From contig JAFSAO010000014.1 of the NCBI GenBank assembly GCA_017440935.1, positions 1-64,000 on the forward strand: a DNA stretch of 64,000 nucleotides, in the 5' to 3' direction. The stretch is from Opitutales bacterium (GTDB taxonomy: Bacteria; Verrucomicrobiota; Verrucomicrobiia; Opitutales; UBA953). Shown piece after piece: positions 1 through 64,000 of the stretch. Both the position numbers and the translations under genes were made by a program. Below the pieces are notes generated by a model, which did no database searches, was not told where the DNA came from, and worked only from the letters and a program-made list of their open reading frames with translations. The stretch's first letter is position 1, and every line of letters starts with the position of its first letter.

Positions 1-290
<290 letters not shown>

Positions 291-449
291 GTTTTATTAC
301 TTACAAATCTGCATTCCCTTTTCATTAATGCACTTGGAGCTTTGTCTTAAACAAAGTCCGCTATGCGTAAAACAATTTAACCTATGACCGCTGTTTGACT
401 GGCAAATCAAAGTGATCACATCTTATTGATGACAGCGCGAGGTCCCCTT

Positions 450-563
450 CTGGTGATCACAGGTGAGGTGTAACACACGTTCCCATCCCGAACACGCTCG
501 TTAAGCCCTCAACCGCCGATGGTAGTGCAGCCACGCTGCTGTGTGAGAGTAGGTCGTCGCCAG
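450..563 (+). rRNA. rrf: 5S ribosomal RNA
   Basis: The conserved 5S core is present: CCCATCCCGAACACG at 482-496 and GATGGTAGTGCAGCC near 518-532. The ends (CTGGTGAT... and ...GTCGCCAG) pair as helix I, giving about 114 nt. It lies roughly 160 nt after the 23S end in the same direction, the usual 16S-23S-5S order. The spacer at 291-449 contains no tRNA that I can see. Confidence 0.95.
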
Positions 564-570
564 TCTATAC

Positions 571-611
571 GGAGCCCGTTCTTTTAAAATGAGGAACGGG
601 CTCCTTTCGTT
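571..611 (+). terminator. rRNA operon intrinsic terminator
   Basis: An 11-bp perfect stem GGAGCCCGTTC / GAACGGGCTCC (571-581 and 594-604) is followed by a short T-rich tail. It sits 8 nt after the 5S end and closes the rRNA operon. Confidence 0.9.
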
Positions 612-703
612 TACAGAAATTAAAAAAAAAAAAACTAATGAAGACCTAAAAAAGGAGAGAAAGGTCAATTAAATTAACTTAATATTTAGCTTTAGTTCCT
701 AAA

Positions 704-1432
704 ATGAGAAAAATTATCTTAGCATTTTCAGTCTTTCTTGTCCTACTTTCTGTGGGAATTATGTTGTATGTGCGAATTTTTTCCGTGGTGGAGCCGAAGC
801 TGACGACTCCGATTAAGGAAATCGTTCCCGAAAAGATTGCCGGATGGACGGTCACGGAGCAACCGCTTGCCGAAACAGAAGGGATGCGGCAATATGTGGG
901 AAAGCTCCTTCAATTTGACCAGTGTGTATCTCGGGTTTTTCGCAAAGGAGAATTGGAGGTCGTTTTCTATGTTGCATATTGGAGTCCCGGAGGGAAAACG
1001 CCTTTTGATGCCGGAGGTCACAATCCGGATTCCTGTTGGGTGAATTCCGGATGGACACGTGATGCGCGTGAGTTCAGTGTGTCTGATCGCAAACTCAACA
1101 ATCGAGAGCTTCTACCCTATGAGTTCGGCGTTTATTCAAAAGACGGCACGACGCAGCCCGTGATCTTTTGGCATTTAGTCAACGGAAATCCCTTCGTTTA
1201 TAAAGAACAAAAAACAGGTTGGCGCAATGGTCTTGCCGGAGCCATTGAGCGCATAAGCGTTAGAATTGAAGATTTTAAACGATTCGGATTGAACCAGCGA
1301 CGGGAACAAATGTTTATCCGGATTTCCTTCCCGAATCAGGACATTGAAAAAGTTTGGGCGAATCCGGATTTTCAAAATCTCCTGCTTTCTGTTGATCGTC
1401 TCGGAATTTTCAAGGATTCTCCGTGGAAGTAG
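704..1432 (+). CDS. epsI: EpsI-family exosortase-associated protein
   Basis: A 242-residue protein with one N-terminal membrane anchor (about residues 4-26) and a periplasmic domain. The stretch HNPDSCWVNSGW around residues 105-117 matches the H...PD.C....GW signature of the EpsI (DUF3485) family, which accompanies exosortases in PEP-CTERM sorting and exopolysaccharide systems. EpsI is usually encoded beside or fused to an exosortase, but none is visible here. The gene directly follows the rRNA operon and precedes folD. No Shine-Dalgarno motif lies just before the ATG; an AAGGAGAG at about 650-657 is 46 nt upstream, too far to act on this start. The family call rests on the motif, the length and the PEP-CTERM gene at 24177. 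Confidence 0.75.
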   Translation: MRKIILAFSVFLVLLSVGIMLYVRIFSVVEPKLTTPIKEIVPEKIAGWTVTEQPLAETEGMRQYVGKLLQFDQCVSRVFRKGELEVVFYVAYWSPGGKTPFDAGGHNPDSCWVNSGWTRDAREFSVSDRKLNNRELLPYEFGVYSKDGTTQPVIFWHLVNGNPFVYKEQKTGWRNGLAGAIERISVRIEDFKRFGLNQRREQMFIRISFPNQDIEKVWANPDFQNLLLSVDRLGIFKDSPWK

Positions 1433-1489
1433 TGCCCTCCGAAAATCGGTATTTGCCGAATCCCGAATTCAAGTTTACGCTCACAGCTT

Positions 1490-2371
1490 ATGCAACTCAT
1501 TGACGGAAATTTTATTGCGAAACAAGTCCTGGAGGAACTCAAAGAAACGATTGAGAAGATTTCGCCGGAGATTGTCCCGCATATCGTTGTTATTCGTGTC
1601 GGGAACGATCCTGCGTCTGTTTCTTATGTGAGCAAGAAACAAAAGACGGCAGCGGAAATCGGCATGAAGAGCACACTGAAACTTTTTCCCGAAAACGTTT
1701 CGCAAGCCGAACTTGAAGCGACGATTGATTCTCTCAATGCTGACGGGAACGTCCACGGAATCCTGATTCAGGCGCCGCTTCCGTCGCACATCAACGAAAC
1801 GGAAATCTTTAATCGCGTTTCCCCTGATAAAGATGTTGACGGATTTTCCACGGTCAATATCGGTCGTCTTGTCCAGGAGCTTCCGTCTGCTTTTGCTGCA
1901 TGTACTCCTGCCGGCATCATAGAACTTCTCGAACGTTCGGGCGTAAAAACCGACGGGAAGCACGTCGTTGTTATCGGTCGCTCCCTTATCGTCGGTAAAC
2001 CAGCATCGCTTCTTCTCATTTCAAAAAAATCCAATGCCACCGTTACTGTTTGCCATTCCCGCACGCAAAATCTTGCGGAGATTGCAAAGCAGGCGGACAT
2101 TCTTGTCGCCGCAATCGGGCGTGCAAAATTTGTTACGGAAGCGATGGTGAAACCCGGAGCCGTTGTTATCGATGTCGGAATTAACCGCGTTCCCGATGCT
2201 TCGAAAAAAAGCGGATTTCGCTTGGTCGGGGATGTCGATTTTGAAAATGTGGCGCCGAAGTGTGAAAAAATCACACCGGTCCCCGGGGGCGTCGGACCGA
2301 TGACGGTCGCAATGCTGATGAAAAATACACTTGCGGCGTGCCTTCGTGCGAACGGCAAAGATGTTTTGTAA
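1490..2371 (+). CDS. folD: Bifunctional methylenetetrahydrofolate dehydrogenase / methenyltetrahydrofolate cyclohydrolase FolD
   Basis: This cytoplasmic one-carbon enzyme interconverts 5,10-methylene-, 5,10-methenyl- and 10-formyl-tetrahydrofolate using NADP. The 293-residue length is normal. Visible landmarks are the substrate-site SYVSKKQK with the catalytic lysine (about residues 46-53), DVDGF, the Rossmann-fold GRSLIVGKP, the GDVDF segment and the C-terminal [10 protein letters not shown] signature. The ATG at 1490 fits the family start (MQLIDG). The RDD protein gene starts 15 nt downstream on the same strand. Confidence 0.97.
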
Positions 2372-2386
2372 AAATACTCTTTCGGC

Positions 2387-3049
2387 ATGAATCCGCCGCC
2401 GATCCCGAAAAAAGTCATTTTTGTCGTCGACGAGAAAAATCTTCCGCCGTCTGCGCCGATGTTTTTCCGTTCGCTCGCGTTTTTGGCAGACAGCGTGCTC
2501 GTCCTGTTTCTGTCGGCAATTGCCGTAAAACTTTTTTTGCCGTTTTTTTGTCCGAACGGATTTTTTGTTTTTACGGAATATTATCGGGAACTCAACTCCG
2601 CCTACGAAGCAACGTTGCTCGCCGCCGCAAACGGGAACTCCGTTGATTCCTCTGCACTTGATTCCGTCTTGCGCCGAATAGCACAAGATGAAACGCTTAT
2701 ATCGTTCTTCGATACGACTTACACCGTTTCGTTTCTTACTGCGGTGCTTTACTTCATTTTGACGGAATTTTTCATGCGAGGACAAACGCTCGGAAAAAAA
2801 ATCTTCGGGCTGAGGACGGTTATTTACGGAACGCCGTGCCCGCCGCTTTTTCTCCAAATCCTTTCCCGTGCATTTTGGAAAGCGTTTACCGTTGTTCCCG
2901 TGGGAATCTTGTTGGCGCTTCTTGCCGTCATTAACGCAACTATTGTTGCGCTTTCCCGTCGACACCGAGGTTGGCACGACAAACTTGCACGAACAGAGGT
3001 GATTGATTTGCGCGCGTTGAATAAATCCGCTCATCCGCCTCATTCCTGA
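2387..3049 (+). CDS. RDD-family membrane protein
   Basis: A 220-residue integral membrane protein. The RDD hallmarks are present: an early arginine and aspartate in the first helix (FRSLAFLADSVLV), GQTLGKKIFGLRT before the third helix, and a terminal RGWHDKLARTEV that matches the GWHD...T consensus. Three or four membrane segments are seen. RDD proteins have been linked to ion transport, but no substrate can be read from this one. It lies between folD and aroB on the same strand. Confidence 0.85.
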   Translation: MNPPPIPKKVIFVVDEKNLPPSAPMFFRSLAFLADSVLVLFLSAIAVKLFLPFFCPNGFFVFTEYYRELNSAYEATLLAAANGNSVDSSALDSVLRRIAQDETLISFFDTTYTVSFLTAVLYFILTEFFMRGQTLGKKIFGLRTVIYGTPCPPLFLQILSRAFWKAFTVVPVGILLALLAVINATIVALSRRHRGWHDKLARTEVIDLRALNKSAHPPHS

Positions 3050-3080
3050 TTTTTTTTATTTCAATTTTCTGATTCCTCAA

Positions 3081-4175
3081 ATGCACGATATCACGGTAGC
3101 CCTCGGCGAACGCAGTTACAAAATCCACATCGGAGAAAATCTCGCGGGAACGCTTCTCGCGTTGGCGGACGGATTTGTCGCGGAAAACCGTCCCGTTGCC
3201 GTGATTACGTGCCCGACGCTCCCGCAGCTGCATCCGTCGCTTTTTTCGGAGTTAAAAAAACGTTCCCGTCTTCTCATTGAAACTTCCGTCGACGGCGAAG
3301 GCGCCAAAAGCACACGCGAACTTGCCGATATTTGGGAAAAACTCGCTGAAGCTCGCATTGACCGCGCGGGTGTGATTTTTGCTGTCGGCGGCGGAGTCGT
3401 CGGGGATTTGTCCGGATTTTGCGCGGCGACGTTCCTGCGAGGAATCTCTTTTGTCCAAGTTCCGACAACGCTTCTTTCGATGGTGGACAGCTCCGTCGGC
3501 GGGAAAACCGGAATTAATTTGCCTTCGGGAAAAAATCTTGTCGGTGCGTTCCATCAGCCTGCCGCCGTCGTCGCCGACATGGCGTTGTTGTCGACGCTCC
3601 CGCCACGAGAATTTGCCGCAGGCATGGCGGAAGTCATCAAATACGGGATGCTTGCTGACGCATCGTTTTTTGAAAAACTTGAAGCGGCGGGAACGCTTAC
3701 GTGGAATTCGCCGGAACTACCCGCCGTTGTTCGTCGTTGTTGCGAAATCAAAGCGAAGATTGTTGCCGCAGACGAGCGCGAAACGGCAAAAGAAAACGGA
3801 CGCGCCCTTTTGAATCTCGGGCATACTTTCGGGCACGCTATTGAGAAAGTCGCAGGCTACGGGGAGTATTTGCACGGAGAAGCGGTCGCCGTTGGTTGCG
3901 TTGCCGCAGCAATGCTCTCGGAAAATCTCGGATTCGCGCCGGCGGGAACGCTTGCCGGGCGCGCGATCGCTCTTTTTGAGAAAAACAACCTCCCCGTGAA
4001 ATTGCGGACACCGCTTTCGCTCGATGCACTCGTCGCTGCCGGCGGGAACGACAAAAAAGTCGTCGCGGGGAAATTGCGTTTTGTGCTCATGAAAAAAATC
4101 GGAGAGGCGTTTACGACATCCGCCGTTCCCGCCAGCGCTGTTCGTGACGTTTGGCTCTCTCTTGGCGCAAAATAG
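3081..4175 (+). CDS. aroB: 3-dehydroquinate synthase AroB
   Basis: The second enzyme of the shikimate pathway; it cyclises DAHP to 3-dehydroquinate using NAD and a metal ion. The 364 residues contain the nucleotide-site GGGVVGDLSGF, PTTLLSMVDSSVGGKTGIN, the EVIKYG segment and the metal ligands in NLGHTFGHAIE and HGEAVAVG, in the order expected. The gene follows the RDD gene by 31 nt, with no obvious Shine-Dalgarno. A hairpin lies 36 nt after the stop. Confidence 0.97.
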   Translation: MHDITVALGERSYKIHIGENLAGTLLALADGFVAENRPVAVITCPTLPQLHPSLFSELKKRSRLLIETSVDGEGAKSTRELADIWEKLAEARIDRAGVIFAVGGGVVGDLSGFCAATFLRGISFVQVPTTLLSMVDSSVGGKTGINLPSGKNLVGAFHQPAAVVADMALLSTLPPREFAAGMAEVIKYGMLADASFFEKLEAAGTLTWNSPELPAVVRRCCEIKAKIVAADERETAKENGRALLNLGHTFGHAIEKVAGYGEYLHGEAVAVGCVAAAMLSENLGFAPAGTLAGRAIALFEKNNLPVKLRTPLSLDALVAAGGNDKKVVAGKLRFVLMKKIGEAFTTSAVPASAVRDVWLSLGAK

Positions 4176-4210
4176 CCGAATCGCATCACATTCTTATTTC
4201 CTAAAAAAAA

Positions 4211-4243
4211 GCCTCCGGCGGGAACTATGTTTCCGCCGGAGTG
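4211..4243. terminator. Hairpin after aroB, likely terminator
   Basis: CTCCGGCGGGA at 4213-4223 pairs with TTCCGCCGGAG at 4231-4241. The + strand tail GTGTTGT is only weakly T-rich, but on the - strand the hairpin is followed by eight T. One arm contains the dispersed word CGGGAAC. It probably ends the epsI-aroB unit. Confidence 0.6.
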
Positions 4244-4437
4244 TTGTAACTGACTTAACTCTAACTTCTCTCTATCTCTATTAACCTCAAATGAATTCAA
4301 CCAAAATACACTCAATTAAGCGTTGCCCGGAAAAAAATTGTCTCAAAAACAAATAAAATTTGTGTTCATTTGAGCGTTCAAATCTTCGCTAAATTTCTGT
4401 TTTCATTTCCTTGTGTCGCGTCTATTCTTTCCCGACA

Positions 4438-5733
4438 ATGTTTTTTCCCGGAACCAAGTCCGACAAAGCCCTCCGCAAAAACGCAGGAAATTTACTTATT
4501 TCCGCCGAAAAAGTTTTGCGTTATCGAGGAGATATTTTTGACGAAACGGAGCGTGAGCGCTTCGATGCCGCCGTCGCCGGAGTCAAATCCGCACTCGCGG
4601 GAACTCCGCTTGTTCCCGACGAACTTAAAGACAAAACCGATGCGCTCAAAAGCGTTTTGTGCGAATTGGGCGGAACGATTTTTCCGCAGAAGAAACTTCC
4701 GGAATGGGTCGAACTTATTATCGTCGCCGCAATTCTTGCCGGCGGGATTCGCGCATTTTTTATCCAACCGTTTAAAATTCCGACCAACTCGATGTTTCCG
4801 ACTTACAACGGAATGACGTCTGAAGTTTGCACGGGAACGGAAAACACTCTCGAAAAATGGGCGGAACGCATTTTCCGTAGCGCATCGTTTTACGAATTTA
4901 AATCTCCGGCAAACGGAGAGGTGCTGATTCCGCTTCGCCGCGAAGCAAACGGTCGCGGTTTTTCGCTTGTGCCTCCGGAGAAAGACGGCGCTGCGGGAAC
5001 GGTGGTTTCGCCCGGAAAAGATATCTACAGCCTCTATGTCGGCGGCACGCTCGTTCCCGTCGCCGTTCCGCGCGAATTTTCGCTGAGCGCGGTTTTGCTC
5101 AAAACATTTTTTCCGGAATCGGCGGATGAGTCCGTGCCGGAGGCGTTTCGCTGGCGCTCCGTTTTCAAAAATGCGCAACTGACAATGCTTCCTGACGGCT
5201 CGCCTGCGTTGCGCACGGGAAAAATTGTCCGATCCGGAGAAAATTTGCTCAATTTTAAAATCCTCGGAGGAGATATGGTGCTCGTTAATCGCATGAGCTA
5301 TCATTTCTTCGAGCCGGAGCGCGGCGATCCGTTTGTTTTCCGGACGCGTAATATTCCCGGGTTGAGCAACGTCGAACTTTACTACATCAAACGCCTTGCC
5401 GGGTTGCCCGGCGATGTTTTGCGCGTCGACGAAGGAAAACTTCTCGTGAACGGCGTTCCCGCAGATTTTTCCGAAGCATTTGTGCTCAACAATGCGCCGA
5501 CACCGCAGGAAAAATATTACGGTTACCTGCCGACAAGCGGCGCTCCGTCGCCGTATAGTTGGCACCTTACGCAAAATTTTCGCGTTCCCGAAGGCTTTTT
5601 CTACGCGCTCGGCGATAACTCCGCAAACAGCTACGACTCTCGCGGCTGGGGCGGCGTTCCCGCGGACGATGTCGTCGGTTCTGCGCTCTTCATTCTGTAT
5701 CCGTTCTCGTCGCGCTGGGGCTTGGCGAAATAA
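4438..5733 (+). CDS. lepB: Signal peptidase I with large insertion
   Basis: A membrane serine protease that removes signal peptides of secreted proteins. The catalytic serine is in PTNSMFPT (Ser118 from the chosen start) and the general-base lysine in YYIKRLAGLPGD (Lys318). Box E, GDNSANSYDSRGWG, is near the C-terminus. One membrane helix (about residues 91-107) precedes the active site. The Ser-Lys spacing of 200 residues is far above the roughly 55 of E. coli LepB, because about 145 residues are inserted between box B and box C. The ATG at 4438 is preferred to an upstream TTG at 4411, which would add nine unremarkable residues. hemD follows within 25 nt. Confidence 0.92.
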   Translation: MFFPGTKSDKALRKNAGNLLISAEKVLRYRGDIFDETERERFDAAVAGVKSALAGTPLVPDELKDKTDALKSVLCELGGTIFPQKKLPEWVELIIVAAILAGGIRAFFIQPFKIPTNSMFPTYNGMTSEVCTGTENTLEKWAERIFRSASFYEFKSPANGEVLIPLRREANGRGFSLVPPEKDGAAGTVVSPGKDIYSLYVGGTLVPVAVPREFSLSAVLLKTFFPESADESVPEAFRWRSVFKNAQLTMLPDGSPALRTGKIVRSGENLLNFKILGGDMVLVNRMSYHFFEPERGDPFVFRTRNIPGLSNVELYYIKRLAGLPGDVLRVDEGKLLVNGVPADFSEAFVLNNAPTPQEKYYGYLPTSGAPSPYSWHLTQNFRVPEGFFYALGDNSANSYDSRGWGGVPADDVVGSALFILYPFSSRWGLAK

Positions 5734-5756
5734 CGCTGATAATTTTTTTGAAAAAA

Positions 5757-6545
5757 ATGGAAACGAATCTTTTAGAAAATCGCCGTGTCGTTATCACGCG
5801 TCCTGAAGCGCAAAACGCTGAATTGCGTGCGGAGCTCGAGTCCCGCGGCGCGACTGTAATCGAAATGCCGTTGATTGAAATTTCGCTCGACGGGAACGAA
5901 GAAATCGCAAACGAAATTTTCGCCGGAATCACCGAGTATGATTGGCTCGTGTTTACGAGCGCGAACGGCGTGCGCGGTTTTTTTAAAAAATTCTTCGCAC
6001 GTTTCAAAGATTTGCGCTGGCTGGGCCCGTGCCGTATTGCGTGTGTCGGTCCGGCAACGCAAAAAGCTGTTGAGGAACTTCACCTCGAAGTGGAAGTCGT
6101 TCCCGAGGTCCATACGGGAACGGCTTTCGCCGACAAGCTCATCGCTGAGCAGGATTTGGAAAATCTCAAAATCTGCGTCGTTACCGGAAACCGTAATCCC
6201 GACACGCTCGCGCGCCGCCTCGCGGAGGAAGCGCACGCGATTGTCGACACGTTCCCGTGCTACTCGACGGATGCCGCAGACGTGAACGGGCGAGATGCCG
6301 TGCTTGCCGATTTTCGTGCAAACGGAGCGCACTTCATCGTTTTTGCCAGCGGAAGCGCAGTGCAGTCGTTCATCACGCAGGCACCGAATTTGCGTTTGGA
6401 GAAAAATGCCGTTCAGCCGCGAGTCGTTGCCATCGGTGAGCCGACGGCGTCCGTGTTGCGCCAAGCCGGAATTCCGGTTTCCGCCGTCGCCGCGCACGCC
6501 ACTCCCGCAGCGATTGCCGACGCGGTTTGCGGGCTGGTCGCGTAA
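5757..6545 (+). CDS. hemD: Uroporphyrinogen-III synthase HemD
   Basis: Converts hydroxymethylbilane to uroporphyrinogen III, the branch point for haem, sirohaem and corrinoids. The 262 residues show the two-domain HemD layout: RRVVITRPEAQ at the N-terminus, WLVFTSANGVRGFF, the IACVGPATQKAV turn, TGNRNPDTLARRL opening the second domain, FIVFASGSAVQSFI, and VVAIGEPTASVLRQ near the end. I take the ATG at 5757; a TTG nine bases upstream is also in frame. No other tetrapyrrole biosynthesis genes are adjacent, although the window carries a haem-use locus at its right end. Confidence 0.9.
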   Translation: METNLLENRRVVITRPEAQNAELRAELESRGATVIEMPLIEISLDGNEEIANEIFAGITEYDWLVFTSANGVRGFFKKFFARFKDLRWLGPCRIACVGPATQKAVEELHLEVEVVPEVHTGTAFADKLIAEQDLENLKICVVTGNRNPDTLARRLAEEAHAIVDTFPCYSTDAADVNGRDAVLADFRANGAHFIVFASGSAVQSFITQAPNLRLEKNAVQPRVVAIGEPTASVLRQAGIPVSAVAAHATPAAIADAVCGLVA

Positions 6546-6572
6546 AATCTTATTTTCTCAAAAAAATCACCG

Positions 6573-8099
6573 ATGCGTCTGCGCTCAAAAATTTCTTCAA
6601 TGAAAAGTTTTCGCGCGGAATATTTCGCGGCGAAATCGCGAACGGAACGCGTGCTTTCTGCGGGTGGCGGAGTTTTTCATACGTTGGTGATGTTCGTATT
6701 CGGCGGAATTTGGACGGGAATGAGCGCGTCGATATTTTTTCCGCTTATTTTCTCCGAGAAAAATTCCGAGTCCGGGTGGCTTCCCGTGCTTTTCGTCGGC
6801 GGATTTTTCTGTATCGGGCTTGGTATGCTCGGCTATGCGCTGTTCCGCTTAGGTTCGATTATTCGGACGATTGTGACGGCACCGCCCGTCGGAAGTGTTC
6901 CCGTGACCTCGCAGACAGATCTTCCTGCGGAAATGCCGGATTCCGCAAATTCCGAAAATCCGTTTCATGTCGCGGCGGACGCTGACGCGGATGCCGACTC
7001 GAATTCGGATGCTCCCGAAACGCTCGGTTCAAAAATTTTTCTCGCAATCTTCGGGCTCGTCTTTTTCTGCGCGGGCGTGACGGTTTCGACAATCGGTGTG
7101 AAAAAATATTTGGATGAAGAAACCGCTGCGAAAACGTGGATTTCCGCACCGTGCAAAATTGTTTCCGCAACGTTGGAACGTGAGAGCGGGAGCAAGGGCA
7201 AAACAATGTATTCGCCGAAAATCGTTTACGAATTTTCCGTCGGAGAAAAAACGTTTCACGGGAACGACATCTTTATTTCGCTCAATTCCTCATCGAGCAA
7301 TTACGATAAGGAAAAGCGCCGTCTCGAAAAATATCGCAAAGAAAAAACGTGTTGGTTCAACCCGGAGAATCCGTCGGAAAACGCGCTGATGAAGCCGACG
7401 GGCGGATTTTCGCTTCGCAAAATTGTCCCGGCAATTTTCGGGCTCCCGTTTATCTTGGTCGGCGGAGGGATTTTTGTCGGCGGTGTTTTCGGGAATTTCT
7501 TCAAGAAAAAGAAAAATGTGCCGGAGCGTCCTATCGGCGCGTTGCGTTCGGAGACGGACGGCTCTTCGCCACTTACCGGTGTGCTTGTGATGTTCGGTTT
7601 TGCGACGGTTTGGAATTTAATCGTGTTCGTTGTCGGCGCGGGATTTTTCTCGGACGGATTTCCGGGCACGTTTCCGGCGGCGGTCATCGGCTTTTTCGCA
7701 GTTATCGGAATCGGGTTGATTTTCCTCGCGCTGAGGACCTGCCTTGCTGTTACGTTGCCGCAATACCTGTTAGTGCTTTCCCCTACGGGAACGCTGACGC
7801 CCGGCGGGAACGTGCGGCTTTCGTGGCGAGTGGCGCGCGGCGATCCCGCGAAAGTGCAAGCGTTGAAGCTGGAATTTGTCCGCTTGGAAAAAACGAATGT
7901 TTACGTTAACGGAAAGCAGAAAGAGAAGGTTGCTGAACGCATTTCCGTTTACGAAACGATGTCGCGCTCGGAAATTGCTGCGGGAACGGCGGATTTTTTC
8001 GTTCCCGCGAATGTGTCTCCCGGTAAATGGGTTTTCCGTCTTTCCGGAAAAACCGCATTCCCTCGTCCTAATATCGAAGCGGACTTTTTTGTCAGCTAA
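6573..8099 (+). CDS. DUF3592-type multi-pass membrane protein
   Basis: A 508-residue protein with about seven predicted membrane segments in two blocks. A soluble region between them (about residues 180-260) resembles DUF3592: KTWISAPCKIVSATLERES, a YEFSVGEKTFHGN strand and a VWFNP-like CWFNPENP. The C-terminal 130 residues form a predicted beta-rich domain. The function of the family is not known. An alternative ATG nine codons downstream (6600) would give MKSFRAEY. It ends a + strand run and converges with the rRNA methyltransferase gene. Confidence 0.7.
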   Translation: MRLRSKISSMKSFRAEYFAAKSRTERVLSAGGGVFHTLVMFVFGGIWTGMSASIFFPLIFSEKNSESGWLPVLFVGGFFCIGLGMLGYALFRLGSIIRTIVTAPPVGSVPVTSQTDLPAEMPDSANSENPFHVAADADADADSNSDAPETLGSKIFLAIFGLVFFCAGVTVSTIGVKKYLDEETAAKTWISAPCKIVSATLERESGSKGKTMYSPKIVYEFSVGEKTFHGNDIFISLNSSSSNYDKEKRRLEKYRKEKTCWFNPENPSENALMKPTGGFSLRKIVPAIFGLPFILVGGGIFVGGVFGNFFKKKKNVPERPIGALRSETDGSSPLTGVLVMFGFATVWNLIVFVVGAGFFSDGFPGTFPAAVIGFFAVIGIGLIFLALRTCLAVTLPQYLLVLSPTGTLTPGGNVRLSWRVARGDPAKVQALKLEFVRLEKTNVYVNGKQKEKVAERISVYETMSRSEIAAGTADFFVPANVSPGKWVFRLSGKTAFPRPNIEADFFVS

Positions 8100-8102
8100 G
8101 CC

Positions 8103-8147
8103 TCAAGCATCAAATATCAAGCACTGCACTCGATGCCTGATGCTTGA
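8103..8147. repeat. Short palindromic element between convergent genes
   Basis: TCAAGCATCA at 8103-8112 and TGATGCTTGA at 8138-8147 are exact inverted copies, with further degenerate ATCAAGC-like units between them. The same vocabulary (AAGCATCA, TGATGCTTGG) recurs at 22708-22845. It lies between two converging genes and may also terminate transcription. Confidence 0.75.
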
Positions 8148-8162
8148 GACGTGGCGCTTAAT

Positions 8163-9404
8163 TTACCAAACAATCGCCCAGAGGGCTTTCAGGTAGCGGC
8201 CTTCCGGGTAGTTCGACATCACGGGATGGTCGGCTCCGGGACCTGTGCGGTCGAGAATCTGAAGGCGGCGACCGAGGCGATGCGCCACGCGAATCACGGT
8301 CGCTTCAAAATCTTCGACTTTGAGCAACCCCGAGCACGAATATGTTACGAAAAGCCCTCCGCGCTTCACGAGCGGGAGCGCGACTTTGTTCATGTCGTGA
8401 TATTTCGCGATGCCGTCTTCGTAGTCTTCGCGCCCGTTGATGAGTTTCGGCGGGTCGAGCACGACAACGTCGTATTGTGCGCCGTTTGCCTGCATTTGTC
8501 GTGCGAACGTGAATGTGTCCGCGTGAACGAAATTGATGCGTGTCTGGTTCAGGTTCGCGTTGTGCTTCGCTTGCGCGATCGCCTTCTCGTCGAGGTCGAC
8601 GCCGGTCACTTCGGCGGCGTTCCCGCGCACTTTTGCCGAGAGCGAAAAACCGCCCGTGTAGCAGCACAGGTCGAGGACTTTTTTCCCTTCGCAAAACGGA
8701 ACGAGGTAGGCTCGGTTATCGCGTTGGTCGCAGAAAAATCCGGTTTTGTGTCCGTTCTCAAAATCGACGGCGTAGCGAATTCCGTTTTCGCGAATTTTGA
8801 CTTCACGCAAGCCCGGCGTGTGAAAATCGTCGCACCCGCGCGCATTTTCCATCGAGCCGAAGCCTTTAACGAGTTGCACGGTTTCGCGCGTTGTTCCGAG
8901 TGCGTCGTGCAGAATACGAATCCAGCTTTTGATGCGTTGGTAAACGGCGAGCGAAAAAACTTCGACGCTGAGCACGTCGCCGTATTTATCGACAACCAGA
9001 CCGTTGAGACCGTCGGCGTCGCCGTGAACGACGCGGAATGCGTCGGTTTTTTCCGGAAGTCTTAAAATTTCCGTGCGTAGAGCAACGGCGCGGCGCAGGA
9101 GTTTTTCAAAATAATCGTCGGGAAGGTCCTCTGTTCCGTGAGCGAAAATGCGCAACGGAATATTTGCTCCCGCGTTGTAAAAACCGTGTCCGAAAAGGGT
9201 TCCGTCCTTGCCGTAAACGTGCACTTGCGCTCCGGGCGCGATCCCGCCGGAAGTCGCTCCGACGAAGCGCGGATAGACATTCGGATTGTAGGTAAAATAT
9301 TTCAGCTGAACCCACGGCGCGATGAAGTTTGCCGTGTTCACGGGAACGGCAATCGGCTTTTCTCGTTGCGGGAACGGCGGGCGCGGGCGGCGGGGCGGAT
9401 TCAT
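8163..9404 (-). CDS. Class I SAM-dependent rRNA methyltransferase, RlmI-like
   Basis: A 413-residue protein predicted to methylate a cytosine C5 in 23S rRNA (RlmI type). It has an N-terminal PUA-like domain (about residues 20-100), then VVHGDADGLNGLVVDKYGD, typical of the RlmI/RlmK group. The Rossmann core follows, with VLDLCCYTGGFSL (SAM site), the VVLDPPKL motif and YSCSG holding the likely catalytic cysteine. The length equals that of the family. The N-terminal 20 residues are proline- and arginine-rich. I am sure of the family, less of the exact target base. Confidence 0.9.
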   Translation of the reverse strand: MNPPRRPRPPFPQREKPIAVPVNTANFIAPWVQLKYFTYNPNVYPRFVGATSGGIAPGAQVHVYGKDGTLFGHGFYNAGANIPLRIFAHGTEDLPDDYFEKLLRRAVALRTEILRLPEKTDAFRVVHGDADGLNGLVVDKYGDVLSVEVFSLAVYQRIKSWIRILHDALGTTRETVQLVKGFGSMENARGCDDFHTPGLREVKIRENGIRYAVDFENGHKTGFFCDQRDNRAYLVPFCEGKKVLDLCCYTGGFSLSAKVRGNAAEVTGVDLDEKAIAQAKHNANLNQTRINFVHADTFTFARQMQANGAQYDVVVLDPPKLINGREDYEDGIAKYHDMNKVALPLVKRGGLFVTYSCSGLLKVEDFEATVIRVAHRLGRRLQILDRTGPGADHPVMSNYPEGRYLKALWAIVW

Positions 9405-9412
9405 AACGGTCT

Positions 9413-9440
9413 CTTTAAGCCTTAAGCTTTAAGCTCTAAT
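9413..9440. repeat. Degenerate TTAAGCC/TTAAGCT heptad run
   Basis: Three to four tandem heptads of the type TTAAGCC, TTAAGCT, TTAAGCT, CTAATC fill the 43-nt gap between the aminotransferase and methyltransferase genes. It is a single-arm version of the intergenic repeat family; a related AAGCTTAAAG run follows tsf at 39150-39180. Confidence 0.6.
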
Positions 9441-9447
9441 CTTTTTT

Positions 9448-10518
9448 TTACAGCCCGAGAATATCGACGATGTTTTCGGTAATGGAGCGCATATCGGCCA
9501 TCGTGAGTTCGCCCATGTGCGCGATGCGGAAGGTTTTTTCCTTAAAATCGCCGTAGCCGTTGCCGAGCTGCATACCGCGTTTGATGAGCTCTTTGTTCAG
9601 GTCGCCGACGCTGATTCCGCGCGTATTTTTGATGACGGTGAGCGTCTTTGACAGGTATTTGCGGTTCGAGAAAATTCCGAAATATTCGTCCGCCCACGCG
9701 CGAACGAATTTCGCCATTTCTTCGTGGCGTTTGAAACGGTTTTCGACACCTTCCTGCATGATGCGCTGCAACTGAATATCCATTGCATACATAATCGAAA
9801 CGCAGGGTGTGTTCGTATACTGGTAATCTTTTTTCTGAATGACGTCGTAAATATCGCGCAAATCGAAGTAGCAACCTCGATTTTCGACTTTTGCCGTGCG
9901 TTCGTAGGCTTTTTGCGAGAGCGCGCAAATCGCCATGCCGGGCGGGAGCGCGAGCGCTTTTTGCGTCGAGGTCACGAGCACATCCACGCCGAGTTTGTCC
10001 GTTTCGATTTTCGCTCCCGCGGCGGAAGAAACCGCGTCGGCACACCAAACGACGTCCGGGTATTTTTTCAGGACTTCGGCGATTTCTTCAAACGGGTTTT
10101 GAATGCCGGTCGACGTTTCGTTGTGCGTGATGCAAACGGTGTCGTATTTTCCCGTGGCAAGAGCGGCATCCACCATTTCGGGCGTGGTCGGCTCGCCGGG
10201 CTCGCTTTCAAAAAAGTCCGCGGGAACGCCGTTCATTTTCGCGATTTTATACCATTTTTTGCCGAACGCTCCGACGGAGAACATCGCGGCGCGCTTGGCG
10301 GTGCAGGAGCGCACGGCTCCTTCCATAAAACCCGTTCCCGAGGATGTCGAAAGCAGGATTTCGTTTTTCGTGAGCAAAATGCGGCGGAGGTTGTCGGAAA
10401 TGCGGCGTTGTAATTCGGAGGCAACTTTCGAGCGGTGTCCCATCATAGGGAGCGACATCGCGGCGAGCACTTCGGGAGCAACTTCGGTCGGACCGGGAAT
10501 AAAAAGTTTGGTAGCCAT
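9448..10518 (-). CDS. Class V PLP-dependent aminotransferase (serine/alanine-glyoxylate type)
   Basis: A 356-residue enzyme of the alanine-glyoxylate / serine-pyruvate aminotransferase branch. Visible features are PGPTEVAPEVLAAM at the N-terminus, STSSGTGFMEGAVRSC for phosphate binding, CADAVSSAAG with the PLP-ring aspartate, and TSTQKALALPPG with the Schiff-base lysine. Members of this branch act on serine, alanine, glyoxylate or phosphoserine, and the substrate cannot be told from sequence. A role as an alternative phosphoserine aminotransferase is possible. The STAS gene lies 33 nt upstream on the same strand. Confidence 0.85.
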   Translation of the reverse strand: MATKLFIPGPTEVAPEVLAAMSLPMMGHRSKVASELQRRISDNLRRILLTKNEILLSTSSGTGFMEGAVRSCTAKRAAMFSVGAFGKKWYKIAKMNGVPADFFESEPGEPTTPEMVDAALATGKYDTVCITHNETSTGIQNPFEEIAEVLKKYPDVVWCADAVSSAAGAKIETDKLGVDVLVTSTQKALALPPGMAICALSQKAYERTAKVENRGCYFDLRDIYDVIQKKDYQYTNTPCVSIMYAMDIQLQRIMQEGVENRFKRHEEMAKFVRAWADEYFGIFSNRKYLSKTLTVIKNTRGISVGDLNKELIKRGMQLGNGYGDFKEKTFRIAHMGELTMADMRSITENIVDILGL

Positions 10519-10551
10519 AATTTTTTTAGAAATGAAAAACTGTAGAAATTT

Positions 10552-11064
10552 TTAAAGATTTTTGCCGAGATCTTCGCGCATAAAGGCGACAACGTCTTTG
10601 AAGCGGGCGATGTTTTCCGGATTCGCCGCCATGAGCGTTTCGTGGGCGTGGAGAATGGCGCTGTTGCACGCGGGAGCGACGCAGTGTTCTTCCATTTTTG
10701 CGGAAAGTAATGCTGTCGCGGCGGGGAGTTGCTCGTCCTCGGGCAGAAGCGTCAGCAACTCGGGCAAGCCAAGGTTGGTGATAACGTCGCGGATGCGTCC
10801 GGTTGCATGTTGCAGGTAAACTTCTCCGCCGATTTTTCGGAAATCCGTTGCTGCGCCGGCAATGAGACCGAGAACCGTGCTGTCGACACTGGCGCAATTT
10901 GCCAAATCAATAATGAGCGTGCGGCGTCCGCTTTTCGGTGCGGCTTCGAGAAATTCGCCGAATGCGCGGCAGGTCGTGTATGTAGCGCGTCCGCTGACGA
11001 GAACGAGAAACGCGTTCCCGCCGGAGGCGACGGAATAGGACGTGTTGGGGGCAGGGGAGGTCAT
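10552..11064 (-). CDS. STAS-domain protein (anti-sigma-antagonist-like)
   Basis: The first 110 of 170 residues match a STAS domain: LVLVSGRATY, LIIDLANCASVDSTVLGLIAGA with the DST site whose serine is phosphorylated in SpoIIAA/RsbV proteins, and GGEVYLQHATGRIRDVI. A C-terminal extension of about 50 helical residues carries two cysteines (EHCVAPACNSA). No anti-sigma kinase or sigma factor gene is adjacent, so the partner is unknown. It probably shares a transcript with the aminotransferase. Confidence 0.8.
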   Translation of the reverse strand: MTSPAPNTSYSVASGGNAFLVLVSGRATYTTCRAFGEFLEAAPKSGRRTLIIDLANCASVDSTVLGLIAGAATDFRKIGGEVYLQHATGRIRDVITNLGLPELLTLLPEDEQLPAATALLSAKMEEHCVAPACNSAILHAHETLMAANPENIARFKDVVAFMREDLGKNL

Positions 11065-11180
11065 GTTGTTTTACGTGTGTGTTTTTGGGGAAAATCGGGG
11101 GAATAAAGGCGATGAATCGGGAAAATCGGGTTTGAGGGAAATTCTTTCGAAATTTCATTCCCGACACATCGCATTTTTGC

Positions 11181-13316
11181 TTAGTTCTCCGGCGGAATAA
11201 GATTGTCCGCAGCCGCGGGCGGCGCGCTGATGTTCGGGATAATTCCCGAGCGGTTGAAGGTCAGCGCGTGCATGGAATCGATGAAATCCTGCCGGATGCG
11301 GAAAATGCAGTTCGCGGCGGGAGCGCCGGCGATTTGCGTGGTTCCGCCGAGGCGGCGTGTCAGATAATACGTGAGCGTTTCCGTTTTGCCGGGTGTGGAT
11401 TTCGCGCCGTCGGCGAGCAAGACGTTGACTTCGAGCTTGTAGCGCCACGGCTCGGGCGAATTCATTCCGAGATAGCTCGTGTCCTTGAAGTTGAGCGAGA
11501 ACGGAACGGGCAGGAACGATTCGGCGACAACGTTTTCCGTGGAGCGGAGCAACTTCGCAAGCGTTTGCGCGTAAGGTTCCGGATTGTCTTCGAGTGATTC
11601 CGACCAGTTTTCGGTATCGCTCGGAGATTTTTCTTCAAGCAGAAGTGTTTCTTTTCCGTTTGTGATTTCAAAAATCTTAAACGACGTAACTTTCCCCCCG
11701 GCGGGAAGGGCATAAACGGTGCGGTTGCGGAAGAACGACGGATGCAAATCAAGGGCGGAAAGGATTTCCGGCGTGATTGAGTAAATTGCCGTTCCCGTCT
11801 GTGCGTGCATCGGCGTGTCTTTTTCCGCAGAGGGCGCAATGGTTAGCGTTTGCGTGTAGGTTTTTCCGTCGGGAGGCGTAAATTCGAGTTCAACGGTGCG
11901 CAACGGCGTGTTGAGCTTCATGTTGACAATGTCTTCCGGCGTTGCGATATCGGCGACAAACGCTTCGCAAAGGCGGCGCTGCGCCGCGGAAAAATCGGAG
12001 TTGTCCGCACCGGGTGCGCGCGTCGCACGAAGATTGCGCAAACGCTGAACCAAATCGGCAATGACTTTCGGTTCGACATCGGTTGCTTCCGTGACGCTCG
12101 AACCGGGCGCGACGGGCATTTGCCATGCGTTGTAAAGCGGGTTTGCCGCTGCACCGGATTCCGCGGTGAGGATGTCCGGGCGCGGTTCCGCGATTGCGCC
12201 GATCGGCGTTTCCTGCGTTTGTGTTTCTGCGGGAACGGTTTCCGCACGCGTGATGTTCAAACGGTGCAAAACGAGGGATTTGTTCCCGTCGCGAATCGTG
12301 ATTCCGGAAAGATTTGCGGGATTAAATTGGAGGAAGAACGGATCTCGCAGGTCGCGTGCGGCGGTTTTCCACGCGTTGACGGTTTCTGCGGGAACGGTGA
12401 AAATTGCCGGATTGTCCTCGAGTTTCGCAAAAAGCGTTTTTCCGGAATTGTCGGTCGGATCCGGATTCCCGACAAGAAGCGTGCGGCTTCGGTTTGCGGC
12501 TTCGAGTGTGAAGCGCAACGCGGGGATTTTCAGCCCGGAAGCATCGTCCGGCGCGGCGTCGCCGGAAACAAAACGCACATAGGGAAGCGAGGAAAGTTCG
12601 CCGAGACGTTTTTCCACGAGTTGCGTGTTGGCGTCGGCGGCAACCGGAGTTTCAAAACGCCATGCGGAGGATTCCGTGTTCCCGCGGGAGCGCACGAGCC
12701 CGACGCGTTGCTCGCTTCCGCCCGAAAACGCCGTGCGAACCGTTACGGCACGCACTTCGTAGGGGCGCATCGCAAAAACTTCGCGCGCGCGGAGTTCGTT
12801 CGGCGTTTGCGAAATGGCGTTGAGCAGGGAAATCGGTGCGGGAATGATGTATTTCCCGTCGGGAGAAAGCACGTAAACGCTACGTCCGTCCGGTGTCGTT
12901 TTCCCGACGTGGAGAGTGTGCGTTCCCCCGAGGTCTTTTACGGTTACGGTCGCCGCGGGTTTTTCCAAACCGTAGCTCGAAAGTGTATTGCCCGCTCCCG
13001 CAACTTCTTCCACGGAGAACCCGAGGCTGTTGTCCAGAAAACGAAGTTCGGACAACAGGCGATTGACGGCGAATGCGTCGGCGCGCCAACTGAACGGTTT
13101 TTCCAAAAACCAATCGCGTTCCCGCCGTTCAAGCGAGAACGAGGTGTCGGCATTGGCAGCGGTGACGGAAACGTCGGAAATATCTGCGGCGAAGAGCGAT
13201 TGTGCGGAAATTTCCGTTTCGGCGTTCCCGCCGGCGTTTTCCCAAATGAGCCCGAACGTAATCAGGTTCGCGATAATCAGTAAAAGTGTAAGTTTAAAGC
13301 GCATCGTCTTTTTCAA
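11181..13316 (-). CDS. DUF4340 protein of the Gld-type exporter cluster
   Basis: A 711-residue envelope protein with one N-terminal membrane helix (about residues 6-24) and a long periplasmic region. The first 200 residues carry the DUF4340 pattern: RRERDWFLEKPFSWRADAFAVNRLLSEL, YGLEKPAATVTV and LHVGKTTPDGRSVYV. DUF4340 proteins typically accompany GldF/GldG-type ABC exporters, and that is the arrangement here: it is the last gene of the set starting at 16770. A palindromic repeat element separates it from the GldG gene. The molecular function is unknown. Confidence 0.8.
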   Translation of the reverse strand: MKKTMRFKLTLLLIIANLITFGLIWENAGGNAETEISAQSLFAADISDVSVTAANADTSFSLERRERDWFLEKPFSWRADAFAVNRLLSELRFLDNSLGFSVEEVAGAGNTLSSYGLEKPAATVTVKDLGGTHTLHVGKTTPDGRSVYVLSPDGKYIIPAPISLLNAISQTPNELRAREVFAMRPYEVRAVTVRTAFSGGSEQRVGLVRSRGNTESSAWRFETPVAADANTQLVEKRLGELSSLPYVRFVSGDAAPDDASGLKIPALRFTLEAANRSRTLLVGNPDPTDNSGKTLFAKLEDNPAIFTVPAETVNAWKTAARDLRDPFFLQFNPANLSGITIRDGNKSLVLHRLNITRAETVPAETQTQETPIGAIAEPRPDILTAESGAAANPLYNAWQMPVAPGSSVTEATDVEPKVIADLVQRLRNLRATRAPGADNSDFSAAQRRLCEAFVADIATPEDIVNMKLNTPLRTVELEFTPPDGKTYTQTLTIAPSAEKDTPMHAQTGTAIYSITPEILSALDLHPSFFRNRTVYALPAGGKVTSFKIFEITNGKETLLLEEKSPSDTENWSESLEDNPEPYAQTLAKLLRSTENVVAESFLPVPFSLNFKDTSYLGMNSPEPWRYKLEVNVLLADGAKSTPGKTETLTYYLTRRLGGTTQIAGAPAANCIFRIRQDFIDSMHALTFNRSGIIPNISAPPAAADNLIPPEN

Positions 13317-13325
13317 TGAATAGGT

Positions 13326-13416
13326 AACAATGAATAATGAATGGTTGCGTGCTAAAGCTTTTGCCGAGGCAAAAGCTCGGAAGAAATTATCAAATATCCG
13401 TTATCCATTATCCGTC
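13326..13416. repeat. Composite palindromic element, type TTTTGCC core
   Basis: Outer arms AACAATGAATAATGAATGG (13326-13344) and ATCCGTTATCCATTATCCG (13396-13414) are imperfect inverted copies built from TTATCC/ATGAAT units. The centre is a hairpin AGCTTTTGCC-GAGGCAAAAGCT at 13356-13377. It lies inside an apparent operon, between the GldG-like and DUF4340 genes. Confidence 0.8.
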
Positions 13417-13418
13417 GG

Positions 13419-15017
13419 TTAGTTTCTCTTTCTCCAGGAATAAACGAGCAGGCCGAAAATGGCGAGACCGGCAGGGAAGAACATGAAGTTCCAGCCGACG
13501 TGGGCGAGATCCGGCGGCGTCGCTTTGAGGCGAAACTCGGAAATCGGGCGCGGCGGGATGTTCATCATTACATCGCGGTCGATGAGCCAATTGACGGTGT
13601 TGAGCAGGAACGGTTTGTTCCCGCCGTTTTCAAATTGCGCGTTGGTGGCAATGTCGCCCGTGCCGAGCACGACGAGGCGCCCGCCGGGAATACTCACTCC
13701 GAGGCGCGTTCCCGCCGTGCGTTCGGAAACGGCTCCGAGCGGAACGGGACCGTCTACGTCCCCGCGAATGATTTCGAACTTGTAGGGCGGCGTGCGGTAA
13801 TCGCGTTCGCCCCAACTTGTCGGTTCGCCGCTTTTTACGTTCGACGTGAAAAACAACGGCGAAACGGTGCGTGTCCGGTCTTCTTTCGCGCTCAAGTCTT
13901 CTTCGACGGTGCGGAATTGCGACGCGATAATCGGCAGGCTCAGCGCGGTGAGAATTTCTGCCGTTTTGTGCGTTTTTTCCGGGAAATTGCGCACTGCAAA
14001 ATTTCCGTCGGAAAGCAGGCAAAGCGGCGAGGTTTCGACGACAAAAACGTCCTGCAACAGCAAGCCCCAATCGAAGAATAAGTCTTCCAGCCCGCAATCG
14101 GTTCCCGGTCCGATCATGGCGAGAATGCGTCCGTTGCGTTCCCGCAGGTAGCGCGAAAGTTTTTCCTCCGTTTGGCGGGAAATCGGAATGCGCGGATCGG
14201 CGATGATGATGAGCGACGCGTCCGCCGGGACGTCCGGAAGAACGGAAAGATCAAGCGTTTGCGTGCGGATGTGGCGGGAACGCAGAGTTTGTGCAAAAGA
14301 GGAAAGCCCGTAACCGCGATTGCTGCTGTCGATGCTCAATTCTCCGCTTCCGGAAAGGAAGTAGGCGATGGGCGAAGCTCCGTCCGTTACGCTGAGAATG
14401 GCGGACATAATTGCTTCCTCGCCGCGAAAACCGTCAATAATCGGCTCGGCACCGCGTTCGCCCGGACGCAGTTTCAACAGTTCGTCGGAGGTAATCGTGC
14501 GGCAGTTGTTCCCGCAGAGCACGACAATCGCCGTGTTTTGCGGAAGCGTCCCGAACTTTTCGAGTTCTCGGTTCAGGCGCGTGTTTTTTACTAAGTCTGC
14601 CGTTTCAAAACGAATCCAATCCGGACGGCGCGTTTGCAGCGCTTCGTATTTGAAATCGTCCACCAAACGCGAAATTTGCTTGTGTAAAAGCGCGAGCGCC
14701 GATGCCTGTTCCGGCGGCGTTCCCGCGACCGGTTGTTGCAACGTCACAATGAGGCGCACCCAGGGATTTTCTTCCGAAATGTTGTCCGGCGCTTTTTTCG
14801 CGAGTTCGTTCAGTTGCGCCCGCGTTTCCGGCCAAATGCCGTGGCGGTTTTCAAAATCCAAATCCCAACGCTTATAATAAGTGGGCAAAGAGGCGAGGTA
14901 ATTCAGTCCGAAGAGCAACGCCAGCGCGAGCAACGCTTGCGCAAGGCGGTTGAGCCTGCCGAGGAAGCGCACACCGCGAAAATCTTTCAGCGAAAACAGG
15001 GAAGGTTTTTTAGTCAT
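13419..15017 (-). CDS. gldG: GldG-like ABC exporter auxiliary protein
   Basis: A 532-residue protein with an N-terminal membrane helix (about residues 24-45), a large extracytoplasmic domain and a C-terminal helix (about residues 508-526) ending in basic residues. It resembles the GldG / ABC-transporter auxiliary domain: VTDGASPIAYFLSGSGE, ASLIIIADPRIPISRQTEEKLSRYL and GGRLVVLGTGDIATNAQF. It is encoded 5 nt after the permease gene. In Bacteroidota GldA-GldF-GldG support gliding; relatives outside that phylum probably act in envelope transport, and no motility role should be assumed here. Confidence 0.8.
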   Translation of the reverse strand: MTKKPSLFSLKDFRGVRFLGRLNRLAQALLALALLFGLNYLASLPTYYKRWDLDFENRHGIWPETRAQLNELAKKAPDNISEENPWVRLIVTLQQPVAGTPPEQASALALLHKQISRLVDDFKYEALQTRRPDWIRFETADLVKNTRLNRELEKFGTLPQNTAIVVLCGNNCRTITSDELLKLRPGERGAEPIIDGFRGEEAIMSAILSVTDGASPIAYFLSGSGELSIDSSNRGYGLSSFAQTLRSRHIRTQTLDLSVLPDVPADASLIIIADPRIPISRQTEEKLSRYLRERNGRILAMIGPGTDCGLEDLFFDWGLLLQDVFVVETSPLCLLSDGNFAVRNFPEKTHKTAEILTALSLPIIASQFRTVEEDLSAKEDRTRTVSPLFFTSNVKSGEPTSWGERDYRTPPYKFEIIRGDVDGPVPLGAVSERTAGTRLGVSIPGGRLVVLGTGDIATNAQFENGGNKPFLLNTVNWLIDRDVMMNIPPRPISEFRLKATPPDLAHVGWNFMFFPAGLAIFGLLVYSWRKRN

Positions 15018-15022
15018 GGCGT

Positions 15023-15790
15023 TTACGCTTTCGATTCGATGTTGATTGCCGTGAGTCCGAGCGCGAGCAAAGTCCCGCTCGTAAACAGGAAGAACGGGCG
15101 TGTGTCAATCAGCCCGCGGGAAAAGTTTTCCAAATGGCGGAATGTTGAAAGATAATCGACCAAATCCCGCAAGCCGGAAAGCGATTCATAGTTTTCCAAC
15201 GGCAAAAGTTGGAGCACGCCGCCGGAGACGACGAGAATGAAAAGAATACAGCTCGAAAGCAATCCCGCGACGAGCATTGAGCGCGTCAGCGAACTCGCCA
15301 AGATTCCGACCGCGATGTAAAGCAAGCCGCTCAGCGCAACAAAAATCGCGCCGCCGAGCAACGAACCCGCCGCCAAAAGCCGCGGATCCGGATAAAGATC
15401 TTTCAGCATGAACCACGCCGAAATCGGAAACGCGAGCGCCAGCCCCCACAGAAAAATGTAGAGCGCGTATGCGGCGAAAAATTTCCCGAGAACGATGGAG
15501 AGCGCACTTGTCGGCGTCGTCATCAGCGCACCGAGCGTTCCCGTGCGCCGTTCTTCCGCAAAAGAGCGCATCGTAATTAACGGGACAAGAATCAGCAACG
15601 GCACGAAAAACAGTTGGAAATAAACTTCTACCGGAAGAGCGTCGCCGAGCGCGCCGACCGCCGAGCGTTGCAGCGCGAGCCAGTAAAGCCCGCCCATCAG
15701 CGCGAGAAAAATCGTTCCCGCGACGTAAGTCGCCGGGGAAATGAACAAAATGCGCAACTCGTATTTGAAAATGGTCAGAAAGTGTTTCAT
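15023..15790 (-). CDS. gldF: ABC-2 type permease, GldF-like
   Basis: A 255-residue membrane protein with about six helices. The start IFKYELRILFISPATYVAGTIFL and the segment MRSFAEERRTGTLGALMTTP are characteristic of ABC-2 permeases of the GldF group. Its start codon overlaps the stop of the ATPase gene by 4 nt, indicating translational coupling; the GldG-like gene follows after 5 nt. Confidence 0.88.
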   Translation of the reverse strand: MKHFLTIFKYELRILFISPATYVAGTIFLALMGGLYWLALQRSAVGALGDALPVEVYFQLFFVPLLILVPLITMRSFAEERRTGTLGALMTTPTSALSIVLGKFFAAYALYIFLWGLALAFPISAWFMLKDLYPDPRLLAAGSLLGGAIFVALSGLLYIAVGILASSLTRSMLVAGLLSSCILFILVVSGGVLQLLPLENYESLSGLRDLVDYLSTFRHLENFSRGLIDTRPFFLFTSGTLLALGLTAINIESKA

Positions 15791-16770
15791 TCCTTGATGT
15801 CGTAACTGCGTTTGGTTGCTGCGATGAAAATATCTTCGAGGCTCGGGCGCTTTTCACGAAATTCGCGCACCTTAAATCCGGCGCCGACGAGGGCGGCGAC
15901 AACGTTTTCCGACGAAAATTCGCGGTCGGCGGGAACGGTTGCGTCCCAGATCTTTAATTCGGAATCTTCTCTCTGCGTTTCTGCGGGAACGAGTTTTTCC
16001 GCGCCGAGAATTTCCGAAACTTTTTCCTCCGGGGCGTTCGTTTCCACGGAAAACGTGCGCGAGAGAATGAACTCGCGGCGCAGTTCCGCCGGCGTTCCCG
16101 AGGCGACGATGCGTCCGCCGTTGATGATAATCACGCGGTCGCACACGTTTTCGATTTCCGGCAAAATATGGCTGGAAATCAGCACCGCCTTGCGTTCCCG
16201 TAGCGAGCGAATCAGCGCGCGAATGCCGAGAATCTGGTGCGGGTCGAGCCCGATGGTCGGTTCGTCCAAAATGATGACGTCCGGTTCGGACAAAAGCGCA
16301 TCTGCGATGCCGACGCGCTGGCGAAAGCCTTTGGAAAGCGTCCCGATGAGTTTGCGCCGAGCCTTGCGCGCAAGATCGCAAGCTCTCATGACGGCTTCCA
16401 CACGTTCCGAAATTTTTTTGCGCGGCACGTTTTTCAGTTTCGCGCGCCAGCGCAAATATTCGATAACGCGCAATTCTTCCGGAAGCGGATTGTTTTCGGG
16501 CATATAGCCCAAATGCCGCTTTGCTCCGAGCGATTCCGTCGCTACGGGAACGCCGCAGAGGCTGGCGTTTCCGCTGTCCGCCTGTGTCAGCCCGGCGAGA
16601 ATGCGCATCGTGGTCGATTTCCCGGCGCCGTTCGGACCGAGAAACCCGACGATTTCGCCCGGCATCACGGTAAACGAAACGTCGGCGACGGCGCGGTAGT
16701 TGCCGAACGTTTTATTGAGATGATTCACCTCAATCGCGGGAACGGCGGAAACTTCGGAGTCGGCGGACAT
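15787..16770 (-). CDS. gldA: ABC transporter ATP-binding protein, GldA-like
   Basis: A 327-residue ATPase with Walker A GPNGAGKST, a YMPENNPL Q-loop region, the signature LSKGFRQR, Walker B VIILDEP and an ISSHILPEIE switch histidine. The roughly 90-residue C-terminal extension is common in drug/polysaccharide-type ABC-2 ATPases. It is the first of the gldA-gldF-gldG-DUF4340 set, preceded on the same strand by the TPR protein gene. A short TTTTAAC/TTTAAG repeat-like stretch lies at 16776-16810. Confidence 0.92.
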   Translation of the reverse strand: MSADSEVSAVPAIEVNHLNKTFGNYRAVADVSFTVMPGEIVGFLGPNGAGKSTTMRILAGLTQADSGNASLCGVPVATESLGAKRHLGYMPENNPLPEELRVIEYLRWRAKLKNVPRKKISERVEAVMRACDLARKARRKLIGTLSKGFRQRVGIADALLSEPDVIILDEPTIGLDPHQILGIRALIRSLRERKAVLISSHILPEIENVCDRVIIINGGRIVASGTPAELRREFILSRTFSVETNAPEEKVSEILGAEKLVPAETQREDSELKIWDATVPADREFSSENVVAALVGAGFKVREFREKRPSLEDIFIAATKRSYDIKE

Positions 16771-16826
16771 TTTCTTTAAGTAAAACTTTTAACGTTCAAC
16801 TTTTACCCTTGAACTCTGGACGCGGC

Positions 16827-17546
16827 TTAGTTGCCCGTCGCGAGCTTCGGTTCGATGGCGATAAGTGTGCGCTTGCGGGCTTGCCAGAAATTCGTCGGTT
16901 CGAGCGAGCGATCCATTTCGTTGATCCAAAGGCGCGCCTCGTCGAGATTCCCGGCGGTGACGGCGGAAACGGCGAGTTCATACATCGCCTGCCCGCGGTA
17001 GAGCGGGTCTGCAGCGGGCGTTCCCGCGAGTTTTTTCAGAGATTCTTTTGCCGATGCGAGATTTTCCGGCGTTCCCGTGCGAGCGAGCGCCGCGGCGGAC
17101 GCGATTACGGCGCGATTTTGCATCGCGTTAAATTCTTCTTTCCCGGCGAAAACGCGTGCGGCGTTCGCAAACGCATCGGCGGCTTCCGCGTATTTCCCGT
17201 TGTTCGCAAATTCCGTTCCGACTGCGAAATACGCCGTTCCCGCGATGGGTTCGGATTCGTTGGCTTTCGCGAATGCGAGTTTCTGCTCCGGCGTTTCCGT
17301 TGCCGCGTATTCCGCCTGCAACGCTGCAACGCGCATTTTGCCGACTTGGACGTAGACAATCGCGGCGATAATTGCAAGAAAGAGCGTTACGCCGGCGGCA
17401 ATGGTGCGCTTTCCGTGGCGCTGCCAAAAAAGCCAAACGCGATCTTCAAAATCCGCATCCTGAAAGTCTTCGTCAACAAGCACGAGGTTGCGGTCATCTC
17501 CCGCAGTTTTCTTTTGAGAAAAACGATTTTTCATCTGATTCGACAT
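16827..17546 (-). CDS. Membrane-anchored tetratricopeptide protein
   Basis: A 239-residue protein with a charged cytoplasmic N-terminus (about 45 residues, with WLFWQRHGKR just before the helix), one membrane segment (about residues 49-68) and an alanine-rich helical region with TPR-like pairs (YFAVGTEFANNGKYAEAADAF). The topology is like that of YfgM-type proteins, but I would not assign that function. It lies 56 nt upstream of the GldA-like gene on the same strand. Confidence 0.7.
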   Translation of the reverse strand: MSNQMKNRFSQKKTAGDDRNLVLVDEDFQDADFEDRVWLFWQRHGKRTIAAGVTLFLAIIAAIVYVQVGKMRVAALQAEYAATETPEQKLAFAKANESEPIAGTAYFAVGTEFANNGKYAEAADAFANAARVFAGKEEFNAMQNRAVIASAAALARTGTPENLASAKESLKKLAGTPAADPLYRGQAMYELAVSAVTAGNLDEARLWINEMDRSLEPTNFWQARKRTLIAIEPKLATGN

Positions 17547-17631
17547 ACCTTATAAAACACCGTGAATCACGCGTAAAGTCGAACCTATATTGTGAGCGGA
17601 CAGGTGATAATTGCTAACGGATGGTTTTTAG

Positions 17632-17769
17632 CTCCAAGTATCACGCATCATGCACCAAATGAATACTTCAAAGTTTTTGCTTTCGGCAAAAACATCGGTA
17701 ATAGCCGATTTCTCGTTTCCGGTTACAGATTACTGATTTGCCTGAGGCTCAATGCCTGATGCATTGAGC
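17632..17769. repeat. Composite palindromic element overlapping a gene end
   Basis: The core hairpin GTTTTTGC-TTTCG-GCAAAAAC is at 17673-17693. The left flank holds degenerate AAGTATCA/GCATCA units (17634-17656). The right flank holds the exact palindrome GCTCAATGC-CTGAT-GCATTGAGC at 17747-17769, which codes for the last residues of the gene at 17730-18791. The element therefore appears to extend into, or to have supplied, that gene's 3' end. The gap 17547-17729 otherwise contains nothing recognisable. Confidence 0.7.
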
Positions 17770-18791
17770 TTGCTGACAAATCCTGCCGCATCCTCCGGGA
17801 AAAACCACGCGTAGAGCCTGCCGCCGTCGGGAATTTCGAGAGATTGGCGGTGTTGCGCGGCGACGGTTACGGCGAAATATTTGTCTGCTGTTCTGAATTG
17901 CCGATAAAACAGATGCCCGTCGTAGAAAATTTCCCCCGCGTTGCTATCGTCGGATTTTTCCAACTCAAAAAAGTTTTCCTCCGGCGGGAAGGTGTCGATG
18001 TGAAAAATTTCCGGCGGAAGAAAAATTTCGATGTCCGCACCTTCGGGAACGCTTTCCGTCGTGTTCCCGCAAAGTTTCCCGCGAATTTGCGTTCCCGTGG
18101 AAAGTTCCGCGAAAAATTCGCCCGCTCCCGCTCCGAGAAGCGTTCCCGAAAAGGTGTTTTCGGAAAGAATCGTTTCTCCGAATTTCGCAAGACGCAACTT
18201 GCGCGCCACGCAAAGCGCCTCCGGCGCGGCTTCCGCGTCCGCCGGAGTGCAAACGATGCTTTCGCTCAAATCCGGCTCGCCGTCGGAATTTACTTTCGGG
18301 AAAAACGCGAGCAAGTCCGCCTTGCGCGCCGTAAGATAGCTCGCGCATTCAACAATGACGGCGAAATTTCCCCGCACCGCGCGTTCCCGCAACTCGTCGA
18401 AAAGCGAGCACGCACCGAGCATTTCCGTGGAAACGACGAGCGCCGCGCCCTCCGGTTTCGCTGCGCACGCGGCGGCAAGCGCCACGCACCGCGAATCCGT
18501 TTCCTCCGTGAGCGTCTGCGGAGCCGTTTCGCCGTTCGTTTCTCCGAACCAAAATTCCAATTCGTTTGCAATGCGTTCCCGTGCGATTTCCCACGGCGTT
18601 CCCGCCGCCGCAAGCGGAGCGGAAATGTTTTCAAAAACCGTTTTTCGCGGCGAAATATCGACGTCCGAAACCGGAAACGCTCCGACATTTCGCCAAACGC
18701 GTGCCGGCAAACGGCTTTGCGGAAGTGCGATGATTTTTCCGCGCACGGCAAATACTTTTTCAAAAAAATCTTGGGCGGTTTTTAAAATCAT
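17730..18791 (-). CDS. Degenerate ABC-ATPase-like protein without catalytic motifs
   Basis: A 353-residue protein with no intact known motif, but it aligns along its length with sugar/polyamine-type ABC ATPases. VRGKIIALPQSRLPARVWRN (residues 16-35), then PRKTVFENISAPL (48-60), matches the region from beta-strand 3 through the Q-loop. LTEETDSR (94-101) sits at the LSGGQ signature, ALVVSTE (117-123) at Walker B, and VECAS (147-151) at the switch histidine. The start codon falls where Walker A would just have ended, and an in-frame TAG lies about 16 nt upstream. The C-terminal half resembles a TOBE-like beta domain. It cannot hydrolyse ATP in the normal way. It starts 15 nt after the M16 peptidase gene. 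It could be a structural pseudo-ATPase or a decaying gene, but a 353-codon open frame argues for retention. Confidence 0.6.
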   Translation of the reverse strand: MILKTAQDFFEKVFAVRGKIIALPQSRLPARVWRNVGAFPVSDVDISPRKTVFENISAPLAAAGTPWEIARERIANELEFWFGETNGETAPQTLTEETDSRCVALAAACAAKPEGAALVVSTEMLGACSLFDELRERAVRGNFAVIVECASYLTARKADLLAFFPKVNSDGEPDLSESIVCTPADAEAAPEALCVARKLRLAKFGETILSENTFSGTLLGAGAGEFFAELSTGTQIRGKLCGNTTESVPEGADIEIFLPPEIFHIDTFPPEENFFELEKSDDSNAGEIFYDGHLFYRQFRTADKYFAVTVAAQHRQSLEIPDGGRLYAWFFPEDAAGFVSKLNASGIEPQANQ

Positions 18792-18806
18792 AAGCGGAAA
18801 ATTCAG

Positions 18807-21374
18807 CTATTTTACAATGAGCGCGAGCGATTTTTCCGCCGCGAGAATTTCCGTGGCAAAGCGGGCGACATCGTCTGCCGTGAGCGCACCGAGCCGCGCT
18901 TCCGTTTCCGCGTCGCGGTTCACGGGCAAGCCGTAAAGCGCGTTGAGCGCGGCGTTCCCGCAACGCGAAGCCGCGCGCTGGCGAGCCGTGCGCTGCGCGA
19001 CGCAAATGCGCGTTTTCGCGCCGGCGAGTTCTTCTGCGGAGATTTTCCCCGCGCGCAGGCGGTCAAGTTCGCGGCGCATTTCATCGAGCACGATCTGCGC
19101 TTTCTCTTTCTCCGTTCCCGCGTAAAGGAAAAACATTCCCGTGCGCGGCGACCCGATGCGACTTGCGCCGACGAAGTAAGCGAGCCCTCGTTTTTCGCGG
19201 ATTTCGAGAAAAAGCCGACTCGACATTCCGCTGAGCAATTCGTCCGCAAGCGTCCCGACCCAATAACGTTCGTCGCAAAATCCGAAATCGGGAAATGCGA
19301 GTTGGACAATCGCCTGTTCTGCGGGAACGGGTGGCGCGATTTCGATTTCGCACGATTTTTGTGCGGAAAAATCACGAAACGCTTTGGCGAAATCTTCCGC
19401 GGGAACGCGCGCGCAATTTGCGAAGCGCGCGGGCGAAAACTGTTTTTCGAGTTCGGACAAAAGCGCGTCGCGGTCAAATTCTCCCGACGCGGCGATGACG
19501 ATGTTTTCCGGCACGGCGAGCTTGGCGTGAAGCGCGCGAATATCGTCGAGCGTCAGCGCTTCGAGCGCTTCTTCCGTCCCGAAGTTGTGCGCTCCGAGCG
19601 GATGCGCGCCGAAAAATTTTTCCCGCAGGGCGATGCGAGCGAATTCTTCGATTTCGTCAAATTCGCTTCGCAGGGCAGCGAGCTGTGTGGCGCGTTCCCG
19701 CGCGAAATTTTCTTCGGAAAAACGCGGAGCGCAAATTGCGTCGGCGAGAATTTCGCAGGAAAGATTTTCGTCGCCGGAAAGCGTTTCCGCAAAAAGTGCA
19801 AACGTGTTGTTGCCGGAGATTTCGTCAAAACGCCCGCCGACGGATTCGATTTTTTCGGCAATTTCCGCCGCGCTGCGTGTTCCCGCGTCGAGCGTCATTA
19901 GCGTGGAAAGCAGGGCGGTTGCTCCGCGCGTTTTTTCCGATTCAAATGCGCCGCCGCCGAGCATTGACGCGCGCAAGTGCACTTTCGGAAGTCCGGAAAC
20001 GGGTTGGAGCAAAACGCGGATTCCGCAGGCGAGGCGCGTTTCTTCAAACGGCGGGAACGCGTGCATCGTGCCTGCGTTTTCGGCGGACGCGCTCGCGGAA
20101 ACTTTTTTTCGCGCAGGCGTTTTTTCGAGTGCGGAAGTTGTTACGCATTCTTCGCGCAAATATTTTTGCGCTACGCGTTGAATATCTTCCGGCGTGAGAG
20201 CATTGATTTTTTCGAGGAAAATTTTGGTCGCCGCCGGGTCGCCGCGTTCGACACATTCCGCTCCGAGACGCGCCGCAGAGGACGCCGCCGTGCCGAGCGA
20301 ATTGACGAGTCCGACAACGGCCTGACGCGAGGCTTTTTTCAGAAGCGCGGGAGCGACGCCTTCGCGAGCGACTCGGGCGAGCGTTTCGCGAATCGCCGCT
20401 TCCGTTTTTTCGCGGTCGCCGAGTTCCGCCGCGTAATTTATCCAGAAAAGCCCGATGTCGTTCGGTGTCCACGCCGAAACGTCGAGCGCGTGAGCGATTC
20501 CGCGCTTCTCGTGAAGTTCCTGCCAGAGCAGGGAGGAGTCGCCCTTGCCGAGGAGCGAGGCGAGCACGGAAAGTGCGGGCGTATCTTCGTGGGCAACGCC
20601 GGGGATTTTCCAAAGCATATTTCCGCGCAGGATTTTGACGTTCCCGTGAAGCGTGATTTCTCGCGGTGCAAGTTGCGGCGGTTCGGCGGGAATGAAGATT
20701 TCCGGAGACGGGCGCGCGGGAGCGGCCGAAAAATATTTTTCCGAAAGGGCGAAAACGGTTTCCGCGTCGATGTCTCCGGCGACAACGAGCGCGATATTGG
20801 CGGGAACGTATCTTTTTTCAAAATACGCATGAAGTTCCCGGTCGGTCATTTGCGAGAAAACGGGCTTGTAGCCGATGACGGGAACGCGATAAGGGTGGAC
20901 GCGAAACGCCGCTTCGAGCGTTGCGTCGGAAAGTCGCGAGTCCGGGTCGTCGGCGCACATATCGATTTCGCGGAGAATTACGTCTTTTTCGCGTGCGGCG
21001 TCGAGCGCGTCGAGGCGCGGTTTCAGCGTGAGTTGGGCGAGCGTTTCAAACGCGGTTTCGGCGGCTTCTGCGGGAACGTCGATGTAGTAAACCGTGCGGG
21101 AAAATGTCGTGTAGGCGTTGATGTTGCCGCCGACGGCTTGGACACGGCGCGTGATTTCCTCGGCGGAAAATTTTTCCGTGCCTTTAAACACCATGTGTTC
21201 AAGATAATGCGAAAGCCCACCGCCGAGAAATTCGGCTTCGTGGATGCTTCCGGTTTTGACCCAGACCTGAACGGAAACCAAGCCCGACGGGAGCGTTTTC
21301 CGGAAAAACGCGGGAACGCCGTTGGCGAGTTTTACGTTTTGCGGAAGCGAAGAAAATGTATCTGAAATGTTCAT
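18807..21374 (-). CDS. M16-family zinc peptidase, fused two-half form
   Basis: An 855-residue peptidase of the insulinase / mitochondrial-processing-peptidase family. The inverted zinc motif HYLEH is in GLSHYLEHMVFKGTE (about residues 55-70), with the distal glutamate expected about 76 residues later. The C-terminal half (from about residue 425) repeats the fold without the zinc motif (RASMLGGGAFESEKTRGATALL), and the family's RGLAYFVGAS segment is near residue 730. No signal peptide is evident. The MFS transporter gene is 27 nt upstream and the degenerate ABC protein 15 nt downstream, so the three are probably co-transcribed. Confidence 0.92.
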   Translation of the reverse strand: MNISDTFSSLPQNVKLANGVPAFFRKTLPSGLVSVQVWVKTGSIHEAEFLGGGLSHYLEHMVFKGTEKFSAEEITRRVQAVGGNINAYTTFSRTVYYIDVPAEAAETAFETLAQLTLKPRLDALDAAREKDVILREIDMCADDPDSRLSDATLEAAFRVHPYRVPVIGYKPVFSQMTDRELHAYFEKRYVPANIALVVAGDIDAETVFALSEKYFSAAPARPSPEIFIPAEPPQLAPREITLHGNVKILRGNMLWKIPGVAHEDTPALSVLASLLGKGDSSLLWQELHEKRGIAHALDVSAWTPNDIGLFWINYAAELGDREKTEAAIRETLARVAREGVAPALLKKASRQAVVGLVNSLGTAASSAARLGAECVERGDPAATKIFLEKINALTPEDIQRVAQKYLREECVTTSALEKTPARKKVSASASAENAGTMHAFPPFEETRLACGIRVLLQPVSGLPKVHLRASMLGGGAFESEKTRGATALLSTLMTLDAGTRSAAEIAEKIESVGGRFDEISGNNTFALFAETLSGDENLSCEILADAICAPRFSEENFARERATQLAALRSEFDEIEEFARIALREKFFGAHPLGAHNFGTEEALEALTLDDIRALHAKLAVPENIVIAASGEFDRDALLSELEKQFSPARFANCARVPAEDFAKAFRDFSAQKSCEIEIAPPVPAEQAIVQLAFPDFGFCDERYWVGTLADELLSGMSSRLFLEIREKRGLAYFVGASRIGSPRTGMFFLYAGTEKEKAQIVLDEMRRELDRLRAGKISAEELAGAKTRICVAQRTARQRAASRCGNAALNALYGLPVNRDAETEARLGALTADDVARFATEILAAEKSLALIVK

Positions 21375-21401
21375 ACGTTTTTGTTCGAGAGCGGGCGGCG
21401 G

Positions 21402-22718
21402 TTAGTTTTTCTTCCCGAAATCGGCGGGGAGGAATTTGCGGATTTGCGCAACAATCCAGAAGCCCGGAAGCGTGCAAAGAATCGCCCACCAGAAGAAGTT
21501 TTCGTAGCCGATAATTTGCTGGAGCGCCCCCGACCAAAGTTTCGGAATCATAACCCCGAGCGCCATGAATGCGGTGCAAATCGCGTAGTGCGCGACGGCG
21601 CGGCGCGTTCCCGCGCACGCGTAAAGCATATAGAGCATATAGCCGGTGAAGCCGAAGCCGTAGCCGAATTGCTCGACGACGATTCCCGCGCCGATGAGCG
21701 CGGCCGAATCCGGTTGCCAATGAGCGAGTGCGACGTAGATAAAATCCGGCAAATTCAGCAACCAAATCATCGGCCAAAGCCACGCGCGCAAGCCGTTGCG
21801 GGAAACGAGCCAGCCCGCAATTACGCCGCCGGAAAGCATCGCGGCGACGCCGAAGGTGCCGTTGAGCAAGCCGAACATTTTGTTGTCGAGCGCCAGCCCG
21901 CCGTGCTCAATCGCATCTTTGAAAAACAGCGGGGAAATGACGCTGATTTGCACTTCTCCGAAGCGGAAGAACAGCAGAAGAAACAGCAGGAACCCGACAT
22001 GTTCTTTTTTGAAAAATGTTTTCCAAGTATCCGAAAAATCAGATACGAAGGAGGTTTTTTCCGTTCCCGCGGGAACGTCGTTTGACGGCCGCGGAAGAAT
22101 CAGCGCGTGGATGAGCGCGAAAATTCCCGTGAGCGCGGCAATGCCGAGAAAAACCTGCGTCCACGCCGTTCCCGCGCTCGCGCCGGTTCCGATCAGCAAA
22201 CCTGCGGCGGCGATAATTCCGCCTTTGGCAAAAACTTGGGATAGCCGGAAAAACGTGCTGCGCCAGCCGGAAAAAAACGCCTGCCTGCCGGAATCCAGCG
22301 CAAGCATATAAAAGCCGTCGGCGGCGATGTCGTGCGTTGCGGAAAATACGGCAATCGCGAAAAGCACGGCAACGAGCACCGCCGCAGAAACGTTGAAAAA
22401 GAGCGTTCCCGCGAGCGCCGCAGCGAGGAGCGCGCCTGCGATTTGCATTTTTAGAATCCATCCGCGCTTGTGCCCGACGCTGTCCACCAGCGGGCTCCAC
22501 AGCGCCTTCAGCACCCAAGGCAAATACGCCCACGCCGCGACGAAGGTAATAACGCCGTTGGAAAAACCGAGGTCTTTCATCGCCACGGGAGCGACGAGGT
22601 CGACAATCGCGTTCGGCAAACCTTGCGCAAAATAAAGCGTCGCTACCCAAAGAGCGGCGACGCCGGAAAAGGAAAGTTTTTTTTCGGAGAGAAGCACGTT
22701 TTTAGGGGCGCCAAGCAT
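21402..22718 (-). CDS. MFS transporter, AmpG-like
   Basis: A 438-residue transporter with about 12 membrane helices. The N-terminus WVATLYFAQGLPNAIVDLV and LPWVLKALWSPLVD resemble AmpG-type permeases, which take up muropeptides, but relatives with other substrates are common. The ATG at 22718 lies inside a repeat element; a GTG about seven codons later is an alternative start. Together with the M16 peptidase downstream it could supply peptide-type material to the cell, which is inference only. Confidence 0.75.
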   Translation of the reverse strand: MLGAPKNVLLSEKKLSFSGVAALWVATLYFAQGLPNAIVDLVAPVAMKDLGFSNGVITFVAAWAYLPWVLKALWSPLVDSVGHKRGWILKMQIAGALLAAALAGTLFFNVSAAVLVAVLFAIAVFSATHDIAADGFYMLALDSGRQAFFSGWRSTFFRLSQVFAKGGIIAAAGLLIGTGASAGTAWTQVFLGIAALTGIFALIHALILPRPSNDVPAGTEKTSFVSDFSDTWKTFFKKEHVGFLLFLLLFFRFGEVQISVISPLFFKDAIEHGGLALDNKMFGLLNGTFGVAAMLSGGVIAGWLVSRNGLRAWLWPMIWLLNLPDFIYVALAHWQPDSAALIGAGIVVEQFGYGFGFTGYMLYMLYACAGTRRAVAHYAICTAFMALGVMIPKLWSGALQQIIGYENFFWWAILCTLPGFWIVAQIRKFLPADFGKKN

Positions 22719-22845
22719 CAGTCATCGGGCATCAAGCGGTTAAAAACCGGAGACCGGAGACGCGAGACCGGCAATTACCGATATTTTTGCCGAAAGCAAA
22801 AATTTAGAAGTATTTACTTGATGTCTGATGTTTGATGCTTGGCGC
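22708..22845. repeat. Composite palindromic element, type TTTTGCC core
   Basis: The outer arms are near-perfect inverted copies: GCGCCAAGCATCAG... at 22708-22735 and ...TGATGCTTGGCGC at 22816-22845. Inside are tandem GGAGACC-like units (22748-22769) and the core hairpin ATTTTTGCC-GAA-AGCAAAAAT at 22783-22803. The start codon of the MFS gene lies in the left arm, and the small lipoprotein gene ends just right of the element. Confidence 0.85.
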
Positions 22846-22855
22846 TTTTCAGTTC

Positions 22856-22987
22856 TTAGGCTTGTTCGACGGTGATATTCGGCGTGCCGTTCCCGTAGTG
22901 GTAAACACTCGGACCGCCGCACGCGGCGAGAGCCAGCGTTCCCGCGAGAGCAAACAGGGCGAGGGCGATTTTTGCGAATTTACGCAT
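22856..22987 (-). CDS. Small lipoprotein, 43 residues
   Basis: The peptide begins MRKFAKIALALFALAGTLAL and then reads AACGG: a classic lipoprotein signal with the lipobox LAAC. The predicted mature part is only about 20 residues. Its ATG overlaps the end of the upstream gene (ATGCGTAA, 8 nt shared), so translation is probably coupled. A longer in-frame reading from further upstream would only add out-of-frame neighbour sequence and is not favoured. The function is unknown. Confidence 0.65.
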   Translation of the reverse strand: MRKFAKIALALFALAGTLALAACGGPSVYHYGNGTPNITVEQA

Positions 22988-23765
22988 TTGCGGATTCTCC
23001 TTCGTTGCCGCCGATGGTTTTCTTGCCGAATGCGGCGACGGATTTGAAGAGCGCGTCAAAGAATGCGGCAACCGTCGTGTTCAGGCTGAGAAGTTCGCTG
23101 TTCGTGAGGTCGATCGTGTCGCCCGCTTTGAACGCGCGGCGCGTGTCGGCGAGGCGCACTTCCGGGCGTTCGCCTTCCTTGGCGGGCTGAATCGTTTGGA
23201 CCGTTTTGAATTCAAAAACGAGTTCACCGTCGTCGTCCACGTCCTGCGCGGTAACGACGCCGTTGTTTTGCATCAGCGCACGGAGCGCGATAGCCATGCT
23301 CGTTACTCCGTCTTCGAGTTCGCAGAGAATGCCGAATTCTTTTTCAAAAACTTCAAATTTGTCTTGAAGCGCGGAGTTGACGAAGGCTTCCTGCTTGCGC
23401 CCGACGAGTTCGTTCGTCGCTTTCGGGTCTGCGTCCATCGCCTTTTTGTTGGCGAAAAGCGTGCAGAGCAGGTGGCAGTTGTCCATGCACGCGGCAATCA
23501 TCGAAAGCAGGTCGTTAATCGACTGTCGGAGCATCAGTCCGTGCGCGAACGCCTTCATTTGGTCGAAATCGCGGTGAAGCTGTGCGACCGGCATCATTTT
23601 CGTGAGCGAGGAAAAATGATTGTATTTTTCCGCGTCAACGGACTGCGTTCCCGCGAGGTTGAACGCGAGCAGGTCAAAGTGGCGTTGAAGCGCACCGAAG
23701 AAATTTTGGGCGATTACCGGAAGGCTAATCGTTTGCTGTCTGGGTTGTTCGTTGTTTTCGGACAT
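22980..23765 (-). CDS. Hypothetical protein, predominantly helical
   Basis: A 261-residue soluble protein I do not recognise. There is no signal peptide or membrane segment. The N-terminal 190 residues look helical with several cysteines (AACMDNCHLLCTLF around residues 90-103). A short acidic turn DVDDDGELVFEF and a KTVQTI strand follow, then an amphipathic C-terminus. Codon use and the normal-looking frame support a real gene. The lipoprotein overlapping its 3' end suggests a shared envelope-related role. Confidence 0.6.
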   Translation of the reverse strand: MSENNEQPRQQTISLPVIAQNFFGALQRHFDLLAFNLAGTQSVDAEKYNHFSSLTKMMPVAQLHRDFDQMKAFAHGLMLRQSINDLLSMIAACMDNCHLLCTLFANKKAMDADPKATNELVGRKQEAFVNSALQDKFEVFEKEFGILCELEDGVTSMAIALRALMQNNGVVTAQDVDDDGELVFEFKTVQTIQPAKEGERPEVRLADTRRAFKAGDTIDLTNSELLSLNTTVAAFFDALFKSVAAFGKKTIGGNEGESANA

Positions 23766-24176
23766 AATTCACAAAACATAAGCGTTCCCGCCGGGAGTTG
23801 AAAGGGGAAATTTGAAGATTAAAAGTTTTTCCCGGGTGGCACGGGTTAAATTTAAAGGAGAAGCGGTTTTTAACCGCTTCCGCGGGAACGACGCATTTGC
23901 GCCCTGATGCTCTCGCAGCGGAATGGGACGGGCGGGCTCGCTACGCTCGCCAATGGCAATTAGTGAATTCCGAGTTCCGAAAAAATCCCGGGGACAGGCG
24001 AGACGCCTGTCCTCCCGTTTTTCCCCGTTCCCGCGAAAAAAATGCTTGCAGAGGCACTTTTTTTTTTTGCGAGAATCGGCGCAATGAATTGAGACACAAG
24101 GGCTACTCTCTCGTTCCCGCGCGTTTCTCTTCTTTTAATCAACACGTTTTAACAACAAACAAATCTAATTATCATT
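23766..24176. other. Intergenic region with repeat pieces, upstream of the PEP-CTERM gene
   Basis: 411 bases without a convincing gene, between divergent genes. It contains the hairpin GAAGCGGTT / AACCGCTTC (23860-23880), a dispersed repeat unit (23880-23972), the imperfect palindrome GGACAGGCG-A-GACGCCTGTCC near 23992-24013, two copies of GTTCCCGCG, and an AT-rich leader (24130-24176) before the PEP-CTERM ATG. The promoter of that gene should lie here, but I see no strong -35/-10 pair. Short open frames here are repeat-derived. Confidence 0.6.
23880..23972. repeat. Dispersed intergenic repeat, copy A
   Basis: About 93 bases that align with 39527-39620. Both begin CCGCGGGAACGAC, continue through a CTCGC.GCG.AATGG.ACGGGC block, and end in a GAATTCCGA segment. 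The shared translated pattern PDALAA(E/Q)W(D/N)G reflects this alignment rather than a gene. The GACAGGCG...CGCCTGTC palindrome follows this copy and also occurs near copy B. Confidence 0.75.
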
Positions 24177-24878
24177 ATGAAAAAATATATCACGGTTGCG
24201 GCTCTTCTCGCCGCAGGAACTGCGTTGGCTAACGCAACGACGGAGTCTTTTGACCCTGTTATCAAAAGTGCGACGGTTGTATTGTCGCTCGATGTAGAGG
24301 CTCTTGGGGCGATTTCCGATGTGAGTTTTGACGGGGCTGGGGAGGTCTACTCTTTGCTTAAGTTTAATGGGACATGGCATGATGATAACACGGGCTGGAT
24401 CGGACTTGTGAACAATGGTTCATCCACTACTGATAAGACAGGTCTTTACGCGACGTGGGGATATGGCGAACAAAGTAAAACGAACCATGATATTGGACTC
24501 GGAGGAATTTTCACGTCTGATACAAACTGGAGTAATATTTCGGATATCGCGTTAGTGTATTCTTTCAATACGCCGGATTCTGGAGCCACGACGACGAATA
24601 TTGCCCTCGCTATTGGCTATCTCGACGGAACTGAAGCTGCTGTTTTTTCCGCGAGCAAAAGTGATCTTATGTTTAATAGTAATTCCGGATTTGCCGCAAA
24701 TTCGCTTGAAATTAACGATACGTATGCGTCGAGCTACACACTTACCACCAACAACTTTATTAGTTTAGACGACGCTAAAGCAGCGGCTCTTGCTGCTGTT
24801 CCTGAGCCGTCGGCGTTCGGATTGCTCGCAGGGCTCGGCGCACTTGCGCTCGTGGCGTCGCGTCGCCGCCGCAAATAA
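24177..24878 (+). CDS. PEP-CTERM sorting-domain protein
   Basis: A 233-residue secreted protein. A signal peptide (about residues 1-20, ALANATT cleavage region) precedes a threonine/serine/asparagine-rich domain. The C-terminus is a textbook PEP-CTERM signal: VPEPSAFGLLAGLGALAL followed by a basic tail VASRRRRK. Exosortases cleave such tails and attach proteins to the outer surface or exopolysaccharide matrix. The gene stands alone, and its base use is more AT-rich with none of the CGGGAAC words so frequent in its neighbours. The EpsI-type gene at 704 may belong to the same sorting system. A terminator follows. The function of the mature domain is unknown. Confidence 0.9.
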   Translation: MKKYITVAALLAAGTALANATTESFDPVIKSATVVLSLDVEALGAISDVSFDGAGEVYSLLKFNGTWHDDNTGWIGLVNNGSSTTDKTGLYATWGYGEQSKTNHDIGLGGIFTSDTNWSNISDIALVYSFNTPDSGATTTNIALAIGYLDGTEAAVFSASKSDLMFNSNSGFAANSLEINDTYASSYTLTTNNFISLDDAKAAALAAVPEPSAFGLLAGLGALALVASRRRRK

Positions 24879-24913
24879 TTTAGGTAATATATTAATTCAT
24901 AGATTACAGTTGG

Positions 24914-24948
24914 CGTTCCCGTGGCTTCGGTCGCGGGAACGTTTTTTT
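24914..24948 (+). terminator. Intrinsic terminator made of an inverted CGGGAAC pair
   Basis: CGTTCCCG (24914-24921) pairs with CGGGAACG (24934-24941), and a run of seven T follows. It is 35 nt after the PEP-CTERM stop. The stem consists entirely of two opposed copies of the dispersed word. Confidence 0.85.
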
Positions 24949-25053
24949 TATGGGAGGGAAGGCCGCCCGGTCTTCCCCGCGGGGCGGACGAATTTTCGCA
25001 GAAATGCCATCCGAACTCCGCGTCTTTGTGGAGCCGTGTCGCTTCTCCCGTTT

Positions 25054-26847
25054 TTACATGCGCTCGAGAGGCTCGATGCCGAGGAGGCGGAGTCCGGTTT
25101 CGAGGATGATGCAGGTGCGCGCGCAGAGGCGCAGGCGCAGGGCGCGCACGGCGGGATCGTCGACCATGACTTTGTCCGCGTTGTAGAAAGAGGAAAACGC
25201 GCCGGCGAGGTCGAAGAGGTAGCCGCAGATGTGGTGCGGTTTGAGTTCGTCGCACGCGGATTGGACGGCGGCGGAGAAGCCGAGGAGCTTTTTCGCGAGA
25301 GCGACTTCGGCATCGGTCGCGGGAACGCGCTTTTCGTTGTCGGCGGAAATTTCTTCGAGGGTCGTTCCCGCCTTGCGGAAAACGCTGCGGATGCGGGCAA
25401 CCGCGTAAAGGAGGTAGGGAGCGGTGTTGCCTTCAAAGGCGAGGAGTCGCTCCCACGCGAACATATAGTCGCCGGTGCGGTTGGACATCAAATCGACGTA
25501 GCGGATTGCGGCAACGCCGATGGTTTCGGCGATTTTGCGGCGTTCGGCTTCGTCGAGGTCCGGATTTTTCTCGGAAACGATGGCGAAGGCGCGTTCGACG
25601 GCTTCGGCGACGAGGGCTTTGAGGCGAATGGTTCCGCCTTCCTTGGTTTTCAGCGGTTTGCCGTTTGCGCCGAGGATTTTTCCGAAGGAGACGTGGCGAA
25701 GCGACGGGAGCGTGTAGTTTTTGCACTTAAACCAGCGTGCCGCCGTGAGGAAAAGCATACGGAAGTGGTCGCATTGGCGGTCGTCGGTGACGTAGACGAT
25801 TTCGTCGGCGTTAAAATGTTCGACGCGGTAGAGCAGGGTCGCGAGGTCGGTTGACGCATAGTTGGAGCCGCCGTCTTTTTTGCGCACGATAAAGGGTGCG
25901 GCGTTTTCGTTGTGGCGGGAGTAGCGCGGGTCGTCGTCGTTCCAAACGATGAGGGCACCGTCGTCTTCTTCGGCGATGTTGCACTCGGAAAGTTCGGCGT
26001 AAACGCGTCCGACTTTGTCGCGGTAGAAACTTTCGCCGAGCGTGACATCGGGTTTTACGCCGAAAACGTCATACATTTTTTCGCAGGCGGCGTTGGAGAC
26101 GCGGACGATGCGTTCCCAGAGAGCGAGATTTTCGGGATCGCCTTGTTGAAGTTTGACGAGTTCGGCGCGGGCGGCGTCCATCGCTCCGGGATTTTTTTCT
26201 TCGTCTTTGCAGAATGCGGTCCCGGATTTGTAGAGTTCTTCGAGTTGTTCGAGGGCGGTTTCGTCGTCCTGCGGGAACACGAAGTTTTGGCGTTTGATTT
26301 CAAAAATGAGAACGCCGAAATTGGTGCCCCAGTCGCCGATGTGGTTGTCGCGCACGAGATCTGCGCCGCAGAAGGCGAGCAGGCGCGCGATGGCTTCGCC
26401 GATGTCCATAATGCGCAAATGCCCGACGTGCATTTGTTTGGCGGTGTTGGTGGACGGATAGTCGATGACGACTTTTTTCCCGCGGTAGGCGGATTCGGCG
26501 GATTTGTGCAAATCTTCCGCGCCGCGGTAGCGCACGAGCCATTGGGCGAGGAATTCCGGCGAAAGTTTGAAATTGATGAATCCGGGACCGGCGATGGAGA
26601 TTTCGACGAGTGCGGGATCGATTTCGCCGGAGGCTTTGAGCGCGTCGACGAGGGTGGTGGCGAGTGCGCGCGGGTTGGTTTTGGCGCGTTTTGCTTCACC
26701 GAGCACGCCGTTTGCCTGATAATCGCCGAAGCGCGGGTCGGCGGGGCGCATTTCGGGAGAAAATTCCGGAGTAAAGCCGTCAGTCGTTCCCGCGACGCGG
26801 CGCAAAATTGTGTCGAGTTCCTTAGCCGGATTAAACCAAATATCCAT
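25054..26847 (-). CDS. argS: Arginyl-tRNA synthetase
   Basis: A class I synthetase charging tRNA-Arg. The chosen start (ATG at 26847, MDIWFNPAKEL) gives 597 residues, the family length; a longer in-frame reading to 26928 adds 27 residues from a repeat-bearing intergenic region and is rejected. Visible features are the HIGH-type motif in KQMHVGHLRIMD, NHIGDWGTNFGVLI, the NYASTDLATLLYR segment, VSFGKILGANGKPLKTKEGG near the KMSKS position, and the anticodon-binding C-terminal domain ending LGIEPLERM. Confidence 0.96.
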   Translation of the reverse strand: MDIWFNPAKELDTILRRVAGTTDGFTPEFSPEMRPADPRFGDYQANGVLGEAKRAKTNPRALATTLVDALKASGEIDPALVEISIAGPGFINFKLSPEFLAQWLVRYRGAEDLHKSAESAYRGKKVVIDYPSTNTAKQMHVGHLRIMDIGEAIARLLAFCGADLVRDNHIGDWGTNFGVLIFEIKRQNFVFPQDDETALEQLEELYKSGTAFCKDEEKNPGAMDAARAELVKLQQGDPENLALWERIVRVSNAACEKMYDVFGVKPDVTLGESFYRDKVGRVYAELSECNIAEEDDGALIVWNDDDPRYSRHNENAAPFIVRKKDGGSNYASTDLATLLYRVEHFNADEIVYVTDDRQCDHFRMLFLTAARWFKCKNYTLPSLRHVSFGKILGANGKPLKTKEGGTIRLKALVAEAVERAFAIVSEKNPDLDEAERRKIAETIGVAAIRYVDLMSNRTGDYMFAWERLLAFEGNTAPYLLYAVARIRSVFRKAGTTLEEISADNEKRVPATDAEVALAKKLLGFSAAVQSACDELKPHHICGYLFDLAGAFSSFYNADKVMVDDPAVRALRLRLCARTCIILETGLRLLGIEPLERM

Positions 26848-26885
26848 AATGCTCCAAGTAAACGCGTTCCCGGGCGTTCCCGCAA

Positions 26886-27136
26886 ATTGAAATTTAGCGA
26901 AGGAAGCGTTGGCTTCGCTAAATTTCAATCAATTGCGAATCCCGAATGATTACCAAGGATGGAAAAAGGAATGCATGGCTACGAGTAATTCTCGGGATTA
27001 CGAACAAGAATTGAAGTTCTTTCCCGCCACGACGAAGACCGGGAGGTCTTTGTTCCCAATTTTTGACGGCACTTCATTCGCAATTCGGAATTTGAAATTC
27101 GAGATTAATTGAAATTTGCCGCAGGCAAATTTCAAT
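26886..27136. repeat. Pair of perfect hairpins with GAATT-type repeats between
   Basis: This fills most of the 328-nt gap between divergent argS and terC. Hairpin 1 has a 17-bp perfect stem, ATTGAAATTTAGCGAAG (26886-26902) with its complement at 26913-26929. Hairpin 2 has a 13-bp perfect stem, ATTGAAATTTGCC (27108-27120) with GGCAAATTTCAAT (27124-27136). The stems share ATTGAAATTT. Between them lie opposed CAATTGCGAATCCCGAATG (26930-26948) and CATTCGCAATTCGGAAT (27075-27091) blocks and a small AAGACC...GGTCTT hairpin. I see no gene; promoters for both flanking genes must lie here. Confidence 0.8.
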
Positions 27137-27175
27137 TTGCGGGAACGGGGCGTTTTTCGCAGTATTTGAGAAAAG

Positions 27176-28201
27176 ATGATGAGTTTTTTGAATTCACTGT
27201 ATTGTTTTGCTTCTGCGGAGGGAGCTGTGAGCGTTCCCGCAGATTCTGCGTTTCCGATTTGGGCGTGGCTGATTTTCGGCGTGTTTATTGTGACGATGCT
27301 GGCGTTGGACCTTGGTGTTTTTCACAAAAACGACAAACCGGTGCCGTTTAAGGAGGCGGTGGCGTGGAGTATCGTTTGGATTTCGTTGGCGGGCTGTGCG
27401 TTCGGCGGGATTTGGGCGTGGCACGGTGCGGAGAAGGCGCAGCTTTTTTCCGCCGGGTATTTGTTGGAGTTGGCGCTGAGCATCGACAATCTGTTTGTTT
27501 TTATCATTATTTTCACGTTTTTTAAAATTCCGGAAAAATATCAGCACCGCGTGTTGTTTTGGGGGATTATCGGGGCGGTTGTTTTCCGTGCGCTGTTCAT
27601 TTTCGGCGGCGTGGCGCTGGTCGAGAAGTTTTCGTGGGTGCTGTTTGTTTTCGGCGTGTTTTTGATTTTTACGGGAATCCGGCTCTTTTTCCCGGAGAAA
27701 GAGGAAAAGGATTTGTCAAAAAATCTGGCGGTGCGCTGTGCGACAAAGCTCGGGCGGTTTTCAACGGAGTTGCACGGACACGACTTTTTCTTCCGTAAAA
27801 ACGGGTTGCTCTACGCGAGTCCGTTGTTTTTGGCATTGCTCGTGATTGAGTTGTCCGACGTGATTTTCGCGGTGGACAGCGTTCCCGCGGTGCTCGGCGT
27901 GCTTCCGAACGACGGAAGTATTTCCGCCGAGGAGAAGATGTTCCTCGCGTTCACGTCGAATATTTTTGCGATTCTCGGGTTGCGTTCGTTCTTCTTTGCG
28001 CTTTCCGGATTTATGAAAATGCTGCGCTTCCTGCACTACGGGTTGGGCATCGTTCTTGTTTTTATCGGCGTGAAACTTATTTTGGCGGAATTGCCCGGGG
28101 AATGGGCGTTTCACTTTGAAATTTGGCAATCGCTGAGCGTGCTCGGCGCGGTGTTCGCCGTGTCGATTCTGCTTTCCCTGATTTTCCCGAAAAAAGACTG
28201 A
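27176..28201 (+). CDS. terC: TerC-family membrane protein
   Basis: A 341-residue protein with about eight or nine membrane helices. The TerC/Alx signature is clear: ELALSIDNLFVFIIIFTFF with the conserved acidic pair, ELSDVIFAVDSVPAVLGV in the second repeat, and SNIFAILGLRSFFFAL. Family members export Mn2+ or protect against tellurite; Mn2+ efflux is the better-supported role. Two adjacent ATGs (27176 and 27179) are possible starts. A HAD-like gene follows 13 nt downstream. Confidence 0.92.
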   Translation: MMSFLNSLYCFASAEGAVSVPADSAFPIWAWLIFGVFIVTMLALDLGVFHKNDKPVPFKEAVAWSIVWISLAGCAFGGIWAWHGAEKAQLFSAGYLLELALSIDNLFVFIIIFTFFKIPEKYQHRVLFWGIIGAVVFRALFIFGGVALVEKFSWVLFVFGVFLIFTGIRLFFPEKEEKDLSKNLAVRCATKLGRFSTELHGHDFFFRKNGLLYASPLFLALLVIELSDVIFAVDSVPAVLGVLPNDGSISAEEKMFLAFTSNIFAILGLRSFFFALSGFMKMLRFLHYGLGIVLVFIGVKLILAELPGEWAFHFEIWQSLSVLGAVFAVSILLSLIFPKKD

Positions 28202-28214
28202 GGCGGCGTTTGCG

Positions 28215-28775
28215 ATGCTGGGTTTTCTGAAAAAAATCTTTCCGAAAAAGGCTCCGAAAATCGATCTCGACGAGGCGGCAAAGTCGGAGCCGTTGCCCGA
28301 AAATACGGCGGAAGTTCCGGAAGCCGTTCCCGCGGGAACGCAGCCGGACGAAGGCCCCGGAATCCGCTCGTGGATCGGCGTTGACCTCGACGGCACGTTG
28401 GCTCGCTATTCCGGCTGGCGCGGGCTTGACCACATCGGGAAACCCGTTCCCGTAATGCTTGCGCGAGTGAAGCATTGGCTGGACGAAGGCTACACCGTGA
28501 AGATCTTCACCGCGCGCGCGAGTGAGGGGGAAAAGGGAATTGTTCCCGTGAAAAAGTGGCTCGCGGACAACGGCTTGCCTGATTTGGAAGTGACGAATCA
28601 AAAGGATTTTGCGATGGTCGAGCTTTGGGACGACCGTGCGGTGCAGGTGGTTGCGAACACGGGAAGACCGTTCCTGTCGCCGTCGATTTTCGGGCGCCCG
28701 GCTGCGCCGATTCTTCCGGGGGAATCGGCGGATGAGACATTTTACCTGCTTAAAAAGGGCAGTTCGAAAAATTGA
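28215..28775 (+). CDS. HAD-superfamily phosphatase-like protein
   Basis: 186 residues. After a basic N-terminus and a 30-residue Pro/Glu/Ala linker comes a compact HAD core: GVDLDGTLAR (about residues 54-63) holding the DxD nucleophile pair, KIFTARAS as motif II, and ELWDDRAVQV near the acidic motif. Such short HAD proteins are often uncharacterised, and the substrate is unknown. It is sandwiched between terC and rodA in one direction. Confidence 0.7.
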   Translation: MLGFLKKIFPKKAPKIDLDEAAKSEPLPENTAEVPEAVPAGTQPDEGPGIRSWIGVDLDGTLARYSGWRGLDHIGKPVPVMLARVKHWLDEGYTVKIFTARASEGEKGIVPVKKWLADNGLPDLEVTNQKDFAMVELWDDRAVQVVANTGRPFLSPSIFGRPAAPILPGESADETFYLLKKGSSKN

Positions 28776-28844
28776 TTTTCCGCGCGCGGCGGAGAAGCGT
28801 TTTCGCTTAGTTCTCTGTTGAAATAAGGCGGGAACAGGCATACA

Positions 28845-30269
28845 ATGCGCGCAGATAAATTTACCCTCCCGCAAAACGTGAATCGTGCCGCCTCATTCGA
28901 CCGTTCCCGCCTCGCTTCTGCGTTTGAAGCGGGGTGGAGTTTTTTGTGCCGTGCGGACAAGGTGGCGCCGCTGATTATTTTGGCGCTTTCGGCGCTGGGC
29001 GTTGTCGGGATTTATGCGTCGGGCAGTTTCGGGGAAAGTGATGAATGGTTTAAGCAAATCATTTACATCGGCATCGGGTGCGTGGCGTATTTGTGCGTTT
29101 CGGCGATTGATTTTCGTTTTTACAAGCGCTTTGCAAATTGGATTTATCTGCTCGGGTGCGCGTTGCTTTTGCCGATTGCCGTTTTCGGGTTTTTCAAAAT
29201 CGGAGGTGTGGATTTTATCCATGCGGTGAACGGCGCATACCGATGGTATTTTATCGGGTCGACGAGTTTGCAACCGTCGGAATTTGCGAAGGTGTCCACG
29301 CTGATTTTCTTGGCGGCGATGCTTTCGGTGAAACCGTTGGGCGGATTCCGGGAATCGTTCCCGCAGCTGTGGCGCGTGGCGCTGGCGGCGGGAATTCCGT
29401 TCGTGATGGTTTTTGTCGAACCGGACTTGGGGTCGAGTCTCGTTTACGTTCCCGTGGCGTTTGCGTTGCTGTTTTTGGCAAACCTGACTCCGAAATTCTT
29501 TTTGACGCTCGGCATCGCGGGAACGCTTCTGTTCTCGATTGTTGCCGTGGATTTGTATTTTTACCGCGCCCGTGTCGTAGACTACATTGAAGCGAAGGTG
29601 GAGGCTACGGGGCGCACGCCGCAAAATCCGGCGGCGGAAATTCGTTCCCGCGAAAATCGTGAGGTATGGGGATACGAGAAGGATTCGTATTTCTTTTTGC
29701 TGAAAGATTACCAGCGGGAACGGCTTTTGTCGTTTGTCGATCCGGAAACGATTGACCCGAACGGCATCGGTTCGAGTTGGAACGTGCGTCAGTCGCTGAT
29801 TTCCGTCGGCAAGGGCGGTTTGACGGGCGAAGGTTTCAACCGGGGCACACAGGCAAAACTCGGTTATTTGCCGGAGCTTGCCGCGCACAACGACTTTCTT
29901 TTCTCCGTAATTGCGGAGGAATACGGTTTCGCGGGTTGCGTGATGCTGCTCGCCGCTTACGGAGCGTTGCTGTTTCGGACGGTGGCGATCGGGCTGCGTT
30001 CCCGCGACACTTTCGGTATCCTTTTGACGACCGGGATTGCGGTTATGATGGCGGTGCATCTTCTGATTAACATCGGGATGAACATCGGCATTATGCCCGT
30101 TACCGGATTATCACTCCCATTCCTAAGCTATGGGGGCTCTTTTGTGCTGAGCTGTTTTATTGTGTTCGGGCTTGTGCAAAGCGTGCACAGCCATACGCAG
30201 GTTTCCGAAAACGAAGATGTCTTCGAGGAAACAAAAACAGGAATGCAACGCACGGAGTTCCCGGCATAA
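28845..30269 (+). CDS. rodA: Rod-shape-determining glycosyltransferase RodA (SEDS)
   Basis: 474 residues with about ten membrane helices; SEDS peptidoglycan polymerase of the elongation machinery. Hallmarks are NGAYRWYFIGSTSLQPSEFAK, VEPDLGSSLVYVPV with the catalytic aspartate, NRGTQAKLGYLPELAAHNDFLF, GMNIGIMPVTGLSLPFLSYGG. Between them, a loop of some 45 residues (GRTPQNPAAEIRSREN) is longer than usual. No mreBCD or PBP2 gene is in the window. RNase E/G follows 20 nt downstream, an arrangement seen in several bacteria. Confidence 0.93.
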   Translation: MRADKFTLPQNVNRAASFDRSRLASAFEAGWSFLCRADKVAPLIILALSALGVVGIYASGSFGESDEWFKQIIYIGIGCVAYLCVSAIDFRFYKRFANWIYLLGCALLLPIAVFGFFKIGGVDFIHAVNGAYRWYFIGSTSLQPSEFAKVSTLIFLAAMLSVKPLGGFRESFPQLWRVALAAGIPFVMVFVEPDLGSSLVYVPVAFALLFLANLTPKFFLTLGIAGTLLFSIVAVDLYFYRARVVDYIEAKVEATGRTPQNPAAEIRSRENREVWGYEKDSYFFLLKDYQRERLLSFVDPETIDPNGIGSSWNVRQSLISVGKGGLTGEGFNRGTQAKLGYLPELAAHNDFLFSVIAEEYGFAGCVMLLAAYGALLFRTVAIGLRSRDTFGILLTTGIAVMMAVHLLINIGMNIGIMPVTGLSLPFLSYGGSFVLSCFIVFGLVQSVHSHTQVSENEDVFEETKTGMQRTEFPA

Positions 30270-30289
30270 CCCCATAACCATTCACTAAA

Positions 30290-32026
30290 ATGCCAGACAT
30301 TCCAGAAAAAGATAATTTGCCGCAGGACGAAAACGAATCTTTGCGCCACCCGCCGAAACCGCACGAAGTCGTGCCGATTCCGACGAAAGAACTCAAAGAG
30401 GGCGCTCGCCAGCGAGCTAAAAAACTTCCGCTCCTTCAACGTATCGTGAAACATTTTTCAAAAGACAAGGATCGGTTCCGTGAACTGATCATCAATTCCG
30501 AGCCGCTCGAAAAACGCGCGGCACTCCTGACCGACGGCGTGCTCGAAAAGTATGAACTCGAACGCGTGGGCGAACAGCGCATGGTCGGTGCCATTTTTAA
30601 AGGTCGTATTCAGAATCTCGAAAAGGGATTGAAGGCGGCGTTTGTGGATATCGGACAGGCGAAAAACGCGTTTTTGCACTACTGGGATATGCTTCCGGCG
30701 GCGAACGATTCATCTGTTGAATTTATTCGCGACAATGAAAGCGCCGAGCAAAAATCCAAGCGCGAAAAGTATAAAATTACGGACATTCCGGAACTTTTCC
30801 CGATCGGGAGCGAAATCGTCATTCAGGTGACGAAGGACCAGATCGGCACGAAAGGTCCGCGCACGACGACGAATATTGCCATTCCCGGTCGCTTCATCGT
30901 GCTTATGCCGTTTTCCGGGCAATGCGGCGTTTCCCGCAAAATCGAAAATTCCGCCGAGCGCGACCGGTTGAAAAAACTTTTGCGCAAGCTGACAATTCCG
31001 CAGGGCATGGGTGTTATTATCCGGACGGCGGGCGAAGGCAAAAAGTTGCGCTATTTTGTGCGAGACCTGCATATGTTGCTGCGCCGCTGGGCGGAAATTT
31101 GCAACACGATCAATTCGACGGAAAAGCCCTGTATGCTCTATCAGGAACCGGATTTGATTGAGCGGACCGTGCGGGACTTCCTTACGGAAGACATCGATCG
31201 TATTCTCGTCGACTCCGAAGAGGATTATCAGACGATTCTTAAGGCCGTCGGGGAAATTTCGCCGCGTTCCCGCAGTAAAGTGGTGCGCTACAAGGACAAT
31301 ATTCCGATTTTTGAACGGTTTAATATTGAGCGCCAAATCGAGCAAACGTATATGCGCCGAGTGCCGCTCCCGTCCGGCGGAGAAATCGTTATCGACGAAA
31401 CCGAAGCATTGACGGCGATCGACGTTAACACGAGCGGACACAAAGGCAAGGGCGACGCGAAGGATTTTGTCGTTCAGGCAAATATCGAGGCCGTGAAAGA
31501 GTCTGCGCGCCAGATTCGCCTGCGCAATTTGGGCGGACTTATCATTATTGATACCGTCGATATGAAAAATCCGAAAGATCGCAAGGCGGTTTTCAACGCG
31601 TTGCGTGATGCGATGAGTATGGATCGGGCAAAGCACCAGATTTTGCCGATTTCGCAACTCGGGATTTTGCAGATGACGCGCCAGCGCCAGCAGGAAAGTA
31701 ATACGACTTCGCTTTATATGGGTTGCCCGTATTGCCAAGGGCGCGGGATCGTGAAAAACCCGCGCACGATGAGTGTCGAAATTCAGCGTCGCCTTGTCAG
31801 CGTGATTCGTCGACTGCGCGGAATTGAGGCAAATGTCGGACGGGAGCTCGCGTTTCGCGTTTTCCTGCATCCGCTGAATTTGGAACGTTTGCGTGCGGAC
31901 GACAGAGATTCCATTTCGGATATTGAAAAAGCCTACAATGTCAGTCTCTCGTTCCGTGCGGATCCGTCGTTCCATGTCGAGAACTTTAAAATACTCAATA
32001 TGGAGACCGGGGAAGAGGTGCGATGA
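30290..32026 (+). CDS. rng: Ribonuclease E/G family protein
   Basis: A 578-residue endoribonuclease for rRNA maturation and mRNA turnover. An S1-like domain ([23 protein letters not shown]) is followed by the catalytic DNase-I-like region with [29 protein letters not shown] and a zinc-link CPYCQGRG. There is a 60-residue charged N-terminal extension before the S1 domain but no long C-terminal scaffold, so it is closer to RNase G in architecture. It contains few copies of the CGGGAAC word (one seen, near 31266). Confidence 0.93.
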
Positions 32027-32054
32027 GTTTTTGTCATATTTTTGTATAAAAAAC

Positions 32055-32083
32055 TTGATTTCACTAATTTCACGGGATAGTTT
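32055..32083 (+). promoter_or_regulatory. Candidate sigma-70-type promoter for the exopolysaccharide export genes
   Basis: TTGATT at 32055-32060 and TAGTTT at 32078-32083 are separated by exactly 17 nt, in the AT-rich gap between the RNase gene and the outer-membrane barrel gene. The -10 element is imperfect. The start codon is 39 nt downstream of the -10. Confidence 0.4.
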
Positions 32084-32121
32084 CCTTCCACAAATCTTTT
32101 AAAAATATCACAGAGAAAACA

Positions 32122-33327
32122 ATGAAACAGGTGCTAAACAAACTCGCTATCTCCTTCATTTTCGCAGGTGTCGCCGGAACTGCTTCCGCCGGCACGGCTC
32201 TCGTCGCTCTTCCTTCTCTCGGGGAAGATGCCGGGATTCACGGTCTGCTGAATGCTTCCGTCGCGTATAATGACAATATCTATCTTTCCGAGACCGATGA
32301 AGACGCGGATACGATTTTCACGATTTCTCCGGGCTTGGAGCTCTCTACGGGCGACGAATCCCGTAGCAAAATGAGCCTCCGCTTTGTCGAAAACATTCTG
32401 TTCTACATGGATGAAACCGACAACAATCGTGCGCTCGAAAACATCGACTTTCTCTTCTCCCATGGCGGAGAAGGACAGAAGCTGAAGCTCACGGTTGCCG
32501 CCGGGTTCCACCACAATCAGTCCGCAAGCGGTCGCGATACCTACACGAAAGGCACGATGACGCGCTCGTATAACTACTACGCGAACGGAATCGTTTCGTA
32601 TAAACTCGGTGAAAAAACGTCTGTCCGCAGCGGTTTCAAGTGGACGGGCTTGACCTACCAGAACAGCTCTGCGAAGTTCTACTACAACGACCGTCAGCAA
32701 TATTCCATTCCGCTGTATCTCTACTACGCGGTAACGGAAAAGCTCAATGCCGGTCTCACGGCGGAATACCGCTATGTCGATCTCGCAACCAGCGGTTGGA
32801 ATCGTGAACGCGGGCTTTCCGCGGGAACGGAACAGGTTTGGTTCTTCGGTCTCTCCGCAGAAGGTAATGCTTGGGAAAAACTTTCCCTTAACGGTCGTAT
32901 CGGTGTGACGACGTCGGATTACTCCCGTCGCACGATTGATAATCTCGACGGTAAGGACACCTTCGGTATGTCTATCACGGCGGACTATCAGGCAACGGAA
33001 AAACTCTCCACTGCTTTGACGTTGAACCGTGACTTTGAACTCGGCTCCGCGGCTGAAGGGATTCTCGCCACGGGCGCAACGCTTTCCGCCAACTATCGTA
33101 TCGACGATTTCTGGTCTGCGAACGCAAGCCTCGGATACCGCCTCGACGATTATCGCTCTTCTGCTCGCGAAGACGATATCTATAAAGCATCCGTCGGCGC
33201 GTCTTACGCTATCAACGAATGGGCAAGCGCTTACGCGAATTACTCTCTCGCGATTGACGAATCCAACCAGAAAGGTTCGGACTACACGAACAATATCGTG
33301 ACAGTCGGTGTTTCCCTCCGCTACTAA
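32122..33327 (+). CDS. Outer-membrane beta-barrel protein of the polysaccharide export cluster
   Basis: 401 residues. A signal peptide with a TASAG-type end (about residue 24) precedes regular alternating beta-strands rich in aromatic girdle residues, and the chain ends in VSLRY, a C-terminal aromatic of the BAM recognition type. No catalytic motif is visible. It lies 65 nt upstream of the Wza-like gene on the same strand, and similar barrels are often encoded with Wza/Wzc pairs in PEP-CTERM organisms. A role as the outer-membrane exit of the polysaccharide is inferred from this context. No Shine-Dalgarno motif precedes the ATG. Confidence 0.75.
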   Translation: MKQVLNKLAISFIFAGVAGTASAGTALVALPSLGEDAGIHGLLNASVAYNDNIYLSETDEDADTIFTISPGLELSTGDESRSKMSLRFVENILFYMDETDNNRALENIDFLFSHGGEGQKLKLTVAAGFHHNQSASGRDTYTKGTMTRSYNYYANGIVSYKLGEKTSVRSGFKWTGLTYQNSSAKFYYNDRQQYSIPLYLYYAVTEKLNAGLTAEYRYVDLATSGWNRERGLSAGTEQVWFFGLSAEGNAWEKLSLNGRIGVTTSDYSRRTIDNLDGKDTFGMSITADYQATEKLSTALTLNRDFELGSAAEGILATGATLSANYRIDDFWSANASLGYRLDDYRSSAREDDIYKASVGASYAINEWASAYANYSLAIDESNQKGSDYTNNIVTVGVSLRY

Positions 33328-33392
33328 GCGGAAGGGAAAACCCCTTCGACGGTTTTTCGTAGTGCTGAAACAGAAAGCAACACTCATTTGAG

Positions 33393-34025
33393 ATGAAATC
33401 AAATTTTTTGATTCGAGCCGCGATGATTTTTGCGGCTCTTTTCTTTTGCCTCGGTTTTTCCGCATGTAAAACTACGCAGGGCGCGTATCCCGATCCCGCA
33501 GTTCGGGAAGACGGTCCGGGAACGCAGGATTACCGTATCCGTCCTTTGGATACGTTGCGTTTTGAAATGTATGCGGAGCCGGATAATCGCGGTGAATACC
33601 GTGTATCCAAAGAAGGTAATATCACGCTGAATTTTATCGGACAGATTTCCGTGGACGGAAAGACGCTTGCCGAATTGAAGGAATACATCGAAAAGCGCTA
33701 CCGTGATGACGGATTTTACACTAATCCGCAGGTTACGCTGACGGTTATTGCTTACGCAGAGCGCCGTATTTACGTTTCCGGATTCGTCGCAAGCCCCGGA
33801 CCGGTTCTAATTCCGATTGAAGAGGAATTGACCTTGGGTAAAGCGATCGATGCCGCTCGCGGTGTTTTGCCGCGCGGTTCCCGCACGGGTGTGAAAGTTA
33901 CGCGGACGAAAGACGGCGTTATTCGCACGTGGGAAGTGGATTTGAAGGCAATTCAGGAAGGCTACGAGCCGGACTTTCCGCTTGAAGAGGGCGACCGCGT
34001 TTACGTTCCGGATAGCGCTATTTAA
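33393..34025 (+). CDS. Wza-like polysaccharide export lipoprotein (Poly_export + SLBB)
   Basis: A 210-residue lipoprotein: signal MKSNFLIRAAMIFAALFFCL and lipobox GFSAC (Cys25). The Poly_export domain (about residues 44-120) has YRIRPLDTLRFEMY and EYRVSKEGNITLNFIGQISV. A single SLBB domain follows (about 124-205): RRIYVSGFVASPGPVLIP, TLGKAIDAA and PLEEGDRVYV. It is shorter than E. coli Wza, having one SLBB and no C-terminal membrane helix, so the barrel encoded just upstream may supply the outer-membrane pore. The BY-kinase gene follows 39 nt downstream. Confidence 0.9.
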   Translation: MKSNFLIRAAMIFAALFFCLGFSACKTTQGAYPDPAVREDGPGTQDYRIRPLDTLRFEMYAEPDNRGEYRVSKEGNITLNFIGQISVDGKTLAELKEYIEKRYRDDGFYTNPQVTLTVIAYAERRIYVSGFVASPGPVLIPIEEELTLGKAIDAARGVLPRGSRTGVKVTRTKDGVIRTWEVDLKAIQEGYEPDFPLEEGDRVYVPDSAI

Positions 34026-34064
34026 TCGCCGGAACGGAAGACTTAACTAAAAAACTTTTTTATA

Positions 34065-36344
34065 ATGGCTAATTTAGAAGACAAAGAGCCTGTTGCAGAC
34101 AATGTCACCTCGGGGCAACCGCCTGCGGGTGTGGGCTATGGCTACGGCTACAACGGGAATTACGGGAACAACTACGGGCCCGGATACGGCGAGACGCCGA
34201 GTTTCTCCGACATGATGCAAACTCGCACGCTTTCCGACTGGATTGCGATGTTCCGCGAACGCATTTGGTATTTGATTCTTTCCGTGTTTGTTGTCGTCAC
34301 GGGAACGCTTATTTACACTTACAACGTTGTGCCGGAATACACGGCGTCTGCACGTCTTCGCGTTTTGAAAAATGCCGTTCAGGCTGCGCCGGGTAGCGGA
34401 GCAAACACGACTTCTCTCGATGCGATTTCCGGGCAGGAAGATTTTCAAACGCAACTCGAAATCATGCGCTCCGGAACGATTGTGAAGCGTGTTCAATCGC
34501 GTTTGACGTCGCCGGAACTGACGGAAGTTGTTCGTCCTTATCAGGGCGGGAACGTGTTCTCCGGGCCGCTTACACCGACGGAAGTTATCGCGAAACACCG
34601 CAATGTTGTTCCGCAGAAAGCGACGTTTATCGCGTTTGTCGAATACACGCACCGCCGTCCGGAAGTTGCCGAAAAGCTCGCAAACTATTTCGCCGAAGAA
34701 ATTCAGAAATACAATTCCGAAGACCGAGCCAATCTTACGAGTCCCGTTATCGAAACGACTCGCGTCCAGATTGAGCAGATGGAGCATACGCTTGCCCAGC
34801 AGCGCGAAGAGCGCAACTTGCTGATTAAAAACGAGCGTTTGCTGACGACGGAAATGGGCACGGCGAATGCCGAACTTTCCAGCGTTATCGCCGTTCGTGA
34901 TACGGAGCGTAAAAACTACGAAGACCAACTTGCGATTCGCAACGAAATCCAAAAAACGAAAGAAGCGGGTCTTTCTCTCCTCTCCCAGCCGGCAATCACG
35001 AGCAATCAGCTCGTTGCAACCTTGCTCCCGCGCGTTGCGGACTTGCGTATTTCGATTACGGGGCTTCTCGAAAAATACGGGAAGAATCACCCGACGCTGA
35101 TCGCGCAAACGCAGCAGCTTGAACAAGCGGAAGCCGAACTCGCGGAAGCCGTGAAGAAGGCGGAAGCGGAATTCGACTCCAACTTTGTTGCGGCAAAACG
35201 CCGTTATGAATCTGCGCAAAAGCGCGCGGAAGAAAAAGAAGCTCAACTCGTGCGCCTGCGCGACGCGATCTCCCAGCTTTCCGCTCTCGACAAGAAAATT
35301 CTTCTCAACGAAGAACTGCTTCAGCGTTTGAAGTTTAATTTGGAAGACTTGAAAATGCGCGTTATCGGGTCGGTTTCGTCGATCGTCAGCATTCTCGATC
35401 CCGCAGTCGTTCCGACGCGTGCGTCCAATAAGAACTTTGTGCTGAACGCGATTTTCGGGGTTGTCGCCGGTCTCGCGATCGGTTCCGGGATTATCGTTCT
35501 TCTTTCGTTCTTCGACGATCGTATCAAGTCGACTCGCGATGTCGAAAGTTTCCTCAATATTCCGCTCTTGGGCACGATTACGCAGCTCCGCCACATAAAA
35601 TCCCCGGTGGATAAAGCGTGCATTGTTTCCAACGGAAAAGATCGCGGCGCCACGGAAGCGTTCCGCGCGGTTTATTCCGCTTTGAAAATCGGGGAACAGT
35701 CCCGCCTCGCGAAAGTTTTCCTCGTTACGTCGACGATGCCGTCAGAAGGTAAAACGTTTGTTTCGACGAACCTTGCGCAGACCTACGCCGCCCACGGCGA
35801 ACGCGTTTTGGTTCTGGATGCGGACTTGCGTTTGCCGAACGTCGGAAATTCCCTCGGCTTGACCAAGGACGAACGCGGTTTGACGCGCTATATGGAAGGT
35901 TCGATGACGTTGGACGAAGCGATTATCCGCGACGTTCGTCCGAACTTCGACGTGCTTCAGGTCGGCGCCTACTGCAAGAACCCGACGCAAATCATCAACA
36001 GCCAGAAGTTCCGCGATATGCTCGAAGAACTCAAAACGCGCTATGACCGCATCGTTGTCGACACTCCGCCGATCGGTGCCGTTTCCGACGTTTTGAATCT
36101 TCTGCCGCTTTGCGACGGTATCGTTTACACGGTTCGTTTCAACACGGTCCAGCGCACGATGATCAAAAACAACTTGCACCGTATTCAGGAATCCAAGATT
36201 CCGGTGTTTGGTGCGGTTATGAACCAGATGGTTCGCGAAACGGCGCGCTACTACGTCAGCTCCGGGCAGTATGGGATGTATTCCAAGTATTACCACTCGG
36301 CGCAGGCGAAGGAAGTCGAAGTTCAAATCGACAAAAACGCGTAA
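34065..36344 (+). CDS. Wzc-like polysaccharide co-polymerase / tyrosine autokinase
   Basis: A 759-residue inner-membrane protein. The order is a Gly/Tyr-rich N-terminus (residues 22-45), membrane helix 1 (about 70-90), a Wzz chain-length domain with a long coiled coil (about 215-420), helix 2 (about 460-485), and a cytoplasmic CpsD-type kinase. Kinase motifs: Walker A STMPSEGKTFVSTN, Walker A' VLVLDADLRLPN and Walker B IVVDTPP. The tail carries the tyrosine cluster RYYVSSGQYGMYSKYYH used for autophosphorylation. It controls polymer length and export with the Wza-like protein. A strong terminator follows directly, so no glycosyltransferase genes belong to this transcript. Confidence 0.93.
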   Translation: MANLEDKEPVADNVTSGQPPAGVGYGYGYNGNYGNNYGPGYGETPSFSDMMQTRTLSDWIAMFRERIWYLILSVFVVVTGTLIYTYNVVPEYTASARLRVLKNAVQAAPGSGANTTSLDAISGQEDFQTQLEIMRSGTIVKRVQSRLTSPELTEVVRPYQGGNVFSGPLTPTEVIAKHRNVVPQKATFIAFVEYTHRRPEVAEKLANYFAEEIQKYNSEDRANLTSPVIETTRVQIEQMEHTLAQQREERNLLIKNERLLTTEMGTANAELSSVIAVRDTERKNYEDQLAIRNEIQKTKEAGLSLLSQPAITSNQLVATLLPRVADLRISITGLLEKYGKNHPTLIAQTQQLEQAEAELAEAVKKAEAEFDSNFVAAKRRYESAQKRAEEKEAQLVRLRDAISQLSALDKKILLNEELLQRLKFNLEDLKMRVIGSVSSIVSILDPAVVPTRASNKNFVLNAIFGVVAGLAIGSGIIVLLSFFDDRIKSTRDVESFLNIPLLGTITQLRHIKSPVDKACIVSNGKDRGATEAFRAVYSALKIGEQSRLAKVFLVTSTMPSEGKTFVSTNLAQTYAAHGERVLVLDADLRLPNVGNSLGLTKDERGLTRYMEGSMTLDEAIIRDVRPNFDVLQVGAYCKNPTQIINSQKFRDMLEELKTRYDRIVVDTPPIGAVSDVLNLLPLCDGIVYTVRFNTVQRTMIKNNLHRIQESKIPVFGAVMNQMVRETARYYVSSGQYGMYSKYYHSAQAKEVEVQIDKNA

Positions 36345-36363
36345 TTCGTATTCGCTTTCCCGA

Positions 36364-36409
36364 AATCGGCGGGAACGGAGGTTTCTTTCCGTTCCCGCCG
36401 ATTTTTTTT
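36364..36409 (+). terminator. Intrinsic terminator made of an inverted CGGGAAC pair
   Basis: A 16-bp perfect stem, AATCGGCGGGAACGGA (36364-36379) with its complement at 36388-36403, has an 8-nt loop and is followed by a run of eight T (36402-36409). It ends the polysaccharide export unit, and it sits just 10 nt before the ATG of the transglutaminase-like gene, which therefore needs readthrough or its own start. Confidence 0.9.
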
Positions 36410-36418
36410 CTGATAAAA

Positions 36419-37417
36419 ATGAAGATGCTTTCCCTAAAAAATATTTTTCAATTCCTTGTCGGCGTGATGGTGTGTGTGTTTGTGTGCGTCGGCTGTTCCG
36501 ATGAGAATCGCAATCTCGAATTGGCAAAAGAAGCTCGCGCGCAAGCGCCGTGGACGATGCCCGACGATATTTTTGAAAATTATGTCGTTCCCGTGACTTC
36601 CGTTGAGGAAGCGCAAGATGATTGGCGACCGCTTTTTCGCAAAAAATTTTTGCCGGTGGTCAAAGATTGTAAAACGCCGACCGCCGCTGCCGAAGCTCTG
36701 AATCTCAAAATGTGGGATATGCTCGGCGTGCGCTACAGCCCGCAGCGCGATAAGCCGGATCAATCGCCGTTTCATTCGATGCGCATCGGAAAGGCTTCAT
36801 GCACGGGACTTTCGATTTTGCTGATTGATGCGTGCCGCGCGGTCGGCGTGCCTGCGCGTTTCGTCGGCTGTCGGTGGAAAAATAAGCCGGGAAATCATTC
36901 GTGGGTGGAAATTTGGGAAAACGGAGAATGGTTCCATCTCGGAGCCGGCGATTGTGTCCGCGTCAATGATGCGTGGTTCAATGCCGACACCGCGCACGCG
37001 GATCCGGAAGATCCGCAGTATGCAATTTACGCGGCTTGCGCAAAACCGACCGGACTGACATTTCCCGTGGCGTGGAGAAAAGACGGCATTTCAAAAATTC
37101 CCGCACTCAACGTTACGGCTCGCTACCTCAAACTTGCCCGACCGATTCCGGACGGCTGTTCCCGCGTTTCGTTGAATCTGCGTTCCCGCGCAGGAGAGCG
37201 CCTCGCTCGCGAAATTATTGTCTGCGATGCGGTGAACGGAAAAGAACTTGCTCGCGGGAACACGCACGACAACCGCTTCGACCTCAATGACCACTTAAAT
37301 TTTGTGTTCCCGCAGGGCGCTCGTTTGAGTGTCGCACTTGCGGAAAATCCTGCCGTGCCGATTGCGGAAATTATCGTTCCCGCCTCGGAAAAGGTTTTTG
37401 AAATAGCAATTCCGTAA
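36419..37417 (+). CDS. Transglutaminase-like lipoprotein
   Basis: 332 residues from the ATG at 36419. The signal MKMLSLKNIFQFLVGVMVCV leads to a lipobox-like VGC (Cys24). The transglutaminase core shows KASCTGLSILLIDACRAVG with the nucleophilic cysteine, then ARFVGCRW, and GNHSWVEIWENGEWFHL with the catalytic histidine. The C-terminal 120 residues form a beta-rich domain. It may act as a papain-fold peptidase on the envelope; the substrate is unknown. A longer reading frame from 36110 overlaps the kinase gene and the terminator and is rejected. Confidence 0.85.
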   Translation: MKMLSLKNIFQFLVGVMVCVFVCVGCSDENRNLELAKEARAQAPWTMPDDIFENYVVPVTSVEEAQDDWRPLFRKKFLPVVKDCKTPTAAAEALNLKMWDMLGVRYSPQRDKPDQSPFHSMRIGKASCTGLSILLIDACRAVGVPARFVGCRWKNKPGNHSWVEIWENGEWFHLGAGDCVRVNDAWFNADTAHADPEDPQYAIYAACAKPTGLTFPVAWRKDGISKIPALNVTARYLKLARPIPDGCSRVSLNLRSRAGERLAREIIVCDAVNGKELARGNTHDNRFDLNDHLNFVFPQGARLSVALAENPAVPIAEIIVPASEKVFEIAIP

Positions 37418-37636
37418 TCCGGATTCGGTCGGGATTCGGCTTTTGCCGCCTTTTATCCCTTGGTGTCTGCTTTTTCTCTTGCGACGCCACCGAAAAAAGG
37501 GTTTCATCACTTCTCCTTTTACGCGAAAGACGACCTGCCGGAACGTTTTTTCGCTTTTTATCATAAAAAATAAACAAATCCATTATCCAATGTCTCCCGC
37601 GGTCCGGCGGCGACGAGATACGGAGCCTAAAATATC

Positions 37637-38506
37637 ATGAACATCACTGTTAAAGATCTCCTCGACGCCGGCGTCCACTTCGGTCACCAAACCCGCCGCT
37701 GGAACCCGAAATCCCGCGAATACGTCTTCAAACATCAGAACGGGATTTCCATCATCGACCTCGAAAAAACGTTTGAATGCCTCGAAAAGGCAACGAAGTT
37801 TATCGAAGATACGGTCGCTTCCGGCAAGGACGTGCTCTTCGTCGCAACGAAGCGTCAGGCGCAGGAACTTATGCGTGATGCCGCTAAGGCGTGCAATATG
37901 CCGTATGCGGTCAATCGCTGGATGGGCGGCTGCCTCACGAACTTTGAAACTGTCAAAGGTTCTCTCGAAAAGTATCGCAAATATCTCCGCATGGAAGCGG
38001 ACGGCTCGCTCGACAAAATGCACAAGAAAGAAGCAGCTGTCATCAAGCGCCAAATGACGCGCATGGCTCGCGGCTTTGAAGGTTTGCTCGACTTTTACAA
38101 ACTCCCGGGTGCCGTTTTCGTGGTCGATATTCTCAACGAAGAAATCGCCGTTAACGAAGCGAAACGCCTCAACATTCCGTGCGTCGGTCTCGTCGACACG
38201 AACTCCGACCCGACGCAGGTTGCGTTCCCGATTCCGGGCAATGACGACGCCGTTAAGTCCGTTCGCCTCATCGTTTCCGTCATTTCCGACGCGATTCAGG
38301 CCGGTCTCGCACGCCGCGAAGCGGAAGCCTCCGCACGCCGTGCTGCCGTTCCCGCCGCGAAACAGGAAATCGGCAACGCTTCCGTCGAACCGGAAGTGAC
38401 GATTTCTCCGGACTTGCTCAAGGACAGCCAGCTCGCCGACGCCAAGAAACCGGCTCGTCGCACCGGCGTTCGCAAGCCGCGCGCGCCCAAAGCGAAAGCT
38501 GAATAA
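37637..38506 (+). CDS. rpsB: 30S ribosomal protein S2
   Basis: 289 residues: starts [25 protein letters not shown], with [28 protein letters not shown] and the GLVDTNSDP signature. The C-terminal extension of about 55 residues is Ala/Lys/Pro-rich and longer than in E. coli. A Shine-Dalgarno-like GGAG lies 11 nt before the ATG. The 219-nt gap upstream (37418-37636) holds no gene; it should contain the rpsB promoter, and I see no clear regulatory fold. The tsf gene follows, the universal order. Confidence 0.98.
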
Positions 38507-38547
38507 GTTTCGTTGAAAAATTAAACAATCAGAAAGCACTTAAAATT

Positions 38548-39144
38548 ATGGCAGCTATTACTGCACAAATCGTTAACGAACTCCGTTCCCGCACGGGAGC
38601 AGGGCTCATGGACTGCAAAAAAGCGCTCGTCGAAACCGACGGTGATATGGACGCCGCCGCAGAAATCCTTCGCAAGAAGGGCGCCGCGACGCGTGACAAA
38701 AAAGCCGGTCGCTCCGCTTCCCAAGGCACGGTCGCTTCCTACATTCACATGGGCGGGCGCATCGGCGTTCTCGTCGAAGTGAACTGCGAATCCGACTTCG
38801 TCGCCAAGAACGAACTCTTCCAGAACTTCGCCCGCGACATCGCGATGCACATCGCCGCTGCCGCACCGCGCTTCATCACGCGTGAAGAAGTTCCCGCGGA
38901 AGAAATCGCCAAGGAAACGGAAATCGTTAAGGCTCAGTGCGAAGGCAAACCCGCGATGGCGATTGAAAAAATCGTCGCCGGTAAGCTCGACAAGTATTAC
39001 AGCGAAATCTGCTTGCTCGACCAGCCCTACGTTAAGGACTCCACGGGCAAGACGACGGTTAACGATCTCATTACCGAGCAGATCACGAAGACCGGCGAAA
39101 ATATCAAGATTTCCCGCTTCTCCCGCTTCCAGATCGGCGGCTAA
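38548..39144 (+). CDS. tsf: Translation elongation factor Ts, short form
   Basis: 198 residues. It recycles EF-Tu by GDP release. [17 protein letters not shown] and [19 protein letters not shown] are the two family signatures, both intact. The protein is about 200 residues, like the short EF-Ts of Thermus, because most of the second core repeat is absent. A terminator follows 40 nt after the stop. Confidence 0.97.
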
Positions 39145-39184
39145 GAGAGAAGAAAGCTTAAAGGGTAATCTTAGAGCTTAAAGA

Positions 39185-39233
39185 AGCGTTCCCGCGCGGC
39201 GAAAGCCGTTTTTATGCGGGAACGCTTTTTTTT
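39185..39233 (+). terminator. Intrinsic terminator made of an inverted CGGGAAC pair
   Basis: AGCGTTCCCGC (39185-39195) pairs with GCGGGAACGCT (39216-39226). An inner CGGC-GAAA-GCCG hairpin occupies the loop, and a run of eight T ends at 39233. It closes rpsB-tsf. Confidence 0.9.
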
Positions 39234-39266
39234 GTTTATCCACAAATTCCACGAATTTTGTCATGG

Positions 39267-39294
39267 AGGACAGGCGTTTCGCCTGTCCTTTTTT
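39267..39294 (+). terminator. GACAGGCG palindrome with T tract
   Basis: AGGACAGGC (39267-39275) pairs with GCCTGTCCT (39281-39289) across a 5-nt loop and is followed by six T. The same palindrome, less perfect, occurs at about 23992-24013. It may be a back-up terminator or simply a mobile palindrome. Confidence 0.55.
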
Positions 39295-39526
39295 CTTTTG
39301 TCCTTACAGGACGAATTTTATTTGTCCGTTGCCCCGGGTCAGATAAAGAAATACTGCACGCGGTAAGTGTGCCACACACTCCATAAATCTCTCACGGCGC
39401 CACCAAGCCACAGAGTTTTTACTTTGCAGGAAATTCAAAAGCCTCGGAGATGCGTCATTTCCGTAACCCCATGCGAGGCGAGCAACGCGAGCGGAGCTTG
39501 GGGAGTTCGGACAAAACAAAGCCGCG

Positions 39527-39620
39527 CCGCGGGAACGACACATTTACTCCCCGACGCGCTCGCGGCGCAATGGAACGGGCTCGCTTTCACTCTCCAATCC
39601 CGAATCGCGAATTCCGAATA
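39527..39620. repeat. Dispersed intergenic repeat, copy B
   Basis: It aligns over about 94 bases with 23880-23972: the same CCGCGGGAACGAC start, the same CTCGC.GCG.AATGG.ACGGGCTCGCT middle, and a GAATCGCGAATTCCGAA end. Substitutions are scattered in a non-coding pattern. Confidence 0.75.
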
Positions 39621-39803
39621 AAAATTCCGTGTTTTTTGTGTGTTCCGTGGTTCAAAACACTTCTCGTGTTCCGTGGAAGCGACAAGAGTGTCGCTTCTCC
39701 TAGCGCTTTGCGTTGAAAAATAATTTCGTGCGTTCCCGCGGAGGAGGGCGAATCTTCTTTTTTCTTTCGCTTGCGGGCAGAAAGGTTTACAGTTAAGCCA
39801 CTT

Positions 39804-40355
39804 ATGGTTGATACTTTGTTCTACCTTTTTGCTACACTGACTTTGGTAAGCGCCTTGCTTGTGGTGGTGAACCGCAAGCCCGTGAACAGCGTGGTTGCGA
39901 TGATTGTTACGATTGTCGGTGTGGCGGCAAACTTGTTTCTGTTAGATGCGCCGTTTTTGGCGACTCTGCTGATTATGGTTTATGCCGGAGCGGTGATTGT
40001 GCTGTTCCTTTTCGTCATTATGTTGATGGATCCGGACGTTCCCGCGTTGAAGCGCGGATGGTTCGGGACGGCGCTCCTCGGCGTAGTATTTTTCGCACTT
40101 TGCGCAGCAGGAACGGTTTGGTTGTTCGGTTTTTCCGGAGCGGTTCCCGTGATTGCGGCTCCGACGGAAAATATGCCTGCGGCGCTTGCTTACTCGAATG
40201 ATGCGACGGCGTTCGGCTGGCCGTTGTTTACGAAGTATGTCGTTTTGGTCGAAGCCTCCGCGCTTTTGTTGCTTGCGGCGATGGTCGCCGTGTTTATGTT
40301 GCATTCGCGTCGTCGCGGGAACGAAGAATCCTGCGGTTGCTGCTGCAAAAAGTAA
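39804..40355 (+). CDS. nuoJ: NADH-quinone oxidoreductase subunit J
   Basis: 183 residues from the ATG at 39804 (an in-frame ATG 11 codons earlier gives a polar MRAERF leader and is less likely). Five membrane helices; FLATLLIMVYAGAVIVLFLFVIML carries the Nuo-J pi-bulge helix with the conserved YAGA. It is part of the membrane arm of complex I. The C-terminus ends in an unusual cysteine-rich tail, SCGCCCKK, after a basic RRRGN stretch. It is the first gene of the nuoJKLMN set. Confidence 0.93.
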   Translation: MVDTLFYLFATLTLVSALLVVVNRKPVNSVVAMIVTIVGVAANLFLLDAPFLATLLIMVYAGAVIVLFLFVIMLMDPDVPALKRGWFGTALLGVVFFALCAAGTVWLFGFSGAVPVIAAPTENMPAALAYSNDATAFGWPLFTKYVVLVEASALLLLAAMVAVFMLHSRRRGNEESCGCCCKK

Positions 40356-40379
40356 GTAAATTTTTTAGGGGAAAAAGCC

Positions 40380-40679
40380 ATGACTTTATCTCATTTTCTT
40401 GTTCTTGCCGGTTTGCTGTTCGGTATTGGGCTGACGGGTGCGGTGGTGCGCCGTAGTGTGCTCGTTGTTTATATGTCTTTGGAAATGATGCTGACGGCGT
40501 CGATGCTTGCGTTGGTCGCGTTTTCCAAATACTGCAACCTGATGGACGGAGCGGTGTTTTGCTTCTTCATCATTACGATTGCGGCGGCGGAAGTCGCTGT
40601 CGGCTTGGCGCTGATCGTTTCTCTTTTCCGTAAGCGTAAAACGGTGGATTTGGACGATTTGCAATCTCTGAAAAACTGA
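40380..40679 (+). CDS. nuoK: NADH-quinone oxidoreductase subunit K
   Basis: 99 residues, three membrane helices, with the conserved glutamate of helix 2 in YMSLEMMLTASMLALV and a second acidic residue in AAAEVAVGLALIVSLF. Proton-channel subunit. A good Shine-Dalgarno AGGGGAAA lies 8-12 nt before the ATG, one of the few clear ones in the window. Confidence 0.95.
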   Translation: MTLSHFLVLAGLLFGIGLTGAVVRRSVLVVYMSLEMMLTASMLALVAFSKYCNLMDGAVFCFFIITIAAAEVAVGLALIVSLFRKRKTVDLDDLQSLKN

Positions 40680-40692
40680 AATTTCTTTCGAC

Positions 40693-42612
40693 ATGGATAA
40701 CGAAACCTTGCTTCGCGTGATTTTGTTGACGCCGCTTGTGGCGGCTGTCGTTTCCGCGTTTTTCTTTCGTCGTTCCCGCGTGGTCGCTCCCGCGATTTCG
40801 GTGACGGCGGCGGGCGTGATTCTTTTTGCTTCGCTGGCGCTTTTGCTCGGGCTCGATCCCGCGAATCCGACGGCGAGTGCGACGCTTCCGGGATTTGCTC
40901 TCGGCGGTTTTACCGAGCTTGAAACCATTGGGCTTTCCGTGGATAAAAACGGGGCGGCGATGCTTTTCGTCGTAACGTTTGTCGCGTTTTGGATTCACGT
41001 TTTCTCCGTCGGATACATGGATGACGACAAGGCGCGCGGACGTTTCTTTGCAGGACTGAGCGTGTTTATGTTCTCGATTCTCGGGATCATTCTCGCGAAC
41101 AACCTTTTCATGACGTTCATTTTCTGGGAACTCGTCGGATTCAGTTCCTATATGCTGATTGCGCATTACTGGGACACGGACTATGCGGCGATGGCATCGA
41201 AGAAGGCATTTATCGCGAACCGCGTTGGCGACCTCGGTTTCCTCGTCGGAATTATCCTTTGCTACGCGCAATACGGGACGACAAATTTCGCGGAATTGGA
41301 AGTGCTGATTAAGAGCGGCGAAATGACGTTTACGTCAATCGGGCTTTTGCTGATGTGCGGCTTCCTCGGAAAATCCGCTCAGTTCCCGTTGCACGTTTGG
41401 CTGACGGACGCGATGGCGGGGCCGACGCCGGTTTCCGCGCTCATTCACGCGGCGACGATGGTCGCGGCGGGCGTGTTTTTCATGGTGCGTATTTTCTTCC
41501 TGCTCACGCCGGACGTGCTGACGACGATGCTCTGGCTTTGCGCAGGTATGGCGGCGCTCGGCGGGCTTTGCGCTCTCGGGCAGACGGATATTAAAAAATC
41601 CCTTGCGTATTCGACGCTTTCTCACCTCGGTTTTATGGGCGCGGCGATCGGTCTCGGTTTGCCGGAAATCGCCTTGTTGCACATGGCGATGCACGCGTTC
41701 TTTAAGGCGACGCTGTTCCTTTGCTCCGGTTCCATCATTCACGCCTGCCACCACGAGCAGGATATGACGAAGATGGGCGGTTTGCTGAAAAAAATGCCGA
41801 TTACGGCGGCGGCGTTTGTTGTTGCCGGGCTTTCGATTTGCGCGTTCCCGTGGATGGCGGGCTGGTATTCCAAGGACATGATTTTGTCCGGCGCGTATTT
41901 GGCGGGGAACATTCCCGCATTTGTCGCACTCGTGATTGCGGCGATCGGAACGACGCTTTACACCGGGCGTATGTTTGCAATGGTTTTCCTCGGAAAAGCT
42001 CACGGGCACGGCGCGGAACACGCGAAGGAATCTTCGGCGTGGATGACGCTTCCGCTCATCGTTTTGGGCGTGATTTTCTCGCTTGGCGCAGGCTGGTTTC
42101 TCGCGGGAACAAACGGCATTTCCTGGCTCGGCGGAAAAATGAATGCGCTGTTCCCGACGGTTGCGACGGAAGCGTTTGCTCACGGTTATCACGATTTGCA
42201 TGACAAACTTGCAGCAGCGGGCTTGGTGGCGCCGATGTTTATTCTCGGCGTGGTGATTCTGGTCGTCGGTCTCGGACTCGCGGTGGTTTTCTACCGGACG
42301 GCAACGGGAGAAGACAAGTTGCGCGAACATTCGCCGACGCTCTACAAGGCGCTCGAATATCGCTACATGGACACGCTTTATGCGTGGTACATTGAAAAAG
42401 TCCAGCAACGTTTTGCGATGTTGGTGGCGATGCTTGATACGGCGTTGGTCAATATGTTGGCAATGCGCGGTGTGGTCGCGGGCGTTCCCGCGATTCTCGG
42501 CTCGGTTTCCCGCCGCTTCATCCAAAACGGGAACGGAAGTGTTACCGTGTTCTGGATCGCGTTCGGCGCGTTGGCGGTTGCCGCCGCTTTGGTTTCCGGA
42601 GTGCTTTCGTAA
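40693..42612 (+). CDS. nuoL: NADH-quinone oxidoreductase subunit L
   Basis: 639 residues, an antiporter-like proton-pumping subunit with about 16 membrane helices. NNLFMTFIFWELVGFSSYML carries the essential glutamate, LGKSAQFPLHVWLTDAMAGP the conserved lysine and channel loop, and STLSHLGFMGAAIGLG the second half channel. A C-terminal lateral helix is expected over the last 100 residues. The gene starts 13 nt after nuoK. Confidence 0.97.
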   Translation: MDNETLLRVILLTPLVAAVVSAFFFRRSRVVAPAISVTAAGVILFASLALLLGLDPANPTASATLPGFALGGFTELETIGLSVDKNGAAMLFVVTFVAFWIHVFSVGYMDDDKARGRFFAGLSVFMFSILGIILANNLFMTFIFWELVGFSSYMLIAHYWDTDYAAMASKKAFIANRVGDLGFLVGIILCYAQYGTTNFAELEVLIKSGEMTFTSIGLLLMCGFLGKSAQFPLHVWLTDAMAGPTPVSALIHAATMVAAGVFFMVRIFFLLTPDVLTTMLWLCAGMAALGGLCALGQTDIKKSLAYSTLSHLGFMGAAIGLGLPEIALLHMAMHAFFKATLFLCSGSIIHACHHEQDMTKMGGLLKKMPITAAAFVVAGLSICAFPWMAGWYSKDMILSGAYLAGNIPAFVALVIAAIGTTLYTGRMFAMVFLGKAHGHGAEHAKESSAWMTLPLIVLGVIFSLGAGWFLAGTNGISWLGGKMNALFPTVATEAFAHGYHDLHDKLAAAGLVAPMFILGVVILVVGLGLAVVFYRTATGEDKLREHSPTLYKALEYRYMDTLYAWYIEKVQQRFAMLVAMLDTALVNMLAMRGVVAGVPAILGSVSRRFIQNGNGSVTVFWIAFGALAVAAALVSGVLS

Positions 42613-42636
42613 AATTTTTACAGGAAGGTTTTCAAG

Positions 42637-44550
42637 ATGAACTGTGGATCCTCTCTCTTGCAAGTTGCCGTTGCCGCGCCGCTCGTTGCCGCGCTGGTGA
42701 TGGTATTTTCAAAATGGCTTCCGTGTGCCGCGAAGAAAGCGGTTGCGGGTGTCGGATTTGTCGTTCCCGCGTTGGCGGCGCTCGCGCTTTGCTGTGCGTT
42801 CCCGTGTGCGGAAAAGCTCGGCGGCTACGCGTTTTATTCTTCGTGCGAAACGATCGGCGTCCCGTCGCTCGGTATTTGGCTTCAATTCGGATTGAACGGC
42901 ATTTCTCTTCCGCTGTTCCTGATGGCGACAATCGTCGGTCTCGCTGCGGGCTTGCGTGCGATTGCGACAAAGGGTGTTGCGCAAAGCGGACTTTACTACG
43001 CGGTAACGTTGGTCATGTTCGGTGGTGTGCTCGGCGTGTTTTCTGCGATTGACGTTTTCTCCTTCTACATTTTCCACGAATTCGCACTGATTCCGACATT
43101 CGTTGCGATTTTGCTTTGGGGCGGTTACGCGCGCAAAACGACGGCGATTACTATGGTGATTTACCTGACGCTCGGCGCGATGGTTTCGCTCGCCGGCTTG
43201 TTCGCTCTCTATTTCGCGGGAGCGGGCGCCGGAGAATACGGCTTTAGCTTCCTCGGCGTTGCGCAGGCGGTTGCCGACGGGATCGTGCTCGACGGGAACG
43301 TTTCCGTAATTTTTGCACTGTTGCTCTTCGGGTTCGGGATTTTGGTTTCGCTGTTCCCGTTCTATTCTTGGGCGCCGGATACTTACTCGGTGGCACCGAC
43401 TCCGATTTCGATGCTTCATGCCGGGGTGCTGAAAAAGTTCGGGCTTTACGGTTTGATTCAGCTCGGCGCGCTCGCGCTTCCGCTCGGTTTGGCGGATTGG
43501 CAAAATTGGATTATCTGGCTCGCGCTCGGCAATATCGTTCTCATCGGTCTGATTACGATGGTGCAGAAGGATTTGAAACAAATGGTTTCTTACAGCTCCG
43601 TGATGCACATGGGACCGATCTTTCTCGGAATTGCGGCGTTCGCGATTTCCGGCGGTGATACGGCGGGGCTTGGCGGCGCGGTCGTGCTGATGTTCGCCCA
43701 CGGGCTTTCCGTTGCGCTTCTGTTCCACCTCGGACAATCCGTTTACGACCGGACGGGAACATACGATATGACGAAAATGGGCGGCTTGACGGCAAAAGCC
43801 CCCGTTCTCGCAGCGTTTTTTGTCGCGGCGACGATGGCGAGCATCGGTTTGCCGGGCTTCGCCAATTTCTGGGGCGAACTCACGATTTTCACGTCGCTCG
43901 CCCAAATTCAGCCGACGTGGTTGCTCGGCGCGATTGTGCTCTCCATCGTGATTTCCGCGATTTACGGTCTCCGTGCCGTTGCGAAAATTTTCTACGGAAA
44001 AAATACCGGAGCGGCACTCTCGGACGAAGCTTTTGAAAACGTAAGCGATATCACGGCTGCCGAACGCGTTCCCGCGATTGTTCTTTTTGCGGCGCTGGTT
44101 GCTGTCGGTTTTGTCCCGTCTTTGATTACGAAAAATATCGATGCGACGCTGAAAACGGATTTCGCGCCGGCGGCAAAGGTGCTCTGCGCGGATTGCGGCG
44201 TCGTTCCCGCAGAGACGGACGGCGATGCGATTATTCTCGAAGGCTCAATTCCGGTGGAAGTTCCCGCCGATAATTGCGAAGCCTGCGGGGGAAATGCGGA
44301 TCAGGTCGTTCTCGCGAAAAACATTACGGTCTCCGTCGACGGTGCTGTCGGCAATCCGGGCGATTTCGTTTTGAGCGGCGATGACGCGACCTTGCTCAAA
44401 GTTTTGGAGCAGGCGGAAGTGGACGAGGAAGCGACGTTTGTCGTCGTCCTTCGTGTGCGTGCGCGTATTCCCGTGGACATTGAGGAACTTCGCAACGGCG
44501 ATGTTGAGGATATTCCGCTCGAAGACGGCGATAAAATTTCTGTCGAATAA
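42637..44550 (+). CDS. nuoM: NADH-quinone oxidoreductase subunit M fused to a C-terminal SLBB-like domain
   Basis: 637 residues. The first 505 are a normal NuoM: IFHEFALIPTFVAILLW with the essential glutamate, SWAPDTYSVAPTPISMLHAGVLKK and QKDLKQMVSYSSVMHMG. About 130 residues follow that NuoM does not normally have. They begin with two CxxC pairs (LCADCG at about 517, NCEACGG at about 547) and then an SLBB-like beta-grasp unit (about 561-637): VSVDGAVGNPGDFVL, LLKVLEQA, VDIEELRNGD and PLEDGDKISV. This closely parallels the SLBB of the Wza-like protein at 33393. The frame is open throughout and nuoN follows normally, so it is not an obvious assembly error. Confidence 0.9.
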   Translation: MNCGSSLLQVAVAAPLVAALVMVFSKWLPCAAKKAVAGVGFVVPALAALALCCAFPCAEKLGGYAFYSSCETIGVPSLGIWLQFGLNGISLPLFLMATIVGLAAGLRAIATKGVAQSGLYYAVTLVMFGGVLGVFSAIDVFSFYIFHEFALIPTFVAILLWGGYARKTTAITMVIYLTLGAMVSLAGLFALYFAGAGAGEYGFSFLGVAQAVADGIVLDGNVSVIFALLLFGFGILVSLFPFYSWAPDTYSVAPTPISMLHAGVLKKFGLYGLIQLGALALPLGLADWQNWIIWLALGNIVLIGLITMVQKDLKQMVSYSSVMHMGPIFLGIAAFAISGGDTAGLGGAVVLMFAHGLSVALLFHLGQSVYDRTGTYDMTKMGGLTAKAPVLAAFFVAATMASIGLPGFANFWGELTIFTSLAQIQPTWLLGAIVLSIVISAIYGLRAVAKIFYGKNTGAALSDEAFENVSDITAAERVPAIVLFAALVAVGFVPSLITKNIDATLKTDFAPAAKVLCADCGVVPAETDGDAIILEGSIPVEVPADNCEACGGNADQVVLAKNITVSVDGAVGNPGDFVLSGDDATLLKVLEQAEVDEEATFVVVLRVRARIPVDIEELRNGDVEDIPLEDGDKISVE

Positions 44551-44570
44551 CGCAAAACTTTTTTCTGACT

Positions 44571-46127
44571 ATGTTTCAAGGTGCTTCAACAATGGATTCG
44601 GTCGTTGAATTTTATAAGGCATGGCAGCCGGATTTGAACACGCTCTATATGTGTTTGCCGGAAATTCTGCTCGGTGTGCTTGCGTTGCTCGCGTTGGTTT
44701 TTGACGTTGTCTGCAAGAGCTGTGCGGCAAAGCGCGCGGCGCGCGGTTTCATCAGCGCGGCGCTGGTGGCAATGTTCATCTGCGCGATCGGCGGGGCGTT
44801 CCCGTCGCCGTCGCTGGAAGCGATTATGGCGCCCGGATTGTTTTTCTCGTTCGGGAAAATCTCGATTTGGTTGGTGCTGTTTATTGCGTGTGCGTTTCTG
44901 GCAATTAATCTTTCCGGAATTGTGCGTTCCCGTGAAGGGAATGCGGAAATTTCCGCTCCCGCGACAACGCATCTGATTTTGATTGCGACGGCGGCGGCTT
45001 CGTTGCTTTTGAAGGCAACGAATTTCGTGGCGTTTTTCGTGCTGCTCGAAACGCTTACGGTTTGCCTTTACGCGCTTGTCGGGTCGAATCGCAACAGTGT
45101 GTATTCTCTGGAAGCCGGTGTGAAATACCTGATTGCGGGCGGCATTTCCGGCGGTCTGATGCTTTTCGGGATTGTTTTGCTCTACGGTGGAGCGGCGATG
45201 TCCGGCGCTCCCGTGCTTACGAGCGAACCGCTCAGCTACGGAACTGTGTTTGTTTTCCTTACGCAAAATCCGGAAAGCCTGCTCGGGCTCGCGGGAGCGG
45301 GTTTGGTGCTCGCGGGCGTGATGTTTAAGCTCGGCGTGTTCCCGATGCAATTCTGGATTCCCGATGTTTATCAAGGTGCGCCGTCGCACGTGACATTCTT
45401 CCTTGCGACGTTTTCCAAGGCGACCGGTTTCTTCCTTGTGCTCCCGATGCTTGCAACGTTTAGCCCGATTTGGGGAAAACTTTTGCCGGTTCTGCTCGCG
45501 TGTGCGCTGGTTTCGATGGTTTATGCCAACGTGACGGCTCTCGGTATGCGCAATGTAAAGCGTTTGCTCGGTCTGTCGGGCGTTTCGCACGCGGCGTATC
45601 TGATGGTCGGTGTGCTCGGCGCTTGGCAGGTGGCTTCTTCCGGGAACGCAGAAATGGCGGCGCTTTGTGTTACGTTGGTCATTGCCTACATCGTCGTTTA
45701 CATTTTGACGATTTACCCGATTTTCTCCGTGATGTCGCGCATGCCGCAGACAAACGATGCGTTGCAGAATTTTGACGACTACGAAGGGCTTTCCAAAAAC
45801 AATCCGTTGCTCGCGGGAACGTTGGCGTTCGGGCTCGGGTCGCTTGCGGGAATTCCGCCGACGGTCGGTTTTATCGCGAAGCTCGGGATTTTGTTTGTGC
45901 TTTTCCAGGCGGGCTTCTACGGCACGATTGCGGTGATGCTCGGTTGTGTTGTCGTCAGCATTTATTACTATTTCGGCTGGTTCCGTGCGGCGTTTACGGG
46001 CGGAGAAAATGCTCCGGCGAAAACTTATCTCCCGGTCGGGCTTTGTTCCCGCGTGGTGCTGATTGCGTTTTCCGCGCTGATGGTGCTGGCGTCGCTGGGT
46101 TACTGGTGCGTGATTCGCGGAATCTGA
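44571..46127 (+). CDS. nuoN: NADH-quinone oxidoreductase subunit N
   Basis: 518 residues, about 14 membrane helices. Landmarks are FVLLETLTVCLYAL with the key glutamate, KLGVFPMQFWIPDVYQGAPS with the conserved lysine, and RLLGLSGVSHAAYLMVG. An alternative ATG seven codons in (MDSVVEF) is equally plausible as the start. Last gene of the set; a terminator lies 24 nt after the stop. Confidence 0.96.
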   Translation: MFQGASTMDSVVEFYKAWQPDLNTLYMCLPEILLGVLALLALVFDVVCKSCAAKRAARGFISAALVAMFICAIGGAFPSPSLEAIMAPGLFFSFGKISIWLVLFIACAFLAINLSGIVRSREGNAEISAPATTHLILIATAAASLLLKATNFVAFFVLLETLTVCLYALVGSNRNSVYSLEAGVKYLIAGGISGGLMLFGIVLLYGGAAMSGAPVLTSEPLSYGTVFVFLTQNPESLLGLAGAGLVLAGVMFKLGVFPMQFWIPDVYQGAPSHVTFFLATFSKATGFFLVLPMLATFSPIWGKLLPVLLACALVSMVYANVTALGMRNVKRLLGLSGVSHAAYLMVGVLGAWQVASSGNAEMAALCVTLVIAYIVVYILTIYPIFSVMSRMPQTNDALQNFDDYEGLSKNNPLLAGTLAFGLGSLAGIPPTVGFIAKLGILFVLFQAGFYGTIAVMLGCVVVSIYYYFGWFRAAFTGGENAPAKTYLPVGLCSRVVLIAFSALMVLASLGYWCVIRGI

Positions 46128-46151
46128 TTTCCCGAAAAACGGACAAATACG

Positions 46152-46180
46152 AAAAAGCTCTCCGGACGGGGAGCTTTTTT
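46152..46180 (+). terminator. Intrinsic terminator after nuoN
   Basis: AAAAAGCTC (46152-46160) pairs with GAGCTTTTT (46171-46179) across a 10-nt loop, with a T tail. Unlike the other strong terminators here, it does not contain the CGGGAAC word. Confidence 0.85.
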
Positions 46181-46262
46181 CGTGTTTCCGGGTCCGGAAT
46201 ATCGAGCGAAAAAAACAATAATTGCTTTCAAAAAATCCGTGTAGTTCGGCTTTTTGCATTGT

Positions 46263-46321
46263 CGCGGGAACGTTTTCTCTGTTTAATTCCCGATAAATTC
46301 GCGGGAAACCCCGTTCCCGCG
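46263..46321. repeat. Inverted CGCGGGAACG pair upstream of the TPR operon
   Basis: CGCGGGAACG (46263-46272) and CGTTCCCGCG (46312-46321) are exact inverted copies separated by 39 nt, ending 31 nt before the ATG of the TPR gene. It could form a hairpin in the 5' leader, and there is no T tract. Confidence 0.6.
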
Positions 46322-46352
46322 GTCTCATTAATTTCCCCAAACGATTTCCAAA

Positions 46353-49300
46353 ATGCTTAAAAAATCCCGTTCGTATGCCTTGGCAACGGCAGCGCTTGCA
46401 GCTGTATTTATCGCTCTCTCACCGATGACGGCACCGTCGGTTTTCGCGCAGGCGGCACCTGCACAACCGAAAAAATCGCCGCTCGAACTTGAAGCGGAAG
46501 CCGCTTACAAACTCGCTAACGAAAAGAAATATCCGGAAGCGATTGCGGCGTTTAAAGCCCTTAAAAACGGAAAATGGAAAGATTGGCTCGAATCGAACGA
46601 TATGATTTCGTCGATCGATTACCAAATTGCCGCGTGCCTTATCGCCCAGAAAAACTGGACGGCGGCGGAAGCGGAACTCAAAAGCTTTATCGAAAAATAT
46701 CCGAAAGATCCGCAGTTGACGGATGTTCGCCTCTCGCTCGTGAATTGCTACATTCAGCAGGAGCGCTGGGAAGACGCGCGTGTTACCGTGGACTCGATTT
46801 TGAAATGGCTTGAACGCAATCCGAATCCGGGGCTCGCAATCAAGGCAATGCTCGCCCGTGTGGATTTGCTTCAGCGCGAAGGCGCGGCAAAGGATAAGGC
46901 GGGAACGAAACCGCCGGATGGCGTTGAAAGTTGGGAAAAACTTGCGTTGGCAACGAGTGCCCAAAATCTTTACAACCTGACGAACAACAACATCAACTCG
47001 GCGGAAATGATTGAAGCTCGTCAGAAGCTCATCAACATTTACCGCAAGCTCGGTCGCGTCGGCGAAGCAAACGCGTTGAAAGAGAAAGTCGATGCGTATA
47101 TTTCCGGTAAGGGAGGGGCGCTCGATCCCGCGAGCTTGATTCGCTCGAATATGCAGAACCTCGAAGTCGGGGACGATTATTTCAGTCAAGCGCAGGATAT
47201 CGATGTCGAAATGGCAAGCGACGAAGAATTTGCGCGGCGGCAGGAGCTTTTTCGTCAGGCTCTGCAGATTTATCAGGGTGTGATGCGTAAGGACGCGCTG
47301 ATGAAGTGCTTCGGTCCCGCGCTCGAAATGTCAAAAGCCGCAGTCGAAGCCGCCAAGAAACAGGGCGGAGAAGCCCCCGACGAAAAGGCGCAGGCACGCA
47401 TCGATAAGGCGGAAGAAGAACTTGCGCAAATTGAAGAGTATAAAACCGGATTTGACGAAAACAAGGACTTCGACGCGTTGATTTCCTTCCGTATCGGCGC
47501 GAGTTTGATTTCTTTGGATCGTTTCTGGGAAGCCTACGTCGCGTTCGGCGATATCCTTCAAAACCACAAGGATTTTGATCTGCTCAGTACGGCAACGTAT
47601 TACTACATTCTCACCTTACGCGCAATGGGCCGCGACGACGAAGCACAGGCAGAATGTAAAAAATTTATCGATACATTTAAGGATAACAAGGAAAAGGGCG
47701 ACGAGCTTGGTCGCGTCGCGCTTCTGCTCGGTCAGATTTCTTACGACAAGGGCGATTATAAAGACGCGATTGCGCAACTCGAATGGGTGAAGAAAAACGT
47801 TTCCAAGCTCCCGCTCGACGTTAATTGCCAAATCGACTGGTTTATTATCGCGGCAAACTTCTCTCGTTGCCCGTGGGGGATTTTGAACGACGAGGAAAAA
47901 GAATACATCAAAGGTATGGGCAAGCCCGGCTATAAGCCGAAACTTTCCGCCGAGTCTCAAAACACCCTTTCGCTGATTGATTCGTTCCTCGAAAAATATC
48001 AGACGAATGCGGACTTTTCTCCGGTGGTCGAAGAAATGCTTTACCGCCGAGCATTGCTTTTCTTCTATTCGACGATGTTGCCGGAAACGAAGGCTGCGTT
48101 TGAAGTTTACGTCGACAAATATCCGGAAGGACAGTTTATTCCGGATGCTCGCTACCGCCTTGCCGTTGTGCAGAACGGGATTCGCCCGCCGCAAACGCAG
48201 GACGTCGTCAGCCGTTGCACAAACTGGATTAAGGATTATTTCGATGTTGATGACAAAACGGTGTTGAACTCGCTCGCGGTTCCGAAACTCCGTGAAGATG
48301 TTTCCGTCAATATCGCGGATTCCGTTGCCTACCAGCTTCCGGAAGTTTACACGCTTCTCGGCGACGCGAACAAATCCCTCGCGGAGGCGGTGAAGGGATC
48401 CGAAACCCGAAAAGGTATCGGGAACAAGAAAATCGCGAAATTTACGCAGAGCGACCTCCGCAAGAAACAAAAATACATGGACGCGAGTGTCGACGCTTAC
48501 ATTCTTGCTGCAAAAACGGCACGCTATAATCCGGATGCGTTGTATTTCTCGCTGAACGAACTCGACAAGCAGCTCCCGCAGCTTGAAGGCGGCTATGCGC
48601 GTTTGCTCGACCTTTACAACACTCTTTACAACTGGGATCCGTCCTCCCCGGAAGCGCTGGGCTACCTCTTTAAGAAAGTGGACTATACGGTGCGTAAAGC
48701 GCGTTCCGAAGCGCAGAAAATGCCGCAACCGGAAAAGCTCGCGCACATTGCAAAAGCTCAGGACGAAACCCGAAAAATCATGGCGGATGCGATTTTGAAA
48801 AATATCAACGATCCGCGTCAGGACGGCGTTGAAACGCTGATCGACGACCTCGCATCCCGTTTTGCCGATAAGGTGAAAAAGCACCCTGCGCCGAAAGAAG
48901 GCGAAATCCCGAAGCCGCGCGATCCGGACGAATACACGGTTGAAAAGGCGGTTGCGGATATGAAGACGCTTTTGAAACTTACGGGAGATACGCAGGCTTC
49001 GCTCGTTGCACGCGCTCGCGGGCTTTACGCAGAATCCGTAATCTACGACAATCTTGCGTTCCTCAACGCGCGCCGCAATGTGCCGGAAAGCAATCGCCTT
49101 GCTTCCAAGCGTGACGACCTTTACCGCAGTTTGGCGAGCCAGCACAAACCGGATGAACTCAGCCCGATGATTCTTTCCAAGGTCGGGGCGTATCTGCTCG
49201 ACCGCGGGGATACGAAGAAGGCGGAAGAATTCTTCCAATACGTTTTGGACTTCTACAAGGGGTCCGAATCCGCCGAGTTCTCGTTTGAAGGGGAAGGGCG

Positions 49301-49862
49301 TATTCTCCTCGATCGTAAGGAATACAAAAAAGCGTATGAGATTTTCAACGAAGCCATTGAAGGGAACGTTGCCTATATGCTTGAGCCGGATCTTCGCCTC
49401 GGTCGTGCGCAATCGCTCATCTTGATGTCGGATGCGGATGCTTCCGCGCTCAACATTGCCGATCGTTTTGAAAATGCGACGGCGGAACTCAACTACATCA
49501 AAAGCATCAAGGAATGGCGCGGACGCCCGACAGCGGCGGCTCTTTACTACCTCGGGCAGGTCAAGGAAATGAAGGCAGCGAAGGAGAAAGACCGGACAAA
49601 ACGCGAAGATTTGTATAAATCCGCAATCGGCGATTACCGCATTTGCTACCTGACGTGGAAAAAGTATCCGGAATTTGCCGCCAAGGCGATGCTCCGTGCG
49701 GGTATCGTGTTTAAGGATTTCCTCAAGCGTCCGAGCGACGGTGTGAACCCGTCCGACACGGAAGCTGCGAAGCTCCTCTTCCTGCAGATGACGGAACCCA
49801 CGAGCCGCTACAAAGATACGCCGGAAGGCAAAGAAGCCGCAAAGCTTCTTCAAACCATGTGA
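46353..49862 (+). CDS. Large periplasmic TPR protein
   Basis: 1169 residues with a signal peptide (about residues 1-32, SVFAQAA cleavage region) and tandem helical repeats of TPR type along the whole length (for example EAIAAFKALKNGKWKDWLE, AEAELKSFIEKYPKDPQL, SLVARARGLYAESVIYDN). No enzymatic motif. It is followed within 23 nt by another secreted repeat protein and then ExbB-ExbD-ExbD, the arrangement of energised envelope complexes in which the TPR proteins may be periplasmic partners. No Shine-Dalgarno motif precedes the ATG. Few CGGGAAC words occur in it. Confidence 0.85.
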   Translation: MLKKSRSYALATAALAAVFIALSPMTAPSVFAQAAPAQPKKSPLELEAEAAYKLANEKKYPEAIAAFKALKNGKWKDWLESNDMISSIDYQIAACLIAQKNWTAAEAELKSFIEKYPKDPQLTDVRLSLVNCYIQQERWEDARVTVDSILKWLERNPNPGLAIKAMLARVDLLQREGAAKDKAGTKPPDGVESWEKLALATSAQNLYNLTNNNINSAEMIEARQKLINIYRKLGRVGEANALKEKVDAYISGKGGALDPASLIRSNMQNLEVGDDYFSQAQDIDVEMASDEEFARRQELFRQALQIYQGVMRKDALMKCFGPALEMSKAAVEAAKKQGGEAPDEKAQARIDKAEEELAQIEEYKTGFDENKDFDALISFRIGASLISLDRFWEAYVAFGDILQNHKDFDLLSTATYYYILTLRAMGRDDEAQAECKKFIDTFKDNKEKGDELGRVALLLGQISYDKGDYKDAIAQLEWVKKNVSKLPLDVNCQIDWFIIAANFSRCPWGILNDEEKEYIKGMGKPGYKPKLSAESQNTLSLIDSFLEKYQTNADFSPVVEEMLYRRALLFFYSTMLPETKAAFEVYVDKYPEGQFIPDARYRLAVVQNGIRPPQTQDVVSRCTNWIKDYFDVDDKTVLNSLAVPKLREDVSVNIADSVAYQLPEVYTLLGDANKSLAEAVKGSETRKGIGNKKIAKFTQSDLRKKQKYMDASVDAYILAAKTARYNPDALYFSLNELDKQLPQLEGGYARLLDLYNTLYNWDPSSPEALGYLFKKVDYTVRKARSEAQKMPQPEKLAHIAKAQDETRKIMADAILKNINDPRQDGVETLIDDLASRFADKVKKHPAPKEGEIPKPRDPDEYTVEKAVADMKTLLKLTGDTQASLVARARGLYAESVIYDNLAFLNARRNVPESNRLASKRDDLYRSLASQHKPDELSPMILSKVGAYLLDRGDTKKAEEFFQYVLDFYKGSESAEFSFEGEGRILLDRKEYKKAYEIFNEAIEGNVAYMLEPDLRLGRAQSLILMSDADASALNIADRFENATAELNYIKSIKEWRGRPTAAALYYLGQVKEMKAAKEKDRTKREDLYKSAIGDYRICYLTWKKYPEFAAKAMLRAGIVFKDFLKRPSDGVNPSDTEAAKLLFLQMTEPTSRYKDTPEGKEAAKLLQTM

Positions 49863-49885
49863 ACCCCTTCAACTAATTCACGAAA

Positions 49886-51067
49886 ATGAAAAAGAAATTT
49901 TTGCAGTTCCTTGCTCTTGCGGCTCTCATCGCCGTTCCCGCGACTTTCGCCTTCGCACAGGCCGCTCCCGCGGCTTCTGCTGTGGGAGACGTGATTAAGG
50001 CGAAAGACACGAAAAAGAAAAAACGCGTTGTCATCAAATTCGGTTTTGAAAAACCGGTGCGCCAGACCTGGGAAATCAATTACCCGGAAAAGCTTCTTCC
50101 TCCCGGTGCCAAGAAGCCGAAGGCGAAACTGACTGCGGCAAATCTGAAAGATTCTCCGCGCGGTATCATGGTTGTTAAGGAAAACATCGACCTGCAAACG
50201 GGAATGCGCTTTACCGACGAGCTCCCGTTGAAAGACGTTATCGGCATCATTTGGGAAAACGAAACTCAACTCAAGGATGCGCGCAACGATCTTTCGCAGG
50301 GCAATCCTGCCGCCGCGCTTGCTACGGCGGAACGTTTCCTCGCATTTTTCAAAGATTTGAAGGCAATTCCGGGTTCGCTCTGGCTTGAAGCCGCCGTGAT
50401 TAAACTCGACGCGCTCGACCTTCAGGAAAACGATACGATTATGGATTCGTTTATTCGCGAACTTCAGGACGCTCCCGGTTGGGAAAAAATTGAAGGTTTG
50501 CCGGAACGCATCAAAATCGTCCGTCTCCGCCAGCAGCTCCGCAAGGGCGATTACCAACGCGTGTTGCGCGATGCGACCGAAATGATGAAGACCGTCGATT
50601 CTCCCGAAACGAACGCACAGCTCACGATGCTCAAAGGTCGTGCGGAATTCAATCTCGGCAAATACGAAGACGCACTCTATACGTTCCTGCGCGTTCCCGT
50701 GTTCTACGGCAACCAGACGGAATTCGTTCCCGCGTCGAAACTTGAAGTCGCCCGTTGTTTCCTTAAGCTCGACGGTCCGGATCGCAAGGCGCAGAATCTG
50801 CCGAAGCTCGCGGAATCCTACATCATGGAAGTCGTAACCGAGTATCCGATGACCCCGGAAGCCAAGGAAGCGCTCGCACTTTTGCCGAAGGACAAACAGG
50901 CGGAACTTGCCGCACGCGATTCGCTCGCGGAAGATCAGAAACGCGCACTCGTTGCCGCGTCTATCGGTTCGTCCGATGAGTCCGCAGAAGCCGTCAGCGA
51001 CGGGAGCGAAGATCTCATTGTCGAAGACGAAGAAGAAATCGAAATTGACGATTCCGACGAAGAATAA
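49886..51067 (+). CDS. Secreted helical-repeat protein with acidic tail
   Basis: 393 residues. Signal peptide (about residues 1-24, FAFAQAA). A basic KAKDTKKKKR stretch, a beta-rich segment (about 50-125) and TPR-like helices (about 130-330) follow. The C-terminus is strongly acidic (IVEDEEEIEIDDSDEE). I do not recognise a specific family. Position between the large TPR protein and ExbB suggests a role in the same envelope complex. Confidence 0.75.
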   Translation: MKKKFLQFLALAALIAVPATFAFAQAAPAASAVGDVIKAKDTKKKKRVVIKFGFEKPVRQTWEINYPEKLLPPGAKKPKAKLTAANLKDSPRGIMVVKENIDLQTGMRFTDELPLKDVIGIIWENETQLKDARNDLSQGNPAAALATAERFLAFFKDLKAIPGSLWLEAAVIKLDALDLQENDTIMDSFIRELQDAPGWEKIEGLPERIKIVRLRQQLRKGDYQRVLRDATEMMKTVDSPETNAQLTMLKGRAEFNLGKYEDALYTFLRVPVFYGNQTEFVPASKLEVARCFLKLDGPDRKAQNLPKLAESYIMEVVTEYPMTPEAKEALALLPKDKQAELAARDSLAEDQKRALVAASIGSSDESAEAVSDGSEDLIVEDEEEIEIDDSDEE

Positions 51068-51150
51068 ATTCGCCTTAAACTCCAATTTTCTTTTAAATCA
51101 AAACAATCATTAATCCCCTCAACCCAATTACCTCTATATTTAAAATCGCT

Positions 51151-51996
51151 ATGAATATGAAATTGCGCAAACTCCTCCCGCTGTTCGTTCTCGGAGCAGC
51201 TCTCGTCCCGACATTCCTGTTCGCGCAGGAAGCCGTTGAACCCGCCGCAGAAGCGGCAACCGAAGCCGTTTCCGAAGACAGCTTTCTCGATACGCTCAAG
51301 CAGGGCGGTTGGGTTATGTGGCCGCTGCTGTTCTGCTCTATTGCGCTCGTTTGGCTTACGGTGGACGGGTATATGCGCTCCATGATTAAGCGCATGTTCC
51401 CGCCGGCGCACATTGAGCAGATTCGCACCCTCTTCCAGAGCGGGGACTATCGCGGAGTTTATGAATTCTGCAAAGCGAATCCTTCTACGCTTTCGGACGT
51501 TGTCCGCATGGGTGTCGTCTTCCTTCCTGACGGAAAAACGATGACGGAAGAAGCGATCTTCTCGGAAATTTCCCGTATTAAGGCGGGCTTTGACGCTCGT
51601 ATTTCTTACCTCTCCGTTATCGGGGTTTGCGCCCCGATGGTCGGTCTTCTCGGGACCGTTACGGGGATGAAAGGCGCGTTCGGTGCTCTCGGTAAGGAAG
51701 GTGTCGGCGGCGGCGGTGCAGGCGAACTCGCCGGGCACATCGGGGAAGTTCTTGTCGCTACGGCTTCCGGTCTCGCGGTTTCCATCCCGGCGTTCTTCTT
51801 CTTCTACCTCCTCCGCAACCGTATCACGACGGTCCTCCACGACTTGCAGGAAGTCGTTACCGGTCTCTTCCGTAAGATGCCTTACGAAAAGTTTGAAGGC
51901 TATCAGATCGGCGACGAAGAAATCTACGCTGCGATGCCGAATTGGGTCGCTGCGGAAGAAGGCGAAGAAGCTCCTGCGGAAGAACAACAGGCGTAA
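51151..51996 (+). CDS. exbB: MotA/TolQ/ExbB proton-channel protein with signal-like N-terminus
   Basis: 281 residues. The C-terminal two thirds form the proton channel: GWVMWPLLFCSIALVWL as first helix, then SYLSVIGVCAPMVGLLGTVTGM and VLVATASGLAVSIPAFFFFYLLRNR. An N-terminal hydrophobic segment ending in FAQEAVEP (about residue 24) looks like a cleavable signal, followed by an acidic Ala/Glu-rich linker, a variant seen in some ExbB proteins. An acidic Glu-rich tail ends the chain. It works with the two ExbD proteins encoded next. Confidence 0.93.
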   Translation: MNMKLRKLLPLFVLGAALVPTFLFAQEAVEPAAEAATEAVSEDSFLDTLKQGGWVMWPLLFCSIALVWLTVDGYMRSMIKRMFPPAHIEQIRTLFQSGDYRGVYEFCKANPSTLSDVVRMGVVFLPDGKTMTEEAIFSEISRIKAGFDARISYLSVIGVCAPMVGLLGTVTGMKGAFGALGKEGVGGGGAGELAGHIGEVLVATASGLAVSIPAFFFFYLLRNRITTVLHDLQEVVTGLFRKMPYEKFEGYQIGDEEIYAAMPNWVAAEEGEEAPAEEQQA

Positions 51997-52046
51997 TAGC
52001 GCGTTCCCGCGCTTTTCGTTAACTTTTATCTGAAAAGGATTGACCT

Positions 52047-52514
52047 ATGGCCAGTAGCGGTGGCGGAAATGGCGAGCCGGAATTTCAGATTGCGCCGATG
52101 CTCGACGTGCTCTTCGTTTTGCTCATCTTCTTTATGAGCATTTCGACGTCGCAGATGTTGAAGATCGACACCAGCATTACGTTGCCTGTCGCTTCCAACG
52201 GTGCAGAACCCGATCCCAAAACTAAAGCAAAAGCCGTGCTCATCAACGTCAGTTGGGACAAAACGCTGGGGCAACCCATCGTCAAACTCGACGATACGCT
52301 GATCGACATTACGGAGCAGGGACGCGACAAAGCCGTGGAAAACATTATTTCCCGTGCGACCAATCCGTATACGAAAGAAATTGACCCCGAGGTTCGCTTC
52401 CTCATTCGCGCAGACAGACAGATCCCGGCAAAATACATCAGCCAGGTTCTCATGCTCGCGGCGGACGCGGGAATGGATAACATCGCCTTCACAGGCATGA
52501 GTAAGGACGACTAA
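52047..52514 (+). CDS. exbD: ExbD/TolR biopolymer transport protein (first copy)
   Basis: 155 residues: a short Gly-rich cytoplasmic start, one membrane helix PMLDVLFVLLIFFMS with the proton-carrying aspartate, and a periplasmic domain with RADRQIPAKYISQVLMLAADAG. A Shine-Dalgarno AAGGA lies about 9 nt before the ATG. The stop is 2 nt before the ATG of the second copy. Confidence 0.93.
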   Translation: MASSGGGNGEPEFQIAPMLDVLFVLLIFFMSISTSQMLKIDTSITLPVASNGAEPDPKTKAKAVLINVSWDKTLGQPIVKLDDTLIDITEQGRDKAVENIISRATNPYTKEIDPEVRFLIRADRQIPAKYISQVLMLAADAGMDNIAFTGMSKDD

Positions 52515-52516
52515 TC

Positions 52517-52969
52517 ATGAAAAGAGTTCCAGCGGAAGAACCGGCAAATCTCGGTTTCCAGATCGCGCCGATGCTCGACGTCGTCTTCGTCATTCTCCTT
52601 TACTTCATGGTCTTGGCGGGAACGGCGAAAGTCGAATACGAAATCAAAACGACGCTCCCGGGTTCGGCGGAAGTTTCTACCGCCGTTTCTGATGAGTTGC
52701 CGCCCGATGAAGTCGTTATCGGCATTTCCGCCGAAGGCGAAGTTTCTCTCAACGATGACCCGATCGGGCAACCCGGCGATATTAAGATGAACGACCTCTA
52801 CGTGGAAATGCGTAATCTTGCGGATGCCGCGTTGCAGTCGCAGACGAAGATCATCGTTACCGTCGCCGCCGAAGAAACGGTCGTTTACGACCGAATCATG
52901 AACGTGCTCGACGTTCTCGCGAAAGCGAAAATTTCCAACGTTACGTTCAGCACAACCGAAGGCGAATAA
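52517..52969 (+). CDS. exbD: ExbD/TolR biopolymer transport protein (second copy)
   Basis: 150 residues with membrane helix PMLDVVFVILLYFMVLAG including the conserved aspartate, and a periplasmic domain with VTVAAEETVVYDRIMNVLDVLAKAKI. It is clearly related to, but diverged from, the first copy, suggesting a hetero-dimeric ExbD pair as in AglS/AglR-type systems. A bidirectional terminator follows. Confidence 0.92.
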   Translation: MKRVPAEEPANLGFQIAPMLDVVFVILLYFMVLAGTAKVEYEIKTTLPGSAEVSTAVSDELPPDEVVIGISAEGEVSLNDDPIGQPGDIKMNDLYVEMRNLADAALQSQTKIIVTVAAEETVVYDRIMNVLDVLAKAKISNVTFSTTEGE

Positions 52970-52992
52970 TTCAAAGGATTCACCTCCCGAAA

Positions 52993-53034
52993 AAAAAAAG
53001 CGTTCCCGTGAATTTTCGCGGGAACGCTTTTTTT
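52993..53034. terminator. Bidirectional terminator made of an inverted CGGGAAC pair
   Basis: AAAAAAAGCGTTCCCG (52993-53008) and CGGGAACGCTTTTTTT (53019-53034) form a 16-bp stem with a 10-nt loop. A and T tracts on opposite sides let it serve both the exbD gene (+) and the converging ubiB-type gene (-). Confidence 0.92.
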
Positions 53035-53077
53035 GTGAAGAGAGAAGCTCCCCCAAAAAAACGCTTGATGCCGATTA

Positions 53078-54751
53078 CTAATCTCCTCTGCGGCGGAGGA
53101 TAATCCACGAAAGCCACGCAGTCCAAATCGCGGCAATAATAAATCCGGTAACTCCGAGATGGTGTGCGAAGCCGCGTGTTTCGTTTCCGACGAATGAATC
53201 CGAGCACACCAAAAGTGCCGACGCAACCAAAAGCGCGCCGATGATAAGTGCGAGCGAAAGCCGGTTGGTCGCCTTGTCGAGCGTCGTTCGCATCGAGCTC
53301 AGCCCTCGATGTTCAATCTCGATTTTGGCGTCGCCTTTTTCGATTTTCCAAAGAATACGCTGAACGGATTCCGGCATTTCCTTAACGTAGGCAAACTGGC
53401 GCTCGATTCCGTGAACTGCGTCGCCGACGAGCGTTTTCGGATTCCAGCGTTCCATGTAAAGGCGGTTCAGCGCTTCTTTCGCGAAATGTTGAATGTTGAA
53501 ATCCGGGTCGGCAGCGCGTCCGGTTTCTTCCATAACGATGACGGATTTCGCAAGCAATGCGTAGTCGCGCGGGAGCGGTAAGCCGCAGTCGGAAAACACG
53601 CGCAACATATCGAAAATCATGTGTCCGAGAGAGCCGTCCTTTTGTTCAAAATTCTGGTGCCGCCGCAACACAACGGCGATTTCCGATTCCGCCTTCGCTT
53701 TGTTGATTCGCTCCGCCGGCGGATACGTTTTCAAAACGACCTGCAAAACTTTTTCCGCCTCGCCCGCCGCTGCCGCCGCAAAAATATCGGCAAGGAAGTA
53801 GCGCATCTTACGCGAAAGCGTTCCCGCGACGCCCCAATCGATGAAGCAAACGCGATTGTCCGGCGTGAGCAAAACATTTCCGCTGTGCGGATCCGCATGA
53901 AAAAATCCCGCCGTGAAAATTTGGTGAAAAAGGGAACGCGCCCCGCTCGCCGCCGCTTCCGGCGCGGGAACGCCGCTTTTTCCGGGAGCCACACCGTCAA
54001 TCCACTGCGAAACAAGCACGCGTGCGGTCGAATATTGCGGAAAAATTTTCGGCGCAAAAACGTTCGGGAACGGATTTTCCGCGTTAAAATACTCGGAATT
54101 GCGTGCTTCAAAGGAAAAATCCGTTTCCCGCAACACACCGTCCCGAATTTCGGCAAGAATTCCCGCAAGGTCGTAGAACGCGAGCTCGGGAAAACGCTCC
54201 ACCGCGCGATCCACGAGCCACACGAGAATTTCAAAATCCCGCGTCATATCACGCGCCGCGCCCGGCCTGCGGATTTTCACCGCAACTTCTTCCCCGCTTT
54301 TCAGACGCGCGCGGTAAACTTGCCCGACACTGCCTGCCGCTGCGGGAACGGTATCAAACTCGGAAAAATATGCATCAATTCCGTTTTCGAGTTCCGCATT
54401 GAAAACAGGCTCGATTTGTTCCCACGGAACGGGAGAAACGCTGTCGCGCAGTTGTTTCAGCTCCTCGATGAGCGGCGCCGGCAAAATATCTTCACGCGTG
54501 CTGATGATTTGCCCGAATTTGACGAAAGTCGGTCCGAGTTCTTCGCAGGTTACGCGAATGCGTTTCCAGAGCGTTATGCTTTTGTCGGGCTTCGGAATGA
54601 TGTGCCGAAAAAACGATTTCGGACTGTAAATTTTGTCGATGAGTTCGTTAAACCCGTTGCGCAACAACACGACGAAGATTTCCTTCGCGCGGATTCCGTT
54701 GCGCAACATCGCAAACGTTTTTAACGGCGATTTTTTTCGGGTCGAAAACAT
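53078..54751 (-). CDS. ubiB: ABC1/UbiB-family atypical kinase
   Basis: 557 residues. The N-terminal KxGQ signature is FVKFGQIISTREDILP, the alanine-rich nucleotide loop is AAGSVGQVYRARL, the ion-pair lysine is in EEVAVKIRRPG, and the metal/catalytic region is FHADPHSGNVLL ... CFIDWGVAG. Two membrane helices end the protein (about residues 495-550). Family members support ubiquinone or other isoprenoid-quinone metabolism; no ubi or men genes are adjacent. The length and layout are typical. Confidence 0.92.
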   Translation of the reverse strand: MFSTRKKSPLKTFAMLRNGIRAKEIFVVLLRNGFNELIDKIYSPKSFFRHIIPKPDKSITLWKRIRVTCEELGPTFVKFGQIISTREDILPAPLIEELKQLRDSVSPVPWEQIEPVFNAELENGIDAYFSEFDTVPAAAGSVGQVYRARLKSGEEVAVKIRRPGAARDMTRDFEILVWLVDRAVERFPELAFYDLAGILAEIRDGVLRETDFSFEARNSEYFNAENPFPNVFAPKIFPQYSTARVLVSQWIDGVAPGKSGVPAPEAAASGARSLFHQIFTAGFFHADPHSGNVLLTPDNRVCFIDWGVAGTLSRKMRYFLADIFAAAAAGEAEKVLQVVLKTYPPAERINKAKAESEIAVVLRRHQNFEQKDGSLGHMIFDMLRVFSDCGLPLPRDYALLAKSVIVMEETGRAADPDFNIQHFAKEALNRLYMERWNPKTLVGDAVHGIERQFAYVKEMPESVQRILWKIEKGDAKIEIEHRGLSSMRTTLDKATNRLSLALIIGALLVASALLVCSDSFVGNETRGFAHHLGVTGFIIAAIWTAWLSWIILRRRGD

Positions 54752-54791
54752 CGAAAAAGTTTGAGGTTTTTAAAAACTTCGGCGTTCGCGC

Positions 54792-55142
54792 TTAATTTTC
54801 GACGTCCTGCGCGGGAGCGGCGCACGGTGCTTCCGCGGGAACGCATCCGAGTTTCGCTTCGAGCGCGGCAACGCGTTGTTCGAGCAATTCGATGCGCTTG
54901 GCGCAAGTTAGGCTTTCAAGCGCTTCCTCGCCGCGCGCTTTCGCCTTTTCGTAAAACGCCTTTGCGTCCTCTTCGCCACGCGCCGCTGCCTTGTCAAAAG
55001 CCGCCTTCGCGTCTTCTGCCGAGAGCTTTCCCTTGTTCACCAAATCCGTCAGCGCGGATTTGACCGCGTCGGCAGACATTACGGTGGCGCCGACTCCGGC
55101 GAAAAGCGTTTTTTTCAGAGTTTCCTGCAGATTTTCGAGCAT
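54792..55142 (-). CDS. Phasin-like small protein
   Basis: 116 residues from the ATG at 55142 (MLENLQETLKKTLFAGVGAT). A longer in-frame reading to 55268 adds an implausible basic leader. The start and the MSADAVKSALTDLVNKGKLSAEDAK segment resemble polyhydroxyalkanoate-granule associated / phasin-type proteins, ending in an alanine-rich coiled coil (LLEQRVAALEAKLG). No PHA synthase gene is in the window, so granule association is unproven. The gap 55143-55316 holds no gene. Confidence 0.6.
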   Translation of the reverse strand: MLENLQETLKKTLFAGVGATVMSADAVKSALTDLVNKGKLSAEDAKAAFDKAAARGEEDAKAFYEKAKARGEEALESLTCAKRIELLEQRVAALEAKLGCVPAEAPCAAPAQDVEN

Positions 55143-55316
55143 AGTGTTTCTTTGTGTTTGGGGTGAATGAAATTTTTGCGGACGTTCCCGCACGCCCGAA
55201 TTCTGCATGAAAAATTCGGCGTGGCGAGAATTTATTAAAAAGCGTCGCTGCCGCTCGTGTTCGTTCAACTTTTTTATTTCGGTGGCGCGGCAAGGTCGCC
55301 CGTTTTATCCGAGGCG

Positions 55317-56165
55317 TTAATTCAATTCGTAAATGATGGGGACGACGAAGGCGGCGGGAAGGGCAGAGCGCGTTCCCGCGGGGGCGGAAAAATCTTCGGC
55401 GACACGGCGCAGGGTTTCCTCCGCACCGGAAATGAGAGATTTGTGCGCGGAGGATTTTTCGACGGAAAACGCGGAGATTTTCCCGTCGGCGTCAATTTTT
55501 ACCTGCACGGAAACCGTTCCCGTGCGCCCGTTGCGACGTGCCGCTTTCGGGTAGAATTTTTTGCGGGAAACAGCTTCGGCAAGCGCTCCGTAAAGCGTTT
55601 GTTCGGCGGCGGCTTTTGCGGCGAAATCTTCGACAGGCGCGGGAACGGGCGGGCTCGGCGGCGGTTGCTGCGCAACTTGCGGCGGCGGAACAAAATCCTG
55701 CGGTTTTTGCTCGGGCGGCGTTTCTTCCGGCGGCTCCGGAACTTTTTCCGGTTCGGGCGGCGGCGGTTCTTCTTTTGGCGGAATTTCGGGAGCAGGTTGT
55801 TCGCAGAGCGTTTCGCGAATCGCGGAGTCGTCGATTTTTTCCGGCACGGTCGTTTCCGCCGGAGCTTCGGGAATCGGTTCCGGCGGTGCAGGGATTTCCG
55901 GCGCAGGCGGCGTTTCCTCCGGTGCGTTTTCGACCTCCGAAATTTCGGCTACGGGAACGAAATTTTCCAGCCGGACGACAATTCGCGCGGGAACATTTTC
56001 CGCGATTTCCTCGGCGGCTTCACGTTCCGGGAGTGAAAACGATTTCTCTGCGGCAAACGCAAGCGTTCCCGCAAATAAAATGAAGCAAAAGAAAGCGGAT
56101 GCGCCGGAGCTGACGCGCTCGGCATCCTCAATGTTCTTTTTCAACCATGAAAAGCAGGTTTTCAT
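55317..56165 (-). CDS. tonB: TonB-family energy transducer
   Basis: 282 residues. There is one N-terminal membrane anchor (about residues 24-41, FFCFILFAGTLAFA). A 120-residue Pro/Glu-rich periplasmic spacer follows (PPAPEIPAPPEPIPEAP and similar). A C-terminal TonB domain (about residues 190-282) has RRNGRTGTVSVQVKIDADGKI and the YP motif as FYPKAARRNG. It connects the ExbB-ExbD motor to outer-membrane receptors such as the one at 62401. Its start overlaps the end of exbD by 38 nt. Confidence 0.92.
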   Translation of the reverse strand: MKTCFSWLKKNIEDAERVSSGASAFFCFILFAGTLAFAAEKSFSLPEREAAEEIAENVPARIVVRLENFVPVAEISEVENAPEETPPAPEIPAPPEPIPEAPAETTVPEKIDDSAIRETLCEQPAPEIPPKEEPPPPEPEKVPEPPEETPPEQKPQDFVPPPQVAQQPPPSPPVPAPVEDFAAKAAAEQTLYGALAEAVSRKKFYPKAARRNGRTGTVSVQVKIDADGKISAFSVEKSSAHKSLISGAEETLRRVAEDFSAPAGTRSALPAAFVVPIIYELN

Positions 56166-56538
56166 TGCCCTGTTTTTTTGCTGCGTCCATGAGTTGCATC
56201 ACAATTCCGAACGGCGCGGATTTGTCCGAAAAAACTTCAAAAATTTTGCCTTCGTGCTCCTTGAATTTTTGCGGGAGCGACTCGGGAAGTATAGCTTCAC
56301 CGTCAAAAAACAGCGTTCCCGCCGCATCGACGGTAATCGCACAAACAGGCGTTTTTTCGTTTTCGGAAACGATTTTTGCGCTTTCCGCATCGGGGAGCGC
56401 GACTTCGAATTTCGGCTTCACGAACGTCGTCGCGATGATGAAAAAAATCAAAAGCATGAAAATGACATCGATTAACGGCGTCAGTTCGATGCTGATTTCG
56501 TCGTCTGCGTCAAAATCCTCAATATTCGGACAGTGCAT
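56128..56538 (-). CDS. exbD: ExbD/TolR protein of the TonB motor
   Basis: 136 residues from the ATG at 56538 (MHCPNIEDFDADDE). The membrane helix LTPLIDVIFMLLIFFIIATTF carries the conserved aspartate, and the periplasmic domain has FGIVMQLMDAAKKQG. A longer frame to 56646 would run into the repeat element and is not favoured. It partners the ExbB encoded upstream and TonB encoded downstream. Confidence 0.92.
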   Translation of the reverse strand: MHCPNIEDFDADDEISIELTPLIDVIFMLLIFFIIATTFVKPKFEVALPDAESAKIVSENEKTPVCAITVDAAGTLFFDGEAILPESLPQKFKEHEGKIFEVFSDKSAPFGIVMQLMDAAKKQGNENLLFMVEKEH

Positions 56539-56570
56539 TATTTCAACGGATAAATGATAAAGGGAACTTT

Positions 56571-56681
56571 GATTGAGAGGTGATAGCTTAGAGCTGAGAG
56601 GTATTACCGAAAAAAGAATTTCAAAAACCTTTTTTGCCGCAGGCAAAACGCATTTACCTCTCAGCTCTCAACTCTCAACGG
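56571..56681. repeat. Composite palindromic element, AGAGCTGAG type with TTTTGCC core
   Basis: The left arm GAGAGGTGATAGCTTAGAGC... (56575-56602) and right arm TACCTCTCAGCTCTCAACTC (56654-56673) are inverted copies built from degenerate 7-8 nt units. The core TTTTGCC-GC-AGGCAAAA spans about 56632-56648. It sits inside the exbB-exbD-tonB operon, between exbB and exbD. Confidence 0.85.
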
Positions 56682-56696
56682 TTTCTAAAAGCAAAT

Positions 56697-57320
56697 TCAA
56701 TCATCGCTTTGCGCCGCCTTGGCGATGGCGACGGCGCGGTAAGAAAATTCGACGGCGACGATCATACACCCGAGCAGTTTGTGGCGCAGGTAGAACAAAA
56801 CGGCGAGCGTCGGCACGGCAATTACGATCCCGAGCACGGTTGTCCAAAGCGCCTGCCCGATTCCGAGTGCGAGTTTCGCGTTGTCCGCCGCCGCGTTCCC
56901 GCCGTGTCCGATGACTTCAAAAACCTGAATGATTCCGAGCACGGTTCCGAGCAAACCGAGGAGCGGCGCGGTCGCGGTGATGAGACGTAGCGTCGTGAAG
57001 TTGCGCTTCGTTTCGTAAAAGTATCGATGAAAAAGATACGCAGATTCGGAGCGCAAGTCGTCCGAATGGTGGCGGTGTTTTGTCGCGATGTCGCGCACGA
57101 CGCGGACAAGCGGATTTTTTTCGAGGCGCGATTCGTCGAGCAAAAGTGCGGTGTTCCCGTTTTCGACTTGTTTGAAAAAACGGCGGAATTGCAATTCGAC
57201 GAGCCAGAATTTCAGGTAAATTTTTACCGAAAGAAAAACGGCGAGCAAAAGCGATGCTGCCAGAGGAATTCCGACGGGACCGAGTTTTTCGTAGTATTCG
57301 GCGCAGTAGTGTTGAAGCAT
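56697..57320 (-). CDS. exbB: ExbB/TolQ proton-channel protein of the TonB motor
   Basis: 207 residues, three membrane helices. LRLITATAPLLGLLGTVLGII and LWTTVLGIVIAVPTLAVLFYLRHK are the two signature helices. Unlike the ExbB at 51151 it has no signal-like extension. First gene of the exbB-exbD-tonB set, 18 nt after the ECF ATPase gene, so the motor and the ECF transporter are probably co-transcribed. Confidence 0.93.
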   Translation of the reverse strand: MLQHYCAEYYEKLGPVGIPLAASLLLAVFLSVKIYLKFWLVELQFRRFFKQVENGNTALLLDESRLEKNPLVRVVRDIATKHRHHSDDLRSESAYLFHRYFYETKRNFTTLRLITATAPLLGLLGTVLGIIQVFEVIGHGGNAAADNAKLALGIGQALWTTVLGIVIAVPTLAVLFYLRHKLLGCMIVAVEFSYRAVAIAKAAQSDD

Positions 57321-57338
57321 ATTTTTTATGGTTATTTG

Positions 57339-58751
57339 TTAAATTTCGATTTTGTAGGTGGCGAGAAGCGAGAGGAATTCGAGGTCGTGAGTGATGAGCA
57401 AAACCGTGTTCCCGCGCGCGGCGTAGTCGCGAAGCATGGCGGCGATGATGCGCATATTGCGTCCGTCGAGTCCGCTGGTCGGCTCGTCAAGCACGAGCAG
57501 GGACGGTTTTTTCATCAAAACGGATGCGATGACGAGGCGTTGTTTTTCGCCGCCGGAAAGGGATTGCGGATGGCGTTCCCGTTTGTCGGAAAGTCCGATT
57601 TCGTCGAGCAGCGCGAGGGCTTCGCGCTCGGCATCTTTTCGGGAAAGCGGCGAAGACGAAACGAGTTCTTCAAGAACGGTGCGCATGTAAAGTTGGATGT
57701 CCGTGTTCTGCATGACGAATCCGCCGTCGTCGAGTAGTTGCGCGGCTTTCGCGGGAGCTTCGTTTTTCAAAATGATTCCGCCGTTTTTTCGGGGAAGTTT
57801 TAAAAGTCCGGTAATGATTTTTGCAAAAGTTGTTTTGCCTGCTCCGTTTTTTCCGACGACGGCTGTGATTGCGCCCCGCGGGATGCGGAAATCGCGGGAA
57901 CCGTCGAAAATTTCCTTTTCGGAATTCGGGTATTTGAAAACGATTTTCTCGCAATGAAGCGCGGCGGGAGCATCGGCGGGGATTTCGGCAAGCGGCGGAT
58001 CCGCGGGAACGCGAACTTTGCGAAGCCCGAGCGCGTGCTCGCTTTCGACGGAATCGAGTTCGGTGAGCGCGTTCCCGTCGGCGCGTTCGATGCGGCGCAC
58101 GATTTTTCCTTCGTTTAAAATCAGGATTTTGTCGGGAACGCCGTCGAGCCAGTAAATGCGGTGATCTACGATAACAATGGTGAAACCGTCGCGTTTGAGT
58201 TCGCGGCAAAGCGCGGCAAGTTCTTCCGTTGCTTCCGGGGAGAGATTTGCCGTTGGTTCGTCAAAAACAAGAATGCGCGGTTGCATCGCGACGGCGGAGG
58301 CGATGACGGTTTTTTGCTTTTCGCCGGAAGAAAGCCCGAAAAGACTGCGGGAACGTAAGTGTTTGAGTCCGAGACGTTCGATTGCCGCGTCCGTGCGGCG
58401 TAAAATTTCTTCGCGAGAATCGAGGCGCCATTCGAGGCTTCCCGCGATGTCGCTCTCGACGGTCATAGCGAGAAACTGACTGTCGGGATTTTGGAAAACG
58501 GACCCGACCTGCGCGGAAACTTCGGCGAGGCTTTCCGGTTCGCGCCCGGCGATTTTGACGCTTCCGCGAAGTTCTCCGCGAAAGTGAAAAGGAATCAGTC
58601 CGTTGAGCACGCGCAGAAGCGTGGATTTTCCGCAACCGGACGGTCCGGAAATCAAAATCGCTTCGCCTTCGCCGAGCGAAAATGAAATATCCGTCAGCGC
58701 ATCTTTTTGCGCGAACGGGTAGCGGTAGGAAAGTTTTTCAACAGAAATCAT
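57339..58751 (-). CDS. ECF transporter ATPase, two ATPase domains fused
   Basis: 470 residues with two complete ABC ATPase domains in one chain, equivalent to EcfA and EcfA'. Domain 1: Walker A GPSGCGKST, signature LSSGEKQK, Walker B ILVFDEP. Domain 2 (from about residue 250): Walker A GKNGAGKTT, signature LSGGEKQR, Walker B LLVLDEP. It powers import together with the T and S components encoded next to it. The start lies 18 nt after the EcfT stop. Confidence 0.92.
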   Translation of the reverse strand: MISVEKLSYRYPFAQKDALTDISFSLGEGEAILISGPSGCGKSTLLRVLNGLIPFHFRGELRGSVKIAGREPESLAEVSAQVGSVFQNPDSQFLAMTVESDIAGSLEWRLDSREEILRRTDAAIERLGLKHLRSRSLFGLSSGEKQKTVIASAVAMQPRILVFDEPTANLSPEATEELAALCRELKRDGFTIVIVDHRIYWLDGVPDKILILNEGKIVRRIERADGNALTELDSVESEHALGLRKVRVPADPPLAEIPADAPAALHCEKIVFKYPNSEKEIFDGSRDFRIPRGAITAVVGKNGAGKTTFAKIITGLLKLPRKNGGIILKNEAPAKAAQLLDDGGFVMQNTDIQLYMRTVLEELVSSSPLSRKDAEREALALLDEIGLSDKRERHPQSLSGGEKQRLVIASVLMKKPSLLVLDEPTSGLDGRNMRIIAAMLRDYAARGNTVLLITHDLEFLSLLATYKIEI

Positions 58752-58769
58752 GAAAGGAAGCCTTCGGCT

Positions 58770-59633
58770 TTAATGAACAAAAGTTTCGGCGGGGGCGGGG
58801 AGGATGAATTTCAGCGTCCAAATCACGGCGGCGGCGCAAAAGGTGAACACCAAAACGCTCCAATCGCGGGAACGTATTTTGTGTTCGGCGGCGCAAATAC
58901 AACGTTCCGAACAACCGATGCGGCGCACTTCGCACATCAGCACGAGATTGTCCGCAATCCGCAAGGTGCGCACGCATACGGGAACGACGACGTAGCGCAG
59001 GAATTGCATCGGCGCAGCAACGAGCGAAAGGAAATTCATTTTGCGGCGCCGGACGCGCAGGCTTTCGTAAAGCTGGCGAATGTCGTCCACGAAGCTCGGA
59101 ACAAAGCGGCAACAAATCATCAGCGGAATAAAGACGATGCGTGCGAGCCGCATTTTTCGCATTACGGAAATAAATTCCTGATTGTCGAAAGTCAGTCCGA
59201 ATGCGAGAAAAACGTTCATGCTCACGGAAATGCGCAGAAACGGAAGCAGGACAGTCGCAAAACCCTGCTCGTCGAGAATCGAAGCGAGGCGGCGAAAGCC
59301 GTCGGCAATTTGCGCGGGAACGCTTCCCGCAATCGCGTTCACGAACCAAACGAATGCGGGAATAAAGCAAAACGCGAAGCCGAGCATCAGCGCCGTTGCC
59401 GCATACATCACCGCAACGGGTTTGAAGCGGCGCAAACTCAACACATAAACAAACGTCAGCGCGTTGAGCGCAACCAGCAGCCGCCAGTCGTTCAGAAAAA
59501 TTGACGTGCTCGATGCCGCGAGCGAAATGAGCAACTTCGTGCGCATATCGAGCGTCGCGACGAAAGGCTTTTTTGTATTTTCGGAATCAATACGTTTTTG
59601 AATCATCTGAGATTTTTTCCTGTCACTTGTCAC
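58770..59633 (-). CDS. ECF transporter T component
   Basis: 287 residues with four to five membrane helices. The cytoplasmic coupling region contains RVRRRKMNFLSLVAAP and, near the C-terminus, ADNLVLMCEVRRIG at the position of the Ala-Arg-Gly coupling motif of EcfT/CbiQ proteins. It links the S component to the ATPases. The gene lies 19 nt after the S-component gene. Confidence 0.85.
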   Translation of the reverse strand: MTSDRKKSQMIQKRIDSENTKKPFVATLDMRTKLLISLAASSTSIFLNDWRLLVALNALTFVYVLSLRRFKPVAVMYAATALMLGFAFCFIPAFVWFVNAIAGSVPAQIADGFRRLASILDEQGFATVLLPFLRISVSMNVFLAFGLTFDNQEFISVMRKMRLARIVFIPLMICCRFVPSFVDDIRQLYESLRVRRRKMNFLSLVAAPMQFLRYVVVPVCVRTLRIADNLVLMCEVRRIGCSERCICAAEHKIRSRDWSVLVFTFCAAAVIWTLKFILPAPAETFVH

Positions 59634-59652
59634 GATTCAATGTCTACCGATT

Positions 59653-60228
59653 TCACTCTTCTCTGATCAGTCCTGCGTGGCGGAGTTCTTTAACGAATTT
59701 GTAGCCGGCGGGAAGCCCGACGAGCACACTCCCGCAGTAACCGAGAATGATCATCACCGCTCCCGCCGCTACGAGCTGCAGATTTTCGCGCATGACGAGA
59801 AAACTCAAACTGAGCGAGATCACGCGGGAAAACAAATCATACATCGCAACGCCGGCGAGCACGCTCAGCGTGTTTTTGTAGCCGCCCGCCGCCGAGATGA
59901 TTAAATCGCTCAGCAACGCCGCCAAGAGATTTGCGGGAGCGAGAAAAATCATAATCGAGCCCGACATGAAAAACGAAATGACGACATTGACGAAGCAATA
60001 AAGACAAAGCACGCCGAACTTGCGCACGCGGCAAACGAGCACGATGAGCAACGCCGTCGTCAATCCGTTGCGGATAAAGAGCGAAATCGGATTCGGCCCG
60101 CCGCCGACCAGGCCGATGGCGAGCGACGACAGGCGAATCAGCGCGGAAAAAATCCCGACGAGCACGAGATGCTCCGTCGTCCAATAAAATTTTTTCAGCG
60201 CGGGAACGGTTTTTGCGGGAACGCTCAT
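59653..60228 (-). CDS. ECF transporter substrate-binding (S) component, probable
   Basis: 191 residues, six predicted membrane helices, the size and topology of ECF S components (for example LVLVGIFSALIRLSSLAIGL at the N-terminus, AALLSDLIISAAGGYKNTLS in the middle). I do not recognise a substrate class from sequence. Its position, 1 nt after the HutW-type gene and directly before the T and A genes, points to haem or a related tetrapyrrole; a corrinoid or vitamin is the alternative. Confidence 0.75.
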   Translation of the reverse strand: MSVPAKTVPALKKFYWTTEHLVLVGIFSALIRLSSLAIGLVGGGPNPISLFIRNGLTTALLIVLVCRVRKFGVLCLYCFVNVVISFFMSGSIMIFLAPANLLAALLSDLIISAAGGYKNTLSVLAGVAMYDLFSRVISLSLSFLVMRENLQLVAAGAVMIILGYCGSVLVGLPAGYKFVKELRHAGLIREE

Positions 60229-60229
60229 T

Positions 60230-61591
60230 TTATGCCGTCGCCTCCGCGGGAACGCGTTCGTGATTATGCCGCGCGGAGGCGATTTGCGTCAGCATACCCA
60301 TGACGAGCGAAATCAGCGTAACGTGCCAATATTCGCCGAGCGGCGAAAGCGTGTAGCGGCGCTCGCCGTCGGGAAGGAGAATCCCTGCGCGTATCCAATT
60401 TTTCCAAACATTTTGCGCGTCTTCCGCGAGAAATTCCGGCGAAATTTCCGCCGGTTCGAGGAATCCGAGTTCGAGCTGGTGCGTGACGATGTTTTTCACG
60501 CGGATTCCCGGATTGTCCGGCACGGCAACCATCAGCCCCTTTTTCCCGGCTGCGACTGTTTCCGTGTATTTTTGCAAATCCGGCATTTGCATAAAGCTGA
60601 ATCCGCCGAGAAAACCTCCGGCGCGGGAACCGAACGGAACGAGTTCCATGCCCGTTTTCGTGCCGTGGTTATACCAGTTGCGTTCGAGCGAAGTGCGACC
60701 CCAATGCGTCATCGAAAGGCGTTTCCAGCCAAGTTTTGAAAGGCGTTCCCGCGCGGTCATAAAGAGCGCGAAGCGTTCGTCATAGCTCAAATCTTTTCCT
60801 GCGCGGGTGAGGCTTGTGCCCGGCAAAAGTTTGAGTTGGTAAAGGTCGGCGCCGTCCACGGGAACGACTTCAGTAATCATGCGCAAATCTTCGTCCCAGA
60901 GTTCCGGCGTTTGTCCGGGAAGCCCGTAGATAAAATCGAGCATGAGCGCGACGTTGTTCCCGCCGATTTTTTTCACGAGCGAAAGGCGTTCGACGAGTTC
61001 TTCTTTCGACATGATTCGTCCGAGCTTGCGGCGCAGAGCGGTGTCAAACGTTTGCACGCCGAAGGAAAAACGGTTTACGCCGTTGTCGACGCAGGCTCGG
61101 ATTTTTTCTTCGTCAAATCCGCTCGTGCGCCCTTCGACGGTAAATTCGCGGTCGGCGGCGACGTTGAAATTTTTGTAAATGAACGAAACGAGGTCGGCGA
61201 GATTGTGCGCGGAAAGGTCGGTCGGCGTGCCGCCGCCGAAGTAAACGACGTTGATTTCTTCCTGCGCAAGGCGCGGCGATTCCGCGAGCGCGTTTTGCAT
61301 CTCGCGAATGACGGTTGCGGTGTAGCCGTCGAGGTCTGCCGTGCGCGTCGCGTTGGAATAAAAACTGCAAAACGAGCAGCGATGCAGGCAAAACGGCACG
61401 TGAACGTAGAGTGCTCGGCGTGCGGTGCGCTTGGGCGCGGAAGCGGCTTTCGCCCACGCGTCGAGCGGAGAGGGCGGCGGAGCAGCGTTCCCGCGGCGGC
61501 GGAAGTTTTCGGTGTGGCTGAAGTGTTTCTTTTCTTCGAGCCGGGCAACGACTTCTGCCGAGTTTTCGGGAAAAAGGAAATCTGAAAACAT
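60230..61591 (-). CDS. hutW: HutW/ChuW-type radical SAM haem-opening enzyme
   Basis: 453 residues. The 4Fe-4S cluster motif C-x3-C-x2-C is CLHRCSFC (Cys68, 72, 75). HemN-like features include VYFGGGTPTDLSAHNLADLV, EFTVEGR, NRFSFGVQTFDTALRRKLGR and DFIYGLPGQTPELWDEDL. HWGRTSLERNWYNHGTK and PFGSRAGGFLGG distinguish the HutW/ChuW/HmuW group from the coproporphyrinogen dehydrogenase HemN. Members open haem without oxygen by methyl transfer (anaerobilin synthase in ChuW). A HemN-like C-terminal domain is present. Flavodoxin upstream and ECF S component downstream support haem use. Confidence 0.9.
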   Translation of the reverse strand: MFSDFLFPENSAEVVARLEEKKHFSHTENFRRRGNAAPPPSPLDAWAKAASAPKRTARRALYVHVPFCLHRCSFCSFYSNATRTADLDGYTATVIREMQNALAESPRLAQEEINVVYFGGGTPTDLSAHNLADLVSFIYKNFNVAADREFTVEGRTSGFDEEKIRACVDNGVNRFSFGVQTFDTALRRKLGRIMSKEELVERLSLVKKIGGNNVALMLDFIYGLPGQTPELWDEDLRMITEVVPVDGADLYQLKLLPGTSLTRAGKDLSYDERFALFMTARERLSKLGWKRLSMTHWGRTSLERNWYNHGTKTGMELVPFGSRAGGFLGGFSFMQMPDLQKYTETVAAGKKGLMVAVPDNPGIRVKNIVTHQLELGFLEPAEISPEFLAEDAQNVWKNWIRAGILLPDGERRYTLSPLGEYWHVTLISLVMGMLTQIASARHNHERVPAEATA

Positions 61592-61640
61592 AAGGTATCT
61601 TTAGCGGATAATAATCCGTGAGTTTTCGGAGAATACTTCG

Positions 61641-61776
61641 ATGGCTGAGAGGTGAGAGCTGAGGGCTTAGAGGTAAGTGCTTTTAAGGAATTAGAAATTA
61701 GGAAGATGACTCATTTCTAATTTTTAACTTCTCGTTGCGCGAAGCGCGGGTAATACCTCTAAGCTCTAAGCCGTCA
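61641..61776. repeat. Composite palindromic element, AGAGCTGAG type with nested hairpins
   Basis: The left arm ATGGCTGAGAGGTGAGAGC... (61641-61677) and right arm ...CTCTAAGCTCTAAGCCGTCAT (61752-61776) are inverted. Nested inside are AATTAGAAATTAGG (61689-61702) against ATTTCTAATTTTTAA (61714-61728), and a GCGC-GAA-GCGC hairpin near 61736-61746. It is in the gap between the flavodoxin and hutW genes; its arms match those at 56571-56681. Confidence 0.85.
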
Positions 61777-61791
61777 TCTATCTGTCTTATT

Positions 61792-62289
61792 TTAAAAAAG
61801 GTTTCTGAACGCGTCTTTTGCGGCTTCGAGGTCGGCGGCATCCGGATGCTTTGCGGCTTCCGCCCAACGGTGAAGGCGCTCCGGATTCGGCGCGTGCGGA
61901 TGTTCTTTCGGAAGTTTGCTCATCCAGGCCGTGAGTTTCGGATCGATTGCCCCTTGGCACCAGAATTTCGCAATCACTTCGCAGTTTTCGCCGAGAAGTT
62001 TTACACCGTTGTCGAAAGAATCCTGTGCGTGGGGCGAGTGCGGGAACGCGCCGAGCGTGAAGAAAATGCCGACCTTTTTCCCGCAGATTTTCGGCATATA
62101 TGCCGCCATTTCCGTGTTTGCGGTGCCGCGGTCCACCCAGTAACCGACGGCGACAAAATCGTAGGCGGCGGGATCCGGCGCGTTTTCGACGGGATAAATC
62201 TCCGTTCCCGCGGGCAGGACGGAAAGAATGGCTTCGGCGACTTTGCGCGTATTGCCTGTTTTGGAAGAATAAACAATCAGGGATTTCAT
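61792..62289 (-). CDS. Flavodoxin-family protein next to the haem enzyme
   Basis: 165 residues. The FMN phosphate loop is YSSKTGNTRKVAEAI (about residues 7-21). VGYWVDRGTAN, GIFFTLGAFPHSPHA and WCQGAIDPKL follow, a pattern of a distinct flavodoxin subgroup. Chain ends with a helical segment RLHRWAEAAKHPDAADLEAAK. Such a flavodoxin is encoded with HmuW in Fusobacterium (HmuF, as I recall), where it acts on the opened tetrapyrrole or supplies electrons. That pairing is the basis for the functional guess here. Confidence 0.85.
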   Translation of the reverse strand: MKSLIVYSSKTGNTRKVAEAILSVLPAGTEIYPVENAPDPAAYDFVAVGYWVDRGTANTEMAAYMPKICGKKVGIFFTLGAFPHSPHAQDSFDNGVKLLGENCEVIAKFWCQGAIDPKLTAWMSKLPKEHPHAPNPERLHRWAEAAKHPDAADLEAAKDAFRNLF

Positions 62290-62326
62290 CGTGTGTTTTT
62301 AATTTTTGTTTTCGTAAAAGTGTTTC

Positions 62327-62388
62327 GGGCTGCGGGAACGGTGTTGTTGCTATGGGTTTTCCTGTCCGAAGAGACGTTCCCGCAGCCC
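62327..62388. terminator. Long-stem inverted CGGGAAC pair between receptor and flavodoxin genes
   Basis: GGGCTGCGGGAACG (62327-62340) and CGTTCCCGCAGCCC (62375-62388) pair perfectly over 14 bp with a 34-nt loop. It lies just after the receptor stop codon on the - strand, but the T tail is weak in that direction (a stronger CTGTTTTT tail is on the + strand), so it may attenuate rather than stop transcription into the flavodoxin gene. Confidence 0.65.
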
Positions 62389-62400
62389 TGTTTTTCCTAA

Positions 62401-64000
62401 TCAGAAATCGTATTTAAGCGATGCCCAGAAGCTGCGCCCGGGCTGCAGATACGTCAGATTCGGGAGTTCGTATCGTTTGTCGGTGATATTGTCGATGCCG
62501 ACGGCGAGCGTAAGTTTTTCAAAAAATGCGCTCTTGTTTTTGTCGAAAATATCAAGCCCGACCGAGAAATTAAGCGTCGCCCAGCCGGATTGGCGGTCAA
62601 CTTTTGTTCCGCCGGTTGCCGTATCTTCGACTTCTTCCTTGGTGGCGGAATTTCCGCGAATATTGAAATCCGCCCACCAGTCGCGATTGCTTTCGGAATA
62701 GGTGGCGAGAACGCCGATTTTTCCGAAAAGTTCCGGCTGTCCGGTGTAATAGGTTGAGCCGGATGAATCGTCGAAACGACGACGCATGAGCGTGGCAACG
62801 GCGTAGGGCTTAATCGTCGCATCGTTCCCGAGTTCAAAAAGGTAGGACGCGGCAAGTTCCGCCCCGAACGTTCGCGCGGAATCGTAGTTGACGAACCAGA
62901 TTTGGTCGCCGATTGCGGAAGTTGTAGTGCGCGTTCCGATGTAATCGTCGGCATTTGTGTAGAAAACCGTTGCGTCGATATTCAGGTTCCCGTCGTTGTA
63001 GCGCGCACCGAGTTCGTAGCTGATGCTGGACTCGGGGTCGAGATTCGGATTGGGGTTGGTCGTCGTGCCCGCCATCGCCGAACCGATGTAGAGTTCGTTA
63101 ATCGACGCGTAGCGATATCCTTGGGCTACGGTTCCGCGAAACGTCCAATTTTCGATCTGCGAGTTTACGAGCGAGAGGGAGAACGTTGCGTTCGCATCGT
63201 CTTCGCTTTGGTTTGGAAGGATTTCGGTCGTCGTTCCCGCATTCGTTCCCGCGCGGCGGACAACATGAGACGTCCCGTCGTCAAACTCGTTTTTCACATA
63301 CGTTCCGCGGGCCCCGAGAACGAGATCCCAGCCTTCGGCAAAATTCCATTCGTCCTGTGCAAAAAGCGCGGCGGTAAGGATGTCCGCGTCGTAATCGTTC
63401 GTCCGCGTCATGTCGACGATGTAGCGATTTCCCGTCGGAAGCGTCATCCAATTTTGCGTGGCGGTTACTTCGTGCGAATCAAGTTTTACGTAGTCGATTT
63501 GCGCGCCGACAATGAGGTAGTGATCTTCCGCGATTACGAAATCCGCCTGCATTTCCGCCCCGTAGCCGTAGTGTTTGTTGCGGCGATCGGAATCAACGTT
63601 AATCGTCATCGGCGGAACAAACTGCGTGATGTCCTGAACAAAATGTTTGTCCGTTTTTTGGAAATACGCATCGACGCGGAATTTTACGAACGTCTCGGAG
63701 ATATCTTTGATTTCAAGAAAAAGACCGACCTTGTCACGATCCCAGCCCGGCAATTCCATGAAAACAAGATCGTCGCCGGAAGCGACTTCCGAACGCCCGC
63801 GAAACGACTCGATTTTGGTTCCGAAAGAAATATTTTCCGAAATATCGTAGGCGAGATACGCGCTCGTGTTTTGGAAACGATACGACGTGCGGTCTATGCG
63901 TCCGTCCGGCGACTCGATATCGCCGTGGTTTTCGTCAGAAAACGAAACCCGCGCCGCGAATCCGCCGTAACGCGCGTTCAGATCGTAATATTGGTCAAGC
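62401..64000 (-). CDS. TonB-dependent outer-membrane receptor (5' end beyond window), candidate haem receptor
   Basis: The frame stays open to the right edge; at least 532 residues are present, beginning LDQYYDLNARYGGFAARVSF. Features of the barrel's C-terminal half: YRYASINELYIGS and NPNLDPESSISYELGARY, the segments shared by haem/haemoglobin-type receptors (FRAP/NPNL consensus), many amphipathic strands, and the terminal SFWASLKYDF with a C-terminal phenylalanine. The plug domain and TonB box are not in the window. The substrate call (haem or similar) is taken from hutW, flavodoxin and TonB-motor genes downstream. Confidence 0.85.
   Translation of the reverse strand, partial: LDQYYDLNARYGGFAARVSFSDENHGDIESPDGRIDRTSYRFQNTSAYLAYDISENISFGTKIESFRGRSEVASGDDLVFMELPGWDRDKVGLFLEIKDISETFVKFRVDAYFQKTDKHFVQDITQFVPPMTINVDSDRRNKHYGYGAEMQADFVIAEDHYLIVGAQIDYVKLDSHEVTATQNWMTLPTGNRYIVDMTRTNDYDADILTAALFAQDEWNFAEGWDLVLGARGTYVKNEFDDGTSHVVRRAGTNAGTTTEILPNQSEDDANATFSLSLVNSQIENWTFRGTVAQGYRYASINELYIGSAMAGTTTNPNPNLDPESSISYELGARYNDGNLNIDATVFYTNADDYIGTRTTTSAIGDQIWFVNYDSARTFGAELAASYLFELGNDATIKPYAVATLMRRRFDDSSGSTYYTGQPELFGKIGVLATYSESNRDWWADFNIRGNSATKEEVEDTATGGTKVDRQSGWATLNFSVGLDIFDKNKSAFFEKLTLAVGIDNITDKRYELPNLTYLQPGRSFWASLKYDF

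Follow-up and report, generated by a model that had tools for sequence, protein, structure and literature searches.

The question raised by this locus is what a protein is kept for when it follows the order of an ABC ATPase and holds none of the nucleotide-binding motifs. The window, i.e., the whole stretch of 64,000 nucleotides of Opitutales DNA that was analysed, carries the gene on its minus strand. The frame of 353 open codons given in a preliminary description was confirmed, and the motif order given there was borne out with the P-loop absent. The parts of the gene were assigned as follows.

17730..18791, minus strand: pseudo-ATPase gene, an open frame of 353 aa (stop codon included)
18177..18791, minus strand: NBD relic, residues 1-205, beginning after or inside the lost P-loop; ABC fold with AF2 pLDDT mostly 75-94 and profile matches to PotA, CysA, and MetN
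18543..18638, minus strand: best conserved NBD segment, residues 52-83 (VFENISAPLAAAGTPWEIARERI..EL.FWFG), an invariant alignment block
18489..18512, minus strand: former signature motif LTEETDSR, residues 94-101 (motif table)
18423..18443, minus strand: former Walker B, GAALVVSTEMLG (ALVVSTE, residues 117-123; motif table)
18339..18353, minus strand: former switch (H-loop) position VECAS, residues 147-151 (motif table)
17733..18158, minus strand: TOBE domain, residues 212-353, from the alignment with intact relatives and the TOBE tree

The single 353-aa sequence had no Pfam match at E<=1, and its NCBIfam matches were weak but collinear, i.e., PotA at residues 47-127 (E=0.012) and FtsE at residues 30-114. 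A profile was then built from five orthologues of the window genus, g1. Searched against the PDB, it matched the CysA-like ATPase 1z47 (E=5e-8), PotA (E=2e-6), MetN, and FtsE over residues ~32-196, and profile-profile comparison aligned the NBD relic with intact relatives at E=2.7e-8. In the AF2 model made from five sequences, most ten-residue blocks of the NBD had pLDDT 75-94, and the succession of helices and strands was that of an ABC domain. PotA and MalK were the best Foldseek neighbours of this model (E ~1e-10; Z ~13, 3.1-3.7 A over 170-180 residues); FbpC ranked lower and CysA was also matched. Because of these profile matches and structural neighbours, the protein is an ABC ATPase by descent with no nucleotide-binding motif left, a relic of the MalK/PotA/FbpC type, and the ABC fold order first read from the sequence stands. 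The relic had also been called alignable throughout. That wording calls for two amendments: the ABC domain lacks its N-terminal strands and P-loop altogether, a loss of ~45 residues from its start, and residues ~165-211 are added sequence without a clear counterpart. With no Pfam match, the gene family is overlooked by standard annotation.

The C-terminus, described earlier as TOBE-like, aligned with the TOBE_2 domain of intact relatives at E=2.4e-23 in profile-profile comparison, and PF08402 was above cut-off in two of these relatives, L010 and L022. The AF2 model of the TOBE domain alone (five sequences) reached pLDDT 45, so the assignment of this fold rests on sequence.

An intact ATPase concealed by a misplaced start codon, or by a sequencing or assembly error, has practically no chance of being the explanation. 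The frame does open just 5 codons ahead of the ATG, right behind another gene, as such an artefact would have it. However, the P-loop, Q-loop, signature, Walker B, and switch His were all lost in five g1 genomes (motif table), the loss is seen in seven genomes, and the motif positions themselves are substituted. The former Q-loop position of the window protein reads FPVSDVDIS; in the other g1 orthologues, different letters, no more canonical, stand at the Q-loop, signature, Walker B, and switch positions. No Walker A or P-loop-like sequence was found in any frame 300-900 nt upstream in the seven genomes. A start-codon error is therefore ruled out, and the pseudo-ATPase assignment survives the search for Walker motifs upstream of its orthologues.

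The full relic was found in five of the eight g1 species. The orthologues come from an Opitutales MAG from water deer (L001, 79% identity), Candidatus Spyradosoma merdigallinarum (L002), and an Opitutales MAG from sheep rectum and a Verrucomicrobia MAG (L003, L004). Two species, G001 and G006, encode the TOBE domain alone as a protein of 121-122 aa, the ABC part being missing altogether. The gene is entirely gone from G004 (97% complete) and from several genomes of g2 and g4. Most genomes are metagenome assemblies, those of g1 being 90-98% complete. No plasmid match was obtained.

Across the order, the intact Fbp/Pot-type ATPase gene adjoins a gene for a ~545-aa SBP_bac_6 binding protein, and a double-domain permease is encoded elsewhere. 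The family of the window, f1, has two ATPase copies. In part of g2 and g5, copy (b) adjoins binding protein and permease. Copy (a), which has a GAGEF-type TOBE, is separated from both in all but G009 (g3), which retains it next to the binding protein. All motifs are intact in 17/17 outgroups of the order, in G009, and in 21/21 g2 copies of (a). The g4 copies of (a) have the switch His changed in 8/8 and the signature altered in most, and they are probably intermediates that would bind ATP and be poor at hydrolysis. At the level of single loci, L013, L014, L015, L018, L023, L025, L026, and L027 of g4 have lost the switch histidine and kept the P-loop, and several g4 signatures read LSASE, LSESE, LSDSE, or MCASE.

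The transport partners were judged by sequence search. Fbp-type permease and binding protein were absent from 8/8 g1 genomes and, apart from weak matches to other permeases, from 9/9 g4 genomes. No TOBE_2-bearing ATPase above cut-off was found in any g1 genome. Eleven g2 genomes still carry copy (a) without a matching permease or binding protein; L010, L011, L012, L029, and others, from about 11 g2 genomes, are such motif-intact MalK/FbpC-type orphan ATPases. A partner permease elsewhere in the genome was also considered for G008 in a non-exhaustive search and rejected. The Fbp type was absent, three of the four other permease sites had their own ATPase, and the fourth held a pair of the oligopeptide type, with an ATPase partially matched at the edge of the locus.

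In the TOBE tree, which rests on few columns, relics and TOBE-only proteins of g1 cluster in a single clade (100/99) within copy (a). The placement of the relic rests on this tree because the eroded g4 copies are scattered on long branches in the full-length tree. Copy (b) is weakly placed, beside G077 in the full tree (83/71) and beside other outgroups in the TOBE tree, and may have arisen by duplication within the family or by transfer. The ATPase subunit of an Fbp/Pot-type importer, i.e., the system with the double-domain permease and SBP_bac_6, is the ancestor of the relic.

The distribution of constraint between the two domains differs between transporter and orphan copies. In transporter ATPases, the TOBE/NBD distance ratio of sister pairs had a median of 2.77 (10 pairs, range 2.1-3.6), whereas in the motif-intact copy (a) it was 1.00 (10 pairs, range 0.4-1.9). 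The comparison of transporters with motif-intact orphans gave disjoint ranges and p=9e-5 (10 v 10 sister pairs). The ratio was 0.86 in g4 and 0.66 in g1, with relics spanning 0.4-0.9. In the eight species that have both copies, the NBD was better kept in (b) in 26/28 pairs and the TOBE domain in (a) in 28/28, these 28 paralogue pairs sharing species and hence not being independent. Constraint thus shifted ahead of motif loss. Since the shift is already present in motif-intact orphans, the TOBE domain was what the orphan copy lived by at a time when the ATPase still appeared to work.

Selection on the relic was estimated as dN/dS by the Nei-Gojobori method for two close pairs. The value was 0.31 overall for G000-G005 (NBD remnant 0.36, TOBE 0.25) and 0.16 for G003-G007 (0.19 and 0.11), and wider pairs gave 0.46-0.51 for the NBD against 0.23-0.29 for the TOBE domain. 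The synonymous excess was significant in both domains of both close pairs (p=3e-5 to 6e-9). Amino-acid change differed between NBD and TOBE in the wider pairs (p 9e-5, 6e-8), with no significant difference in the close ones (G000-G005 p=0.82, the other p=0.12). Neither stops nor frameshifts were found in seven species, and an intact frame arose in neutral simulation in 0.9% of cases for G000-G005 and 8% for G003-G007. The 353-aa relic is under purifying selection. The expectation that it is a retained pseudo-ATPase is supported by its ABC fold, its presence in five of eight g1 species plus two TOBE-only ones, and dN/dS across orthologues below 1. Nevertheless, it is the loosest gene of its block, since the five downstream genes had dN/dS of 0.004-0.11, several times below. 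Given these several-fold lower neighbours and the loss in G004, its function is weakly constrained and dispensable.

The genes around the relic were compared across g1, and three neighbours are relevant.

18807..21374, minus strand: M16 peptidase (PF00675/PF05193); adjacency not conserved
16827..17546, minus strand: TPR protein, the downstream neighbour kept in G000, G003, G005, and G007
11181..16770, minus strand: block of ABC ATPase, permease, GldG-like, and DUF4340-like genes, downstream of the relic in four g1 genomes

The M16 gene ends exactly 15 nt upstream of the relic, as reported in the preliminary description, which also looked to M16 peptidase and AmpG-like MFS genes as a conserved neighbourhood. 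That neighbourhood failed to hold: M16 adjoins the gene in G000 only, being missing there in G005, G003, G007, and G002, and an MFS gene lies near the relic or TOBE gene solely in G000 and G001. An operon with these two genes was rejected for this reason. The Gld-type block is located elsewhere in G001 and G006. Among the outgroup loci inspected, G081 alone has an intact Fbp-type ATPase gene beside a Gld-type ABC block (L053 8610-13102, the ATPase gene being divergent), so synteny was not used as proof of orthology. Neighbouring genes are too poorly conserved to name a pathway. Other genes were also observed in the window. A 261-aa protein at 22980-23765 (minus strand) has no Pfam or NCBIfam match, and in G001 (L035) its orthologue is flanked by the TOBE-only and MFS genes. 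A small exported protein with a PEP-CTERM-like C-terminus (VPEPSAFGLLAGLGALALVASRRRRK) is encoded at 24177-24878 (plus strand), and one 476-aa open frame with two ABC NBD matches at 57369-58745 (minus strand).

The TOBE domain of g1 retained 22 ancestral residues from intact relatives and fixed 13 derived ones. The derived residues are common to six or seven of the seven g1 proteins and most are hydrophobic. The arginine that is invariant in copy (a) elsewhere, i.e., the former RPE arginine, is replaced in g1. Together with this replacement, F257, I262, F274, L277, F330, F331, and F338 suggest a new hydrophobic surface.

Of the explanations considered, we favour a binding or regulatory module centred on the TOBE domain and working outside transport, with the NBD body as a passive, tolerated remnant; its probability comes close to an even chance. 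The importer permease and binding protein are gone from the window genus, and the selected function would sit in the TOBE domain, apart from transport. Most likely, the new hydrophobic residues would let this domain bind a protein partner, or self-assemble, instead of packing on the old NBD, which, where still present, may passively help to fold or space the TOBE domain. The TOBE tail seems useful by itself because only the tail remains in sister species, and a regulatory role of the relic is plausible. A broader account is possible, although held more tentatively, in which a regulatory domain escaped from its enzyme when two importer-ATPase copies divided their jobs in one gut Opitutales family. 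One copy would have kept the ATPase for transport and the other the job of the TOBE domain. The latter copy would have shed the constraint on its NBD first, the motifs next, and finally the NBD as a whole, its TOBE domain meanwhile acquiring a new conserved surface.

The main rival is slow pseudogenisation, in which the gene has no function that matters, is lost piecemeal, and shows apparent constraint as weak residual selection. We consider it unlikely, but it stays alive because dN/dS is loose, the highest of the block, and because the gene was lost in G004 and elsewhere, i.e., several g2 and g4 genomes; the loss of length and motifs and the truncation to TOBE in G001 and G006 also fit decay. 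Against it stand the synonymous excess in both domains of two independent recent pairs, the open frames in seven species with the low frequencies of neutral simulation, and thirteen newly fixed TOBE residues common across the genus. The preliminary description suggested that the protein is perhaps a scaffold or regulatory subunit. Such a subunit would dock on a permease or a functional ABC ATPase by the kept helical subdomain. The retained ABC fold agrees with this, as does the invariant block at residues 52-83, which is the start of the helical subdomain, aligned to ENVAFGL... of intact ATPases. That start presumably sits next to where importer ATPases such as MalK grip the coupling helix of the permease, and the position before the TPR gene and ABC-2 transporter block is kept in four genomes. 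Such a role for the ABC part is not supported and is improbable: G001 and G006 have no NBD, with the block also located elsewhere in them, and g1 has no matching permease or binding protein and no TOBE_2-bearing ATPase above cut-off. Still less probable is a stand-alone ligand store or sensor like Mop/Tub/ModG, with TOBE oligomers binding an oxyanion or another small ligand. TOBE-only orthologues of 121-122 aa do exist, and known single-TOBE proteins bind tungstate or molybdate at subunit interfaces (PMC11980592). However, the domain of the relatives is of the TOBE_2 type and not Mop, and the derived residues are mainly hydrophobic. PF03459 (Mop-type TOBE) did not match the relic or TOBE-only proteins, which are generally too diverged for Pfam.

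If the two copies did divide their jobs, TOBE in Fbp/Pot-type ATPases would perform a selectable function by itself. In this gene, an ABC ATPase has turned into a non-enzyme with each stage of the conversion present in extant relatives, i.e., working transporter, motif-intact orphan, eroded orphan, motif-less relic, bare TOBE, and loss. These stages are a natural experiment on the role of TOBE beyond ATP hydrolysis, which is hard to probe in working transporters. No description of an ABC importer ATPase reduced stepwise to its TOBE domain was found in the literature searched, which included few subscription journals.

The relic shares with MalK/PotA/FbpC/PhnT-type ATPases (PF00005 + PF08402) its descent, the secondary-structure order of the NBD, and the C-terminal TOBE domain, whereas P-loop, signature, Walker B, switch His, cognate permease, and binding protein are lacking. 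In ABC exporters (ABCC, TmrAB, TAP), degenerate sites continue to bind ATP and are partnered by a functional NBD (PMC7756269). Like them, the relic is an NBD without catalytic residues that is yet kept by selection; unlike them, it has its P-loop deleted and no transporter. A pairing of degenerate and catalytic NBD was not found here, as the protein has no membrane domain and g1 has no matching permease or TOBE_2 ATPase above cut-off. The single-domain TOBE proteins Mop/Tub/ModG, which bind tungstate or molybdate (PMC11980592), resemble the G001 and G006 proteins in having TOBE without an ATPase, but the g1 proteins are a TOBE_2 lineage from an importer ATPase within one family and have no Mop-type match. 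The closing comparison is with MalK itself, in which an importer-ATPase C-terminal domain likewise has a regulatory role separate from ATP hydrolysis. The C-terminal regulatory domain of MalK acts on MalT and EIIA-Glc. The ATPase of MalK stays active, whereas in the relic the regulatory half would outlive the ATPase.

What the first reader, a model, noticed from the sequence alone, without database searches (positions are those of the whole stretch)
53078..64000. Candidate haem capture-and-opening locus that uses an ECF importer
On one strand and tightly spaced: TonB-dependent receptor, flavodoxin, HutW-type radical SAM enzyme, ECF S, T and fused A components, then ExbB, ExbD, TonB. HutW/ChuW/HmuW enzymes open haem without oxygen, usually alongside a HmuTUV-type ABC importer with a periplasmic binding protein. 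Here that importer is missing and an ECF transporter takes its place. It is a complete outer-to-inner route in about 9 kb, and I am not aware of a characterised Gram-negative example.
Basis: partly seen in the sequence, partly recalled or inferred. Interest (0 to 1): 0.82.

Follow-up and report, generated by a model that had tools for sequence, protein, structure and literature searches.

The report
Haem-iron operon with an ECF importer
A gut bacterium of the Opitutales carries one compact gene set that appears to take up haem and open it without oxygen using a vitamin-type (ECF) importer instead of the usual haem pump, and the same haem-enzyme-plus-ECF set recurs in Gram-negative anaerobes of several phyla, so it looks like a widespread, unstudied way of feeding on haem iron.

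Summary
Observation confirmed; interpretation supported. One minus-strand operon (window 55317 to 64000, start at contig position 64605) encodes a TonB-dependent receptor, an HmuF/FldH-type haem flavodoxin, a HutW/ChuW-type radical SAM enzyme, a dedicated ECF importer (S, T, fused A), ExbB, ExbD and TonB. The 53078-54751 gene (UbiB-like kinase) is not part of it. The genome has no FecCD (HmuU-type) permease, one EcfT, one TonB receptor above cut-off (this one) and no B12-binding-domain protein. The S component belongs only to Trep_Strep/MptD; it matches no vitamin S family. A scan of about 85,000 species genomes found 43 loci with this S family in five Gram-negative phyla; 39 carry HutW beside it, 3 of the other 4 are cut short, and many add the HmuF flavodoxin, HutX or a haem receptor. 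None carries ChuT or ChuU. Among 388 genomes of the phylum all 13 with the S gene have it beside HutW. On a HutW tree ECF and FecCD importers replace each other at least three times. ECF haem importers are known in Gram-positives (LhaSTA, SiaFGH); I found no report of a Gram-negative one coupled to TonB uptake and anaerobic ring opening. Haem transport itself is inferred, not shown.

The parts
62401..64000 (-). TonB-dependent outer-membrane receptor (734 aa; 5' end at contig position 64605, outside the window)
   Evidence: PF00593 136 bits; best NCBIfam TIGR01785 TonB-hemin; complete ORF L001:8402-10606; only TBDT above the family cut-off in the genome; FRAP/NPNL-type boxes present, but Met at the ChuA His position
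61792..62289 (-). HmuF/FldH-type haem-binding flavodoxin (predicted haem trafficking and anaerobilin reduction)
   Evidence: Best PDB sequence hit 8g64, haem-bound FldH, E 1.6e-16; Foldseek TM 0.84, E 5.5e-13, next best 1.4e-6; His132 aligned with the axial haem ligand His134 and invariant in 26 relatives
60230..61591 (-). HutW/ChuW/HmuW-type radical SAM enzyme (predicted anaerobilin synthase)
   Evidence: TIGR04107 384 bits (cut-off 400) against 160 for HemW and 123 for HemN; 31% identical to E. coli ChuW, CxxxCxxC at residue 68
59653..60228 (-). EcfS substrate-binding component (predicted haem-specific), 191 aa, six TM helices
   Evidence: PF09605 Trep_Strep 38.7 bits; AF2 pLDDT 84; S-component fold by Foldseek; family lies beside HutW in 39 of 43 loci
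58770..59633 (-). EcfT transmembrane coupling component
   Evidence: PF02361 37.8 bits; only EcfT in the genome
57339..58751 (-). EcfA, two ABC ATPase domains fused in one chain
   Evidence: Two ABC_tran stretches; ECF_ATPase TIGR04520 294 bits
56697..57320 (-). ExbB proton-channel subunit
   Evidence: PF01618 77 bits
56128..56538 (-). ExbD (ORF runs to TTG 56646; ATG at 56538 is the likelier start)
   Evidence: PF02472 85 bits; start chosen by inspection
55317..56165 (-). TonB, with a Pro/Glu-rich linker
   Evidence: PF03544 47 bits

Best explanation
The operon is a self-contained anaerobic haem-iron acquisition system. The receptor, powered by the operon's own TonB-ExbB-ExbD, brings haem into the periplasm. 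The ECF transporter (EcfS binds haem, EcfT and the fused EcfA drive it) carries haem across the inner membrane in place of HmuTUV. In the cytosol the HmuF-type flavodoxin takes haem to the HutW enzyme, which opens the ring without oxygen and releases iron; the flavodoxin then reduces the anaerobilin. Shown by computation: gene content, family membership, fold, conserved haem-ligand His in the flavodoxin, and conserved linkage. Inferred: substrate of receptor and ECF, hand-over steps, direction, iron regulation.
For: No FecCD permease in the genome. The S gene family, used as a query without HutW, returns 43 loci, 39 with HutW; L076, L081 and L094 are cut where HutW would lie, and only L084 truly lacks it. 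In 388 genomes of the phylum all 13 S genes sit beside HutW; chance 6e-16 by genome, 2e-5 by genus, not corrected for phylogeny. ECF loci never carry ChuT or ChuU (0 of 43), whereas FecCD-type HutW loci of the same phylum do. Other haem genes share the ECF loci: HmuF flavodoxin (32 of 43), ChuX/HutX, HugZ-fold protein, haem receptor. ECF-linked HutW proteins exceed the TIGR04107 cut-off (up to 516 bits) and intermix on the tree with FecCD-linked ones and ChuW. The flavodoxin matches haem-bound FldH. In Desulfobacterota receptors the ChuA haem-ligand His is kept. The only EcfT and the only clear TBDT in the genome are here; a sister genome without HutW lacks the S gene and any TBDT above cut-off. 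ECF haem import has a precedent in LhaSTA (PMC7299338).
Against: No residue of EcfS is shown to bind haem; its one near-invariant His (183/184) is near the C-terminal end and may face the cytosol. The Opitutales receptor has Met where ChuA and most Desulfobacterota receptors have His, and its EcfS has Pro where most of the family has Met (GGGMNP). HutW of the window scores just below the equivalog cut-off (384 against 400). No homology test against LhaS or SiaF was possible. Seven f29 (Kiritimatiellae-type) genomes tested carry no TonB receptor at all, so the outer-membrane step must differ there. Desulfobacterota genomes keep FecCD permeases elsewhere.
Confidence: 0.85

Rival explanations
1. 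The ECF transporter imports a vitamin or cofactor, for example cobalamin, riboflavin for the flavodoxin, or thiamin, and merely shares an operon with haem degradation.
For: Most characterised ECF transporters carry vitamins; the closest solved fold is 5edl, a vitamin S component.
Against: No hit to any vitamin S family; no FMN, TPP or cobalamin riboswitch in 8 loci; no B12-binding-domain protein in the genome; linkage to HutW is near-universal, and ECF loci lack ChuTU while keeping receptor, HutX and HmuF.
Confidence: 0.07
2. The system takes up a tetrapyrrole other than haem b, for example a plant chlorin derivative or another metalloporphyrin in the herbivore gut, which a HutW relative opens.
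For: The Opitutales branch has His-to-Met in the receptor, Met-to-Pro in EcfS and a more diverged HutW.
Against: The flavodoxin haem-ligand His is kept; 47 HutW positions are identical in at least 39 of 40 proteins aligned, ChuW among them; marine Desulfobacterota share the system.
Confidence: 0.06
3. Haem is imported by this ECF route mainly as a cofactor and HutW only removes the excess.
For: The genome encodes cytochrome bd, a haem protein.
Against: HemB is present, so tetrapyrrole synthesis at least begins; a dedicated receptor and TonB set with ring-opening and anaerobilin-reducing enzymes fits iron release better.
Confidence: 0.1

Closest known systems
LhaSTA of Staphylococcus lugdunensis (PMC7299338) and SiaFGH of group A Streptococcus (listed in PMC6593403)
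   Same: Dedicated ECF S/T/A set encoded with haem-uptake genes; LhaS binds haem and LhaSTA supports growth on haem
   Different: Gram-positive; no outer membrane or TonB step; not coupled to HutW. Homology of the S components could not be tested here
hmuTRUVWF operon of Fusobacterium nucleatum (PMC10404700)
   Same: TonB receptor, radical SAM HmuW and haem flavodoxin HmuF in one operon of a Gram-negative anaerobe
   Different: Inner-membrane step is HmuTUV (binding protein, FecCD permease, ATPase); here it is ECF S/T/A and the FecCD permease is absent
Chu locus of Escherichia coli (ChuA, S, T, W, X, Y, U, V; locus L097) and HutWXZ of Vibrio cholerae
   Same: ChuW-type ring opening, ChuA-type receptor; HutX present in the Desulfobacterota ECF loci
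   Different: ChuT and ChuU replaced by ECF; an HmuF-type flavodoxin stands where ChuY would act
BtuM, cobalamin S component (PMC6072759)
   Same: S-component-type protein taking a tetrapyrrole across the inner membrane of Gram-negatives that lack the usual FecCD importer
   Different: BtuM works without an ECF module, belongs to another family and carries B12

Membership tests
HutW/ChuW/HmuW anaerobilin synthase | TIGR04107 equivalog score at or above 400 bits | tested here: not met
   Window protein 384 bits; ECF-linked relatives from four other lineages 414 to 516 bits. The tree holds no HemN/HemW outgroup, so membership rests on scores: 384 against 160 for the next family. Filed as HutW-type, not as a confirmed member
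HutW/ChuW/HmuW anaerobilin synthase | CxxxCxxC radical SAM cluster motif and residues shared with ChuW | tested here: met
   C68, C72, C75; 47 positions identical in at least 39 of 40 aligned proteins, ChuW included
HutW/ChuW/HmuW anaerobilin synthase | Opens haem to anaerobilin and releases iron | not testable with these tools
   Needs an enzyme assay
HmuF/FldH haem flavodoxin | Flavodoxin fold with helical cap and axial His for haem | tested here: met
   TM 0.84 to 8g64; His132 on His134, invariant in 26
HmuF/FldH haem flavodoxin | Binds haem and FMN, reduces anaerobilin | not testable with these tools
   Needs an assay
ECF transporter, dedicated (group I) | S, T and A genes together, two ATPase domains | tested here: met
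   only one EcfT in the genome
ECF transporter, dedicated (group I) | Six-helix S component | tested here: met
   Six helices; S-component structures 5edl, TmRibU and ThiT score TM 0.54 to 0.64
Haem-type ECF importer (LhaSTA/SiaFGH) | S component homologous to LhaS or SiaF | not testable with these tools
   Reference sequences could not be fetched; only Trep_Strep/MptD membership is known
Haem-type ECF importer (LhaSTA/SiaFGH) | S component binds haem | not testable with these tools
   Needs purified protein
HmuTUV-type haem ABC importer | FecCD permease | tested here: not met
   Zero in the genome; no ChuU-like gene in 43 ECF loci
ChuA/HmuR-type haem receptor | FRAP and NPNL boxes with a His between them | tested here: inconclusive
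   Boxes present as YRYA and NPNL; the His is Met in Opitutales, kept in most Desulfobacterota

The most novel reading that the evidence does not exclude
Diderm anaerobes of several phyla use a binding-protein-free haem conduit: the ECF S component takes haem straight from the TonB-dependent receptor and releases it to the HmuF flavodoxin/HutW pair, and this importer has been exchanged with the HmuTUV importer repeatedly while the ring-opening enzyme stayed.
Probability: 0.5. Interest if true: 0.85.

Novelty: new variant of a known kind. Interest (0 to 1): 0.74.

Why it matters
Every part has a characterised relative, but I found no report of the combination: an ECF importer serving a TonB-dependent, oxygen-independent haem pathway. 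It would extend ECF haem import from Gram-positives to several Gram-negative phyla, give this branch of the Trep_Strep/MptD S family a testable substrate, and explain how gut Opitutales and Kiritimatiellae without any FecCD importer could still use haem. Cultured carriers (Desulfoluna butyratoxydans, Desulfoluna spongiiphila, Desulfuromusa kysingii) make it testable.

Tried and rejected
Vitamin ECF: rejected for lack of family, riboswitch or B12-enzyme support. Genome-wide loss of FecCD as a general rule: rejected, since 21 of 29 named carriers have FecCD above cut-off elsewhere; it holds for Opitutales and most Kiritimatiellae-type genomes only. Fur box: a 15-bp palindrome (TGAGACTTAGTCTCA in L054) lies between -35-like and -10-like boxes upstream of the operon, but at up to 2 mismatches it occurs once in the window's genome (C12:64860-64874), so a Fur regulon is not shown. 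PDB sequence searches with EcfS found nothing useful (the one hit, to a designed protein, judged spurious). Viral contigs and plasmids: no relatives. The GAS SiaFGH paper was not held. Extending the co-occurrence survey to Desulfobacterota failed because the centre must be a G handle. Literature searches for HutW or anaerobilin with ECF found no prior report, within an open-licence library only.
Full report
WHAT IS THERE. On the minus strand the window encodes, in order, a TonB-dependent receptor, a flavodoxin, a HutW-type radical SAM enzyme, EcfS, EcfT, a double-domain EcfA, ExbB, ExbD and TonB. HutW to ExbB are separated by 1 to 19 bp. The receptor is complete outside the window, 734 aa, starting at contig position 64605. 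The 53078-54751 gene named as the low end of the finding is a UbiB-like ABC1 kinase and does not belong. Upstream of the receptor are a 47-aa DUF2292 gene and a promoter-like element that spans a 15-bp palindrome. The nearest named relative is an Opitutales bacterium from a deer rectum (L053: EcfS 94% and HutW 96% identical).

GENOME CONTEXT. The genome is 1.84 Mb, 98% complete. It holds no FecCD permease, one EcfT, one TonB-dependent receptor above the family cut-off, no B12-binding-domain protein, HemB, cytochrome bd and two Fur-family regulators. A genome of the same genus without HutW also lacks the S gene and has no TonB receptor above cut-off, so receptor, importer and enzyme appear to be lost or gained together.

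THE S COMPONENT. It hits Pfam Trep_Strep (MptD family) and nothing else; 38 of 42 relatives hit the same family and none hits a vitamin S family. The model has six helices, pLDDT 84. Foldseek places it among S components, with thiamin, riboflavin and pantothenate S components at similar distance (TM about 0.54 to 0.64, none with E below 0.001). The substrate therefore cannot be read from the fold. Conserved features are GGGxNP, an Arg-Glu pair and, in nearly all, a C-terminal RHAG motif.

LINKAGE. The S family was used as a query in about 85,000 species genomes without reference to HutW. Of 43 loci, 39 carry HutW, 32 an HmuF-type flavodoxin and 20 a TonB receptor. L076, L081 and L094 are cut at the edge where HutW would lie; L084 (Desulfocicer vacuolatum) is a real exception and has a weak periplasmic-binding-protein-like gene in front of EcfS. 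Carriers belong to Verrucomicrobiota, Kiritimatiellota, Lentisphaerota, Cloacimonadota and Desulfobacterota; a few bins are labelled only Deltaproteobacteria. In 388 genomes of the window's phylum, 13 have the S gene, all beside HutW, while 32 have a strong HutW match. The chance of this is 6e-16 by genome or 2e-5 by genus, both without phylogenetic correction. Other haem genes join in: ChuX/HutX between EcfA and flavodoxin in Desulfobacterota and a HugZ-fold (PNPOx) protein elsewhere.

IMPORTER SWAP. In the same phylum, eleven HutW genomes without ECF have FecCD within about 10 kb of HutW, and ChuT- and ChuU-like genes there match the E. coli references; none of the 43 ECF loci has them. On the HutW tree the importer label changes at least three times on well-supported branches, and E. 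coli ChuW sits with ECF-linked Desulfobacterota enzymes (quick method, no outgroup). In Opitutales and in most Kiritimatiellae-type genomes FecCD is absent altogether; in Desulfobacterota it persists elsewhere in the genome, presumably for other substrates.

HAEM SIGNATURES. The flavodoxin's best structural match is haem-bound FldH, TM 0.84, far ahead of ordinary flavodoxins. Its His132 aligns with the axial ligand His134 (PMC10404700) and is invariant in 26 relatives. HutW relatives in ECF loci pass the equivalog cut-off at up to 516 bits. Most Desulfobacterota receptors keep the His between the FRAP and NPNL boxes that aligns with ChuA. The Opitutales receptor has Met there, and its EcfS has Pro in place of the family's usual Met; whether this marks a changed substrate is open.

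MECHANISM AND STATUS. I infer: receptor with TonB-ExbBD, then EcfSTA, then HmuF-type flavodoxin, then HutW. Content, families, folds and linkage are shown; haem as the transported substrate, the hand-over steps and iron control are inferred. Known kinds that it resembles are LhaSTA (Gram-positive ECF haem importer, PMC7299338; the siaFGH genes are listed as ECF S, T and A components in PMC6593403) and the Hmu/Chu systems. It is filed as a new variant: an Hmu/Chu-like pathway whose inner-membrane importer is an ECF transporter. No earlier description was found in the searchable library, which lacks most subscription journals.

Noticed in passing
L001:10693-10836 (-) (contig C12 about 64692-64835, outside the window): 47-aa DUF2292 (PF10055) gene conserved between promoter and receptor gene in four Opitutales loci; function unknown.
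   Followed up: partly
contig C12:64860-64874; L054:3414: 15-bp palindrome (TGAGACTTAGTCTCA and variants) between -35-like and -10-like boxes upstream of the operon; the only site with up to 2 mismatches in the window's genome. Looks like a repressor operator.
   Followed up: partly
L033:9460-11271, L045:7349-9163, L075:12346-14178: ABC exporter-type half transporter (PF00664 plus ABC_tran) close to the ECF-HutW cluster in Kiritimatiellae and in some Desulfobacterota; could export the opened tetrapyrrole.
   Followed up: no
L084:6895-7866: Desulfocicer vacuolatum: EcfSTA of this family without HutW, preceded by a weak Peripla_BP_2-like protein (just under the cut-off), so perhaps an ECF importer with a binding protein in front.
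   Followed up: partly
L057-L068, L091 group; genomes G077, G044 and others (f29): Seven genomes tested carry the ECF-HutW-HmuF set but no TonB-dependent receptor at all; how haem would cross their outer membrane is unknown.
   Followed up: partly
L039-L043 (families f4, f5): HutW genes of the same order in a separate clade, with no ChuT/ChuU-like or ECF genes within about 8 kb.
   Followed up: no
window 51151-52969: A second ExbB-like gene with two ExbD-like genes, preceded by two long secreted proteins (46353-51067), on the plus strand just beside the operon; a different TolQR/ExbBD-type system.
   Followed up: no
L073:560-1498, L074, L075, L084, L089: DUF4198 protein recurs upstream of the TonB receptor or the EcfS gene in Desulfuromusa-type and related loci.
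   Followed up: no
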